A stretch of DNA of 64,000 nucleotides from Skeletonema tropicum (Eukaryota > Bacillariophyta > Thalassiosirophyceae > Thalassiosirales > Thalassiosiraceae). The notes beneath the pieces were generated by a model. The model had not been told where the DNA came from. It did not search any database and saw only the letters and a list, made by a program, of their open reading frames with translations. The position numbers were made by a program, and so were the translations under genes. The stretch covers positions 2,914,001-2,978,000 of the forward strand of contig CM074127.1 of assembly GCA_037178625.1 (NCBI GenBank). The letters are read 5' to 3'. Positions 1 through 64,000 of the stretch are shown one piece after another. Each line of letters begins with the position of its first letter. The stretch's first letter is position 1.

Positions 1-207
1 TTGCTTGCATCCAAAAAGCACGATGACGCCACATTTTGGCCACATCTGTTTTGACTCAGACGCGAGATGAGAGTGCGTGGCGGGCTGGACGCTGGACGAA
101 GCAGGACGCATAATGGCGGGACGGAACAGCCGGTCCCACTGTCCCTCTCCTATCCAGCCATGAGCACATCGTGCATCTAAATAGATCTAAATAATGAGAG
201 GAGCTAA

Positions 208-262
208 GTCGTTCGTTCTGTCGTTCTGTCGGTCGTTCGTTCTGTCGTTCTGTCGTTCTGTC
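208..262. repeat. Short tandem repeat (tcgttctgt-like)
   Basis: A stretch made of imperfect copies of a 9-base word close to tcgttctgt, alternating with tcgttcg. It lies in non-coding DNA upstream of the large satellite. No gene is seen around it. Confidence 0.8.
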
Positions 263-298
263 CGGGCCCTTTGGCGTGTCCTTTGGCCTTCACGGGCA

Positions 299-435
299 TT
301 TTCGATCGACTCTTTCTTTGATTGCCTTAGATTTGAATGTTCAGGGGGGTGATTTGACCCCTTGCCTCCCCCCGTTTTTAGAGTTTTCGATTGACTCTTT
401 CTTTGATTGCCTTAGATTTGAATGTTCAGGGGGGG
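299..435. repeat. Pair of ~50-bp direct repeats
   Basis: Two nearly identical copies of a segment running from ttttcgat to a run of G (299-349 and 384-435), 85 bp apart. One base differs near the start (c/t). The intervening segment ends in ttttagag. No reading frame is involved. The pair could be a remnant of a small duplication or of a mobile element, but no terminal inverted repeats or target duplications were found. Confidence 0.75.
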
Positions 436-806
436 ACACCCCGCGCAGCGGCTAGACGAGCGTCAGCGAGGCTAGTCGTGCCATGAAAGCGTCTTCTGCT
501 CCACTTCCACCCAAGCTCATTGAAACGTTCTACCAACCGAGAATAACTACCACCCAGTAATAAAAGACGAAGAAACAAGAGTCAGAATTATTGTTCAGTA
601 GGAGTACAATGGGTGATCAACGATAAAAGAAAAATATGCAAATGGCCAAGAGAAGAAAAGTGAGAAAAAAAATATATTTGAGTGCAACAAAAATCAATCC
701 CGTAAAGAAAAAGAATAAGTAAGTGATCTAAAAATGAAAACCCAATGACAAAAATGTAAATTCAACAAAGAGTAGCATGTGTAACCAACGAACGAAATAG
801 AACCTG
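436..806. other. AT-rich intergenic segment, no gene seen
   Basis: A-rich DNA leading into the satellite. No convincing reading frame, RNA gene or promoter was recognised. Confidence 0.6.
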
Positions 807-3800
807 ACCTCGTAGCTGACCTGATACAGTCCCATTACATCACGTGGCCAGAAGCAGAAGCGCCACATTCTACCAAATCGTATCTATCACCGTCAGTATG
901 GGCATGAGCCGCTTCTAGTGGCCCATTACAGTCGGCGGTGATACAAGGCAAGCTCATTTGTACCGCTCAGACGACTAGCGACCGTAGAAGCGATGCTACA
1001 ACCTCGTAGCTGATGTGAGAGGTCCAGTGTGGGCTGGCCGGCAGCACCACATCCTACCAACTCGTATCTATCGCCGTCAGTATGGGCATGAGCCGCTTCT
1101 AGTGGCCCATTCTAGTCGGCGGTGATACTAGACAAGCTCATATGTACCGCTCAGACGACTAGCGTCCGTAGAAGCGATGCTACAACCTCGTAGCTGATGT
1201 GAGAGGTCCAGTGTGGGCTGGCCAGCAGCACCACATGCTACCAAACCGTATCTATCATCGTCAGTATGGGCATGAGCCGCTTCTAGTGGCCAATTAAAGT
1301 TGGCGGTGATACCATAGAAGCTCATTTGTAACGCTCAGACGACTAGCGTCCAAAGAAGCGATGCTGAAACCTCGTAGCTGATGTGAGAGGTCCCATTTGG
1401 GCTGGCCGGACGCGCCACATTCAACTTCAACCAAATCGTATCTATCGTCGTCAATATTGGCATGAGCCGCTTCTAGTGACCCATTATAGTCGGCGGTGAT
1501 ACCATAGAAGCTCATATGCACTGCGCAGACTGATTGCGTACGTGGAAGTGATGCTAGATCCTAGTAGCTGATCTGAGAGGTCCCATTTGGGCTGGCCGGC
1601 AGCACCACACTCAACCATATCGTATCTATCGTCGTCTACATTGGCACGAGCCGCTTCTAGTGGCCCATTATAGTCGGCGGTGATACCATAGAAGCTCATT
1701 TGCACTGCGCAAACAGGTTGTTCCTTTGGAGCCCAAGATACACCTCGTAGCTGATCTGAGAGGTCCCATTTGGGCTGGCCGGCAGCACCACACTCAACCA
1801 TATCGTATCTATCGTCGCCAATATTGGCATGAGCCGCTTCTAGTGGCCCATTATAGTCGGCGGTGATACCATAGAAGCTCATTTGCACTGCGCAGACTGA
1901 TTGCGTACGTGGGAAGTGATGCTAGATCCTCGTAGCTGATCTGAGAGGTCCCATTTGGGCTGGCCGGCAGCACCACACTCAACCATATCGTAACTATCGT
2001 CGTCTACATTGGCACGAGCCGCTTCTAGTGGCCCATTATAGTCGGCGGTGATACCATAGAAGCTCATTTGCACTGCGCAGACTGATTGCGTACGTGGAAG
2101 TGATGCTAGATCCTCGTAACTGATCTGAGAGGTCCCATTTGGGCTGGCCGGCAGCACCACACTCAACCATATCGTATCTATCGTCGCCAATATTGGCATG
2201 AGCCGCTTCTAGTGGCCCATTATAGTCGGCGGTGATACCATAGAAGCTCATTTGCACTGCGCAGACTGATTGCGTACGTGGAAGTGATGCTAGATCCTCG
2301 TAACTGATCTGAGAGGTCCAATGTGGGCTGGCCGGCAGCACCACACTCAACCATATCGTATCTATCGTCGTCAATATTGGCATGAGCCGCTTCTAGTGGC
2401 CCATTATAGTCGGCGGTGATACCATAGAAGCTCATTTGCACTGCGCAGACTGATTGCGTACGAGGAAGTGATGCTAGATCCTAGTAACTGATCTGAGAGG
2501 TCCTATGTGGGCTGGCCGGCAGCACCACACTCAACCATATCGTATCTATCGTCGTCTACATTGGCATGAGCCGCTTCTAGTGGCCCATTATAGTCGGCGG
2601 TGATACCATAGAAGCTCATTTGCACTGCGCAGACTGATTGCGTACGTGGAGGCGATGCTAGATCCTCGTAACTGATCTGAGAGGTCCCATTTGGGCTGGC
2701 CGGCAGCACCACACTCAACCATATCGTATCTATCGTCGTCAATATTGGCATGAGCCGCTTCTAGTGGCCCATTATAGTCGGCGGTGATACCATAGAAGCT
2801 CATTTGCACTGCGCAGACTGATTGCGTACGTGGAGGCGATGCTAGATCCTCGTAGCTGATGTGAGAGGTCCCAGCATTTGGGCTGGCCGGCAGCACCACA
2901 CTCAACCATATCGTATCTATCGTCGCCAATATTGGCATGAGCCGCTTCTAGTGGCCCATTATAGTTGGCGGTGATACCATAGAAGCTCATTTGCACTGCG
3001 CAGACTGATTGCGTACGAGGAAGTGATGCTAGATCCTAGTAACTGATCTGAGAGGTCCAATGTGGGCTGGCCGGCAGCACCACACTCAACCATATCGTAT
3101 CTATCGTCGTCTACATTGGCACGAGCCGCTTCTAGTGGCCCATTATAGTCGGCGGTGATACCATAGAAGCTCATTTGCACTGCGCAGACTGATTGCGTAC
3201 GTGGAGGCGATGCTAGATCCTCGTAACTGATCTGAGAGGTCCCATTTGGGCTGGCCGGCAGCACCACACTCAACCATATCGTATCTATCGTCGTCAATAT
3301 TGGCATGAGCCGCTTCTAGTGGCCCATTATAGTCGGCGGTGATACCATAGAAGCTCATTTGCACTGCGAAGACTGATTGCGTACGTGGAAGTGATGCTAG
3401 ATCCTCGTAACTGATCTGAGAGGTCCCATTTGGGCTGGCCGGCAGCACCACACTCAACCATATCGTATCTATCGTCGTCAATATTGGCATGAGCCGCTTC
3501 TAGTGGCCCATTATAGTCGGCGGTGATACCATAGAAGCTCATTTGCACTGCGCAGACTGATTGCGTACGTGGAGGCGATGCTAGATCCTCGTAACTGATC
3601 TGAGAGGTCCCATTTGGGCTGGCCGGCAGCACCACACTCAACCATATCGTATCTATCGTCGTCAATATTGGCATGAGCCGCTTCTAGTGGCCCATTATAG
3701 TCGGCGGTGATACCATAGAAGCTCATTTGCACTGCGAAGACTGATTGCGTACGTGGAAGTGATGCTAGATCCTCGTAACTGATCTGAGAGGTCCCATTTG

Positions 3801-6116
3801 GGCTGGCCGGCAGCACCACACTCAACCATATCGTATCTATCGTCGTCAATATTGGCATGAGCCGCTTCTAGTGGCCCATTATAGTCGGCGGTGATACCAT
3901 AGAAGCTCATTTGCACTGCGCAGACTGATTGCGTACGTGGAAGTGATGCTAGATCCTCGTAACTGATCTGAGAGGTCCCATTTGGGCTGGCCGGCAGCAC
4001 CACACTCAACCATATCGTATCTATCGTCGTCAATATTGGCATGAGCCGCTTCTAGTGGCCCATTATAGTCGGCGGTGATACCATAGAAGCTCATTTGCAC
4101 TGCGCAGACTGATTGCGTACGTGGAAGTGATGCTAGATCCTAGTAACTGATCTGAGAGGTCCAATGTGGGCTGGCCGGCAGCACCACACTCAACCATATC
4201 GTATCTATCGTCGTCAATATTGGCATGAGCCGCTTCTAGTGGCCCATTATAGTCGGCGGTGATACCATAGAAGCTCATTTGCACTGCGAAGACTGATTGC
4301 GTACGTGGAAGTGATGCTAGATCCTCGTAACTGATCTGAGAGGTCCCATTTGGGCTGGCCGGCAGCACCACACTCAACCATATCGTATCTATCGTCGTCA
4401 ATATTGGCATGGGCCGCTTCTAGTGGCCCATTATAGTCGGCGGTGATACCATAGAAGCTCATTTGCACTGCGCAGACTGATTGCGTACGTGGAAGTGATG
4501 CTAGATCCTCGTAACTGATCTGAGAGGTCCCATTTGGGCTGGCCGGCAGCACCACACTCAACCATATCGTATCTATCGTCGTCAATATTGGCATGAGCCG
4601 CTTCTAGTGGCCCATTATAGTCGGCGGTGATACCATAGAAGCTCATTTGCACTGCGCAGACTGATTGCGTACGAGGAAGTGATGCTAGATCCTAGTAACT
4701 GATCTGAGAGGTCCAATGTGGGCTGGCCGGCAGCACCACACTCAACCATATCGTATCTATCGTCGTCAATATTGGCATGAGCCGCTTCTAGTGGCCCATT
4801 ATAGTCGGCGGTGATACCATAGAAGCTCATTTGCACTGCGCAGACTGATTGCGTACGTGGAGGCGATGCTAGATCCTAGTAGCTTATCTGAGAGGTCCCA
4901 TTTGGGCTGGCCGGCAGCACCACACTCAACCATATCGTATCTATCGTCGTCAATATTGGCATGAGCCGCTTCTAGTGGCCCATTATAGTCGGCGGTGATA
5001 CCATAGAAGCTCATTTGCACTGCGCAGACTGATTGCGTACGTGGAAGTGATGCTAGATCCTCGTAACTGATCTGAGAGGTCCCATTTGGGCTGGCCGGCA
5101 GCACCACACTCAACCATATCGTATCTATCGTCGTCAATATTGGCATGAGCCGCTTCTAGTGGCCCATTATAGTCGGCGGTGATACCATAGAAGCTCATTT
5201 GCACTGCGCAGACTGATTGCGTACGTGGAAGTGATGCTAGATCCTCGTAACTGATCTGAGAGGTCCCATTTGGGCTGGCCGGCAGCACCACACTCAACCA
5301 TATCGTATCTATCGTCGTCAATATTGGCATGAGCCGCTTCTAGTGGCCCATTATAGTCGGCGGTGATACCATAGAAGCTCATTTGCACTGCGCAGACTGA
5401 TTGCGTACGAGGAAGTGATGCTAGATCCTAGTAACTGATCTGAGAGGTCCTATGTGGGCTGGCCGGCAGCACCACACTCAACCATATCGTATCTATCGTC
5501 GTCAATATTGGCATGAGCCGCTTCTAGTGGCCCATTATAGTCGGCGGTGATACCATAGAAGCTCATTTGCACTGCGCAGACTGATTGCGTACGAGGAAGT
5601 GATGCTAGATCCTAGTAACTGATCTGAGAGGTCCTATGTGGGCTGGCCGGCAGCACCACACTCAACCATATCGTATCTATCGTCGTCAATATTGGCATGA
5701 GCCGCTTCTAGTGGCCCATTATAGTCGGCGGTGATACCATAGAAGCTCATTTGCACTGCGCAGACTGATTGCGTACGTGGAGGCGATGCTAGATCCTAGT
5801 AGCTTATCTGAGAGGTCCCATTTGGGCTGGCCGGCAGCACCACACTCAACCATATCGTATCTATCGTCGTCAATATTGGCATGAGCCGCTTCTAGTGGCC
5901 CATTATAGTCGGCGGTGATACCATAGAAGCTCATTTGCACTGCGCAGACTGATTGCGTACGTGGAAGTGATGCTAGATCCTCGTAGCTGATCTGAGAGGT
6001 CCCATTTGGGCTGGCCGGCAGCACCACACTCAACCATATCGTATCTATCGTCGTCTACATTGGCACGAGCCGCTTCTAGTGGCCCATTATAGTCGGCGGT
6101 GATACCATAGAAGCTG
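807..6116. repeat. 184-bp tandem satellite, about 29 copies
   Basis: The landmark ggctggcc recurs almost exactly every 184 bp from about 848 to 6011, giving 29 units; a degenerate remnant follows at about 6117-6180. The first units are diverged, and those from about 1570 on are very alike. Variants (ggaagtgatg versus ggaggcgatg, tcgtaact versus tagtaact, gcgcagac versus gcgaagac) recur in blocks, showing spread by unequal exchange. On the minus strand two of the three frames are open across a unit, so overlapping 73-116-codon reading frames appear throughout. Because 184 is not a multiple of three, the frame shifts at every unit and no long repeat protein can be read. I treat the array as a satellite rather than genes. 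The period is close to nucleosome spacing. Confidence 0.95.
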
Positions 6117-6495
6117 ATCGGCTGAAGTTCAAACTACAACTTCGTAGCTTATCTGGCAGCATCACACTCAACTATATCTATACTTATTTGTTTGATGATC
6201 ATTTATTATGTTCTTAGTCATGGTTTTTGTAACATTTTTATGCAGTTGTTTATTTTCAATGACGTCTTGGGAAAGTTTCTTTTTTTAATCCTTTGTTTCA
6301 TGTTATGAATGAGTACTTACTGATGTTATATTGAATTCATTTCTTGACGTTTTATTCAACACCCCTGTCTGAATGTCATAATTTCATCATGTATGGTCTA
6401 TTTGTAGTCCTATGCTTTACTGTGGTTGCAATATTATTGCTGCTCTTTACTACTTTAATATGGTTTGGTATTGCAACATGAAATTTTTTATATAC
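6117..6495. other. AT-rich spacer after the satellite
   Basis: It starts with a broken satellite remnant (to about 6180) and continues as T-rich DNA forming the 3' flank of the EHD-type gene on the minus strand. No gene is seen. Confidence 0.6.
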
Positions 6496-8606
6496 TCATG
6501 CATTTCGGGCAGCTTCTAGCAGGTTGGGGATATCCACACTGAATACCTTGTCCATTTCTTTCACCATCTTTTTATCTAATTTGTGTACTTCACTCAAATC
6601 TTTTATCTCTAACAGTGCTTGTCGGAATGGTTCTAATTCAGGAAAATCTCCCCTGGGCAGTTCATATCTTCTCGCGCACATGACGAATTCCCGTTCAAGT
6701 CGATCAATGAGTCGTCTCTGCTTTTCACGCTTCCCCCATGTGTACGGAAGCTGTTTCCTCAAGTAATGAATAATATAGGCATGGACCTTTACTGATCTGG
6801 CACGTTTCACCAGCTCATTGATTCGACGCATTACAGCATTTTGGGGAAGCTGTGCAATGTCATTAAACAGGTCAACTTTTTCCTGTGTCAATAATGCTGC
6901 CTGTTCCTTATTCTTTAGTGGTGCTCCCCAAAAGCTGCCCATGTACACACGGCAGACTTCAGGAGTCATCATCACCTTACCCAGACTCCACATGAGAGCA
7001 CCATACACACGCATTAATTGTTGCGTTGAGATAGAATCTGCTTTGTTCAAAATCACACGCATTTTGTCTTGATGTGGCTTCAAGAGTTCTATGACTCGTT
7101 TGAGTTCATCACTGATGTCAAGCTTGTGTGCATCGAACATACTGTTTCAATGTAAAAATAGACGAGAAAGCATGAAGTAATAGCGAGATGAGCGAGCCAA
7201 TATGTTGAAAGCATCGCGGTAGAGCAACATCAAGACAACACTCACATAATAATCAAGTCAGCACGTTCTGCAAACCACTTCATCACCTGTTCATAGTCGT
7301 AGTTCCTACCAATACTTTGCTTCTGACCAGATAAAATACCTGGCGTATCAACCAAAGTGATATTATTCAAGATTGGCGAATCCATTTCAACCCCCTCAAA
7401 ACGACTCAGGAAATTATTCCCAAACGGAGATAATCCTCGAAAGGGTCGATCACCCTGAGAACATAGGGCAGCTCCCGGAATGATCTTATCTCCGGAATCT
7501 CCCTTTAGAATTGCCACAAATCGATCAGTCGTTGGTTCAGGCCCAATGCGTTGACCTGGAAAGTCTCGTCCAAGCAAGTAACGAATGAAACTCGTCTTTC
7601 CTACGGAATATTGACCTAGTAGCAATACCATCGGTTTGGAATCAAAATCTGATGGACTCAATGGTGGAGAATGAAAGTGACCATATTTGGAGGATAGCTC
7701 TAACGGGCGAATTTTCTTTCGATATAATCGTTTCAATCCTGAAAAGATGATGTCTTTGTTAAACTGGGATAGATCCATGCCACCTCCTGTCTGTGATGAT
7801 TCCGATTGTTGCAGATCAATACCGTCATCGTCTGCTGTACCAAAGCCGCTTCTTGATGGGAGCAAATCATCATCATCATCCTCTTCGTCAAATCCGTACG
7901 GTGGTGGCTGTTGTTGTTGCTGTATTCTAGACGGAGCATTGTTTTGATTTTGTGATCGAGAGAAACCAGGTGAGTCTCCCGGAAACTCAGGCGGAGCATA
8001 TTGTTGCTGCTGCTGTTGCTGTTGATAAGGTGGACGTTGATATTGTTGTGGTGGTCCTCTTTGCTGCAAATTATCAGTACTTCTTTGCTGTGGGTGATGC
8101 TGCTGCTGTGAATATGGATGTTGTTGCTGTGGTGGCGCACCATCATATCTTTGCCCCCCTTGCTGCATTGGTGGACCATTATTTTGTTGCCATGGAGTTT
8201 GCGGTGGCGGTTGCTGCTGCTGGCCATACATTTGATGACGAGGCTGTTGCTGTCGGTGTGAAGGAGGATAATTCATTTGATGCTGATCTCCACGATTCGG
8301 TTGTTGCTGGTGCTGCTGCATATTATGATGTGTCGATTCTTGCTCATCGTCATCATCTGCCCACGGCAAGTCACCATCACCTATATAGTCAGCATATCCA
8401 CCACGACACAGCAGCGATTTCTTATTGCAGTCTTTCTGTATTGTTGATTCATCATTTGACAGTGAATTGCAATGAATCCAGGGTCCCAATGCACGTGCGT
8501 CGGTTGCTAATACAGAAAGAGCCGCCACAGTCAAAAAACTCACACACAGGATCATCATTTCTGATGGACAGTGCCGCAGCTTTGCCCCCCTTTGCCGTCT
8601 CATCAT
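6496..8606 (-). CDS. EHD-family dynamin-like ATPase with signal-like, Gln-rich N-terminus
   Basis: Two exons (8606-7246 and 7141-6496) join across a 104-bp intron with a gtgagt donor and cag acceptor. The junction restores the family motif reading LIIIMFDAHKLD. The predicted 668-aa protein has a hydrophobic N-terminal segment (CVSFLTVAALSVLA), a long Gln/Pro/Asn-rich region (about residues 95-225), an acidic stretch, then the EHD GTPase-like domain. That domain shows the P-loop GQYSVGKTSF (about 330), RIGPEPTTD, DTPGIL, NKAD and the MRVYGALMWSLGK helix. EHD proteins bind ATP and shape or cut membrane tubules. The EH domain usual in animal EHDs is absent after the helical region, and plants carry it at the N-terminus, which here is the Gln-rich region instead. 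An in-frame ATG at 8741 would add 45 residues; 8606 was chosen because it places the hydrophobic segment near the start. The 5' region is shared with the divergent phosphofructokinase gene. Confidence 0.85.
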
Positions 8607-8992
8607 TGTTGCTTCTACGACAGTCAACGTGCAAGCAATCGAAGTGATGCGATGAAACACGTTTTTGGTGCACAAAAAATGATAATTGTTGCGTACGTGG
8701 AACTTCATCGTAGATAGCGTAGCATGTACAAATAATTTCATCTACCTGTACATTGAGGCAGACAGAATTGAGGTTATGGGCCCCTGCCGACAAACAAAGC
8801 CAGCTGGATCCATCAAAAATCCGAACGCTTTTTTTGGTGATTTGGATCTTCTCTTCGTTGCATTGAATTTGCAGCATTGGAAGGAATCTACTTATCTTCC
8901 GTCGACGCGATGCAATTTTGAAAGCTACCGCTCTTGAAGAAGATCCAATCATAACTTTTCCACCGCAAAAATATTCATAGAAAACATCAACC

Positions 8993-10448
8993 ATGTCTGC
9001 TGCACAACACATGAACGTCGCCATGATGACCTCTGGAGGTTTGGCTCCATGTCTCTCCTCCTCCGTTGCCTACCTCATTGAATTCTGGGCAAGCGCATTG
9101 AAAGAAGGCAAGATCTCCGGCTTGACCATCCGTATGTACATTGATGGGTACAAGGGAGTGCTTACTGGCGACTCTACAGTCATTGCTCCAGAAATCTACG
9201 ATGACTGCTCATGTTTGCATGAGTTGGGCGGTTCTCCCATCGGCAACTCTCGTGTTAAGGTAAGCAAGATGACAAAGATTTAACGGTTCTATCTTTTTGA
9301 TAATTTCTATTGGCACATTCTCTGCGCATGATATATATTTATCGCACTTTTACTCACCACCACCAATTGATTACTCTGCTTCAAACTCATTGCCTATTCA
9401 TTCGTCCACACAATAACGTCCACCCACCACACACTAATGAAAACTGTCACACGCACACAAATCATATTATACACACAACTAACTTTAGCTCACCAACGTC
9501 AAAGATTGCATGGCTAGAGGATTCGTGAAGGAAGGTGAAACTCCACTTGAAGTTGCTGCACAACAACTCATTAAGGACGGTATCAATGTCATTCACACTA
9601 TCGGAGGAGACGATACCAACACACAAGCTGCTGAACTATCCAAGTATATTCTTGAGAAGCACGGAGGAAAGGTCGTAGTTGTTGGTATGCCCAAAACCAT
9701 TGATAATGATGTCTATCCCATCGTTCAAACTTTCGGTGCCGACACTGCTGCGGAACAGGGTGCACTCTTCTTCAAAAATGTTGTAAGCGAATCCTCTGCT
9801 AATCCTCGTATGCTCATCATTCATGAGGTTATGGGACGTGATTCTGGATACCTCACTGCTGCCACCGCAAAGAAGTACAGAGATTTAATGAAATCTGCCA
9901 AATTCTGTCCTGGGTTCACCACTACTGCCAAATCTCGTGATATTCACGCTGTTTGGATTCCTGAAGTTTCTCTTGACATTGCGAAGGAAGGAGCACGTCT
10001 TGAGAAAATCATGGATGACCATGGTTGCGTCAATGTATTCCTCAGTGAAGGTGCTGGCGTAGATGAAATTGTCGCCGAAATGGAGGCCAATGGAGAAGAG
10101 GTTCCCCGTGATGCATTTGGACATATTAGTCTTGCCAAGATCAACCCTGGTGTTTACTTCTCCAAACGTCTTGCAGGACTTGTAAAGGCAGAGAAGACTC
10201 TTGTCCAAAAGTCTGGTTACTTCGCTCGTGCCGCTGCATCCAACGAATTTGACCGTCAGTTGATTAAAGAGTGTGCGAAGGAGGGTGTTGCAAGTGCCAT
10301 TGCTGGAGTTTCAGGGTGCATGGGACAAGACGAAGACAAAGAAGGTACCCCTATCAGGGCCATTGAATTCACAAGAATCAAGGGAGGAAAGCACTTCAAC
10401 CCTGAATTGCCTTGGTTCAAGGAATTGAGGGCTGAGATTGGCATGTAA
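8993..10448 (+). CDS. Pyrophosphate-type 6-phosphofructokinase
   Basis: Exons 8993-9259 and 9489-10448 join across a 229-bp, CA-rich intron (gtaagc donor, ttag acceptor) in phase 0, giving 408 residues. The start ATG has an accATGt context and leads straight into the family's MTSGGLAPC segment. GGDDTNTQA (about residue 127) and MPKTIDNDV (about 156) form the nucleotide/pyrophosphate and catalytic region. The second Asp of GGDD is the residue that in this superfamily goes with pyrophosphate rather than ATP as phosphate donor. The expected reaction is fructose 6-phosphate + PPi to fructose 1,6-bisphosphate + Pi, in cytosolic glycolysis and gluconeogenesis. No targeting peptide is visible. Donor specificity is inferred from the motif. 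Confidence 0.9.
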
Positions 10449-11232
10449 AATTCTCACAGAAACCTGAAGGGGGAGTCCTCCTCCTGGACGGAAAAGAGAA
10501 TAGATACATATGTAATTTAAAAGCACTGTGTTAGTTTCAGAGTTTGCACATCGTAGAGCTTATCCAGGTGACTCGTCTTTTTGATTGAGCCACCCTTTCT
10601 GCATTGTCCGAGTCTTCGTAAGTATTTGTTCTCGACCTAGACAAAAAATTGATCAGCTTCCATGAGTATCAAAGCGTCACAGTTCAATCTGACAAGGCAT
10701 ACTAAAAAGTTACAAATGCCATGAAAGAATCAAGCTGTTGTCTATGTGCTGCTCTTATCACAGGCATTGTTCACTTTCACTACATATCTACCAACAATGA
10801 AGTATTATTGCATCATTTTTGTTTAAGATCACTTTAGTGAATGCAACCAAAGATGACAAGTACTCGTATTCCTAATGAGACCAAGCTCACAAGATAGAAG
10901 CAGGAACAAGGAAGGTTGATGGTGACATAAAGCTTGATGAATTTGCTTAGCGATAACGCAACTGCAGCTAAGATAAATGGCTATGTTGATGCATATATGT
11001 GCAGTCCAAGAAGTTAAAATACAAGAAGACTCATGAGGGGTAGCAGTCGCAAAATTAAGCTCTACTGTACTAGCTTAAGAATGAGTGTGCATTCGTATTT
11101 GACCGAACGAGATCATCTCAAAGCAATCACCTGATATTACACAAGCTCAATCATTGTATACACAAAGAGATAAGGACTCCCCTATACGCTACCTCCACAA
11201 TAAGAGATTGCATCCAGAGCACAAAATGAAAT
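10449..11232. other. Intergenic, no gene seen
   Basis: Lies between the convergent phosphofructokinase and small plastid protein genes. No convincing coding frame, RNA gene or repeat was found. Confidence 0.6.
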
Positions 11233-11722
11233 TTACTTTTGTCCAACAGTCTCGATATTCTTCATGAGCTCCTCAACCTTATCGTCAAGTCTCTCTTCGG
11301 CTTCCTTTTGGAGCTTCTCGAATTTGGCATCGTAATCGGGCTCGGCTCTGACAACAGTTCTGGCGACAGATTGTCTGCATTTATTTTTGTAGTAGTAGAG
11401 GTTTAGAGAGGAAACACAAAAGTAGAACGAACTGTGAGGTACATGTTTCGGAATGAAAATAATGTGAATAGTTTCCATCAGAACACCGTCCAGTAAAGTC
11501 AATTCTAGACTCTGCTCAACAGAGCGCAAGAGCAAAGGGGCCGGTACCAACCACACCAGCGAAGTGCATTTAATTCTACACTCAGCGAAGTGGGAAGGCC
11601 GAACCCCAAGAGAATTCCACAAGCCAATCTTTTTACATCCGACATATGGTGACATACCTAGGAACAGGGGCGAAAGCCGAGGCGGAGGCAATAGCAGCAA
11701 GGGCGAGGACGATCTTGTACAT
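11233..11722 (-). CDS. Small plastid-targeted protein (68 aa), function unknown
   Basis: Exon 1 (11722-11658) encodes a signal peptide followed by A-S-A-F-A-P, the diatom plastid bipartite presequence motif, then splices (AG/gtatgt donor, tgcag acceptor, 283-bp intron) to exon 2 (11374-11233). The junction is in phase and gives PVPRQSVARTVV. The product is 68 residues. After the presequence and transit part the mature protein would be about 36-40 residues: a charged, probably helical segment rich in Lys and Glu (KLQKEAEERLDDKVEELMK). The long open frame that overlaps exon 2 and the intron is not the gene. No family was recognised; a small thylakoid or stromal subunit is possible but unproven. 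The targeting call is stronger than any functional call. Confidence 0.75.
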
Positions 11723-12157
11723 GGTTGCGGTTGTTGGTTGTATGAAAGAGTAGTAGAAGAGTGTAGTGAACAACGTAGGTCACGCGGCGGAAGGCGGAAG
11801 AGGAGGTGTTTGTTGTTGCTGGTGTTTTGCGTGGGTACGTCAGTGGCTGGAGGCTGGGAGGACGTGCAGACTTGCGCGCCAGCCTCGCGTAGGGCTATGA
11901 GTGACGAATGATTGAGAAGTTGTGAGTTGAGGATATCTTTCAATTAGCAAGGACTGTCAATACGCACGAACTTCCGCTCCACCGAAGCCAACACCAAAAC
12001 CAAGCAAGAAGATGGCAGCATGCAGCGTGCAAAGAACAGCGATAGATATTGTCGGGGTACGGGTATTGCAGCAGCAAAAGACAATAGACCGCATTTACAA
12101 TAATCGCTGTGTCTTTGAGTAGATTCAAAATCTGAGCTCTTTGCTACCCCTATTACA
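11723..12157. other. Divergent 5' region between plastid small protein and RAP gene
   Basis: A 435-bp region flanked by the start codons of two oppositely oriented genes. It should hold both promoters. No clear TATA box or other motif was found. Confidence 0.5.
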
Positions 12158-14582
12158 ATGTTGGTGTTCAAAACAGTTTCAACCCTTTTCTTGGCATGGC
12201 TTTGCAGCGTCAATGCTCTAATTATCCCTTCGTCGGTGAAATATAATCGGATCGGTCACTCTTTCTCTACTTCACTGCAAGCAACAGCCTCTAAAACATA
12301 TCGAAGAAAAAACAAAGGCTCAAAACAAACCAGTCGAATATCAGTGAATACTCAATCTCAAGAGCCGTGGCTGGCTGATTACTCAACATCTGTTAGATCT
12401 CAAAAGAAAATACAGTCGGTACCCTCAAAGCTAAGAGGAAAAAATGCCAGTCCTGTCCAAGTTGCACAGGCTGTCCTAAGCACTTTTCTAAGCATTCCAT
12501 CGTCAGAATGCAATGCGGCGAATGTTGTTTGCGCCTTGACAACAAGTGCAAAGACGTTGAGTAGAGGAAAGCGTGTGAACAACAAGTTGAACACAACATC
12601 TGATGATTTGCAGACTGCTTTGATGCAAACAATAGATATCCTAAATATTCTTGTCACTGATAAAAGATTGACTGCAAGACAACTTTGCAACGCGGCATGG
12701 GCAATCGCCAAGCATTTGGAATACGATGCAACTCTGTTCTCTCGGAAGAACGATAAATACATACTTGTCAAAGATAGCAGCAAGAGTTACTCGACCTGGG
12801 ACTTATCTCAACAACAAATGAGTGGAGATGGGACGGACAAACACATAGACGACGTTCTCAATTTAATAGCACTTCGAATGGTGGAACATCTGGAACAAAC
12901 TCGTGATAGAAGGTATAGGATCAAGACTGGTAAACGAGCTCAACCAGGAGAGCTCTCTATGTTGCTTTGGGCTTATGCAGCTGCAAAGCCAAGAGACTGT
13001 CCACCTGGTTGGGAACAACCTCGTCGAATTGAGCAATTATCTGACAAGCAGCAAACGAGTGCCGACAATGATATTGATGTTGTAACCTTTGTTGAAGATG
13101 GGCAAAATTTTTCTCAGAAAAGTAAAGGCAAAGCAATCGATTCCCAGCACAAAGGTGTCACTAGTAGATTGTTTGATGCGGCTGCGATTGCGTTCTGCCA
13201 AGGAGAAGGTGCCGCAGTGATAGAGTCGGAGAAAGAGAATACTCTGTTGAAAAATTGCACTTGGAATGAGCTGTCGAACGTTGCCTGGTCTTTCGCAACT
13301 CGTGGAGCTTATGCATCAAAAGAATCAGAAGCCGTCATGACGTTTATCGCCAAGGAGGCAACGCGTAGGATTCGTTTGACGCAATCTCATGATGGACTAT
13401 CCAACCAACGTGAAATTCTTCCCAGAGACTGTGTCCAGATTGCTTGGGCACTAGGTATGATGGAGTCGGATAACGTATCTGTAGGAGATGCTTTCGTCCA
13501 TTTAGTTGACGCTATCAACGATCACTGGATCAAACGCAGCGACCGTCCATCCCAGCCTTTAAAGGGGTGGAAAAATGCTGATTTGGTCCAAATGGCAACT
13601 TCACTTGCCCATGGCCGTCTCGACAACCAGTCTGTGCTAAGTGCTGTCTATGAAGAAGCTCTAAGAAGATTGCGCAGCAAAAATGGTTTGTCAATATCTG
13701 AAATTAGCATTTTATTGTGGTCACAGGCACGCATGCACTTGACAAAGAAGTTTGGTACCGAATTTGCAGAATTCCCTAATGCAGCATCGCAGGCTTTGTT
13801 GCAAAGAATGGAGAAAAGCAGCTCAAAAATGCCGCCACAAGAGGGAGCAAATCTGGCGTGGTCTCTGACTGTACTTGAGCAGTATGATGACAATGTGATA
13901 ACTCTGATTCAAAAGATATTCCACTCGGCATCATCGTGTGAGGAAGGCGTGATTCAACTAGAGCATGCACATCAACTCTGGCAGTCTTATTTCCTCTTGA
14001 GCGCAGATTGTCCAGAAGCGGTGAAGCATGTCCCTGAATCATTTGCCAAATACCTTGAGCACAAATGGAACCTGGAAAAGAGCAGATGTAAAAAGAGCAG
14101 TAAGAAGCATCAAGCTATCAGTAAAACGCTTGATCTTATGAGAGTTTCACACAGAAATGAATACGACGAAGATGTAGATGTGGCGATCGTTTTAGAAGAG
14201 AACAGTGCCTGGACTCATACTGCACAATCTGACTTTGATATTAAAAATGGTCGAAAAGTTGCGGTAGAATTCGACGGGCCTCACCACTTCACTGTGATGG
14301 CTTCAACTGGAGATCAGTTATCATCAATTCGAAAGAGGTATCAAGATTAACCCACGGGTCTTGGGTCACACGGTCCTAAAGTACAGGTTGCTGAAATTGA
14401 AGGGCTGGACTGTGGTCCGTATCCCCTATTATGAATTTGACAAGATACCACAATTTGCATCAATGGAAATACAGAGATATCTCCAAAGAAAATTGAAGAC
14501 ACACGATAAGATAGAGTTTAGTGGCGTGGATGTTTCAGAGTACAAGGCGATGCCTCCAAGTCGTACATCCAGGTTTGACTGA
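12158..14582 (+). CDS. RAP-domain helical-repeat protein, frame broken near 14336
   Basis: The N-terminus is a signal-like segment (FLALLCS-type, ending VNA/LII), suggesting an organelle protein. The body carries repeated short helices of the FASTK/octotricopeptide kind (NAAWAIAKH, LLWAYAAAK, NVAWSFATRG, QIAWALGMME, NLAWSLTVLE), a fold used to bind organelle RNA. The C-terminus is a RAP domain: KVAVEFDGPHHF in the first frame, then LGHTVLKYRLLKLKGW and VVRIPYYEFDKI in a frame shifted by +1. The first frame stops at 14350 and the second continues to 14582. Reading on needs one base to be skipped near 14336-14348, or a 49-nt GT-AG intron (14338-14386) that would remove the conserved GHTVLKYR stretch. 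Either an indel in this sequence or an unusual expression event is possible. Its 3' end faces the 2H phosphoesterase gene 51 bp away. Confidence 0.8.
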
Positions 14583-14633
14583 GCTTGACATTCAGAAGAT
14601 GCAGTTCTGTAAAAGTATTGTAGCCCATCTATT

Positions 14634-15902
14634 TTATTTATCATTTGACCTTCCGCCTCTCCTCCTACGCTTGAAATTGTTCTTGCGTCTATTTTTCATG
14701 GTCATTCGTTCATTATACACCCACTCTTCTTCCTCGATCGGCATTGCGGGGAAGGCCAAAGGTTCATCCAGTAATTTTACAACATCATTATCCTTCTCCA
14801 AACCCAAAGGTATCGTTGCCAATATTTTGAACTGTCCCTCATCCCCTTTACGTTGTAGTAAGTAAATTTCTGGCACATGAAATGATGTAGATTTCCACTC
14901 CGACTCAACCCGTCCCTTTGCTTCTAATGCATCAGTAATATTGGCATAGTGTGATAGCGTCATATGCGGTGTGAATGATCCCTGCTTTCTCTGATCAGTA
15001 CACGTCGGGAAATGTTTCTCAAGCAATGTTTGTAGGGCGATCAAAGGCTCTTCATCACTTTCACAATCAGCAGCAGTCGTTGGATATTTGCTTCTTGGAT
15101 GAGCCCATAACACACCTCGATCCTTTCCTCCAAAAGTTCCAAATGTATCAATTTCAATATCAAATGGTTTGCACTGAGATGCCACACTTGTCAGACTTAT
15201 TGAAAGTTGTTCACGAAACTCTGCGTATTGTTCTTCTTTGTTTTTATCAGATTCTTTATCAAAACTTGGTTCTAAGAATGGATAGAGCAAGTTTGCATGT
15301 GGTGGCCATCTAAAAAATCCTGGATCTTTGAGATTTCGGCGTACATCAGAGAGTCGTTCCCACGCCGTTGTAGCAGATGGTGGTGGAACTAGACAGATTG
15401 TGAGACAGTGTGATTTCCGTGATGGAAAAGTGAATTGTGCATATGATGGTTGTCCGATGGCTGTCTCTGATGTCTCATTAGTTTGTTCTTCAATCGTCTG
15501 TGGTGTGCTATCCTCATCATCTTCATCCTCGTCATCATTTAAGCTCTTTAAGAATTCCAACGCTGCCTTCCGTCCACTCTCCATGGCATCCTCCCTACTG
15601 GATGTCTCAATAGAAGTGCTCGACACTCCACCGTCGCCACTACTATCAGCAGACACATCATCACTTTCTTCAGTCATGAGTCCAAGTTCAATTTTCAGTC
15701 TGCGTGCCGTTTCTTTCCCATCTACGAACCAATCTTTTTTATCTTGATCCGATGATGACGCTTGTGTAGATTTTATGGGTTGATAACTATCGGCAGAGCT
15801 GGGGTCTACATCCGATGCTGCACGCAAGGGGATGGAAATGCGACGATGATGACGATTGCTGGAGAGGCAGAAGGCTGTCAGAGCGGAAGATATTGCCTTC
15901 AT
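14634..15902 (-). CDS. 2H phosphoesterase (LigT/2'-5' RNA ligase-like)
   Basis: Starting at the ATG at 15902 the protein has 422 residues. Two motifs of the 2H superfamily are visible: RWPPHANLLYPFLEP and, about 110 residues later, FTPHMTLSHY. The two HxN/HxT tetrads provide the paired catalytic histidines of RNA-ligase-like and cyclic phosphodiesterase enzymes. The first is HAN rather than the usual HxT/S, a variant I associate with eukaryotic members of this group. The N-terminal 60 residues are basic and Ser-rich (possible targeting), followed by an acidic, low-complexity stretch. The frame is open back to 16139, but the extension looks non-coding. The natural substrate cannot be told from sequence. 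Confidence 0.75.
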   Translation of the reverse strand: MKAISSALTAFCLSSNRHHRRISIPLRAASDVDPSSADSYQPIKSTQASSSDQDKKDWFVDGKETARRLKIELGLMTEESDDVSADSSGDGGVSSTSIETSSREDAMESGRKAALEFLKSLNDDEDEDDEDSTPQTIEEQTNETSETAIGQPSYAQFTFPSRKSHCLTICLVPPPSATTAWERLSDVRRNLKDPGFFRWPPHANLLYPFLEPSFDKESDKNKEEQYAEFREQLSISLTSVASQCKPFDIEIDTFGTFGGKDRGVLWAHPRSKYPTTAADCESDEEPLIALQTLLEKHFPTCTDQRKQGSFTPHMTLSHYANITDALEAKGRVESEWKSTSFHVPEIYLLQRKGDEGQFKILATIPLGLEKDNDVVKLLDEPLAFPAMPIEEEEWVYNERMTMKNRRKNNFKRRRRGGRSNDK

Positions 15903-16371
15903 TGAGCGAGGAGGTTGATCAGGGAGATTATGATGTACTTTTGTGTAATGTAGTATGCTGCTGCTGTTGTTGTTTTGTGTCCGTCCAGAGTACAGCGTCC
16001 AGCATCGGCAGAGATGGCAGCGGCCATCGGCCATTGCTTGCTTGATGAGAATGAGAGAGAATCTGAGAGAATAGAGATGATTTGGATGCCGATTACGAGC
16101 AAGCGTGTCACACCGTGTTCCTAGTGTACAATTTTGCAAGAAAACGACACGCAGACGTAAAAGAACTACTTACCATGGAGAAACTGGACACTGTCTTATT
16201 TTTGAATTGGGAGGCGGCAACGCAACGGCAAACCGTTCTACATACCCACTGAAAGTATTATTACTACCAGCCAAAGCCTCAGTCGAAGGTATATAAGGAG
16301 TAGGAGGCAGTAGCGTACATAGTCTTCTATTCTCTGTCGATAGCCAACAAGTACCAATTTCATACATCATC
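15903..16371. other. Divergent 5' region
   Basis: Lies between the 2H phosphoesterase gene (minus) and the 127-aa protein gene (plus). It contains the TATA box listed below. No other element was recognised. Confidence 0.5.
16290..16297 (+). promoter_or_regulatory. TATA box of the 127-aa protein gene
   Basis: The sequence tatataag lies 75 bp upstream of the ATG at 16372 and would place transcription start near 16320, leaving a 5' leader of about 50 nt. It is the clearest TATA element in the window. Confidence 0.6.
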
Positions 16372-16947
16372 ATGGCGAATAATCCTCAGGTATTTGTCGG
16401 AGGTGGCGCTGCACGAAAGAGCATATCTTCCGACAAACTCAAACAGAAGAGCAGATTCAGCCTCAATTCCATTTTTGATAGCCTTCCGAAATTGTGCAAA
16501 GATGATTTTCCCCAGGATGACATGGACGAAACATTCTCAGTCTCCTCACAATTTAGCACTGAGAATGGTTTAAACTCAATAATTCATCCAACCCTTGTTG
16601 AAGAAGAAGGTGAGTACATGTATCAACGACTCCAATTGTTGGTTCAATGATGTCTAGGTAGCGTAATGCAACATTAACCTTATTTCCTAAGTGATATGAT
16701 GTGTAAGATGTTGATACATGTATCATTATACTTTGCCTGCCTTTCAAACCTCCAAGTTCTTCTCATCACCATATACGCGATGTTGTTTCTTCACATTTTA
16801 GTAGCGAAACCAGTCAAAGAGAAGAAGGAGAAAGTGCTTTCACCTACTGGAATGATGCAATCAAGAACCACAAATAGAAGAAGCAGGGGTGTGAGCAGGT
16901 CGCCACGAGTGAGAGAGCACAAGACACTCTCACATAAGAAGTCATAG
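16372..16947 (+). CDS. Small basic protein (127 aa), function unknown
   Basis: Exon 1 (16372-16609) ends at a gtgagt donor, and exon 2 (16802-16947) follows a tttag acceptor; the 192-bp intron leaves the frame intact. The first part contains Ser/Asp-rich segments (FSVSSQFSTENG). The second is very basic (KPVKEKKEKV, then RTTNRRSRG and SRSPRVREHK), like a nucleic-acid-binding or nuclear-localising tail. No known domain was recognised. The strong TATA box and clean splice sites support a real gene. No targeting peptide is seen. Confidence 0.65.
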
Positions 16948-17065
16948 GGTCGTCCAGGGGATGGACATGCTATCGCATAAAGAGATGCTAACTTTAACAA
17001 CTTAGATTTGCGAAGTTGTTTGCGAAAATGTGCTGATCGAAAGATTACATTAATTAAGATGAATA

Positions 17066-18862
17066 CTAGCACAAACCATTATTTGTTGTCATCACTTTTG
17101 TCAAATGCATCTCATCTTGTTGTGAGGCCTCCGTCGTTTCTTTCTGGCGAGTATCATTTACTCCTGAGAATGAGAACCCAGCGTCCATTAATAGTTTGAG
17201 TCTTCTCTCGGTCAAACTGGTTTTCCCACCTTTCTTGTACAGCTTATATTGTGCTCTTTGGCTTGCGACCCAATTCGAGAGGGTAGGATTGTCAGGATAT
17301 TTCGATGGAACGAGGGTATCGCCATGATCCTCTTTGTATTTGTATAATTCATCTAACCTTTGCATCCATTTAGCGTCTCTAGCGTCAAATTCGAATCCCA
17401 AACTTGTCAACTGCGCTATTTTCTCAGCACTCAACCTAGGGACCTTTCTCTTGCCTTTCTGTTTCGATGATCCACCATTGTTGCTAATACTTTCTGACGT
17501 TGTGGCATCATCAGTGCAATTCTCCTCATCTTCACAAATTTGTCGCTTGTAATGCATTCGTTGGTCTGCAATCCATTTATTTAAGGCGACTAGTTCCGGA
17601 TCATCACTGTCATCTGGGATGTTACAGTTGCCATGTTCCTCTTTCCACTTTGAAAGCCTCTGGAAGCTTTCATTCCAAGTGTTCGAGCGCCGACTCCATA
17701 CAAACCCAAGATCATTGAGTAATCGCACGCGCTCTTCTGTCAGTTCTGACTTGGACCCATCTCCTTTAGTATAGAGTGTGTATTGTACTTGTTGGCGTTT
17801 GACCCATGAACCCAGGCCGCAATTGGCATGAGGAACTAGAGTATTACCGTTCAATAGCTTAAACGCTTTTAGTTCTTCGTAAGAACTCATCCACCGCGAG
17901 TTCCTGGGGTCCCAGTCGAATCCAATTTGATCTAGAGCAATTAACTTGTATGGATCGGCGTGGATACTGTCAGGTTCGACTTCATCAAAGACTGAAGCAT
18001 TGTCATCTTCATCATCAATGATGTTGCCAGATGATCCATCCTCTGCAGATTGCCCAGCTCGCCTCCTCTGCTTACCATCCTTACGATTACGACCTACCCA
18101 TGCCGAGAGTTTCGCCGTTTCAGGACAATTCTTACTATCTTTTGCTGCAAAATTCTGCTTTACATTGCAGTGACCAGTCCGCTCTTTGTAAGCCTTGAGC
18201 TTTTGGAAGAATTGGTTCCAGTTAGAGTCTTCTTTCAACAAAGTTTCACACTCATCCTTGGCTACGGTTTGAGCATTGCATTTGGCAGCGTTGTACCTTT
18301 TTCGACATGCACGTACGAGGGCTTGGGCTTCCCGAAGAGCATCAAGTGAATCGCGTAGGGCCATTTGACATTGATAGCGATCATGTAACGCTTTGTCCAT
18401 CCTCTTCCTTGCTTCACTTTTGTCGTTCTTATTCGGCGCAGGTAGATTACAAGCTTCTTTTCTTCGCTTCGAGGAAGAAGAAGTTGTTGCGTGTGATTCA
18501 GATTCGGAAGATCCATTTGCAGAACGTTTGGAACGCGGCTTAGATGTGGATAGTTGTCGAGACGTAACTGATGAGTCATCGTCAAGTTTCTGTGTTTGTG
18601 ATAATTGCTGCTGTTCTTCCATCCACCTGCTTATTTCATCTTCTGAATATGTGTCACCAAGAAGAAGGTTCTGTGCAGTCTCTGGATAACTATCGCCTTC
18701 AACGCATATGGATTCTCCATCAGTATCTTTTTGTGGCATAGGATTTTGATCTGAAGAACGCCTCTTCTGTTTCGTAGTGATAGGGCTGCATTTCAATGTA
18801 GAAGCAGCAGTGCTGGTATCATCTCCGCCTAGAGATTTTTTTGTGACGACGGAACTCATCAT
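17066..18862 (-). CDS. Helicase-associated (HA) repeat protein without a helicase domain
   Basis: A single-exon, 598-aa protein. After a Ser-rich, charged N-terminus and a likely coiled coil (about residues 150-200) there are four tandem helicase-associated domains (about residues 210-325, 327-396, 400-497 and 499-570). Each has the pattern W-x-x-x-(F/L)-x-x-L-x-x-(F/Y/W)-K, then G(H/N/D)(C/T)x(V/I)P and L-x-x-W-(V/I)-x-x-Q-R. The family is common in diatoms, usually in proteins lacking the helicase itself. A nucleic-acid-binding role is inferred from domain history only. ATG at 18862 was chosen because it is the first in frame. Confidence 0.85.
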   Translation of the reverse strand: MMSSVVTKKSLGGDDTSTAASTLKCSPITTKQKRRSSDQNPMPQKDTDGESICVEGDSYPETAQNLLLGDTYSEDEISRWMEEQQQLSQTQKLDDDSSVTSRQLSTSKPRSKRSANGSSESESHATTSSSSKRRKEACNLPAPNKNDKSEARKRMDKALHDRYQCQMALRDSLDALREAQALVRACRKRYNAAKCNAQTVAKDECETLLKEDSNWNQFFQKLKAYKERTGHCNVKQNFAAKDSKNCPETAKLSAWVGRNRKDGKQRRRAGQSAEDGSSGNIIDDEDDNASVFDEVEPDSIHADPYKLIALDQIGFDWDPRNSRWMSSYEELKAFKLLNGNTLVPHANCGLGSWVKRQQVQYTLYTKGDGSKSELTEERVRLLNDLGFVWSRRSNTWNESFQRLSKWKEEHGNCNIPDDSDDPELVALNKWIADQRMHYKRQICEDEENCTDDATTSESISNNGGSSKQKGKRKVPRLSAEKIAQLTSLGFEFDARDAKWMQRLDELYKYKEDHGDTLVPSKYPDNPTLSNWVASQRAQYKLYKKGGKTSLTERRLKLLMDAGFSFSGVNDTRQKETTEASQQDEMHLTKVMTTNNGLC

Positions 18863-19256
18863 ATCTTGGCAGCTAAACTCTGTGGCTAGAGCCCTATCAG
18901 ATCCACCTATATTTGCTGAGAATTAGTTGAAGATTATAAACGTCGTTCGATGGATGAGTCGTGCAATGAAACCACCAACAGTACCATCTTCATCTACCAT
19001 GACCATGCCATGATCTTGTGTGCTTCTTTTGGAAGAATAGAAAGGGAAGTGAGAGGGCCAATCGCGGGGAGCCCCCCTAAAATCAGTGAGCACTTTCCGC
19101 CTATTGAAGCTTGTGACAAGATCTCACTTTTTGATGTTGATGTTCGTTGGAAGGTGGAAGAGTTGGGTTGGCAGGTGACCTAATAGGCGGATAGAATCGA
19201 TTGTTGCTGCTATTGGACATCCTAGTTTCGTGGCTCAGAAGCAGAATAATAATAAG
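18863..19256. other. Divergent 5' region, no gene seen
   Basis: Lies between the HA-repeat gene and the plastid membrane protein gene. A 77-codon open frame is present on the plus strand (18950-19183) but has no supporting features. Confidence 0.5.
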
Positions 19257-20808
19257 ATGCTGTTGCGTAGAGATCGGCGTGCTCTCTGCTGCATGTCTGC
19301 AGCAATCATCATATCAACATGTAAATGTGTTCTTCAGTCAGAATCTGTTGTGGCGTTTGCCCCTCCATCTACAAGCATATCTGCAAAGCAACGAATTCAA
19401 AACTCGATGCTTTTCCAAAATTCACCAAATAACGGAGAGATGGTTTTAGCTAGTGATGGAGATCGACTACTCAACGTGGCCTTTTCATCCTTAGATGACA
19501 GAGACAAATATGAAACAGTTCTTACTGGACTTTGCGCCAAAGTTATTGACGGAGGCGCAGCTAATGCAAAGAATGGTCTCGTGGATCCGATTCGACTTAT
19601 GGAAGAATCAAATAGTAATGGGATCACTATTGGCCCAAGAGGAATCATTTCTCTAGTTGATGTGAGTGTTTTAAATTGTTATTGTGGCTGCTGTATTTTA
19701 TGTTTCATTGATTTGAAATCTCATGATTTTGGAATATTTTTTCGCCCAATCGGAAAAGGCAACTGCGTTGGCATCAGATGCTCGTATTATGGCAAAGATT
19801 CTATCGCTAGCAATAAGGAATGGGTCAATTTTGAGGTACGGTACTCTTCAAAACGATATCAATCCTTTTCCAAAATCTTCAGCTTCGACATTTCCCTTCG
19901 GCAACAGAAACAACAATAATAATATCGAGAGGTTACAGAGCTTGCCAGCCATGCCAGAGGATGATAGAGCAGGAGAAGTAACCCAAGCAGTTTTGTTTTC
20001 CGGAGTTTGTGCTGGTTGCGTGGCTGTGAATGCATTTGCAGGAGTGTTTGGCATGGAAGACTTGACACCGATTACAAATCTAATTTTGGGAATAGGAATT
20101 ACCACTGTCGTTGTCGACAATTTCTTTGATGCTATCGTCATGGGTGGATCTGCAGTGGCTAAGATGAACGAAGACAAGCTTCCAGCTGGTGCAAAGAATA
20201 TGAGCGCACCTCAAAAGGAAGACATGCCGTTAGGGATTGGGACAGGAAGTTTGACCGGGTCAGTTGTCCGAGGACTCAGTCGGCTATTGAATGTCAATAC
20301 AGAAAGGGATTGTCAATGCGAAGCTGCAGCTGTGTTCGTTGCGTATAGCTTAGGACTGCCTTGCTTTGCATTTCAACCAAATGCCTTGGAAGGAGCTTCG
20401 TTAGTAATGTCGTCACTCAGGAGCGACGACGACGCTCAAAATATTCAAGGATCACTGGACAACTTGGCGTCGGATTCTGGATTTCTAAAGATGCTTGTTT
20501 GGCTTCTTGCACCTGTGGCAATGGAGTTGAGCAAGTACCCTCAAATGATGTCGTCTGATCCGTGTGAGGCTCAAGGTTTCGTCAATCGTCTCAGTGAACA
20601 AGCGAGAATCAATGCGCAGTACGCGAGTGCCCTGCTGGATGCGTTACCAGAGAATGAGGATCAAACGGATGATTATCTTCGTTGGGCACTTGCTGAGGCT
20701 GATCTTTTATTGAGGAATAATAAGAACGTAGTTGACGCCTTATCCAAGGCACTTGCTGGAGGTGCAGCGACAGTAGGCGATTGTGTTGCAATACTTGAAG
20801 AATGGTAA
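19257..20808 (+). CDS. Plastid-targeted membrane protein, function unknown
   Basis: Exons 19257-19661 and 19759-20808 join in phase 0 across a 97-bp intron (gtgagt donor, aaaag acceptor), giving 484 residues. The N-terminus is a basic start, a hydrophobic core (MSAAIIISTC) and VVAFAPP, which matches the diatom plastid presequence cleavage motif. The mature part has two clear hydrophobic segments (LFSGVCAGCVAVNAFAGVFG and LILGIGITTVVV) separated by MEDLTPITN, then a soluble, largely helical C-terminal half. I do not recognise the family. A plastid envelope or thylakoid location is inferred. The 3' end faces the SLC25 carrier gene. Confidence 0.75.
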
Positions 20809-21134
20809 CATCCAGTATAATATAATAGTATATGATTTAATTCCTACATCGTGTACGTTTCACCAAGACACTCATCTCGTATCAATCAGCACAAATATTT
20901 ATCTATGTTACGTACACAAAAATAGCAATCCATGTTTATAAACATGACCAATCGAAGATGCCACCACATGGGCACAATACACGTCACAGCCGTTTGCTGT
21001 GGCTACATCTACTCTATGTTCCTTCCCTTGAAGCGCCGTGTTATACATTTTCACTTTCCAACTAGGCACTTTGTTCTCCCCTGTGCGAATTTTAGGATCA
21101 AATCTAAGTTTCTCCCTATCCCGAGTCTATTATC
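20809..21134. other. Convergent 3' spacer
   Basis: Non-coding DNA between the stop codons of two convergent genes. Nothing further was recognised. Confidence 0.5.
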
Positions 21135-22409
21135 TTACACCGATGCCACCTTGAGCGCCGCCTTTAAAAACTCATATATAAAATAACCGATAGCAGTGCT
21201 TGGAATCTTTTCGAAGCATGCAGGCCCGAGTCCATTGAACAGAACGTGAATTCCCTCGTGCTTTCCAACGTGGTAAAGCCCAGCAAACATGTTGGAATAC
21301 TTTCTGACTGGCTTGTCTTTATCGTCAGTCTTATCAACATTCATACTCTGCATTTGCATGCGTCTACGAATGACATCAAGTGGATGGGCTGATGCCTGAG
21401 CAGCAGCTCCGCCAAGAGCTCCTAACAGAAGCAAGGCAGCTGTTCCTACAGGACCAAATGCCATTTCCCACCTCTTCTTCAGCGTTTCGTAAACCATGAA
21501 CTCAACTCCAACGTATGGAAACATGGCAACAAGCGTGGGCCCAAGTCCTCGGTAAAGCCCTCCAATTCCAGAGCTTTGATATACCATGGAGAGCGCACCG
21601 GGAATTGACTTGCACTTCTCGGGATAAAGGGTAAGCATTGTCTTCACAACTTCAAGAGGATAAACAATAGCGGCGGCAACCATACCAGCGACACCACCCG
21701 CAAACAGTCTAGATCCTGCATGAAGCGACCCAGCAGAGGCACCTGCTGCAAGGCCAACGCCTGCCACTAACATCTTCCTCTTCACAAACTCATAGACAAG
21801 AAACTGTGTTCCTCGACTGGGAGCGACCTTGAGGCAATTGGCCCCATTACCTTTGAACATACCACGGAAACCCTCCTTTTGCCAAGTTTTCTTCAATTCC
21901 TCAGTCATGGAAGTAACCGCGTCCCCTCTGCACATCATGACAGTGGACACCATTTCGATAGGCGCACAAAATGTTCGTGAGATGATACCTGCGATGGCAC
22001 CAGCATACACAAGTTTGACGCCCTGAGCAGCGGGCGAGCTAAAGCCTGCTAGCCAAGTTGTGACCATAATGGAAGCAGCAGCTGCAGCAGCAAGAAGAGG
22101 AATAGCCTTGGCGGCATATTGAAGGGCATCACTAGATTCGCCGATGGTGGCGACCGATGCGGATCCTCCATTCACTTGTAGAGGAATCTGTATGGACTTG
22201 GCATCCACGGCGTTCACATCATTTGTATACTTTAGAGGCGCAGCTTTGCTAGCGTTGGGACGCTGCCTGATTTTGCTCTGGTCAGATTTTGTATTTATTG
22301 TCATTGTCATTGATGCTGCATTCGCAATAGGTGGCATTGAAAGAACCTGGAAACCACGAACCACTACAGGAAGAGCCAGGGAAGATAAAAGAGTTGATAA
22401 AACTCGCAT
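21135..22409 (-). CDS. Mitochondrial carrier family (SLC25) protein with plastid-like presequence
   Basis: A single-exon, 424-aa protein. Three carrier repeats are present. The second and third keep the signature (YPLEVVKTM and HPLDVIRRR); the first is altered (APIEMVSTV, no basic residue). Loop motifs GFRGMFKGNGANCLKVAPS, GGLYRGLGPT and GIHVLFNGLGPACFEKIP fit the family. The repeats begin near residue 125. The leader opens with a hydrophobic segment ending VVVRGFQV, which resembles a diatom plastid bipartite presequence more than a mitochondrial one. The GNGxNxxxVAPS loop is like that of adenine-nucleotide, Brittle1-type and SCaMC-type carriers, so adenylate or nucleotide-sugar transport across a plastid membrane is a reasonable guess. 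Substrate is not established. Confidence 0.85.
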   Translation of the reverse strand: MRVLSTLLSSLALPVVVRGFQVLSMPPIANAASMTMTINTKSDQSKIRQRPNASKAAPLKYTNDVNAVDAKSIQIPLQVNGGSASVATIGESSDALQYAAKAIPLLAAAAAASIMVTTWLAGFSSPAAQGVKLVYAGAIAGIISRTFCAPIEMVSTVMMCRGDAVTSMTEELKKTWQKEGFRGMFKGNGANCLKVAPSRGTQFLVYEFVKRKMLVAGVGLAAGASAGSLHAGSRLFAGGVAGMVAAAIVYPLEVVKTMLTLYPEKCKSIPGALSMVYQSSGIGGLYRGLGPTLVAMFPYVGVEFMVYETLKKRWEMAFGPVGTAALLLLGALGGAAAQASAHPLDVIRRRMQMQSMNVDKTDDKDKPVRKYSNMFAGLYHVGKHEGIHVLFNGLGPACFEKIPSTAIGYFIYEFLKAALKVASV

Positions 22410-22976
22410 TGATAAGATGTGCTTGAGAAATTGAAGCTAAGGAAATGCACTGTGTTGCCTTCCTTTTCTAACAACAGATGATGATCTTCGCAAAACGATT
22501 AGCAATGAGATGAGACTGCAGCACTTGTATTGGAACAATGATCCTGAAATCTTTTTGGGAAGGTGGTCAGTGAGTGTATGGTGGTGCGTGAGCAGTGTGA
22601 GCAGCTGACAAAGCTCACAGCATTGGCTTGCTGTCTTCGCGCCAAGGCTTGCTGGCTTTTTCTTTTTGCGCTGCGACGACGTGGCCGATTTTTCCATACT
22701 ATTCCGACCGTAGAAATCCGTCCCGCCTATTCTGAGACAGCTGTCTCAAAGCAGCTGTCCAACGCCGACTCCGTTCCGATGGCCCGCCCCACAAGACTGA
22801 AGATTTGCCAGATTCCAGTGACATCCATACACGATCGATACCCTCGACCCTTGTATCTCCACAAAAGCTGAAGCCAAGTATAGTGGTAACTAAGTAACTA
22901 CTTCTCTTTATACTTGCCCAGAAAACACTACTGCTGGCTTCATAATTCCTATATATAACTCATACATTTCCCCAGA
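22410..22976. other. Intergenic with a 16-bp palindrome
   Basis: Lies between the carrier gene 5' end and the chitin synthase A 3' end, both on the minus strand, so it should contain the carrier promoter. A perfect palindrome lies at 22733-22748. A 102-codon frame at 22563-22871 lacks support. Confidence 0.5.
22733..22748. repeat. 16-bp perfect palindrome
   Basis: tgagacagctgtctca reads the same on both strands, with an E-box-like CAGCTG centre. It lies 324 bp upstream of the carrier start codon and could be a binding site for a dimeric regulator. Confidence 0.7.
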
Positions 22977-25900
22977 TCACAATATTGTTCTTGACGTTCT
23001 TGATCTACGACTTTGCTCCATCCGACTTGCTTGACTAAAGTATTGGCTTTCTGCCTGGCTTCGACTGTACTCTTCACTGTACTCGCTTCCCTCATCTCCA
23101 TCTTCTGTTACATTGTCGTAATCCCTATCTTCTTGGCTACCATTGTCATTTCTGCTGCCCCCTTGGCTATCATTGTCGTCTGAATAACTCCCTTCATCCT
23201 CTTCACCATATGTACCAGCACTATTTGTTCCGCTTGAACTAGAAGTACTACCCTCATCTACTTCCTTGACAAGCCTATCACTCTCATCATCATCTTCTTG
23301 TGCATTATTCGGAACATTGCCTCCAACAGCACGTGTCTTACCCCAAGAAAAGTCATCCATATTCCAGAATGCGTACACAGGAAGGATGAGGTAAAATACC
23401 GGTAGACCAACAATAAAGTAAACAGAGAACCACCAAATATATTCCCATCTTGAACGGAGAATGAACACAACCACCTGTACTCCCATGATAATACCGTAAA
23501 GAATGAGAAGAACTTTGGATACCGGCAAGTCTTCCACAAACACGAGGAACAGCAAGTACACCGCATAACAGAAACTTGCTGGCAGAATCATCGTTGCAAT
23601 CAAATCAATGAACACCACTACCTTCATGGATACACAGCACACTCCGCACATCGTGTTGACCTTAAGGAGCTCAAACATGTTGTGAACGGTTGAGTTAATC
23701 CAACGACGACGTTGCGAGAGTAAGATACGGAAGGTGTGTGGTACGATGGTCCAACACGTGGCTTCAGGGATAAAAGTCAATGAGCGATCAGGAAAATACT
23801 TCAAAAGAAGCGTGGTAAGCATACGATCTTCTCCCAAATGATACAGGTTCTTCTCGTGCAGTGTTTCAATATCGTTACGAGAGTATTCGTACAGCACACC
23901 ATCTCCCGGAAGCAAAGGAGTTCCATCGTCAGCAATAATCCGGTACATTGTGAAACACCCTGGCAAGCAAGTAACGCATCCAAATGCGGCCTCGAAAGCC
24001 TTCTTCAAGTGGTGAGAGTTATAGTACTCAAACACCTGGATCATCGTCACCCAAGACATGGATTTGTTATCAACCTTGGTTTCGCCACACAGAGCTAGTA
24101 CCTTCTCTTTCTTGTCCATTCCATAGACCATGTGCGTGATAGACATGGTATCCACGCGAGTATCGGCATCGATTGCCATGAGGAAGCGGACCATGTCAGC
24201 TTGAAGATTCAGATCAACCATCGCACGCTGAATGGCGGAGTCAAGCTCAGTCAACTCACGACCGTAGTGAATACGATTGTAGTATCCCATGATGATCAGC
24301 TGAGAATCACGCTTACCACGGTTACCAGGCTTGGCTGAGGTTGTGGTTTCCTCGGGAAGACCACATTTAACAACAACAATGTACTTGAGGAACTTGTGAC
24401 CCTTTTGGAGGATTCCGTGATAGACTCGGGCGCGATTCTTGACATGGACAACTCCAATACAGTCATACTCAAAGGTGTCATCTTCAAACTCATCAATGTC
24501 AAACCCAAGAATGTTGGCAAGATGTTCGGGGGTTGACATGTCCTCTCCGTTACCAGTCACCACCCCATCTGCCACCATAAGCAATACCTTGTTTTCGTCT
24601 GGGTATGACGTGTTCAGCACCGACTTGATCGTTTTACGCAGCTCATTATCACCCTCATTATAACAAGGCACCATAACCATCACGGGACTCATTACATCCT
24701 CTTCTGTGTAGGTTCGATGGCGAGGGCAAATGTAAATCATGGATGCAAGGAACTGAATGACCATCAACGTGGCCACAAAGATAAGCATAGTATACATCAG
24801 AATGTTCAGCGTTGCGCAGAAAGTATCCATAGAATCATCTAGAATTCCCCTGTAGAACATTTCCTCTAGACAACGGACATATTCCGTAGTACCGAATAAG
24901 TTTTCGTATAAATCGGTACCATCCCCGCCCAACGAGTTCATGATGACTTTGTTCATAGTCGGTGTTAGATAGGCGGCTGGATTGTTATCGAGGGACTCAT
25001 CTTCACCATCTACTTTCGGGTCGCGGTTTTCATTAATCTTCTTGATATAATTGGTTACGTCGTAGACGCGATCATACAAAGCAAACCACTGGGCACCTTC
25101 ACTGTTCAAACCTATTGTCGTGTGAGATAATATCCCGCGCGTGTAATCACCGAGGAACTTGGCCGTCCCATTCGATCCTGCCGCGAAGGTGTGACATGTT
25201 ATACCGAGAAGTATGTCCAAGTCCGTGAAGCTTTGGCAGGTGGGGTTGGTGAAGTTATTTGTCGGTGTGTACTCATTCAGTTTGTAAGCTTCAATCTTAG
25301 CCACATCCAAGCACTTGTCGGGAAGCGTTACCGGAGCAGCACGAGGAAAGACCTTGGAGGCATCTTTACCCAAGTAGTCCACAATGCCCTTTGATCCCCC
25401 AGGATGTTTTTCGATAAGATCCTCGACATCATAAATAGTCCCGTGCACAGCAATCCAACTCTCACCATTTTGAAGCCAAACATCCTGCATCGAAAAGATT
25501 GTATCTTCCTTACAAAGCAAGAGAGGCACGAAACCAAAAGCACCAACAAAGAATACAGAGCATGAGATCATTATCAAGAATAATGCAACCTTCTCACGCC
25601 ATGCCTGCTTGGCATCCTTCGTCGGTCTCATGATACATTTGTTCGGGAGAGGAAAGGTAATAATCCACGCAAACGATGCCCACAGACGCCCCTCGGTAGC
25701 CTTATTATCCTTCCGCTCCGAAGGTTCCGGCACACTAGCACTATTAATCGACTGACGCGTCAATACAGTCGAATTGCCCCCTACAGACTCAGAGGCCCAA
25801 GAGAAACGAGCCTTGGGAATGAGCATCTGCGACCCAGAACGCATGGATTGGGCGCGAGATCCAGCGGCGTACGAATACGAGTCTCCGCCACGAGAGTATT

Positions 25901-27203
25901 GCTGCATCGCCTGATAATGAGGATTGGGCATGGATTGTTGATACATCATTGAAGGACTGCCGCCACTACTACCACTACTCCCTCCCCCTCCATAAACGGA
26001 TCCGCCATTCATGAAATCTCCCCCACCTCCTTGAACCGGTTGGCTGTGATAGCTTCGACTCACACTCGCTCCACCAAAGAACTGGCTGTTATTGTTACTG
26101 AAACCACCATTGGCACTAGCGGCAGCACTGATTCCTTCTCCGACACTGTTACTGTTGAAGCTACCCCCAGGCGCAGAATGGGCACTTCCCACCATAACAG
26201 CTGGCATGTTATTGCTCATCATGTGAGAACCGCTTGCCATACTAGCAGCACCTCCAACACTGCGCTGCATACTATGACTCCCAACAGGAGTCCCCTCTGT
26301 TTGCCATGTGGACTGCCCTGCACTATTGCCATCAACACCACTCATATTGTATTCACTTCCATTTCCTGCAGGAATACTTCCACCTCCATAAGAACGACGA
26401 GAGGAAGATGCAGCAGAAGAAGCGTTAGATGTTGTTGAATGAACAGCTGGATTCGAGGAACGGGGCATGATATGACCCATAGGCTCGCTGTATCCAGATG
26501 ATGATGATCCACCATGGGAATTAGGACCAATGCTAGGACCAATGCTTGCACCAACCCTGCTGCTGCGGCTGCTGATAGTACTTCCCCCGACACTAGCTTC
26601 ACCCCGGGCAAAAGGTCCGCCTGGTTCATTCCCAGTAGGACTGTTTTGATTGTATTGCCCGGGTAAGTAAGACGGCATGCCATCTTCTGATTCAGAATCG
26701 CGCTTTCCTCCCCGCAATGGAGGTGGTGGAGGACGGTTTTGTGATAATTCTCTCACAAGTGACATGAGTTTCAAAGTTGCACTACTGCTGCTTCGATCGT
26801 CATCATCATCAAAGGCATCGTTATTATAACGAGGTGCAGGCGGTGTACGAGAGCGACTCGCTCTCGAAGCACTGGCACTCCTCTCACTTCTTGTGGACGA
26901 TCCAGAGCGACTTCCAGATGATTTATAACTATCCCGACTATTTCTACCGCTGCGTAGTGAAGATGCGGAAGAAGAGTAAGAAGTATTATTTCGAGCCTGT
27001 GATGGAGGAGGCAAGGATCGATGGTCGTGATGGTCCTTTTGTTCCACTGCACGTGCGACGCGAGCAACTGATTTCGAAAAGGAAAAGATGGAATCATCGT
27101 CTACAGCTGCATCACGACGGGAACGGGAGGACCTGGATGACGATCTGGATTTGGCCTCATCCAAGAGACTTTGAAGATCAGCATTTTGCCCTGATCGTGA
27201 CAT
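22977..27203 (-). CDS. Chitin synthase A (cytochrome b5-like + GT2)
   Basis: A single-exon, 1,408-aa membrane enzyme that would polymerise UDP-N-acetylglucosamine into chitin and extrude it. The first 480 residues are Ser/Gly/Asn-rich. A membrane segment follows (VFFVGAFGFVPLLLC), then a cytochrome-b5-like domain with HPGG (about 598) and a second b5-related segment. After another membrane helix comes the GT2 core: VPCYNEGDNE, MVADG, AIDADTRVD (about 1010), LPGCFTMYR, GEDRML and QRRRW (about 1162), the full set of processive chitin synthase motifs. Several C-terminal membrane helices and an acidic Ser-rich tail complete it. The b5-plus-chitin-synthase arrangement also occurs in fungal enzymes. 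A second copy lies 10.5 kb away on the same strand, and two chitinase-type genes are nearby. Confidence 0.95.
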   Translation of the reverse strand: MSRSGQNADLQSLLDEAKSRSSSRSSRSRRDAAVDDDSIFSFSKSVARVARAVEQKDHHDHRSLPPPSQARNNTSYSSSASSLRSGRNSRDSYKSSGSRSGSSTRSERSASASRASRSRTPPAPRYNNDAFDDDDDRSSSSATLKLMSLVRELSQNRPPPPPLRGGKRDSESEDGMPSYLPGQYNQNSPTGNEPGGPFARGEASVGGSTISSRSSRVGASIGPSIGPNSHGGSSSSGYSEPMGHIMPRSSNPAVHSTTSNASSAASSSRRSYGGGSIPAGNGSEYNMSGVDGNSAGQSTWQTEGTPVGSHSMQRSVGGAASMASGSHMMSNNMPAVMVGSAHSAPGGSFNSNSVGEGISAAASANGGFSNNNSQFFGGASVSRSYHSQPVQGGGGDFMNGGSVYGGGGSSGSSGGSPSMMYQQSMPNPHYQAMQQYSRGGDSYSYAAGSRAQSMRSGSQMLIPKARFSWASESVGGNSTVLTRQSINSASVPEPSERKDNKATEGRLWASFAWIITFPLPNKCIMRPTKDAKQAWREKVALFLIMISCSVFFVGAFGFVPLLLCKEDTIFSMQDVWLQNGESWIAVHGTIYDVEDLIEKHPGGSKGIVDYLGKDASKVFPRAAPVTLPDKCLDVAKIEAYKLNEYTPTNNFTNPTCQSFTDLDILLGITCHTFAAGSNGTAKFLGDYTRGILSHTTIGLNSEGAQWFALYDRVYDVTNYIKKINENRDPKVDGEDESLDNNPAAYLTPTMNKVIMNSLGGDGTDLYENLFGTTEYVRCLEEMFYRGILDDSMDTFCATLNILMYTMLIFVATLMVIQFLASMIYICPRHRTYTEEDVMSPVMVMVPCYNEGDNELRKTIKSVLNTSYPDENKVLLMVADGVVTGNGEDMSTPEHLANILGFDIDEFEDDTFEYDCIGVVHVKNRARVYHGILQKGHKFLKYIVVVKCGLPEETTTSAKPGNRGKRDSQLIIMGYYNRIHYGRELTELDSAIQRAMVDLNLQADMVRFLMAIDADTRVDTMSITHMVYGMDKKEKVLALCGETKVDNKSMSWVTMIQVFEYYNSHHLKKAFEAAFGCVTCLPGCFTMYRIIADDGTPLLPGDGVLYEYSRNDIETLHEKNLYHLGEDRMLTTLLLKYFPDRSLTFIPEATCWTIVPHTFRILLSQRRRWINSTVHNMFELLKVNTMCGVCCVSMKVVVFIDLIATMILPASFCYAVYLLFLVFVEDLPVSKVLLILYGIIMGVQVVVFILRSRWEYIWWFSVYFIVGLPVFYLILPVYAFWNMDDFSWGKTRAVGGNVPNNAQEDDDESDRLVKEVDEGSTSSSSGTNSAGTYGEEDEGSYSDDNDSQGGSRNDNGSQEDRDYDNVTEDGDEGSEYSEEYSRSQAESQYFSQASRMEQSRRSRTSRTIL

Positions 27204-27811
27204 GGTATGTACTGCCGAATTTGAATTTGGTCGTATGTCCCCGCTGAATGGTAGGTTTGATACTCCTTATTATCGTCGGCAGAAGAAGATTACATGCACC
27301 CGAGCGTCCTCTTTGATCGTTAGAAGGTAGGAGTAAACGGTAAGTAGTAGTGAAGCTGTTGCACCATGGCCATTTGCATTGTGTTGTTGTTGTGTAGCCC
27401 TTTCTCAATCAAGAAGGCTGCTTTGATTTGAAAGTCAAAATATAGGCCCAAGAGATTTCACGGTACTCGGGTTCTCACTATTCTTTCTGTAACAAGTGAA
27501 ATTGTTACTTTGCGTGTAACATCTCTTGAGTGCCAGGCGTGACGCCAGATGCGACAGTGCTTACGTCGACAGAGAACACGATTCTTCTTCGAAAGATGCT
27601 CAAAGCAGGATGACAGGATCTTTCACGATGGTGTGAATTCTGTTCTGCCTTCTGCACTCAGAGCAACAAGCTGCTTCTTTTGCACCAACATGGCGACGCC
27701 GTGGAAAAAGGCTTACAATTGATAGAATTAATACAGACGCTGTTCGAGATCAGCGCACTAAATTTGAATCTACCTATCTACTGACACAACATCTTTGCGA
27801 AGGTACCGACG
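27204..27811. other. Divergent promoter region, chitin synthase A / aminotransferase
   Basis: A 608-bp region between two divergent start codons. A small hairpin-capable sequence (gtaacaa, 6-nt loop, ttgttac) lies at 27489-27508. No TATA box was recognised. Confidence 0.5.
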
Positions 27812-29158
27812 ATGATACGATCAGCAGCTTCGGCCCTACTGAGGAAGAATGTTCCTCAGCATTTCACCAGCAACACCCAAATGAGCAGAGCTATAGCTGT
27901 GGCTACCACCTCTACTACGTCTCGATTCATCTCATCCTCCAAACTGATTTATAATTCTCCTCCAGAGGACAAACTGTCCTACGATGTTGTTCCCAAAGCA
28001 GATCACGGCGAGTACTTAGAGTACTCTGTCATTCATACCAATCGTTCACTCAACTTGATGAGTGCGCCATTTCAACAAGTCATGAGAGATTTGAACGCGC
28101 TACTCAAACAGACTTACAATGCAGATAAGGTTGCCATCATGCCCGGCTCAGGAACTTTCGGGATGGAGGCTGTGGCAAGACAGTTTGCTACCGATGAACA
28201 CGTAATGGTCATCCGTAATGGCTGGTTTTCATTTCGTTGGACGGAGATCTTTGACATGGGCAGAATTCCAGCCTCTCATACTGTTCTCAAGGCTCAACCC
28301 CAACCGCCGAGTGATGATAGTCCTCATGTCCAGTATGCTCCCTATCCAATTGATGATGTAGTAGCAAAGATTATGGAAGAGCGCCCAAAAGCATTGTTTG
28401 CTCCTCACGTTGAAACCTCCACGGGAATGATATTGCCAGATGACTATATCCGAAAGGCAGCACAAGCAATTCATGATGTGGGTGGAATCTTTGTCTTGGA
28501 TTGTATTGCTTCTGGAGCCATCTGGGCAGATATGAAAGATCTTGGTGTAGATGTTGTCATCTCTGCACCACAAAAGGGATGGACTGGTCCTGCGTGTGCG
28601 GCTCTCCTAATGCTATCTGACGCGGCTGTAGAACGTATGGCAGAGACTCAGGAGACTTCGTTTTCAATGAGTCTGAAGCGCTGGTCTGCTATAATGGATA
28701 CCTATGAGAAGGGAGGTTTTGGATACCATACAACCATGCCTACTGACGGTTTGCGTGACTTTCATGAGATTGGAGTAGAGACATTGAAGTTTGGATTGCC
28801 AGAGCTGAAGCAAGCGCAGTACGATCTAGGCGAATCGGCACGTGGATTGCTCCGTTCTCGTGGTTTGACAAGTGTTGCCGCACCTGGTTTTGAAGCACCT
28901 GGTGTTCTTGTATACTTCAGTCCCATTGGACAAGATAACCCAGCAATGATGAATAGGTTTAAGGAGCATGGATTGCAAATAGCTATGGGAGTGCCGTGGC
29001 GAATTGATGAACCTGAGGGAGTCAGAACCTTCAGACTAGGGCTCTTTGGGCTTGATAAAATGGGTGACATTCCAAAATGTGTTGGAACACTTCAGACGGC
29101 TTTGGACTCTGTGTTGGAGGAATCTGGGCATGTGCTCCCTGAGAAAAAGGTTGCCTAA
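27812..29158 (+). CDS. Class V aminotransferase, alanine-glyoxylate/serine-pyruvate type, mitochondrial
   Basis: A single-exon, 448-aa protein with an N-terminal stretch rich in Ser, Thr, Ala and Arg (to about residue 45) typical of a mitochondrial presequence. It is a fold-type I PLP enzyme of class V: PGSGTFGMEAVAR forms the phosphate-binding area, VLDCIASGA carries the Asp that pairs with the cofactor pyridine nitrogen, and SAPQKGWTGP has the Schiff-base lysine (about 255). The best guess is glyoxylate to glycine transamination, which in diatoms would serve mitochondrial photorespiration. The amino donor is uncertain. Next to it lies phosphoribulokinase, another carbon-metabolism gene, on the opposite strand. 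Confidence 0.85.
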   Translation: MIRSAASALLRKNVPQHFTSNTQMSRAIAVATTSTTSRFISSSKLIYNSPPEDKLSYDVVPKADHGEYLEYSVIHTNRSLNLMSAPFQQVMRDLNALLKQTYNADKVAIMPGSGTFGMEAVARQFATDEHVMVIRNGWFSFRWTEIFDMGRIPASHTVLKAQPQPPSDDSPHVQYAPYPIDDVVAKIMEERPKALFAPHVETSTGMILPDDYIRKAAQAIHDVGGIFVLDCIASGAIWADMKDLGVDVVISAPQKGWTGPACAALLMLSDAAVERMAETQETSFSMSLKRWSAIMDTYEKGGFGYHTTMPTDGLRDFHEIGVETLKFGLPELKQAQYDLGESARGLLRSRGLTSVAAPGFEAPGVLVYFSPIGQDNPAMMNRFKEHGLQIAMGVPWRIDEPEGVRTFRLGLFGLDKMGDIPKCVGTLQTALDSVLEESGHVLPEKKVA

Positions 29159-29499
29159 TGCAGATGTACGAACATTTCAGGTTAGATGACTCAAATTCGA
29201 GCAAATTTTCAATGTACAGTTGCTCTTCGTTGTTTGACATAGCATTATAATTGAGTATTTTAGGTAGTCGTCATTGTATTGAATACAGCACAAGTTGCTA
29301 TTATACTGTGTATTGTACAATATATTGTACAATACTAAGAAAAAAAAGACTTAATTCATGTCTCACTGCCACCATTCTTATATACAACGCATCTCAGTAC
29401 ACATAATTTGGCGAGAGAAAAAGAGCTGAATTTACTCGTGATAGATGCCACGTTAATTTATATATCTATTAACTACTTGCTTCTAAAACATTGAAAAAT
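29159..29499. other. Convergent 3' spacer with a 26-bp palindrome
   Basis: AT-rich DNA between the stop codons of the aminotransferase and phosphoribulokinase genes. It contains the palindrome at 29310-29335. Confidence 0.55.
29310..29335. repeat. 26-bp perfect palindrome in a convergent spacer
   Basis: The segment is exactly its own reverse complement, with gtattgtacaata as its left half and no loop. It lies about 150 bp past each of two facing stop codons. It could form a cruciform or an RNA hairpin in transcripts from either side and may help transcripts end. No T-tract terminator in the bacterial sense is implied. Confidence 0.8.
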
Positions 29500-30675
29500 T
29501 TATGCGGCGGCGGCGACCTCCTTGTTAGCAGAAAGCTTGGCAGCAGCAGCCTTCTTGTTGTAAAGCTCACGGATGGCGAAAGCAGCCAAAGTTTGCATAA
29601 GTCCGGTTCCGTTGTTGGATCCTGGAGAGTCAGCAAGGGAAAGCATGGCCTGGGTTACCTCTCCGTAGAACTTGGAGTTGGCATTTCCGAGGTTAGATTC
29701 AACGTAAACAAGCTCTTGGATGTTATCGAAGGATCCATCCATCTCAAGAACAGCAACATCATTTCCGAAGTATTCCTCTTGTGTGTAAGAAAGCTTGAGT
29801 CCAGGGGCGGGGGAGGAAAGCTTGTCGGCAGAAGGAGTCCAGGAGATCTCAGATCCCTCATCGAAGAGGTAGGTAGGGTTGAAGTCAGCAACTCCCTTCT
29901 TTTGGATGGCACGGACCTTCAAAGTCTTCTTGTCCTCCTTGTCGAGATCAGTGGGGAGAACCTCAATAACGTAGTCAGCGAATGCCTTTTGGGGCTCAAT
30001 GTAAGCATCGAAATCGGGTTTACGGGCCTCAATGGAAGCCATGATGGATTCAAGAGAGTGTCCACGCTCTTCCATATCACGCTGGATCTTCCAGTTGAGC
30101 TTGACTTCAGGAGAGATATCAAGGTAAAGGGAGAAGTCAATAAGTTCACGAACACGCTCATCAACGAAAGGGTGAAGTCCCTCAATGATGATAACGGGGG
30201 TGGGCTCAATCTTCTCGGGAGTATCAAGAGTTCCGTTAACGTGGTTGTAGATTGGCTTCATGACAGTTTCTCCGTTCTTAAGAGCCTGAACATGCTCGAA
30301 CATGAGGTCGAACTTTTGCTCAGCGGTGTTAAGAGCAGTGAGTCCAGAGACCTTACGTCCCTCACGGTCGTTCAAGTGGTAGTCATCAAGACAGATGACA
30401 GTGGCCATGTCAGACACAAGAGTGTTGGTCTCCCATCCACCATTGCCGAATCCACCGCCGAGAGGTCCGCAGTTGTCTCCACCGAAGGTAGACGTAACAC
30501 GACGCATGAAAGTAGACTTTCCGCAACCAGAGTCAGCGGCGAGACCGATAACAATAGGTGTTTGTCCCTCCTGCAGAGCCATGTTAAGAGCGCTGCTGCC
30601 ACGAAGGGTGGCGGTAGGAGCGAAAGCACTGGAGGTGGCGGCCACAAGGGCTCCGACGGTCATAGAGAACTTCAT
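29500..30675 (-). CDS. prk: Phosphoribulokinase, plastid precursor
   Basis: The 391-aa precursor (ATG at 30675) starts with a signal peptide and S-S-A-F-A-P, the diatom plastid import motif. The mature enzyme has the P-loop SGCGKST (Cys about 49), VICLDDYH (Cys about 92), the family segment IEGLHPFVDERVRE and SLYLDISPEVKLNWKIQRD. It phosphorylates ribulose 5-phosphate to the Rubisco substrate ribulose 1,5-bisphosphate. Both cysteines that form the thioredoxin-controlled disulfide in plants are present. Published work on a diatom enzyme reported that it stays largely active under natural redox conditions, so their presence alone does not prove light regulation here. Codon use is strongly biased, as expected for an abundant protein, and leaves a long open frame on the other strand. 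Confidence 0.97.
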   Translation of the reverse strand: MKFSMTVGALVAATSSAFAPTATLRGSSALNMALQEGQTPIVIGLAADSGCGKSTFMRRVTSTFGGDNCGPLGGGFGNGGWETNTLVSDMATVICLDDYHLNDREGRKVSGLTALNTAEQKFDLMFEHVQALKNGETVMKPIYNHVNGTLDTPEKIEPTPVIIIEGLHPFVDERVRELIDFSLYLDISPEVKLNWKIQRDMEERGHSLESIMASIEARKPDFDAYIEPQKAFADYVIEVLPTDLDKEDKKTLKVRAIQKKGVADFNPTYLFDEGSEISWTPSADKLSSPAPGLKLSYTQEEYFGNDVAVLEMDGSFDNIQELVYVESNLGNANSKFYGEVTQAMLSLADSPGSNNGTGLMQTLAAFAIRELYNKKAAAAKLSANKEVAAAA

Positions 30676-31193
30676 GGTTGACGTGATGGTGTTTGAAGTG
30701 ATGGACAAGTAGAAATTGTGAGCACTCAGTGGGTTGATTTTGCAACAAAGATGCGATGTGGTCAAGAAGTGTTGTCAGCTGGTGTTCTTTGTCCTCGTGC
30801 GTCGAGCAAATTTGCTGCGACGCACGAGGCCACAACACCGCTTCCTCCCGCGAACACGTACTTGTATGTTCGAGTGGGCAGATTCATCATGTTCGTGGGC
30901 GGGATACTTTTTCTTACATAGGCTAGTACATTACATGTAAGTAGAGTGTACTCTACGTGATTGTACTAGTGAATTACCTCAGCCCCCATACCTTTTGAAA
31001 ACACCATGGGCCGGATTTTCCTCTCACCATCACGATCACAAAACGACGGTTTCAGAAGAGCAGAAGCTCCATCATCATCATGCCATGTCCAGTGTCCAGT
31101 CCAGCAATAAGCCTTGCCTGGAAGCTCCTAACTCACTGACATTATACGCATAAAAGTAGACAGTCTCATACGTGCATACTAATCAACAACTTG
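30676..31193. other. Divergent promoter region, phosphoribulokinase / GH19
   Basis: About 520 bp between divergent start codons. A TATA-like cataaaag lies near 31149, about 45 bp before the GH19 ATG, so any leader would be short. No other motif was recognised. Confidence 0.5.
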
Positions 31194-33447
31194 ATGGATA
31201 ATCCTCCTATCTGTCGCCGGTTCAGCATGCGATTCTCCTCTGTCTGCGTCGGTCTTCGATGCTTCTGCTTCTACAATATTATGTTCGTCTTATCAATCAT
31301 CACATTTGTCGCAGCAGCTAGTAATATCAGCAGCATCAATGGCCATCAGGATCATCATCGTGACCTATCCGGCGTTCCTGGCACCGAGGCATGTGCTGAC
31401 TGCACACCTGCGAGGTGTGTCTCAAGAACAGTTTCTAGTAACTTTTGCAATCCTTGCGCGGAGGGCCGACAGTGGTGGCCGTGCAACCTACCCGGAGAGT
31501 GTTATTGTACTAATGAGGTCACCTCAAACAAAGATCGCCAATCGACGATGACGCCATTCGATGCATGTAGCACTGCTTCTTGTACATCCCTCGGAGGGAG
31601 ATGTGTTTCTGCTACGCCAAATGTCAATGATGAGCAATGTGCTGACTGCGCTGATGGAAAGCAGGCGTGGTGGCCGTGCAATGTAGTTGGTGCCTGTATG
31701 TGCGAAACTGAAACTGAAATCGAAACTGAAATAGAACTCGCGCCGCCGGAAGCTTCAAAATCCCCCAAAGACAAAGAATCGCAAGCTACTATGACGGGAT
31801 TCGATGCATGTAGCACTGCAACTTGCACGTCCTTCGGAGGGAAATGTGTCACCACTGATTCGCAAAATATCAATGATGAGCAATGTGCTGACTGCGCTGA
31901 TGGAAAGCAGGCCTGGTGGCCATGCAATGTAGTGGGTGGGTGTATGTGCGAAACTCCAGCGGATCCAACGGAACCACCAACTGGTGCTCCAATTCTATCC
32001 TTGACTTCTTTTCCTACCAGTAGTGGCATTGATGGCAATAACACTCCGACAACCCCTTCAGTAACAACCCCTTCAGTAACAACCCCTTCAGTAACAACCC
32101 CTTCAGTAACAACAGCAAATCTACCACCGACATCAGCTCCTATTGAACCAGCAAAAGGGATGCATCCCGACCTTATCGAAGGCATACTTGTGTTGGATGC
32201 ACACATTACGGCGAACAGACTTGTATTAGCGCGTGAATTGCGTCTTTCGCCCACAATGAATGGCGCTAATGCCGAAACATTCACCTTCACGGGTTTCAAG
32301 GAAAGTTTACAAAAAATGATAGCGACACCTATTGTGGTTGCGGGAAAAGATCCAAGGACAAATGAGGACATTGAAGTTCCTCTTACATTTTACATTGGTG
32401 ACGTGACAACGAAATCTACACGTTCCAAACCCAGCAACGAACGGGTGTATGGATTTGTTAATGTTGCAATGTTCCTTGCGGCTGCATACTCTGATTCTTT
32501 GTCACATGGAAGTTGTGACGAAGTCAATTCTGATATTGTAGATGGTTTCCTCCCTGTGAGCAATGCCTGTGGTCAACAAGGCATGAGCTATCAGGGTAGT
32601 GCTACAAATCCTGGCTTGCGCTTGCGTGAAGGCCATTCATCTCCCTTAGTTTGTGCTCCAGGAGACGAGAAGTATGCATGTGATGTAGATTTGACCATGA
32701 GAGCTCGTGCAAGACCTCCATCTATTGTTTCAAGCAGGAGTGACAGTGCTGTTGCACCTGGACCTTTCTACTGTGGCCCTAAGACTGATTATAACGGCTT
32801 CACTGGGCATTGGAGTTTCGAAGAGAATGAAGAAATCTTTCAGTCAGCTAAACAGAACAGATTAGGAAGGACAGATGTACAAGGGTAAGTGATGTGTTTT
32901 CTATGTTGTATTTGTCTTCCGCCTGCCCTTTTTCACCGTACTCTTTGCTCATTCTTGTTATTTCCATTTGTCTAACAAAATCTATGAATTCAGTTGCTGC
33001 TTCTGGGGCAGGGGTTCCGTTCCCATTAAAGGCATCTGTGCCTACGGAAAACTGAACTACTTCCTAGGCAAAAGGGCAGCCGATGAAGGCCGACCAGCGA
33101 TGTTCCCTGATATAGACTTCTGTCAAAATCCTGGTGCAATTTGCAATAACGATGACTATCCTGATCTCAAATGGATTGTCGGTCTTTTTAGATGGATAAT
33201 GGAAGTCCAGGAATATGATGTAGATGGATTCAATTATATGAAACAACTTAGGAATTATGTAGATGGTGGATTCAAAGCCTCCAATTTCATTGACAGTGTG
33301 TCAGGCATCGTGACTCAAGGATGCCATGAACCACCGTGCATTGAGGGATTGCAATTTCTCAGAGAACAAAAGAGAGCAAACTTTACGAAGATACTCAAAA
33401 TATTGGGTCTCACTGTCCCTCTCAAAAACGAAGAGAGCATGTTTTGA
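31194..33447 (+). CDS. Secreted GH19-family chitinase-like protein with three Cys-rich modules
   Basis: Exons 31194-32884 and 32994-33447 join across a 109-bp intron (gtaagt donor, ttcag acceptor), giving 714 residues and restoring QGCCFWGRGS. A hydrophobic signal (MFVLSIITFVAAAS) is followed by three cysteine-rich modules, the last two near-copies sharing DEQCADCADGKQAWWPCN. A Thr/Pro linker with a 15-bp minisatellite precedes the C-terminal half. That half matches GH19 in NVAMFLAAAY, ACGQQGMSYQG, GRGSVPIKGICAYGKLNYFL and FPDIDFCQNPGAIC. GH19 enzymes cut chitin by inversion, using a glutamate in a helix motif usually read HET or WES. Here that place reads YSDSLSHG, so the catalytic acid may be altered. 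It could be an active chitinase or a chitin-binding relative. It sits between two chitin synthases. Another in-frame ATG at 31227 is possible. Confidence 0.8.
32049..32108. repeat. Four 15-bp minisatellite units in the GH19 linker
   Basis: Four perfect copies of acaaccccttcagta encode Thr-Thr-Pro-Ser-Val repeats in the linker between the Cys-rich modules and the GH19-like domain. Such repeats often vary in copy number. Confidence 0.9.
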
Positions 33448-33545
33448 ATACGAATAGTAAGGAAGTCAATGGAATAGATGAAAAAGTAACACAATATTAT
33501 TAATATTTATTCTCCCTATGCCATGACAAAGTGGACTGTGATTAT

Positions 33546-36500
33546 CTAAAAGTCCAATCTAGAATCTGAGTCACTGCTAGATCTTCGTGAGGAGCCGCGA
33601 TTACCACGAGATGCATGGCTCCTCCCATTTGAGCGGTACGACCTAGATCCCCGGCTTCCTCTAGATCCTCTAGAAGCATAAGACCTCTCACCACTTCCCG
33701 AACTGTGACCACTTCGATCAGAAGTACCACTGGTATAAGTGTTATCATCAACAAACTTCTCACGCTCGTCGTACTCATCATCATCATCATATCCTTCGGC
33801 TAGTTGAGCATTATTGACAGCACTGCCTCCGACAGCACGTGTCTTACCCCAAGAAAAGTCATCCATATTCCAGAACGAGTACACAGGAAGGATGAGGTAA
33901 AATACCGGTAGACCAACAATGAAGTAAATCGCGAACCACCAAATATAGTCCCATCTTGAGCGCAGAATAAATACAACCACTTGAACACCCATGATAATAC
34001 CGTAAATGATCAACAACACTGTTGACACAGGCAAGTCATCCACAAAAACGAGGAATAGCAAGTACATGGCGTAACAGTAACTCGCTGGCAGAATCATCGT
34101 TGCAATCAAATCAATGAACACCACTACTTTCATGGATACACAGCACACTCCGCACATCGTGTTGACCTTAAGGAGCTCAAACATATTGTGAACGGTTGAG
34201 TTAATCCAACGACGACGCTGGGAGAGCAAGATACGGAATGTGTGTGGTACAATGGTCCAACACGTGGCTTCGGGCACGAATGTCAATGTACGATCGGGGT
34301 AGTGCTTCAAAAGAAGCGTGGTAAGCATACGATCTTCTCCCAAATGATACAGGTTCTTCTCGTGAAGTGTCTCAACGTCGTTACGAGAGTATTCGTACAG
34401 CACTCCATCTCCCGGAAGCAAAGGAGTTCCATCGTCAGCAATAATCCGGTACATTGTGAAACATCCGGGCAAGCAAGTTACGCATCCAAAGGCGGCCTCG
34501 AAAGCCTTCTTCAAGTGGTGAGAGTTATAGTACTCAAACACCTGGATCATCGTCACCCAAGAGCTTGACTTGTTATCAACCTTAGTTTCGCCACACAGAG
34601 CTAGTACCTTCTCCTTCTTGTCCATTCCATAGACCATGTGCGTGATAGACATGGTATCAACGCGAGTATCGGCATCGATTGCCATGAGGAAGCGGACCAT
34701 GTCAGCTTGAAGATTCAGATCAACCATCGCACGCTGAATGGCGGAGTCAAGCTCAGTCAATTCACGACCGTAGTGAATACGATTGTAGTATCCCATGATG
34801 ATCAGCTGAGAATCACGCTTACCACGGTTACCAGGCTTGGCTGAGGTCGTGGCTTCCTCGGGAAGACCGCATTTAACAACAACAATGTACTTGAGGAACT
34901 TGTGCCCCTTTTGGAGGATTCCATGATAGACTCGGGCACGGTTCTTGACATGGACAACACCAATACAGTCATACTCAAAGGTGTCATCTTCAAACTCATC
35001 AATGTCAAACCCAAGAATGTTGGCAAGATGTTCGGGGGTTGACATGTCCTCTCCGTTACCAGTCACCAATCCATCTGCCACCATGAACAACACCTTGTTC
35101 TCGTCTGGGTATGTCGTGTTCAGCACCGACTTGATAGTTTTTCGCAGCTCATTGTCACCCTCATTATAACAAGGCACCATAATCATTACAGGACTCCTCA
35201 CGTCCTCTTCTGTGTAAGTTCGGTTGCGAGGGCAAATGTAAACCATGGATGCAAGGAACTGGATGATCATCAAGGCAGCTACCATACAAAGCATCGAAAG
35301 CATCAGAACGTTAAGTGAGGCGCAGAAAGAATCTGTGCTGTCGTCAAGGATCCCATGGTAGAACATCTCCTCTAAACATTGGATATACTCAGGCGAACCA
35401 AACAAAGCCTCGTAGAGATCAGTACCATCCCCGCCCAACGAGTTCATGATAACCTTATTCAATGTTGGAGTGAGGTATGCGGCCGGATTAACATCAAGGG
35501 AATCATCTTCACCATCCACTGTGGGTTCTCGATTCTCGTCAATCTTTTTGATGTAGCTTGTTACGTCATATACACGATTGTTGATGTGAAACCACCTAAG
35601 ACCATCTGAATTGAGACCGTTGGTGTACACACGGAACTGAGCACGCTCAAAGTCACCAAGGAATTTGTTCACGCCTTTCGACCCTGCCGCGAAAGTGTGG
35701 CAGGTGATGCCAAGCAGCTCATCAAGTTCTGTAAAGCTTTGGCAGGTGGGGTTGGTGAAGTTGTTGACAGGAGTTTCTTCGTTCAGCTTGTAAGCTACAA
35801 TCTTTTCCATATCCAAACACTTCTCAGGGAGTGTTACCGGAGCAGAACGGGGAAAGACCTTGGAGGCATCTTTACCCAAATAATCCACAATCCCCTTAAC
35901 TCCTCCAGGATGACGATCGATAAGATCCTTCACATCATATACATTCCCATGAACAACAACCCAGCTCTCACCCGTCTGAAGCCAAATATCCTTCATTGAG
36001 AAAATCGTATCTTCCTTACAAAGCAAGAGAGGCACGAAACCGAACACACCTACGAAAAACACGGAACAAAATACCATGATAAAGAATAACGCAACCTTCT
36101 CACGCCATGCTTGCTTGGCATCCTTCGTAGGCCTCATAATACACTTATTGGGGATGGGGAATGTAAGAAGCCAGGCAAAAGATGACCACAATCTGCCCTC
36201 TGTGGCGGAACCAGCAGATTTGGTTACCTCTGGCTCAGGCATACTTGCTGTTGCCAATGAGCGACGCGACATCACGGTTGACTGTGCACCGACAGACTCA
36301 CTCGCCCATGAATACTTGGCCTTTGGAACGAGCATTTGCGATCCAGCGATAGATCTAGCGCGAGATTCAAAAGTTCTTCCACCCAAATCGGAGACATCAT
36401 CACCTGCCCAGACCTGCCCATTGTTGTAGCGAGGTGGCGGAGGTGGAATGCTGCCCTGGTCGCCAATCACAGCTAGCTGCCGTGAAGATTGGTTGTACAT

Positions 36501-36623
36501 TTCATAGCCGACGGAAGACGGAGCATCGTAGGCGCCGCTAATGTATGTGCCGCTGACCATGGATGGATTGTGGCTGTTGCGAGACCGATCGTCGCTGTAG
36601 TAGTGATTTTGTTGCCGACTCAT
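33546..36623 (-). CDS. Chitin synthase B (cytochrome b5-like + GT2)
   Basis: A single-exon, 1,025-aa paralogue of chitin synthase A, on the same strand 10.5 kb away. It has a shorter polar N-terminus (about 130 residues), the membrane segment before the b5-like domain, HPGG (about 236), the second b5-related part, the GT2 core with VPCYNEGDNE, AIDADTRVD (about 647), LPGCFTMYR, GEDRML and QRRRW (about 801), C-terminal membrane helices and an Arg/Ser/Gly-rich tail. Across the catalytic core the DNA of A and B is almost identical at a constant offset of 10,506 bp, even at silent sites, while the ends and the b5 region differ. The product would polymerise chitin at the plasma membrane. It may have a different partner or location because its termini differ. 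Confidence 0.95.
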   Translation of the reverse strand: MSRQQNHYYSDDRSRNSHNPSMVSGTYISGAYDAPSSVGYEMYNQSSRQLAVIGDQGSIPPPPPRYNNGQVWAGDDVSDLGGRTFESRARSIAGSQMLVPKAKYSWASESVGAQSTVMSRRSLATASMPEPEVTKSAGSATEGRLWSSFAWLLTFPIPNKCIMRPTKDAKQAWREKVALFFIMVFCSVFFVGVFGFVPLLLCKEDTIFSMKDIWLQTGESWVVVHGNVYDVKDLIDRHPGGVKGIVDYLGKDASKVFPRSAPVTLPEKCLDMEKIVAYKLNEETPVNNFTNPTCQSFTELDELLGITCHTFAAGSKGVNKFLGDFERAQFRVYTNGLNSDGLRWFHINNRVYDVTSYIKKIDENREPTVDGEDDSLDVNPAAYLTPTLNKVIMNSLGGDGTDLYEALFGSPEYIQCLEEMFYHGILDDSTDSFCASLNVLMLSMLCMVAALMIIQFLASMVYICPRNRTYTEEDVRSPVMIMVPCYNEGDNELRKTIKSVLNTTYPDENKVLFMVADGLVTGNGEDMSTPEHLANILGFDIDEFEDDTFEYDCIGVVHVKNRARVYHGILQKGHKFLKYIVVVKCGLPEEATTSAKPGNRGKRDSQLIIMGYYNRIHYGRELTELDSAIQRAMVDLNLQADMVRFLMAIDADTRVDTMSITHMVYGMDKKEKVLALCGETKVDNKSSSWVTMIQVFEYYNSHHLKKAFEAAFGCVTCLPGCFTMYRIIADDGTPLLPGDGVLYEYSRNDVETLHEKNLYHLGEDRMLTTLLLKHYPDRTLTFVPEATCWTIVPHTFRILLSQRRRWINSTVHNMFELLKVNTMCGVCCVSMKVVVFIDLIATMILPASYCYAMYLLFLVFVDDLPVSTVLLIIYGIIMGVQVVVFILRSRWDYIWWFAIYFIVGLPVFYLILPVYSFWNMDDFSWGKTRAVGGSAVNNAQLAEGYDDDDEYDEREKFVDDNTYTSGTSDRSGHSSGSGERSYASRGSRGSRGSRSYRSNGRSHASRGNRGSSRRSSSDSDSRLDF

Positions 36624-37346
36624 GATGATGGTGCTGGCGCTGCTAGCCAGATATGTTCAATGATAATAATGCCGACTGATATGCTCTTAGAAGACTTAGA
36701 AGAGAAGAATGTCAGCAACCTTGGGGCAATTGATTTGAATGGAATTTGAATTGTGTGGCATTGCCAATGGACGAAGGCCGCTGGCCGCTCTACTTAGTTT
36801 CTAGTTGAGCTGCAGATTAAGTTGTGTGGGGTGTGGGGCTGGGCTGGGCTGGTGCAATCCAAAAATCAAATGATTTTAGCAGGATTGAATCGTAGATTTA
36901 AATACCATGTCGCTTTCTGGTAAAGCTTATCAGACCTCCCTTCGTTGAAGTCATCATTTCGTCAATAAAATGGTAAAGTTTATCATACATAATGTTTCAT
37001 TTTTGATTTGATATAGAAGCTTGATCCAGGCCGTTGCAAAAAAGGCCCAAGAAGCAATTGAAAAACTCTTGTGTATGTAATATTGTTTGTGCCAGTTGCC
37101 AGTCCTCTCTTTGTGACAAATACTACAAAGAGTGACAAAGTGGAGGAGGCAGAAACGGGTCTGTTTGAACACGCGTGAGGCGGGTAAAAATATCTCCATC
37201 CTTTTACCCTTTACTTGGGCAAAGAAGCATGTACTAATTCCTATCGTATCCGATCTCATCACTAACTTACAAAAAACTTGTCTCTCTCACCGCCGTCCGC
37301 ACTACCAAGTCAAACACACCTCTACTACTAGCGACGAATAGAAACC
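36624..37346. other. Divergent promoter region, chitin synthase B / RPL11
   Basis: A 723-bp region between divergent start codons. It includes a gctgg-rich patch near 36835-36853. No TATA box or RNA gene was recognised. The CT-rich stretch just before the RPL11 ATG is typical of ribosomal protein leaders. Confidence 0.5.
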
Positions 37347-37880
37347 ATGGCGTCCGAAGGCAAGAAGAACCCCATGAGGGACATCAAGGTTGATAAGCTT
37401 ATTATCAACTGCTGCGTCGGTGAGAGTGGTGATCGTCTTACCCGTGCCGCCCGTGTGTTGGAGCAACTTACTGGACAACAGCCAGTTTACTCCAAGGCCA
37501 GGTATACTCTCAGATCATTCGGAATCCGTCGTAATGAAAAGATTTCCGTCCATGTTACTGTACGAGGAGAGAAGGCTCTTGAGATTATCGAGCGTGGTCT
37601 TAAGGTGAAGGAATACGAGCTCCTTCAACAGAACTTCAGTGAAACTGGAAACTTCGGATTTGGTATCAACGAGCACATCGATTTGGGTATCAAGTACGAC
37701 CCCACAACTGGTATTTACGGTATGGACTTCTTCGTCTGCCTTACAAGACCAGGTGCTCGTGTAGCACGCAGAAAGGTCCGCCAAGCTAAGGTTGGATTCA
37801 ACCACAAGATCAGGAAGGAAGACGCCATTCAATGGTTCCAAGACAAGTTTGAAGGTGTAGTCCTCGCCAAGGCCTTGTAG
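37347..37880 (+). CDS. RPL11: 60S ribosomal protein L11 (uL5)
   Basis: A single-exon, 177-aa protein of the usual length. It carries the uL5 hallmarks: [54 protein letters not shown] and [13 protein letters not shown]. uL5 binds 5S rRNA in the central protuberance of the large subunit. The start lies in an accATGg context, and codon use is biased toward C-ending codons, as in highly expressed genes. It converges with eRF1. Confidence 0.98.
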
Positions 37881-38222
37881 ATACCCTTCTATATAAAAGA
37901 AATAAATGAAAACATTACTACTGTTCATCTGTTTAGGCATGTTATCGTGATTGATTTTTCAACGATTCTGCTCTCGATCTTATCTTTCGTATGTCTTCGT
38001 TACAGGTGGCGTTGAATAGATTTTGGAATTGACATGTCTTGTGTGTTTGGAGTGGCACAGATCAAATTGCAAGACATCTGAAGGTTACTATCACATTGTT
38101 GCTGGTCAGATTCCAATTGTAACATCACTTTGACTAGCTGTATAATATAATAATAGGACAAGTGATCTCTAGAGGCAGGGACATCATGACGAACTAATTA
38201 TTATCTACATCAAATTGAAGAG
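37881..38222. other. Convergent 3' spacer
   Basis: AT-rich DNA between the RPL11 and eRF1 stop codons. Nothing further was recognised. Confidence 0.5.
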
Positions 38223-39599
38223 TTAGAAACCGAAATCTCCGTCTTCGAAACCGTATTCGTCATCATCACCGCCATCGCTATCACTGTCACTATCGTCATC
38301 CGCATCTGCTGCTTGTTCGTACTCTTGCAACTGCACAAAGTCAACCTTCCACCTCAGAATGCCCCCGATACCTCCAAATCCCTTCACGAACTGTGTTCCC
38401 TCTCCACTCCTATCTGTGACAAACTCGAGGTTGCAACCGTAGTCCTTGTAGTGGTTGGCAATCCACTCTACCATAGGTTCTTTCTCGACAACTTCAAGCT
38501 CTACGCCGGTGCCTTCATCATGGAAAAATGTCTCATTCGCCTCTTGCTCTTTTGACAAATGAACCACCTTGTCCTCACCAGACGATGAGTTCCTCAATAC
38601 ATAACGATTGATATCAAGATTCTCCCAAACGATGAGGTGTTCCACAGCACCCAGTTCTAGAGCATTCAGTGTGTCATCTATCATAAAGCAATACTTCCCA
38701 GTATCCTGACTGATCTCATCCATATACTTTTGCAGCAACTTCTTTTCCCTCATCAACTTGACCGATCCCAATGTGTCTGCACTATACTCAATCGCTTGGT
38801 TGAAACCGTTCTCCCCTCCATACGAAACATCCACCATCTTGAGCACGATCTTTGCCAGCCTCTGATCGAACAAGTCACTCCTCATAAGCTCTGACTTGAA
38901 ATCAGCCGAACCTGCCAACACTAACCCTCGGACGTTGGGCGTCTGACCATTCGGAACGAATAGCTGCGTTGCCATCTCTGCCACCTTACGGACATAGTTG
39001 TGACGCTTCTCTAGACGCAAACGAGCAAAACGCAGAGCGGACTGACCACCCCTTCCATGCTTCTTGGGAAGATCGACTGAGAATTTGTGTAGAATCTCCT
39101 TGGCAGATCCTTGCACAGTCCCATAGAGACATCCATTACCATCCATAACAATGAAGCCGAATGCTTCGTCATCCATGAGAAGCTCGTTGAGATCCTCTGT
39201 GTGGAACTTGTTGTCACAGAGGTAAAGGGAGGTATTAATTTGTTTAAATGGCTCAAAATCAATGTTCACCTTGCGTTCTTTACCTTCGTCCGTCACAACT
39301 GTTCCACAGTACATAACAAGTCCGTTCTTGGGGCATTTATTGTACAGCTTCAACCTCTGCTGGGTGGAAGTGATGGCACCAAGCACACTCAATCTGTTCA
39401 CACGAGACTTAATGTTGGAAGCTGTTCCGTACTCATCGGAAAGCATCTTGGCAACCTGACTGATCTGCGTCCCAGGTGGGATGATAAGTGAGATCATGGA
39501 GGTTCCATTTCCTCTTGCAGCCTCGAGGTTTTTGATGAGCTTCTTCACTTTGAAGATCTCAATCTGCTGCTCCGTGTCATCTTCGTTATTATTCGACAT
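38223..39599 (-). CDS. eRF1: Eukaryotic peptide chain release factor 1
   Basis: A single-exon, 458-aa protein. Domain 1 has GTS (32-34), the TASNIKS loop (NIKS at 62-65) and YLCDNKF (126-132), the three elements that read all three stop codons. They match the standard pattern, so no stop-codon reassignment is suggested. Domain 2 carries GRGGQ (GGQ at 184-186), which triggers peptide release. Domain 3 ends in an acidic Asp/Ser-rich tail for eRF3 contact. It is divergent from the zuotin-type gene about 230 bp away. Confidence 0.97.
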
Positions 39600-39827
39600 G
39601 ATTATTTGTCAAGATTAGATTGAATGATTAGAAAGTAAACAAAAATAGTTCAACCAATACCAATGAAATGATGCTGAATAATGCTACGACGTTGAAGGAT
39701 GAACGATGAACAGCTCCAAAACTCGATTGGTCCGTCTTCGGTCTGTCACACACACCTCCACCCTCCACCAAGCAATCAAGCTACCAAGAGCAAACTGCGA
39801 AGCACACTTCTACACGAAAAGAACAGC

Positions 39828-41854
39828 ATGGCACCGGAATACAAAGAGCGAGAAGCAGACACCATCATGAACGACGCTGACAGTCCCATCATCACGTTCA
39901 ACTCGACATCACTTGACTTGGCCTGCAGAGGATGAATTGGAGGAAGTCGAAGTGCAGTGCGCTGGTCGGGCATACCTTGCCTATGAATCTCGTTTGCTAA
40001 GCTTGCGTGATTTTCTTCCATAGTTCCTCCTTTCATGCCAACAATGCTGCTGGTGCTGATTCTTCGGCTGCTAATTCTAGTGCTGCTGTAGAAGAGAAGA
40101 AAGAATATGATCTTTTGACCATGTCGGAGAAGAAGTTGGCCAAGCTCAACTACTATCAAGTTCTTCAGCGTCGTTTGCCCATGCATTCATCTACAGAGGA
40201 TATTCGTAAGGCGTACCATAAAGCCTGCTTGAAGTACCATCCTGATAAAACTGGACGTGGTGAAGAAGATGCAGTGTTTCTTCTTGTCAAGACTGCATTT
40301 GATACCTTGAGTGATCCCATTAAGAGACGATCTTACGATTCGACTTGCCACTTTGATGAATCCATCCCACCAGAGGGGGTAGAGGAGCAAGACTTTTATA
40401 CCACCTATGGACCGGTCTTTGAGCGCAACTTGAGGTTTGCTAGTTTTAATGATCCTATGCGTCATGTCAAGGTTGAGACAGCTTCTTCCGGCGGTGGCGG
40501 TGGTAAAAAGAAGAAGAACAACAAGAAGAATAAGAACCGATCCAACAACAACAATGGCAAAGACAACAAGAAACTCGACAAGTGCCCTCCATTCGGTGAT
40601 GATGATACCCCACTGGAACAGGTTCATTCCTTCTACGAGTTTTGGGTCCATTTCGAAAGTTGGCGAGACTTCTCCCTGAAGGCCGAGAAGGAGACTGACC
40701 ATGATCTTGAGGCTGCCGACTCCCGTGATGAGAAGCGTTGGATGAAGCAAGAAATCGATCGTAAGGTCAAAAAGATGAAGAAGGAAGAGATGGCTCGTAT
40801 CAACTTGTTGGTGGAAAGAGCCATGGCGGCTGATCCACGTCTTACGAGGGAGAAGAAGCGTGAAAAGTTGGAGAAGGAACGTCAAGCCGAGGCCAAGCGC
40901 AAGGCTGAAGAGGAGAAGGCAGAGGCGGAGAGGTTGGCGAAAGAACGACAGGAGGCTGAGGCAGCCAAGAAGAAGGCGGAGGAAGATGCCAAAAAGAAGA
41001 ATGCCAAGGTAAGTTTCCAGCTGTGTATTATCATCTCTTCAAATTGATAAAATGTGCTGAAACAAACTAACGAGTTTCTGCTACCTTACAACTCTACTCT
41101 CCAGCAACTGAAAGAACAACAGAAGAAGCAGTTGCGTAAGGCGAAGCAGCAATTCCGAAAATTGACCATGGCAGCTTATCAAGCGGCCTCACCAAACGAC
41201 AGTTCCGACAGTGACGGCGTTTGGGACGACATGGAAAAAATGAATGACGATGTGGAGCTCCTCTGCGACAAGCTCTCTGCTTTAGAGCTGGATTCCCTTT
41301 CAGAAGCACTTGGTGGCCCTGATGGCCTTGCTGAAGTTCGTCAGGTAGCAATCGAAACAGCTGCAGGTGCGGAACGTCAGTCTTTGTTGGCTATCGAGGC
41401 TAGGATTAAAGCTCGTAAGGAGTCTGCCGACAAACAAAAGGAGGCAAAGCTTGCTAAAACATCTGCTCCATGGACCAAAGACGAGCTCGCTGCCCTTTCA
41501 AAAGCGATCAAGAAGTATCCTGCAGGCGGTGCCGCTAGGTGGGATGCAATCGCAAGTTTCATCAACAACTTGTGCAAGCAGGAGGAGCCTAGAACGAAAG
41601 AAGAGTGCATTGAGAAGTACAACCAAATTGCTTCTGCGCCAGCTGCAAAAGAAACGAGTGCTGCAGCCGATGACAAGGCATGGTCTGAGAAGGAAGATAG
41701 TCTCCTCCAGGATATGCTTCGGAAATTTCCTGCGAGTATGGAAAAGAACGAACGTTGGAAGAGTATTGCGGAAGGGGTCCCCGGGAGAAGCAAGAAGGAG
41801 TGTGTTGAGCGCTTCAAAGCAATCCGCGAGGCAGTGAAGAAGGGGAAACACTAA
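39828..41854 (+). CDS. Zuotin/DNAJC2-type ribosome-associated J-protein, N-terminus in shifted frames
   Basis: The clear part runs from 40121 (in-frame ATG): a J domain (NYYQVLQRR, KYHPDKTG with the HPD motif), the zuotin homology region (FDESIPPEG, FYEFWVHFESWRDFS), a long charged helix, then after a 96-bp intron (41009-41104) two SANT domains (APWTKDELAALSKA and KAWSEKEDSLLQDM). This is the layout of DNAJC2, which works with Hsp70 at the ribosome exit and binds chromatin through SANT. Upstream coding sequence resembles the family N-terminus but lies in other frames: SPIITFNSTSLDLA (from 39885), EDELEEVEVQCAGRAYLAYE (from 39928), then SSSFHANN. Each step needs a +1 change near 39918-39933 and 40021. 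Either small indels are present or tiny introns are used. Start at 39828 is provisional. Confidence 0.8.
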
Positions 41855-41967
41855 AGAGCATAGATGATAATAGAGATAAAGTTTTTAAGTAGCTCTATTA
41901 TTAATGCAATCATTATATATTAGCTATGGTACAAATCAGATCAGTGTTAAGTTGTTTTTCTAGATGC

Positions 41968-44900
41968 TCAAAAGAGCATGATGGCCGCTCCACCTAACGC
42001 GGCAAAAAATAATGCCCAGAAGGATGATGGGGAAAACCCTGACGATTGCAGTCGTGCAACGTAATAATCAGTCAACCGTTCGTGGGGTTTGTTTTGTTTT
42101 GGTTCTGTCGACACCGATGGTTCTACCTTCAATTCCGTCGACAACGATAAAATATCACAGCACTTTGAGAAGTAGGCCGTTTTAGAATGCATGCAAGTGT
42201 CACTTCCTTCCTCTTCTCGCGCTGCTAACTCATTCAGCACGTCGACACAGAATGACGACGAAGAAGTATGTGTCTTTACAAATGCACCTGCGTTCACTTC
42301 GTAAGACGTGGTGCCCCTTTTACACAAATTGCAGGGCTTGTCTGGAGGTTTGTAACAGCAAGTACTGGCATATGCTGCCTGCATAGCATCACATTGCTCA
42401 CTACCTTTCTCAGTTACACTCAGAGTAAACATAGAGCTCATTTCATCACAAGAGAGAACCTGCCCATTGTGCTTTACAGTCGCATCAACATTGAGAGTTT
42501 CTTCGCCACTGCAAAGGGAGCACTTTTCGTAACAGCAGCCCTTGAATAGCAGAGATTTTGTCGCGTCACACATGTCGCTACCAATATTTTCATTCTTTGC
42601 CAGAATGGAATTGACATCAAGGCACGAAATAGAAGCACCTTTATATTCAACCATTGTCTCTGCCTTGAGTGCGTGGTGCAAGCTGCCTTGCTGACAAATG
42701 TTGCAAGGTTGTGGCGCGTCGTCACTGACTAGGGGAGAAGTGTCTTCTCCTACTTGGATTATGTCCACAGCTGGAGAAGTTGCGCAACATGTTCTTGGGA
42801 TAAGGGACTTAGCTAGAGAGCACGAAAAGCTATGCTCGTCTGTAAATTGCAGGAATGATTCAGAAATATCTCTACAGGTGGTATCAATTCCAGCATAGCG
42901 AACAAGCCTGTCTCCGAAGACGTGGTCTGAGTCACAAATGTTGCAAGGCGTGGTAGGGGCTTCGGCGCAGCATGCATTGCGGTGCTTGGATGTAATATCA
43001 GTGCATTGGTCACTTTCTTGTGGAACAAAATTTGCTGTCAGCATGTCATCAATAGTTGCACATGACACTGTGTCTCCATCATACTCCACGGTAGCTCCTG
43101 AAAACAGCTTGAATCCCTCACAGAGGCTACAAGAGTTCCTTTCTTCTCTTTCCAAAAGAGCTCTCTCACGAGTCCGCGACCTTGCAGGTGTAGATGGAGC
43201 CTTAAACATGTCAATTGACCATATCATAGTACCCCTAAGACACATCATCTCAGCGTAAGCCTCTTTGATTGCCCATGTTTCCTCGTTGTCAAATGATATC
43301 ATTTGGTTGGAGTCCACAACTGCAACCATAGAACTAGAACTAATGTCGTGGTGTAGCTCATCGTAGGAGTTAGAATCGATGTATTCAGAAATCTCCGAAA
43401 ATGGGAGGAAACCAGGAGTGTTACCACATCCTCCAAGACCAGGGGATCGGAAAGGACAGTTCAACTCTTTGCATCGACTATCTGCCAGTGTATAAGTGCG
43501 ACCAAATGCAGCCATACCGAGAACAAACTTGGTTGAGATAGTGTCCTTCAAAAGCTTGTATACTACTGCATCAATCATCTTGAGGTCTGAGTGTGACCCC
43601 ACAGTTTTTGGAATGTTCTTGGGTGTGTGGTAATCAAAAGTGTTCAGATTGAACCAATCGACATATCGAGATAAAGCAACTATGTCATAATCTAATTGCT
43701 CCCAATCAGTCCCAGGTAATGCAATGGTCAACAGATAATCTTTTCCTGACTCGTCAATTGCTAACCGTATTTCTTTTGCAACTTGCACAAAACGCTCGTA
43801 GTTGTCGGGGCTTCCGCCTTTATCGCGATCAAGTGGAGCTTCCCAGTCAAGATCAATTCCATCAAAGTTGTACATATCTAGAAATGCTACTGCACTTTGG
43901 GCGAAAGCAATTCTGGACGCCTCAGTTTCGGCAACCTCAGTAAATGACACAGGATTCATACCGCCTCCATAAAAGATTCCTTCAGTCACCGCAATGATAG
44001 TTTTAATGTTCGAGTTGCGTTCTTTCACCTTGTTAAACTCCTTGTACTTCTCGACTTCGTCCCAGGAACCGACCCATGGCTCGACGTGGCCAGCTGTAGA
44101 AATTGAAGCAAACGAATAAACAAGATGTGTATACGTTTGGTCGTCAATATCAGATGCTTCAAACCTGTTGCAAGTCTCAGGTCTATCTGAGCTCCAGCTG
44201 CGCCAGTAAGCTTGATTCACTGTCATGGCAAGCGGGTCATCACATGGCTTAAGCTCGATGACAACGGCCTCACTCATTTCAGACGGCTCCTCTTCGTTAG
44301 TAGTTTCAGCTGGTGTTGTATCAATCGCGGTTTGAGGAGTTTCCTTCACAGTCGGTGGAGGAGTTTCCTTGATTGTGGGACGTGGCGAAGGCTCAGGAGT
44401 GGGATCTGGAGTTGGTGGGGGAGTTTCTTTGACAGTTGGTGGAGGGGTTTTCTTGATTGTAGGTTGTGGCGAAGGCTCACGAGTAGGCTTGGGAGTTGGA
44501 TATGGTGTAGGGTTGAGAGTTGGTCTTGGAGTCGGCCTCTTTGTGGGATTTAGCGATGGTTTCCATGTTGGGTCCTCAGTAGGAGTAGCTGTGACGTGCC
44601 TGCACATGGTGTATGCGAAGCATGACTGTTGACCGTCGCATTCTTCAGCGCTTCCAGTAGGACAGGGCTTCGAGCAATTTGCATTTGCATCGTCATATGA
44701 AGTCCCACAGAAGAAGGACATTCGATCAGCGCAAGGTGTATTGCCAAAACATTTCAACCCGAGAGGGCAATCGGCTGGCCCATTTGGGCATGGAACACCG
44801 CACATCTGAGTTGCATGCTCGAAGCTGACACCACAGTAAAATGACTCCTTTGGAACGTCGAAAATGACTGGAACAACTGGTGACTTGGTAGGGTTGGCAG

Positions 44901-47900
44901 TACTGTTGTATGCAATGTAGTTGGTGAGTGAGCCAGCCAAATGAGTAAAAAAGAAAACACAGTAGAAATCAAAAAGAAAACTTACGGATATTTGGTGGGA
45001 TACTTTGTTGGCACCTTAGTCGGATATTTCGTCGGATTCTTTGTCGGCATCTTAGTTGGATATTTCGTAGGATTCTTTGTCGGCAAGCGCGTTGGATCAG
45101 GAGTTGGATCCAAAGTTGGTCTCAAGGTTGGCTTTCGTGAAGGCTGCTTTGTTGGACCTGGTGTAGGATTCTTGGTAGGATACTTTGTTGGGAATTGCGA
45201 CGGTTTCGGAGTTACTTTTGCTGTTGGGAATTGCGTCGGCTTTACAGTTGGCCTCGTTGTAGGTTGAGGCGTTACAGCAGGCTCAGAAAATGATGTCATA
45301 TCAGCTGTGCACGTCGTGTAAGCAAAGCAAGACTCTCCAGTGGGACACGAATCCGACCTCCCCGTAGGGCAAGGAACTGTACAAGATCCATTTGCATCTT
45401 CCAACGATGATCCACAAAAGAATGATTCAGGTTGCACACAAGGCGTGTAGGCATAGCAATTTTCTGCTCCAGGACATTCATTGCTATCTCTACTGGGACA
45501 TGGTTTTGTGCACTTTTCCGACGCTTCCATGTAGCTTAGACCACAATAATAAGACTCGATGGGAACAGGAGAGAAATCGACCGCATCTATAGGCTCATTC
45601 GGCTGACATGGAGTATTCGCGAAGCATGTCTGTCCAAGCGGGCAGACTGACGAAGTCTTCAAGGGACATGGGATGGCACATTGGGTAGATGCATCTTCAA
45701 ATGATACTCCGCAATAGTAAGACTCGGAGGGATAATCAATCGCTGGTTTCGGAGAAGGCTTCCTTGTTGGTACTGTTGCTGATGCGATTGGTTCTGAAAA
45801 TGCAGTAATGTCACCAGCACAGGGAGTGTACGCATAACAACTCCCACCGTCAGGACATACGCCATCTTCACAAGGCACAGCACAGGAACTCGCGTCATTG
45901 AATGAGGAACCACAGAAAAAGGTTTCCGGGTGCAACATAGAACAGGTAGTGTGAGCAAAGCATGCTTCACCTAGAGGACATTCCGCCCCCGACCCTGATG
46001 GACATGGCGTGATGCATTTGCCTGTATCATCGAATGATTTGCCACAGTAATACGAATCGTCAGGTGTCGGAACCGATGAAAACTGCGGGATCCCGTCTGC
46101 ACAAGGTGTATATTTGTGGCATGTCTCGCTCCCAGGGCACTCCTCATCAAGACCACTTGGGCAAGGATCCGTACATGTCGAAGAAGCTTCATCAAAACTC
46201 AAACCGCAATAGAATGTATCTTCTCTCATACATGGGGTGTAACCATAACATTTCTGACCAATCGGGCAATCAATACTCGATCCGCTTTCGCAAGGTAACG
46301 CGCACGTAGACGATGCTTCCTCCCACGTAGCACCACAGAAAAAGGAACCCTTATCACTGCATGGAGTACTTGCAAAGCAAAGCAACCCATTGGGACATTC
46401 ACTAGAGAGGCCAGATGGGCATGGGTGCGCACACGACGAAGATGCCTCATCAAAAGATGTGCCACAGAAATATGAATCTGGTGGCGAAGATTGAACTTCA
46501 TCGTCACAAAGAGTGTACGCAAAACACCCCTGACCGTCTGGGCATTGATCACTTCTGCCCAAATTGCAAGGGATTGAACAAGAATCCCTAGCATCTTCAA
46601 AGGAAATCCCACAGAAGAATGAGCCCGTTTCATCTGGTATCACCGTAGGTATATCATTCGTTGACGAAGGCACATTATTCGGGTCTGAAGTAGATGAACA
46701 TGTCGTGTGCGTGAAACAAGACTGACCAAATGGACACTCACTGCTGCTTCCAGATGGACATGGATTCAAGCAAGAAGCAGCATCTTCAAAGCTAGTTCCA
46801 CACATGAACGAGCCATTGTCGTTACATGTAGTGTAAGGAAAGCAGAAGGTGCTATCAGGACATTCACTATCCAAACCACTTTTGCATGGAAAGAGACAGT
46901 TGGATGCAGCATGGTTCCATGTAGTACCGCAGAAGTAGGTGTCTGAATCATCACACGGAGTATTGGCATAACAAGAATACTCAGGACCAAGTTCAGCGCA
47001 TTCGGTGCTTGATCCGCTCGGGCAGGCAAGTGCACACGATTTTGAAGCATCCGTGTAATTTTTTCCACAGTAGAAAGTTCCCACATCCACAACGTTCTTG
47101 TCGGGATCGTCGACCGGATCGGCACAGGACGTCTCAGCAAAGCAAAATTCATTCTCCGGGCAAGACGCGTCTAAACCATCCGGACAAGCTTGTGCACAAG
47201 TATTATTAGCATCAGCAAAACTTTGCCCACAGAAAAATGATTCGCGGCACTCTGTAGTCGCATAGCATTCATGGCCAAGTGGACATTCATCACCATTTGG
47301 ACATGGGAGTAAGCAATTCACACTCTCGATATCTGTTCCACAGTAAAGGAACGTTGAAACTTGGGGAGCGCTTGTTGCAGACATTTGTTGCATGGAAGCA
47401 GTTGGTACAGACGTCGGTAGTTTTGTCGGAAGTTTCGTTGGCAGTCTCGTTGGATTCCTTGTATCAGACGACGGAGAACCGCCATTTGTCCCGCATGGAG
47501 TATTTGGAAAGCAAGCAAAGCCTTCAGGACACTCAGAAGAAGATCCCGTGGGACAAGGCTTGACACAGTTCGTTGATGCATCATAGAAATCAACCCCACA
47601 GTAGTATGAGTTGGTATCAGAGCAAGGAGTGTACCCGAAACATTTGGAGCCATCAGGACAATCACCGTCTAGACCGCTGGGGCATGGCATCTTACACTCA
47701 CTTGCAGCATCATACCACGTTGTTCCGCAAAAGAAAGAATCGCCTCCACTACAGGGGGTGTTTCCGTAACACGCCTCACCAACTGGACATTCTGCCCCCG
47801 ACCCTGATGGACACGGAAGATGACATCTATCAGACGCATCAATAAAGTCCACACCGCAGTAGAAAGAGTCCTCAGGAATGTCAGCTAAGTTTGGCTCCTC

Positions 47901-50900
47901 TTTTGATGGCGGCGAGATATCATTACATGGTGTATATTTGTGGCATGTCTCGCTCCCAGGGCACTCCTCATCAAGACCACTTGGGCAAGGATCCGTACAT
48001 GTCGAAGAAGCTTCATCAAAACTCAAACCGCAATAGAACGAATCAGACTTGGAGCAGGGAGTGTAACCATAACATTTCTCACCAGCCGGACAGTCAGTAC
48101 TCAAACCACTTTCGCAAGGTAACGCGCACGTAGACGATGCTTCCTCCCACGTAGCACCACAGAAAAAGGAACCCTTATCACTGCATGGAGTACTTGCAAA
48201 GCAAAGCAACCCATTGGGACATTCATTAGAGAGGCCAGATGGGCATGGATGCGCACACGACGAAGATGCCTCATCAAAAGATGTGCCACAGAAATATGAA
48301 TCTGGTGGTACAATGGGAATTGGAGCTAGCGTTGGGGTAGGCACAGCATTTGATCCATCCTCGTTACAAAGAGTGTACGCAAAGCATCCTTCACCATTGG
48401 GGCAGGTACTACTCTGTCCTGTTGGACAGGGGACGCCACATGTTGACGTAGCCTCGTCAAAAGACAATCCACAGAAGAATGATTCAGTTTCATCACATGG
48501 TGTGGAAGGGAAACAAGACTGACCTGTGGGGCAGTCTGACGAAGACCCACTAGGGCAAGGAAGGAGACAGCTTGTTGCGGCATCTGTCCAGCTTGTTCCG
48601 CAGTACATGGCATCACGTTCACCGCAAGGAGTGTACGGATGACACATTTCCCCATCGGGACACTCTGAATGCTTGCTAGACGGACATGGTTGAGAGCAAG
48701 TGAGAGAAGCCTCTTCAAAAGTTGCGCCGCAATAAAATGAGTCGACGGGGATATCAACATCGGGTTGACCGCAAGGAGTGTACCCAAAGCATACGTCGCC
48801 GTTTTCACATTCGTCGTTGCTACCTGAAGGACAAGGCTTTGAGCAAGTAGATGCAGCTTCATCCCACGTTGTACCGCAAAAGAAAGTGTCACGATCTTCA
48901 CATGCAGTATATCCGTAACAACTTTGGCCTGTGGGGCACTCATCTGATGTACCACCTGGACAGGGAACCAAACAGTTTGACGTAGCATCTTCAAAGCTGC
49001 TTCCACAATACAATGAACCGGGAGAAGATGAAGACGGTTCGATATTTGAAGAAATAGGAGTTGGCTCATTGTTTGGTGCACTGGGAGTTGGTTCATTGTC
49101 AGGCAAATCAACACAAGATGTGAAAGAATAGCAGGACATGCCGTCCGGACAATCATTTGTTCCTCCAGGACACGGAAGATTGCAGGTTCCTTCCGCATCT
49201 GCTTTGTCCAAACCACAGTAGAACGTGGTTGTTATTATGTTGTCGGATGTTGGTGTTGGTGCTGTCTCATTTTCGTTACAGGAGGTGAAGGGAATACACG
49301 ATTCACCGGTAGGACATTCGTTCGAGTTACCATTCGGACATGGGACAAGGCACTTCTCATTCGCATCGGCATAATTCGTTCCACAGTAGAAAGAGTCGCG
49401 CTCGCCAGTCGGTGACAGCGACGGTGATGGCCCACCAACACATGTTGTATATTCGTAGCACGCAAGGCCAGTCGGACAATCCACAGAGCCATTGGGACAT
49501 TCAAATTCACACGAATTTGATGCATCGTCAAAGGAAGTTCCACAATAGAAAGAGTCCGTTGGCACGTAACTTTTAGGCGTCGGAGCGTCTGTAGGTGCTT
49601 TCGTATTGAAATCTCCAGTTCCGCAAGTCGTATACGAAAAACAACTGAGACCATTGGGACACTCAGATGCTTCTCCAGAAGGACAAGGAAGTTGACAGTC
49701 AGATGCTTCATCGAAGCTGGTACCACAGAAGTACGATCCGTCGTTATTACACGGCGTATACGCAAAACATCTCATTCCGTCTGGGCAGTCAGAATGCTCA
49801 CCACTTGGACAGGGGTTGGAGCACGTTGAAGATGCCGATTCCCAAGTATATCCGCACATGAACGAGTCGCGATCAGCACATGAGGTTCGAGGGAAACAGC
49901 TCATTCCTGATGGACAGGTATCACTTTTGCCTGACGGACATGGAAGGGAGCAATCACTCGTCGCCTCATCGAAGGTGTATCCACAAAAATAGGAGTCAGT
50001 GGGCCCCGAAGGTTCCGGCTCTTCAACCATATCTTCTATCAAACAAGTCGTGTGAGCAAAACATGTTAAACCATCAGGACAATCACTAGAGAGACCTGAT
50101 GGGCACGGCGCTTCACAATTACCACTTGCTTCGATGTAATTATTTCCACAGTAAAATGTATCTTTGTCGGCACATGTGGTGAATGCAAAGCAGCTCAACC
50201 CTGTTGGGCAATCATCACTTGTCCCCGTTGGGCAAGGATAGTCACATACCGCAGAAGCCTCGTCTAAGTTTGCCCCGCAATAATAAGTGTCTCTATTGGG
50301 ACAAGGCGTGCTCCCGTAACATTGTTCGCCGTCAGGACACTCTGAATCCAATCTTGTTGGGCATGGGTGAGTACATTGTGAAGAAGCCTCTAGGTAGGAA
50401 GTTCCACAGAAGAATGAATCGCCAGGAATATATGGTTCAACTGGTGCTGCCGTAGGTTCATCTATAATGCTATCGGATGACTTGCATGTCGTGTGAGTAA
50501 AGCACGACTCTCCTGATGGACATTCGGTGGGACTACCTGATGGGCAAGGCTCATCGCAGTTTGAGGAAGCATCATCAAAGGACGTCCCGCACATAAAAGA
50601 ATCAGTTTCATCGCATGTTGTGTAAGCATAGCATTGCGTCCCAAAAGGGCATTCAGAGTCTGTCCCAGAAGGACAAGGGTATCGACAACTTGACGCGGCA
50701 TTATTCCATGAAATTCCACAGTAGAAAGTATTTTTCTCCTCACAAGGAGTATGAGAATAACAGCTCATGCCTTCCGGACATCCGTCACTCAACCCGCTCT
50801 CGCACGGCTGCGTACATTGAGTAGCAGCGTGCTCGTACGAATACCCACAATATTTTGTACCGTCATTAACAGCTGGCTCAACGGGTGCACGAGTTGGGGA

Positions 50901-52852
50901 CTGAGTCAGACTCCACATCTTACAGGTTTGAGTCTCATAACAAGAAAGACCAGAAGGACACTCTGAATCCAAACCACTGGAGCAAGGATTTTCACAAGAC
51001 GCACTGGCATCAACAATGCTTACTCCGCAGAAGAATCCATCTTTATCCGAACACGGAGTGTTGGCATAGCAGGCTTGGCCAACAGGACAATCTGTTGACA
51101 GACCAGATGGACACTCATTTAGACACTGTTGCGAGGCCTCCTGGAAAGACGATCCACAATAAAAAGTCCCAGACGGATCATAACTTGGCGATCTCGTCGG
51201 TGATGGACTAGCTTCCTCCAAACAACCCGTAGAAGCGTAACATGTCAAGTTATCTGGACATTCCGTTGGGCTTCCTGAAGGGCATGAAAACTCACAGGCT
51301 GAAGAAGCTTCCATCAATGTGTTCCCACAGAAGAAATCATTTGTTGTAGGTTTCTCTGTTGGCTGCGGTGTTGAGTTTTGCGTAGGATTCGGCGTCACGG
51401 CTGCATCTACCTGCACTATACACTGAGAAACTGCATAACAAAACCCGGTAGCACAATCAGAAATCCCTCCTGGACAAGGATTTCTGCAGCTACTTGCGTC
51501 TTCGATAGAAGATCCACAATAAAAACCTCCACTAGTAGGGCGTTTTGTTGGATTTGGTGTAGCTACTGCAGTCTGTTGCTGAATTGGCGGAGGAGTCGGA
51601 TGCCTTGATGGATCCCTCGTCGGCTCTCGCGTTGGCTCTTTGGTCGGCTCACGCGTCGGATTTCTCGTTGGAATCCTCGTAGGCAGCCTTGTTGGCAATC
51701 GTGTTGGCCCTCTGCTTGGGTCTCTCGTTGGCTCTCTCGTCGGTTCTTTTGTTGGCTCTCTTGTCGGCTCACGTGTAGGCAATCGCGTTGGCAGTCTCGT
51801 CGGAAGTTTAGATGGACGGCGAGACGGATCTCTCGTGGGCTGATACATAAAAAAAACACGAGAGTAAAGGTCAGCTTATTGTTGAACAAGGTTACTACAA
51901 GCATTTTCTATTCAATTACATTTTGATTGCAACTTACCTCACGAGTAGGATCACGCGTTGGCTCGCGAGTTGGTAACTTTGTTGGGAAGCGTGATGGATT
52001 ACGAGTCGGACCACGTGAAGGGTCCCTTGTTGGCTGAAAGTGGAATTGATTGATTGAGATGAACAAAAGAGTGTTAGATTGTATCTTTGGAAACAATTCA
52101 AAATTGCATTGATTCTCGATTTTTTAGGACAGAAGAGTCTACTGCCATCGCAGTCAATCACGAAGACCTGCAACCACCCAAATCTCATTTCTTTTCACAA
52201 ACTAATTATGTGATAAGCAAAATCTTACCTCTCTAGTAGGAAATCTCGAAGGATTCCTTGTTGGCAGCTTGGTCGGATGTCTCGTTGGTAACTTCGTCGG
52301 ATGCCTAGTCTCCCCAAAATTTGTGGGTTCCAATGTCACAGGCAATTGCGTTGGATATTTAGTTGGAAGAGCCGTTGGTTTTTCAGTATTACCCCCAGAA
52401 TTTAGTTGAATTGGTTTCCTCGTCGGGGGGAATGTGGTCGTTCCATCCTCATCTTGCTCCTTCGGATCTTTATAATGCAAGAATTCTGTATCATCCCCTG
52501 CATATACACGTGGATTGAATGGGGTAGAAGAATACAATGTCATGAATTGATTGGCCTCTGCCCATGGCCCCTCCGCATCATCCACTTGGAGTTCTCCGCC
52601 CATCATTGGTATGATACTAAAAAGGTTGCGGCTGACGCTGCTGCCGCTAACTTTATCATCACTGTTGCTTCTTTGTTTAAGTTCTCTATCATTGTCAATG
52701 CCCTCATCCGTATTTGTGTGGAGTGCGAATACATGTTCCAGCACATTGTCTTTGTTTTGTTGTTGCAGTTTGCTTGACGATTTACCAGTCAGGTACACGA
52801 TGGCACAGGCTGTCAGGCTGAACGCCAGGACGACCTTTCTATTGAATTGCAT
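41968..52852 (-). CDS. Giant modular GH18 chitinase with 43 six-Cys modules
   Basis: Four exons (52852-52229, 52033-51938, 51839-44986, 44902-41968) join with correct phase across introns of 195, 98 and 83 bp. Donors are gtaaga, gtaagt and gtaagt; all acceptors are cag. The result is about 3,502 residues. In order: a signal anchor (VVLAFSLTACAIVYLTG), an acidic linker, Pro/Thr/Arg-rich PTRxP repeats, 41 six-cysteine modules of about 45 residues (pattern [FY][FY]CGxSxxxAxxxC...PCPSG...ECPxGxxCxxxTxC), a PT linker, two more such modules (43 in all), another PT linker, a GH18 domain with the complete catalytic motif DGIDLDWE (about residue 2870), five CxxC...CC modules, and a hydrophobic end (FWALFFAALGGAAIMLF) like a GPI or membrane anchor. 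GH18 enzymes cut beta-1,4 GlcNAc chains with retention. The modules are probably carbohydrate-binding (inference). A wall-anchored chitin scaffold and remodelling enzyme is the likely role. Confidence 0.85.
46107..46486. repeat. Duplicated module block, copy 1
   Basis: This part of the giant chitinase gene matches 47931-48310 at an offset of 1,824 bp (608 codons). Tracts of roughly 110 and 180 nt are almost identical, separated by about 70 nt that differ clearly. The pattern suggests gene conversion or a recent exchange between module arrays. Confidence 0.85.
47931..48310. repeat. Duplicated module block, copy 2
   Basis: Partner of the block at 46107-46486 within the same exon, covering three six-cysteine modules. 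Confidence 0.85.
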
Positions 52853-53514
52853 AGTTGAATAAATTGACTTAAACGGTGCAGATAATGAATTGACGTTAGA
52901 GCTTTTACAACGTCAATCAAGGAAGGTAACGGCCGGGTCTGAATGGGTTGTGAATCGATCGACCTGCAGAGATATGTCTAAGATCTAAGTGGATACGATA
53001 TTTGATGTATCTGTGCAATCAACTGCAACTAATTCTCTCAAGCCTTATCAGAAGAATGTTGTTTGAATGCTCCCGCAGGAGGAGGTCCCAGCAAAGGATC
53101 GTGTCGGCTTTGTTTGGTAGTGGCCTTGCCCTCCACCCATGTCTTGTGTTTATCGTTTCATGTGATTGCCTGATAAGTAGATCGGCCCAGGCAAAAGGCC
53201 CAAGCGACCTACTTACGGGATCAAAAGACTGATTTTATCAGCCCTTGCGAAGACGTAAAAGGCCCATGCTACTTCTATCCGAGAGCACACAAAGTATCCG
53301 TATCTTTCCTATTCCATCCGTGGCCTGTCTGCTGACCATCTCCCTCTCTCCTCTCTCTTCCACCCAACTTCGCTCCCGCAACCGCACCGCAAACCGCAAA
53401 CCACCATGTCCCATACTTACTTATGCTTATGTCCTTCATTCCCTATCGTATTTGTGATCTTTCGGCGCCTCATTTTTCAGCTTGTGTTAGTGGCAGTCTA
53501 GCAGTTTATTCGCA
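52853..53514. other. Divergent promoter region, giant chitinase / deubiquitinase
   Basis: A 662-bp region between divergent start codons. It contains a CT-rich patch near 53340-53370. No TATA box was recognised. Confidence 0.5.
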
Positions 53515-56500
53515 ATGATAATGATGCCTATTGTAGCGTATGAGGAAGCGATTGTAAGTTCTCATGTGCTTTGTTTTGTGAAATACCCAAAGGATGCATG
53601 ATATCCACAATGCTCAGAGAAGGCGTCGCATTAGCATTGCACTGCTCTTGTTAACTATGAGACCATCTTATTAACATATACTATATTGTTTGTCATCTTC
53701 CTTTCATGTTTGATATTATAGAGAGATGATAAGGCTCAGGCTTTGCAAGATGGGGCCGATCCTTCTTCGACTTCCAACTCCACCGCATACGTGGTTGAAA
53801 AAGGGTGGTATGATAACTTTTTAGCTTACAAAGATCACGCAAATGCTGCAGGCAATGCTGCTCATCCGGGGAAAATCAGCAATAGAAAATTATTGTTGAA
53901 ATCTTCTCAAGTGGTGAATGAGGATGCATCGTCGTCATTAGAAACAATGAGCGAGAAGGTCGATACCGATACCAACAATTTTGAAACTGATGAGCGTCAA
54001 TTGAGGAGAAAAAGGTGGCAAGGAATTCAAGAACGTAACAAGGAAGAGGACATGAAAACAAACGGTGAACTCTTGGGCGGAAATATGCAGTGCCGTCCAG
54101 AGCTGCATGAGGATGTGGATTATGTGTTGGTGGGGCAGAAGACATGGTCATTTCTTTCCTCCCACTTTTCTTGCGACGTTGAGTTGCCACAACAGCAACT
54201 ACAACAGCAACAGCCAACTCTTTCTCTCGATCGTATTGCAACATCAAACCACAGCAGTGACTCAAAACAGTCAGATATGGATGCTGGGGATGCCGGGAGC
54301 AGCGTAGCGGTTGCTCCTTCTGTGTCATCGTTACTTTCAGAGGGATCTTCGAAGAGCGAGTCTGGAGACGACTTGGTAAGTTTTCCCCTTGCATTTAGTG
54401 GTACATTAGTCGTATGAGTATCTCGACTCACTTTTGTCATGTTTCTCTTGTAATTAGTTTCCATCTCTGGAAAGGGATCCAGCTCCAAGTTCCACGTTTA
54501 CCTCGTCTGCAGTGGTGCCTTACAATCCAGATAATAGCTTCAACACAGCAAAAACTACGCTTGAGGACCTCTATCGAACTGAATCTCGCCAGGAGGCAAG
54601 TGCAAGTGATAATGACACTTCCGACAAAGACACTAGGTCGACACCAACTGAAGAGCAGGAGTGCAGTCATGCCACAAAGAGAAAGCGTGCGACTGGGTTG
54701 GGAAATCTGGGAAATACGTGCTTTATGAATTCAACACTGCAGTGCCTAGCACATACCGGGCCGCTCAGGGAATACTTTTTGAGTGGGCAGTTCAAGACAG
54801 ATTTGAACAAAGACAATCCGTTGGGAACTGGAGGCGAACTTGCATCTGAGTTCGCCAGTCTGTTGCGCCAGATGTGGGGTGTGAAGGTTGACAAAGAGTC
54901 TTCCACTTCAAACAGCGGGATATACACATCATCGAGAGTTTACTCACCTGGAAACTTTGACAGTGGACTGTCATCCGTGACTTACCCTCGCTCTTTCAAG
55001 CATACACTTGGTAAATTTGCGGCACAGTTCATGGGATATGACCAGCATGACTCTCAGGAGCTCTGTGCTTACTTGCTAGATATTTTGCACGAAGATACAA
55101 ATCGAGTGAGGAAGAAGCCATATGTTGAGAAGCCAGAACAAGAAGAGAATGAAAGTGATGAGGTTGCTGCTGATAAGGCATGGAATTTGCATCTACAACG
55201 GGAGGATTCGCGAGTGTTAGAGAATTTCATGGGACAAGTGAAAAGTCGCTTAGAATGCCCAGTTCAAGGTTGTGGAAGAATTTCGACGACTTTTGATCCT
55301 TCAATGTATCTTTCCGTTCCTCTACCTGGATCTACTGACAGAGCGATAAAAGTGACCTATGTGCCTTTGGATCCATCGAAGAAGGCCGCTGATCTGACTG
55401 TGGATGTCTGTAAAAATTCCTCCATATTGGGTCTACGAAAACATGTGGCAGAGTTAGCTAAGGAATGCTATAATCTCAAGGACGATGAACTTCATGTTGA
55501 AGACATAAGTATTGCTGATGTCTTTCAAAACAAGGTGTGGAGATATTTTCATGACGACGATGAGGCCGTCGATGGAATTTCGGAGTCTGATAAAATTTTC
55601 GCTTTCGAGCTGGAACCAAAAGCTGTCGTCAAGAAAGCATTCAATTTGCACCAGCAGGAGAAGGAAGAATCTAGCAACTCTACTGATAGCAAACCAGAGC
55701 AAATTGTCAGCAAGTCACTTGATCCATCGGAGAAACGCAAGCTAGACCAAGATGAACAATGGCAAAAAGTGTTGGAAACTTGTCAAGTTAAATTGAACGA
55801 AGTGGAATTCTCAAGGCTATTGAATTCAACTCGAAGCAAGGATGAAGATCGCCGTGACTTTTATTGCAAGTTAGTGAAATTCATTCAAGGATGTAAAAAG
55901 TGTTCAGATAGTGACTATCCTGACAAGGAGTCTACGGAAGATGTGCCAATGGAAGGTACTGACAAACCCAAACAAAACGGGAGCAAACCTAACCGTGCCG
56001 ACGCTGAAGATGAATCCCTCACCCTCGAGGAATTTTCGGAAATGAGCTCACAATTCAAAACAATTCGATCTCCAAGGGAGCTGGAAGTTCTTGAGTACTG
56101 TGCAATGAAATACTTGCAATTCTTAGCTAGCTTACGTTCTAAAAAGAAGCCTTTGAGTGAAGATGGTGTGGTTGCTCAGTTCACAATAACGAAGGATAGA
56201 CAGAAAATTGGGCCCTTTGTTGCGAGAATTCCCTCGAATATCAATGTCAGCAATCTTCGTGATTTGATTGGACGGCGATTGAGCCATGTCTTCAAGAATG
56301 GCACTGACATCTCAAATGGTGATGCTGCCGACATGACTGCAGAGAAATGCCCGACGTCCTTCGCAAACATTTCTCCTTTGACAGCACTCATGAGGCAAGC
56401 TGCCATGACTGTTGAACCAAAACAGAACAACTCTTCATTTTTGAAGAAGCCTCCGATTGGATCTGTACGAGACAGTAACATTACCAGTATGAATGGCTGT

Positions 56501-57409
56501 CCTGTCTTGGCCGTGCCATCTGACGAAGAGGAGCAAGAGTTGGTGGTGGATAAGGTCGATTTTGCGAAGGGTTGTGCTGTATTTGTGAATTTGCCTACCA
56601 GAGGGCAAGATGACATCAATATTGATGATTTATTGATAAAGGAAGAGTACTTGACTGAAAAGCAAAAGAAGGAAAAGATGCAACCAGCTGATGCAAATGT
56701 GTCACTAATGGATTGTATCACCAAGTATGGGGAAATTGAGCAGCTAGGAGAGCAAGATATGTGGTACTGCAACCGATGCAAGGAACATGTACAAGCATGG
56801 AAAAAGATTCACTTGTACAGGGCACCGCCTATTCTTTTCATTCATCTCAAAAGATTTCACTTTTCGTCTACCACTCACCGTCGGCATAAATTGGATACTC
56901 AGGTTGACTTCCCTTTGAACGACCTTGATCTTCGAGAATTAGTTACACACTGGGATGAAGGGAAAGAGCCGATCTACGACCTTTACGCTGTGAGCAATCA
57001 CTTTGGTGGAGTTGGAGGTGGGCATTATACTGCATACGCGAAAGGAGACGATGGTACATGGTGTAACTTTGACGATAGTAGAGTTACAAGTGGAATAGAT
57101 GAGAGTGAGGTTGTCTCGCCTGCTGCGTATTGCCTTTACTACAAAAGGAAAGATGTCGCCTTCAATTGTGACAAAACGATTGTTGAGGATATGGCAAGAG
57201 GAATGGCTTTGGCGTCAGAAAAGGATTTGTCAACGTCTGACCACATGGAAATTGATAATCAGAGCGATTCGTTCTTATTTCGAAGCGATAGTGCTTCGCC
57301 GTCGGGATTGAGTATGAGTGATGATGTCTCCGTGGATGATGAGCCGCCTCCTTTGACAAGCAGCGACCACGATTTACCGAACAGCTATCACAACTTGCCG
57401 AGGCAATAA
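53515..57409 (+). CDS. Ubiquitin-specific protease, USP4/USP15 (Ubp12) type
   Basis: Three exons (53515-53553, 53722-54375, 54458-57409) join in phase 0 across introns of 168 and 82 bp, giving 1,214 residues. The first exon encodes only 13 residues. Exon 2 contains a DUSP-like segment (VVEKGWYDNFLAYKDH) followed by low-complexity and Gln-rich sequence. Exon 3 carries the catalytic domain: Cys box GLGNLGNTCFMNSTLQCL (about 310-327), QHDSQELCAYLLD, a zinc ribbon (CPVQGCGR and WYCNRCKEH), HLKRFHFS, and His box GGVGGGHYTAYAK (about 1086) with WCNFDDSRV. All catalytic residues appear intact. It removes ubiquitin from substrates; the targets cannot be told. The acidic tail faces the MTHFR-like gene, with only 26 bp between stop codons. 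Confidence 0.92.
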
Positions 57410-57435
57410 AAATAATTCATTTCTACGCTATCTGA

Positions 57436-58789
57436 TTACACATGCTTGCCCTTGCCTCCGAGAATGACCCCTAATGAAACCGTGGCCGATCCAACCAAAA
57501 CACCTAGAAGCAAAGTTCGAACTCTTTCAGATGGATCTAGTGCAACGAGGGCCTCGTTTTCACCTCCATCAGCATCATCATCGATCTTTCCAGCTGGTGG
57601 CATCACCTCAAGCCACTGCACTTTCCATGGCGATCCACGAGAGTCTAGAAGGATTGTTTGGAGACGACGAAACAATTCATGAACTCCATCAATCTCCGCT
57701 TTGAAAATACTTACACTCTCACAGGATATGCCTAGCGGTACGCCAATTCCAGAGCATTCTGATAGAATCTCACGTAGCACATCACAAAGGTACTCGATAC
57801 TTTTCTCAATAGGTTTCTCTGCGCCGAGTATAAGTTGCTCTGTTTCGGTGGGGACGCGGACGCCTAACCACTTGATGAATGACATTGTCTTCTTTCGACT
57901 GACAGGCGCAAAAGTTAACACGACTTTGCTGGGAGCAATACCTTTCTGTTTGCACAAAGTTGCATAATCCTTCAATAGCCTGATAGTTGGTTCGGCATCA
58001 TAAACTGCCTGAGAAATGAACCATTTTGCACCGGCTTTTATCTTTCTCACCATATTCAAATGTTCTGTTGGATATGTCTTGCCTCGTTGTTGAGCTGCTT
58101 CGAGGGTATGGCGCTCTGCAATACAGACACAGCCAAAGTGAACATCTTCCTTTGATTTCACCATATTCATCGCTTCTGAAATGGTTGGTCCTTCATAATT
58201 GCCTTCTGAAGATGCACGGCCCACTAAATTTATTGCACCATTGGTGTTCTCCAACCAACTTTCAAAGTTTGGGTCAGCGACACATTTGTACACCAAGCAT
58301 TCCCGCCCAGAGAGGTTGGCGAGCAAGGCAGCATGAGTGGAGCTATCCATCACACGACGAAAGGGGAAAGGGCGATCTTCATCTGTTCGGCCTGGTTCAT
58401 CCTGAATATCATATACAATAAAGCCGTCTGCTGCCAACATCTTCGATCTGGAGACAAATTTATTTGCAATTTCAGAGCATTTGTGTGGCGGCGTACCCTC
58501 CCCTGGTGGAACATCTCCAAGGAGGAAAACTAAAAAGAAAAAGATGTAGATGTCAATAGGCAGAAACCTGAACGATCCGTTGCCACAGCATGATAATCAT
58601 CTGAAGAAGATTCTGAGGAATCCATCCAACAGCAGCAATCAAAAAGAATGGCACAAATCCACGCACACAACCCCTGCCCACAACTGTTCTTTGGAATCAG
58701 GGTTCTGCAACTTTATTTCTTGAGATGGGAAAACACTTACCAGGTCGGGCAGGATTTGCCAACCGCTCGTGAAGGGATTCGTCCGCCAT
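57436..58789 (-). CDS. Methylenetetrahydrofolate reductase-like TIM-barrel protein
   Basis: A 49-bp first exon (58789-58741) joins exon 2 (58529-57436) across a 211-bp intron (gtaagt donor, tttag acceptor) in phase, restoring ARPVFLLGDVPPGEGT. The protein has 380 residues. The pattern of strands and the segment GAKWFISQAVYDAEPTIRLL, followed by VLTFAPVSRKKTMSFIKWLGVRVP, resembles the FAD-binding barrel of MetF/MTHFR, where the equivalent region reads Q-x-x-Y/F-D. It lacks the classic N-terminal F-E-F-F-P-P motif (here LLGDVPPGEG) and ends in a hydrophobic helix (LLLGVLVGSATVSLGVILG), unusual for MTHFR. It may act on another folate or flavin substrate. Family call is moderate; reaction unknown. 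Confidence 0.65.
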
Positions 58790-59100
58790 GATGGATATCT
58801 GACACTGATCTGTAGCTCTCTCTTACGCGATGCAATAGCAATAGCATCTAACATCTAAACACCGTCCAAGAAGCGATGGTGAGGGTTTTTGGTGATGGGA
58901 TCACTCGAATAATGGGACTCCTTCGCTTTTGTTACCTGGTCTTGGCTGGCGGCTGGCGCTGGGCTGTTTCGTGGCTGGTGATAAATGTGTGGATGCGGAA
59001 GCTTGAAATAATGGATCAATACTACTACTACTTCGCCTGTACAATATCAAAGTAGATGCGCCTTTTGCTTCCTTAATTTTATCTCTAATCTTTTCCCTGC
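58790..59100. other. Intergenic, no gene seen
   Basis: Lies between the MTHFR-like gene 5' end and the PP5 3' end, both on the minus strand. It should hold the promoter of the former. Nothing specific was recognised. Confidence 0.5.
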
Positions 59101-60690
59101 TCACATAAACAACCCACCCATTCCAGCTGCGTATGCCATGGGTCGAATGTTCGGGTGAGGGACAGCTTCATACTGAGTGAACTTGGGCTCGCAAGTTTCG
59201 TCAAAGTGAATAAATGCACCCTTGTTCCCCATAGAGTCGCAATAGTTGGGAGCCGAAAAGACTGTGATTGTCTTGCCTCCGTGCTCCACGAGGTATCCTT
59301 CGTCTTTCACCTCGTGACTCCGCACAAGTAACTGTAAGCCATTCAGTTTCAAAAACGACTCGGTGATGTCGGGTCCAAAGGAATATCCAACACCACGTTT
59401 GGAAGGACTTTTCCCGGGGAATGGCTGAGGATCTGCCCAAAGGAGATCACTCATCAGACCAAAGTTGGGCGGCTCACAACCTCGTTGAATCTTACGAATA
59501 TCCGAAAGAGTAACATCAGGTTCCGTCGGAAGCCCACCATGGGTCACGAACACTTTTTCACCCACCACCGATGCCAGAGGCAAAAACGAGAATACCTCGA
59601 GGAAGAGATCAAAGATTTTGTCATCATACTTTGCCTTCACTTCCCCTTCGAATCCATAAATCTTATTCATATTCTTTGTTTCATGGTTTCCTCGATGCAG
59701 GTGGATGCAGTCAGGGTCAGACAGTTTGAACAAGAGGAACAATAAAATGACTTCCACCGAAAAGGATCCGCGATCGACAAAATCACCATTGAACAGATAG
59801 GGGTTGTTCTTGGATGGCAATCCATTCAAAGCAAATATGTTCAACACATCATAGTATTGTCCGTGAGTATCACCACACACAGTCAACCGTGGAGAAATAG
59901 TGGGATCGTTTTCGTCAGGACCGGTATCAGGGATTGGGATCTCCAACAGCGACGGCTGATTCTCATAGTAATGTTTGGCACTAATCAGAAGATGAGCCAC
60001 ATACCGTTTATGAATCACTTTTTGGTCCTTAAAATGCTCCATGGCAGCCAAGACAAAGTCCCGTGGTAGTTTCCCCGGTTCAAATAACGCAGCCTCTTTT
60101 TCGGCATCAATCAAAAGTTCTCCCGACGGATGCGGTCCATCATAGGATTTTTCCACGGCCACAGATTCAGCTCTAAATGAGTCACTCAATGGTGTGCTTT
60201 CGTCACTTAAAATAGCTGCTGCAAAGGCCGCCTCTTTAACGGCTTTATCGCACTCTTGCAGTTTCCCACGTGCATCTCTATCTTTGGGGCGGAGTTTGCA
60301 TACTGCACGAAAGTCCTTACGGGCGGCCTTGGCTCTTCCCAAGGCAAACTCAGCACTCCCGCGGCGGTAGTAGCCCTTGGGATAGGTAGGGTCAGCCTTG
60401 ATGGCGTGTGTTGCATCTTGTATAGCTAGACCATAATTCTCCACTTTAATGTATGCAAGAGCACGATTTGATAAAATGATTGCATTTTCGGGGAGGTGAG
60501 ATAGACCCATGCTGTAGAGATGGATTGCTTCATTGTAATGGCCAGCCATCAGGGCGGCATTTCCTTGATCTTTGAGCGCAAGACCGTTTGCCTCTGCCAT
60601 TTCAGCGCTTTCGCATGCACTCATATCAGGCTCATCGTCGACATTTTTGATGCCATCGATCAGCTTATCGAAGTCTTCGTCATCACCCAT
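59101..60690 (-). CDS. PPP5C: Serine/threonine protein phosphatase 5 (TPR-PPP)
   Basis: A single-exon, 529-aa protein. The N-terminal part has three TPR repeats (ALKDQGNAALMAGHYNEAI, LSNRALAYIKVENYGLAI, YYRRGSAEFALGRAKAA), which bind Hsp90. The C-terminal PPP domain has GDTHGQYYD, GDFVDRG, RGNHE and VRSHEV, the metal-binding and catalytic motifs, plus SAPNYCDSMGNKGA. This order and length are those of PP5, normally held inactive by its own TPR domain. All metal ligands are present. Confidence 0.97.
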   Translation of the reverse strand: MGDDEDFDKLIDGIKNVDDEPDMSACESAEMAEANGLALKDQGNAALMAGHYNEAIHLYSMGLSHLPENAIILSNRALAYIKVENYGLAIQDATHAIKADPTYPKGYYRRGSAEFALGRAKAARKDFRAVCKLRPKDRDARGKLQECDKAVKEAAFAAAILSDESTPLSDSFRAESVAVEKSYDGPHPSGELLIDAEKEAALFEPGKLPRDFVLAAMEHFKDQKVIHKRYVAHLLISAKHYYENQPSLLEIPIPDTGPDENDPTISPRLTVCGDTHGQYYDVLNIFALNGLPSKNNPYLFNGDFVDRGSFSVEVILLFLLFKLSDPDCIHLHRGNHETKNMNKIYGFEGEVKAKYDDKIFDLFLEVFSFLPLASVVGEKVFVTHGGLPTEPDVTLSDIRKIQRGCEPPNFGLMSDLLWADPQPFPGKSPSKRGVGYSFGPDITESFLKLNGLQLLVRSHEVKDEGYLVEHGGKTITVFSAPNYCDSMGNKGAFIHFDETCEPKFTQYEAVPHPNIRPMAYAAGMGGLFM

Positions 60691-61621
60691 TTTATTTCAA
60701 TGCAATTATCCACTACAACTGTATTCCTTCTACTTCTATCTATCGGTCCGTTAGCACAGCCAGCGTATGATGCAACAAGCTGAGTAGAGTAAAACCGTCC
60801 ATGCGTGAGCGAGCGGTGGGGCGGACGGTCGGTGATGCATGCTACAGGGGTCAAAAAAGGTGTCTAATGTCTAACACCTCTTCGCTACGTACACAAAATT
60901 GTAGGAATTGGTACACACCCAAAAAATGCTTCCCGCATTTTGTGGAGGAGAGAGAATAAGCCTGCAAAGTTTTTCTACGTACACGTACTACGATTCCTAC
61001 AGTAGCTACTCCTACCAAATTCGGGCGGGAAGATGACTTTTTCACTGTCACATCAGAAAATGCTAGCTGTTCGCTCAATATCGTTAGACACTTTTTCTGT
61101 AATTCACGTTTTTTGACCCCTGTAGCATGCACCTTGCAGCTTGCTGCGAACTTCCGCTTTCCCGCCACAATCTATCTAGCTAGCTAGTAGCTAGGGCGGC
61201 ACAAAAAAGGAGTTATCGCTCTGTATGTATGTGGCTGTCTCATCATCAGCTGCTGTCTCCCAGTGCAACCAATGACAAAGAAGCCACCACTATCCACACC
61301 CAAGTAGGAAGGCAATAGCTGCAACAGTATAATATTCTCTACGAGCAATCAGCGGTGGTGCGATTGACTCTTTTGACGCTGCGCGGTCGTGATCCAACAA
61401 AGTAGGGTTTATCTCATTTTCAATCTTTGCATATTCATAAAAGGTGCATATACTTCCTCAGGTTGAACCTCCATCTGGTCAGCTGGTATTATCTCAATCC
61501 CTGAACACCACGAAGTGCATTAACATTGGTGCAGGTTGGAAGTGTTGGCATACAGGTAAAATTTAGACGCATAGACTCGAGAGATAATAGAAACTTAATA
61601 GAAACAGCAATACGCAGCATC
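60691..61621. other. Intergenic containing a MITE-like element
   Basis: Lies between divergent genes (PP5 on minus, acidic protein on plus). The inverted-repeat element at 60836-61131 occupies its first half; the second half includes a ctag-rich patch near 61168-61190. No gene or RNA was recognised. Confidence 0.6.
60836..61131. mobile_element. 296-bp MITE-like inverted-repeat element
   Basis: The ends are perfect 23-bp inverted repeats: the left (60836-60858) starts tgcatgctacaggggtca and the right (61109-61131) is its reverse complement. The interior is non-coding and holds partly matching inverted stretches (gtgtctaa.. / ..ttagacac). Size, lack of coding capacity and terminal inverted repeats fit a miniature inverted-repeat transposable element in the PP5 promoter. 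No clear target-site duplication flanks it, so it could also be an old insertion or a long hairpin. Confidence 0.6.
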
Positions 61622-63064
61622 ATGAGTGAAGCACTTGGTGGCATCGACATAGGGCGGGTCATGTCCTCAGATGGACCAATCGTGAAATGTGTCCTCCTAC
61701 GCACTCAGGCTAGTAGCACAAGTAGTGAGGCCAACGTCAAAGAAATGTCTATCCGTGAAATGAAGCAAGAATTAGAATCATTTGGTGTAGACACATCTCA
61801 GTTTGTTGAGAAACCAGACTTGCAAGATGCTTTGACTGAGGCGCGGATGAATAGTAAAAAGCCAGCGGGCAGCAATGATGATGATGGCAAGGATGGCGGC
61901 AGCAATGACGATTACACCTTTCGTGGTGAGCCTGTTCCACTGCTGAGGTACATGGAAGAGATTGAAGTAGATACCACACCAAAGAAATCGATGGTAGCAC
62001 AAGTTCTGGGTGGTGATTTCACTTTCCTAGGCCAATATGAAGATGAGGGCATCATGGTTATGGTACGTCGACCAGATTGGGAGGATGAGGATAGCTCGTT
62101 TGATGAGAGCGACATTCCTCCGGTGAATCCACACCCATTGCAGCCTCCATTTGATGAAGTTGAAGTGCGTGGGGACATTCTTTTGATCAGAGTTGCCGAG
62201 ACAGCAGAGGAATTGGATGATGATAATGATGATTATAAGAATGATGATAAGAATGATAATGAAATTGATAAGGAAGAAGAGGAGGAAGAAGAGAAAGCAA
62301 GTAATGAACAGGGTGAAGAAGCTTCCGACATGAAACCTGCAGCTGTTGAATCAGAGGAAGGCAATGAGGAAAAGGTAGTTTCTGTTCCAGCCAATGACGA
62401 CTTTTTCCTGGACTACAGCATGGAGGAGTACCTCAAATTTGCAAGTCGCACTGACGTCGAAGGGCCACCTATCCTTGAAGAATCTGATGAATCAGCTGAA
62501 GAGGAGAACGAAGAGGAAGCAGGTGAATCCAAGGCTGATGGAGACGAAGATGAAGATTATGACCCTGAGGTAGACGAACTCAGTGATGAGGAATTCGACG
62601 ATGAAGAACATCAGGTAGGAATGATGAATCTCATTTTAGGGCAGATATTGCGAAAGTTTCATGAAGAGAATGGTCGTGGGCCGGACACATTAGAGCTTCT
62701 GGAAATGCGCAAAGCGCTTGCCGATCGGTTAGGAGTAGAAGTTCCGCCAGTGGATGAAGAAGCTTGCGACTGGGATAAAAAGGCTCCAACTCCAAAGAAA
62801 GGAGAAACGCCGAAGAAAGTCGTTGTAGCAGAGGAGAGGAATGAATGCGAGACTATTCCTCGAGAGACGAACAACTTGTTTGGGAGTGAAAACGATGAAG
62901 AGGCAGCTGAGGAACAGGACGAATCCTCGGGATTGAAACGACCTGTCGAGATGATTTACGGTGAACAAGGTGAAAAAGATGATGGCATTCAGCATCAGAG
63001 CAAGAAAGCAAACTTAGAAGTATGTGAAGAGAGTGGTAAGGAAGGTGCGGAGGTTGCAGCATAA
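61622..63064 (+). CDS. Acidic conserved protein with SAP-like motif, function unknown
   Basis: A 480-aa protein from the first in-frame ATG at 61622; the frame is open upstream to 61526 but without an ATG. A short segment (MSIREMKQELESFGV..DLQDALTEAR) looks like a SAP-type helix-turn-helix motif. It is followed by a conserved-looking domain (LLRYMEEIEVD, LGGDFTFLGQYEDEGIMVM, PPFDEVEVRGDILLIRV) and long Glu/Asp-rich stretches. A basic Lys/Pro patch (KKAPTPKKGETPKK) lies near the end. The central domain resembles an uncharacterised family found in algae, but I cannot name it with certainty. The acidic character suggests a nuclear or chaperone-like role (speculative). It converges with the GTP cyclohydrolase homologue. 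Confidence 0.7.
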   Translation: MSEALGGIDIGRVMSSDGPIVKCVLLRTQASSTSSEANVKEMSIREMKQELESFGVDTSQFVEKPDLQDALTEARMNSKKPAGSNDDDGKDGGSNDDYTFRGEPVPLLRYMEEIEVDTTPKKSMVAQVLGGDFTFLGQYEDEGIMVMVRRPDWEDEDSSFDESDIPPVNPHPLQPPFDEVEVRGDILLIRVAETAEELDDDNDDYKNDDKNDNEIDKEEEEEEEKASNEQGEEASDMKPAAVESEEGNEEKVVSVPANDDFFLDYSMEEYLKFASRTDVEGPPILEESDESAEEENEEEAGESKADGDEDEDYDPEVDELSDEEFDDEEHQVGMMNLILGQILRKFHEENGRGPDTLELLEMRKALADRLGVEVPPVDEEACDWDKKAPTPKKGETPKKVVVAEERNECETIPRETNNLFGSENDEEAAEEQDESSGLKRPVEMIYGEQGEKDDGIQHQSKKANLEVCEESGKEGAEVAA

Positions 63065-63296
63065 GTACGATCTCAATATACACACAATTATGTTAATAAT
63101 ATCATAAATGCATGTCTGAAACAACGGGACTGTTTCTTCCTCAGGAAGATGGTAACAGAAATATAAAGTATGTCTGGTGGGTCCAGTCATATATATCTAA
63201 CAATTGTTGGGTTTGTTGATGCCATATTTATTTGTGTTCAATTTTTATAATAATGTATCTAGATGCGTGATCAAGCTAGCTGATTACCACGAAATC

Positions 63297-64000
63297 TTAG
63301 TATGCGTACTCGCGACCAACAGTCTTCTTCAACTCATTCTCATCAATGCCCTCGTAAGCTTTACCAGCATTATAGCCATGGAACACCTTGGCTGTGATTT
63401 CGACCTGCGCATCTGCGGGAACAAGTTCTTTTGGAATCTCAATTCGGTTCACAATTTCAATGCCAGTGCTAACAATAGCGTTGTACTTCATGTCACTCAT
63501 TGAAATAAAGTTGTGGATCTTTGTCACGCCTAAGAAGTGCAAAGGATCAGGCATCAACGCTTGGAAACGAGTATCTTGCACTCCTGCTACTTGCTCTGTA
63601 CAATTGAAGTAATTCTCGGCTGAATCTCCACCCTCCTGGCGCTTTCGAGTATTGTAAACGAGATACTTAGTAACCTCTCCAAGACTTCTACCCTCTTTGC
63701 GGAAATAAATTACGATTCCACATCCACCCCTTTGAGCAGTTTTGATGCACTCTTCGATAGCATGAGTGAGGTAAGGACGACAAGTGCAAATGTCTGAACC
63801 AAAGACCTGTTTGAGTAGGAAGTCGTGTTGTTAGTAAAACGAGTGCACTTTATCATATCAGTGAAAACATAGTAGTTATAATCAAACTCACGTCAGACCC
63901 ATTGCACTCATCATGAACACGACAAGTAAGCTCGATATCTTCGTCAGGAATTGTGTCAGGATCACCCCAAATGTAGATGGTCAGCCCTCCAATAGGTGGC
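63297..64000 (-). CDS. GTP cyclohydrolase II homologue, URC1-type (partial, runs off the edge)
   Basis: Two exons are visible (64000-63892, continuing beyond the window, and 63806-63297), joined across an 85-bp intron (gtgagt donor, aacag acceptor) in phase. The junction restores the zinc motif HDECNGSDVFGSDICTC, with the C-x10-C-x-C spacing of GTP cyclohydrolase II. GIVIYFRKEGRSLGEV is the catalytic-loop region. The C-terminal part (GGDSAENYF, AGVQDTRFQALMPD, HNFISMSDMKYNAI) is not typical of riboflavin-pathway RibA. It resembles the URC1 group linked to uracil catabolism in fungi and bacteria. The encoded reaction could be GTP ring opening or a related step. The N-terminus lies outside the window. 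Confidence 0.8.

Follow-up and report, generated by a model that had tools for sequence, protein, structure and literature searches.

The minus strand of the window analysed here (a 64,000-nucleotide stretch of Skeletonema tropicum contig CM074127.1) contains a giant gene for a 3,502-residue protein, predicted to be spliced and likely secreted, whose chances of being a membrane-anchored chitin tether, chi-lectin-like in its working, rather than a digestive chitinase are judged to be about even. A tether is preferred to digestion because the active site is altered and two chitin synthase genes lie nearby. This reading starts from what was observed: an uninterrupted frame, its modules and GH18 domain, changes in the active-site motifs, an array whose order is conserved, and synthase genes as neighbours.

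Structure of the gene

Two long open frames, 44982-51848 and 41968-44940, were found on the minus strand where the preliminary description had placed them. Joining exons 52852-52229, 52033-51938, 51839-44986 and 44902-41968 gives 10,509 nt, a multiple of three with a lone stop codon at its end, and the predicted spliced product is a single frame of 3,502 aa with a computed mass of 375.4 kDa and pI of 4.35. Exon 1 (52229-52852) encodes a hydrophobic N-terminus (signal peptide or anchor), shared with P0065 of Skeletonema marinoi, and the beginning of a Pro/Thr-rich stalk. Exon 2 (51938-52033) contributes 32 codons of a Pro/Thr/Arg repeat, and similar sequence is uninterrupted in P0065. The stalk continues in exon 3 (44986-51839), followed by six-Cys modules 1-41 and a second Pro/Thr linker, and exon 4 (41968-44902) holds modules 42-43, a Pro/Thr/Glu linker, the GH18 domain, five CxxC/CC modules, the hydrophobic tail and the stop codon.

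The three predicted introns, at 52034-52228 (195 nt, phase 0), 51840-51937 (98 nt, phase 0) and 44903-44985 (83 nt, phase 2), are all of the GT-AG type, with GTAAG at the 5' end and CAG at the 3' end. The two upstream exons proposed in the preliminary description join in frame across the first two, and its third junction likewise agrees with the minus-strand sequence: the donor sits immediately ahead of the long frame's stop codon, and joining across the predicted 83-nt intron gives KYPTANPTKSP, which includes the in-phase YPTANPTKSP that had been reported.

Each of the long frames is open alone, and most of the listed relatives are shorter, as would be expected if 41968-44940 were a chitinase gene by itself and 44982-51848 a separate gene for a cysteine-rich protein, making two or three genes; short relatives are also expected from intron-blind gene callers and cut contigs. 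However, nine relatives picked for reaching far upstream (including P0030 and the deposited long P0065) are uninterrupted between the Pro/Thr repeat and module 42. The source label of P0030, 'merc', is taken by us to denote a metatranscript catalogue. In P0002, P0005 and P0006 the frame departs just upstream of the predicted intron 3 acceptor; the residues that P0002 gains there are similar to intron 3 of the window translated in a different frame, as expected of non-coding DNA. Separate genes are therefore very improbable, and that reading was dropped on account of the continuity of the junction in relatives. Judged by sequence, the four exons almost certainly form one giant gene with predicted splicing, as first suggested, because the S. 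marinoi 'chitinase' and eight other relatives are continuous through the doubtful junction; the structure goes beyond chance because relatives keep continuous sequence across the junctions.

The GH18 domain and its active site

A domain search of the joined protein, proposed at the outset as a check, places a GH18 domain at 43201-44220 (residues 2753-3092), matching Pfam PF00704 at E 9e-55 (187 bits against a cut-off of 29.6) over profile positions 4-316 of 317. An NCBIfam search gave just a partial ChiD match (47.4 bits against a cut-off of 750). The DGIDLDWE reported in the preliminary description is present at 43863-43840, with DxxDxDxE intact and the catalytic Glu in place. Two other motifs are altered. 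Where canonical relatives have AVGGW, the window protein has AVTEG (43978-43992), and SxGG is missing at the aligned place; where they have M(A/S)YD, it has NTFDYH (43627-43644), with Phe for the catalytic Tyr. In the window's subclade GGG occurs five residues past AVTEG, and from the alignment it could be that SxGG is displaced there instead of lost.

The tree and alignment exclude 16 of the 64 hits (P0049-P0064), which were fragmentary or distant, and include in addition P0065, P0066, P0067, P0080, P0081 and four loci from this genome. SxGG is missing from its place in all 47 clade rows that cover the site, and Phe replaces the catalytic Tyr in all but one of the 52 clade rows (51/52), the exception with Tyr being P0037. 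The acid position is Glu in 26 rows, Asp in 21, Lys in four and Asn in one, and with the Asn row uncounted it has changed at least seven times on a quick tree, weak at 20 of its 55 inner branches. The DxDWE Asp and the MxYD Asp are each preserved throughout the alignment (58/58 rows), as is the barrel Trp in every row with a letter there (57/57). Canonical AVGGW, DWE and M(A/S)YD are found in P0080, P0081 and the four GH18 loci of this genome that most resemble the window's. The genome's GH18 loci were grouped into 21, and all three motifs were read through in only four; scanning the retrieved loci for motifs gave Glu at the acid position in eight, and at the C6 locus (L008) a second GH18 stretch has Gln there, which means that a changed acid is not confined to the window's clade.

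It is conceivable, and should be taken seriously despite falling short of an even chance, that the protein is a working wall-remodelling chitinase in which the Glu of DGIDLDWE cuts while the 43 modules hold the enzyme to insoluble chitin. The window row and the 10 other rows of its subclade all retain DxxDxDxE with its Glu (11/11), as they would be in a working enzyme, which speaks against a tether; the nearly complete Pfam match points the same way, as do the closest solved sequences, OfChtIV and chitotriosidase, which we take to be active enzymes. Against cleavage, other residues stand in place of both SxGG and the catalytic Tyr. The acid, too, is missing from half of the clade, yet GH18 identity to the window is still 71-79% in the four compared relatives that lack it (P0066, P0010, P0018 and P0030). 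The chitinase assignment of the preliminary description thus holds for the GH18 domain and the intact DGIDLDWE, whereas chitin cleavage is doubtful.

The substitution of Phe for Tyr may do no more than slow catalysis, which, like a displaced SxGG, would count against a tether. According to passages of one paper, narbonin is inactive despite its Glu, and in a chi-lectin Phe takes the place of the Tyr (PMC3662789); a literature search for Y214F returned nothing. In a Foldseek search with a model of the GH18 domain, the first three fold matches are Ym2 and Ym1, with active mammalian and insect chitinases close behind; the Ym2 match (E 1.5e-17) has an rmsd of 7.9, and the second half of the model is of poor quality, with low confidence across much of residues 207-289.

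Module arrays and protein termini

The counts of 43 six-Cys and five CxxC/CC modules given in the preliminary description are both right. Modules 1-41 (45309-51518) lie in runs of one to three with a period of mostly 43 residues within runs, and modules 42 and 43 occupy 44602-44835. One three-module block has been duplicated recently: the copies at 46101-46484 and 47925-48308 match at 95% over 254 nt and at 98% over 120 nt. Comparison with P0066, which holds 50 modules, gives 31 reciprocal best module pairs, 29 of them colinear, where 2,000 shuffles average 8.6 and never exceed 13; the acid position of P0066 is Lys, yet its module order is kept. Modules at the same place are 70.7% identical, a value from 28 index pairs picked after colinearity was known.

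This conserved order and length of the array would be expected of a structural wall protein, such as one linking cell to cell or cell to silica, with the array doing the work and the GH18 domain irrelevant to chitin. Six-Cys arrays are also found without GH18 in the stretch examined, both in the same genome (L001, L004 and L005) and in relatives (P0068, P0071 and P0073). However, the Trp and Asp of the cleft are invariant across the clade, chitin synthases adjoin, and between the window protein and P0066 the GH18 domain is closer (71.5% identity) than the array (61.6%); a purely structural linker is accordingly considered unlikely. The lesser likeness of the array also counts against a tether.

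When 14 members of the six-Cys module were compared with Pfam, ten families appeared at E up to 5, none of them chitin-binding (CBM14, CBM18 or CBM19). The best matches are Dumpy_DPY (0.025, in one of the 14 members) and Lustrin_cystein (0.089, in three), no family reaching more than four; with a best E of only 0.025, identification with a known binding module was rejected. Three cobra three-finger toxin entries, matched among PDB sequences at 0.0078-0.042, were set aside as chance cysteine spacing, and a Foldseek search with a modest three-module model (pLDDT 74.8) returned zero matches. The five CxxC/CC modules (42157-43131), recognised by the sequence pattern CxxC...C...C...CC, have zero matches among solved-structure sequences at E up to 5 and a single Pfam match (0.042, in one of five members), and no named family was assigned. 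Neither array module has a name or a solved fold in the libraries searched. That neither type matches a known binding module is a further point against a tether, and chitin binding by both is putative.

The most hydrophobic 17-residue stretches of the protein are its two ends. The N-terminus had been described as a signal anchor; it is hydrophobic, and may be either a cleaved signal peptide or an anchor. The hydrophobic C-terminal tail (41971-42039), correctly recognised in the same description, is compatible with a GPI-anchor signal, and the genome contains a Gaa1 match (4.7e-18). A hydrophobic C-terminal stretch is present in the window protein and in 50 of 51 clade relatives; the exception is P0066, among the two longest relatives, and its lack of a tail weakens the proposed step of membrane anchoring.

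Neighbouring chitin synthases

Two chitin synthase genes (PF03142, cyt-b5), of six counted in the genome, lie within the window on the same strand as the giant gene, at 33546-36623 (5.3 kb away) and 22977-27203 (14.8 kb away). The window gene and one other of the 21 GH18 loci, also a giant, are less than 24 kb from a synthase, and the chance of two or more loci lying that near is 0.003, with a cut-off set after the data were seen. The linkage could be accidental. A passage in PMC3478156 describes synthases and chitinases as acting jointly in fibre building, so the linkage is compatible with an active enzyme as well. No syntenic relatives were found in the viral contigs screened, and a literature search on synthase positions in T. 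pseudonana found none. As a lead, interpolation from ID numbers suggests that the T. pseudonana chitin synthases J4368, J4413 and J7305 (named in PMC10134812) may be on chr_4 and chr_7, the chromosomes that carry TpChi6 and TpChi14; such linkage, if conserved, would favour a role in making chitin.

Comparison with known proteins

The preliminary description knew of no chitinase with so many modules and left its novelty to be checked; comparison does not support the novelty of a giant chitinase. Giant size is not new, because diatom chitinases of 3,325-3,610 aa have been published: TpChi6 (3,512 aa, 373.1 kDa, pI 4.09) and TpChi18 (3,325 aa) of T. pseudonana and TwChi38 (3,610 aa) of T. weissflogii. 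These chitinase-family giants of related diatoms, compared here through their published descriptions, are similar to the window protein in size; TpChi6 and TpChi18 share a single GH18 motif set, and TwChi38 is said to be without the motifs of the source paper. Their names are absent among the matches listed. In addition, P0066 exceeds the window protein in module number, and P0065 (3,072 aa, NCBI) is deposited as a 'chitinase'. P0065 has the same N-terminus and stalk, is 94.4% identical in GH18 and 84.8% in the array region, and keeps the module order in 26 of 27 reciprocal best pairs; it is probably mis-modelled in part, since 30 modules can be recognised in the deposited model, which also contains odd stretches.

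A second set of giant GH18 proteins (P0080, P0081 and P0090-P0092, with C8 and C3 of the same genome) also combines GH18 with six-Cys and CxxC/CC modules. Unlike the window protein, the five P proteins have 14-18 CxxC/CC modules (counted with one regular expression), only 1-5 six-Cys modules and canonical AVGGW and DWE. The chi-lectins Ym1/Ym2, YKL-40 and TCLL have the GH18 fold, which the window protein probably shares, and TCLL also has Phe in place of the Tyr (PMC3662789); however, they are small and without such arrays, and several have lost the acid. As its Glu is kept, the window protein is not filed as a chi-lectin and is called chi-lectin-like only in its working. T. pseudonana p150 is a girdle-band wall protein with a chitin-binding domain, and the passage describing it names no GH18 (PMC3478156).

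Proposed role and implications

Under the tether reading, secretory entry, tail anchoring, the grip of the GH18 cleft and outward binding by the array are the conditional parts. The N-terminus would direct the chain to the secretory pathway, and the C-terminal tail would be exchanged for a GPI anchor or retained as a membrane anchor, which would keep the GH18 cleft and the CxxC/CC modules close to the plasma membrane, at the site of chitin release from the synthase. The cleft would hold a chitin chain by its conserved Trp and Asp, with cutting slow or absent, while the Pro/Thr stalks and the 43-module disulphide-rich array would extend away from the cell, attaching to wall polymer in many places. 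Such multipoint binding could organise new chitin or fix it in the wall.

More tentatively, and with a chance well short of even, these proteins may make up an unrecognised class of giant chi-lectins in diatoms of this lineage. Encoded beside synthases, each would join a conserved disulphide array of 40-50 modules to a GH18 cleft from which much of the catalytic machinery has gone, and would hand nascent chitin from the synthase into the wall. Literature searches combining 'chitinase-like', chitin-binding and frustule found nothing, and the passages found for silica-associated proteome and chitinase treat salinity, not these modules.

Diatom chitin is described, in a passage of PMC7874618, as an important marine source of carbon and nitrogen. 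'Chitinase' genes are taken to mean chitin turnover. If it is true that the largest 'chitinases' include an entire clade that binds chitin and does not cut it, such readings of turnover would mislead, and the synthase-linked giants would be direct candidates for the fixation of chitin in the silica wall.

Gene structure and precedents

The giant gene (41968-52852, minus strand) comprises four predicted exons, joined in phase across GT-AG introns of 195, 98 and 83 nt into a frame of 10,509 nt with a single stop at its end. The predicted protein has 3,502 amino acids, with a computed mass of 375.4 kDa, a pI of 4.35 and 295 cysteines. A hydrophobic N-terminus and a Pro/Thr/Arg stalk precede six-cysteine modules 1-41, a Pro/Thr linker and modules 42-43, which are followed by a Pro/Thr/Glu linker, the GH18 domain, five CxxC/CC modules and a hydrophobic tail.

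The splicing of the four exons is a prediction backed by comparison with relatives. At the third junction, the Pro/Thr repeat continues unbroken into P-I-I/V-PV...SFYCG, matching the predicted splice, in nine database relatives chosen for their upstream reach (P0065, P0067, P0066, P0030, P0010, P0012, P0013, P0018 and P0032); the source label of P0030, 'merc', presumably denotes a metatranscript catalogue. Three others that were also picked (P0002, P0005 and P0006) have unlike starts, and their similarity begins at STA(N/S/T)PTK(S/A)P, the predicted acceptor. Ahead of that point P0002 carries additional residues, WLTHSPSSLH, which look like the window intron read in another frame (WLAHSPTTLH). 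P0065, a Skeletonema marinoi protein deposited as a chitinase, shares the N-terminus and stalk of the window protein; GH18 identity is 94.4% to P0065 and 97% to P0001, values that make Skeletonema or a near relative the most probable source of the DNA. The preliminary description had proposed that the frames and short exons form one giant gene, which the in-phase joining and the relatives continuous at the third junction bear out: by sequence comparison the four exons are almost certainly one gene, and the feature is real.

Novelty of a giant chitinase as such is not supported, as the published giants include TpChi6 (3,512 amino acids) and TpChi18 (3,325; Cheng et al. 2021, PMC7874618) and TwChi38 (3,610; Cheng et al. 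2025, PMC12028343); chitinases of this size were already on record from diatoms. The word 'cysteine' is absent from the main text of PMC7874618, and a keyword search of the literature, covering few subscription journals, found nothing on the six-cysteine array or on diatom GH18 active-site loss. Six chitinase-domain genes are reported as down-regulated under silicon shifts (PMC5501833), and salt is reported to down-regulate chitin genes of Skeletonema subsalsum (PMC11554505).

The six-cysteine array

C-G and six cysteines are common to all 43 modules, most of which also have P-C-P-x-G...C-P. They occur in runs of one to three, with a period of mostly 43 residues. Tryptophan is found at module position 5 in eight of the 43, each the second of its run (there are 14 second places), and the duplication unit is therefore larger than one module. 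One three-module block has been copied recently (95% over 254 nt, 98% over 120 nt). Compared with P0066, a 50-module relative whose GH18 domain is 71.5% identical, the array gives 31 reciprocal best module pairs, 29 of them colinear; 2,000 shuffles gave 8.6 on average and 13 at most. As judged from these alignments, much of the array is old, despite the recent block copy.

Pfam, solved-sequence and Foldseek searches returned no match naming the module, and a model from a 14-row alignment predicts strand-helix-strand units (mean pLDDT 74.8). A three-module query matched 72 places genome-wide, 19 of them inside the giant gene; other matches include, in the stretch examined, long frames without GH18. 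CxxC/CC modules also occur at C23:1242003-1242932, beyond the listed GH18 loci. Within-contig pairs of equal or near-equal score, one of them inverted, lie at C3:491-503 kb and C3:958-968 kb, C6:2707-2710 and 3094-3097 kb, C7:3355 and 3748 kb, C8:2097 and 2367 kb, and C17:66 and 724 kb; in the second C3 copy the open frames are shorter and some stops occur. These pairs are either large duplications or uncollapsed haplotypes.

The GH18 active site and protein ends

The window domain clearly belongs to the GH18 family by its sequence. Motif names used here follow general GH18 usage and PMC3662789. Among 58 aligned rows, the canonical site is found in only six: P0080, P0081 and the four GH18 loci of this genome most similar to the window's (on C8, C1, C3 and C6). 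In a tree made without the acid column, a branch of 99% SH-aLRT sets the other 52, the window row among them, apart as a group. In this clade AVGGW is replaced at its aligned place in every row covering it (47/47), and Phe takes the place of the catalytic Tyr in all but one of the 52. The acid residue is Glu in 26 rows, Asp in 21, Lys in four and Asn in one, with at least seven changes on the tree (the Asn row uncounted). The Asp neighbouring the acid is invariant, as are the barrel Trp and the MxYD Asp.

Lys replaces the catalytic Glu in P0038, P0039, P0040 and P0066, whose GH18 domains are otherwise well conserved. A 921-aa frame at C6:2705500-2714000 contains a second GH18 stretch with DGVDVDYQ, placing Gln at the acid position, adjoining five six-cysteine modules.

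Glu is kept in the window row and the 10 others of its subclade, so the activity of the window protein itself could go either way, and a digestive, wall-remodelling chitinase is a possible, if somewhat doubtful, reading that we rank below a chitin-holding one. PMC3662789 describes narbonin as inactive although it likewise keeps this Glu, and a chi-lectin in which, as in the window clade, Phe occupies the Tyr position.

A hydrophobic C-terminal stretch is present in the window protein and 50 of 51 clade relatives, P0066 being the sole exception, and Gaa1, a GPI transamidase part, is encoded in the genome. A C-terminal anchor is putative.

Linkage to chitin synthase genes

Two chitin synthase genes with PF03142 and cyt-b5 (22977-27203 and 33546-36623, both minus) lie on the same strand as the giant gene. 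PF03142 has seven matches in the genome, counted as six genes, two of them in the window; GH18 has 37 matches, grouped as 21 loci. Only two of the 21 have a synthase no more than 24 kb away: the window giant, at 6.7 kb to the synthase domain, and a CC-array giant on C8 (24.0 kb). Random placement put two or more loci this near in 0.003 of trials (0.0096 at 50 kb), the 24-kb cut-off having been chosen after the data were seen. Because genes for eRF1 and a zuotin-like protein intervene in the window, the arrangement is linkage, not direct adjacency.

The zuotin-like gene (40007-41854, plus; J-domain recognised by eye, Pfam-identified Myb domains and a RAC head match below its cut-off) ends 113 bases from the giant gene's stop, with convergent 3' ends. 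A frame at 61526-63061 (plus) contains DUF5880 and a SAP match, the latter below its cut-off. The C8 giant, a second giant GH18 gene, is of CC-array type with a canonical site, and forms a giant/synthase pair (C8:2604104-2612684 and C8:2634933-2638250) with a reverse transcriptase (RVT_2) frame between the two.

Proposed role

Chitin synthases and chitinases are reported to cooperate in building fibres (PMC3478156), and on expression in Phaeodactylum one synthase from T. pseudonana is reported to localize to the Golgi, plasma membrane and cleavage furrow (PMC10134812). The conserved array order, clade-wide active-site decay and synthase linkage are likely to be new. The explanations overlap in their grades, which need not add up to one; the grade of the chitin-holding role was lowered from slightly better than even to about even because P0066 has no hydrophobic tail. 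Together, the array order, active-site decay and synthase linkage favour this role over digestion, and the giant protein may well serve to hold chitin.
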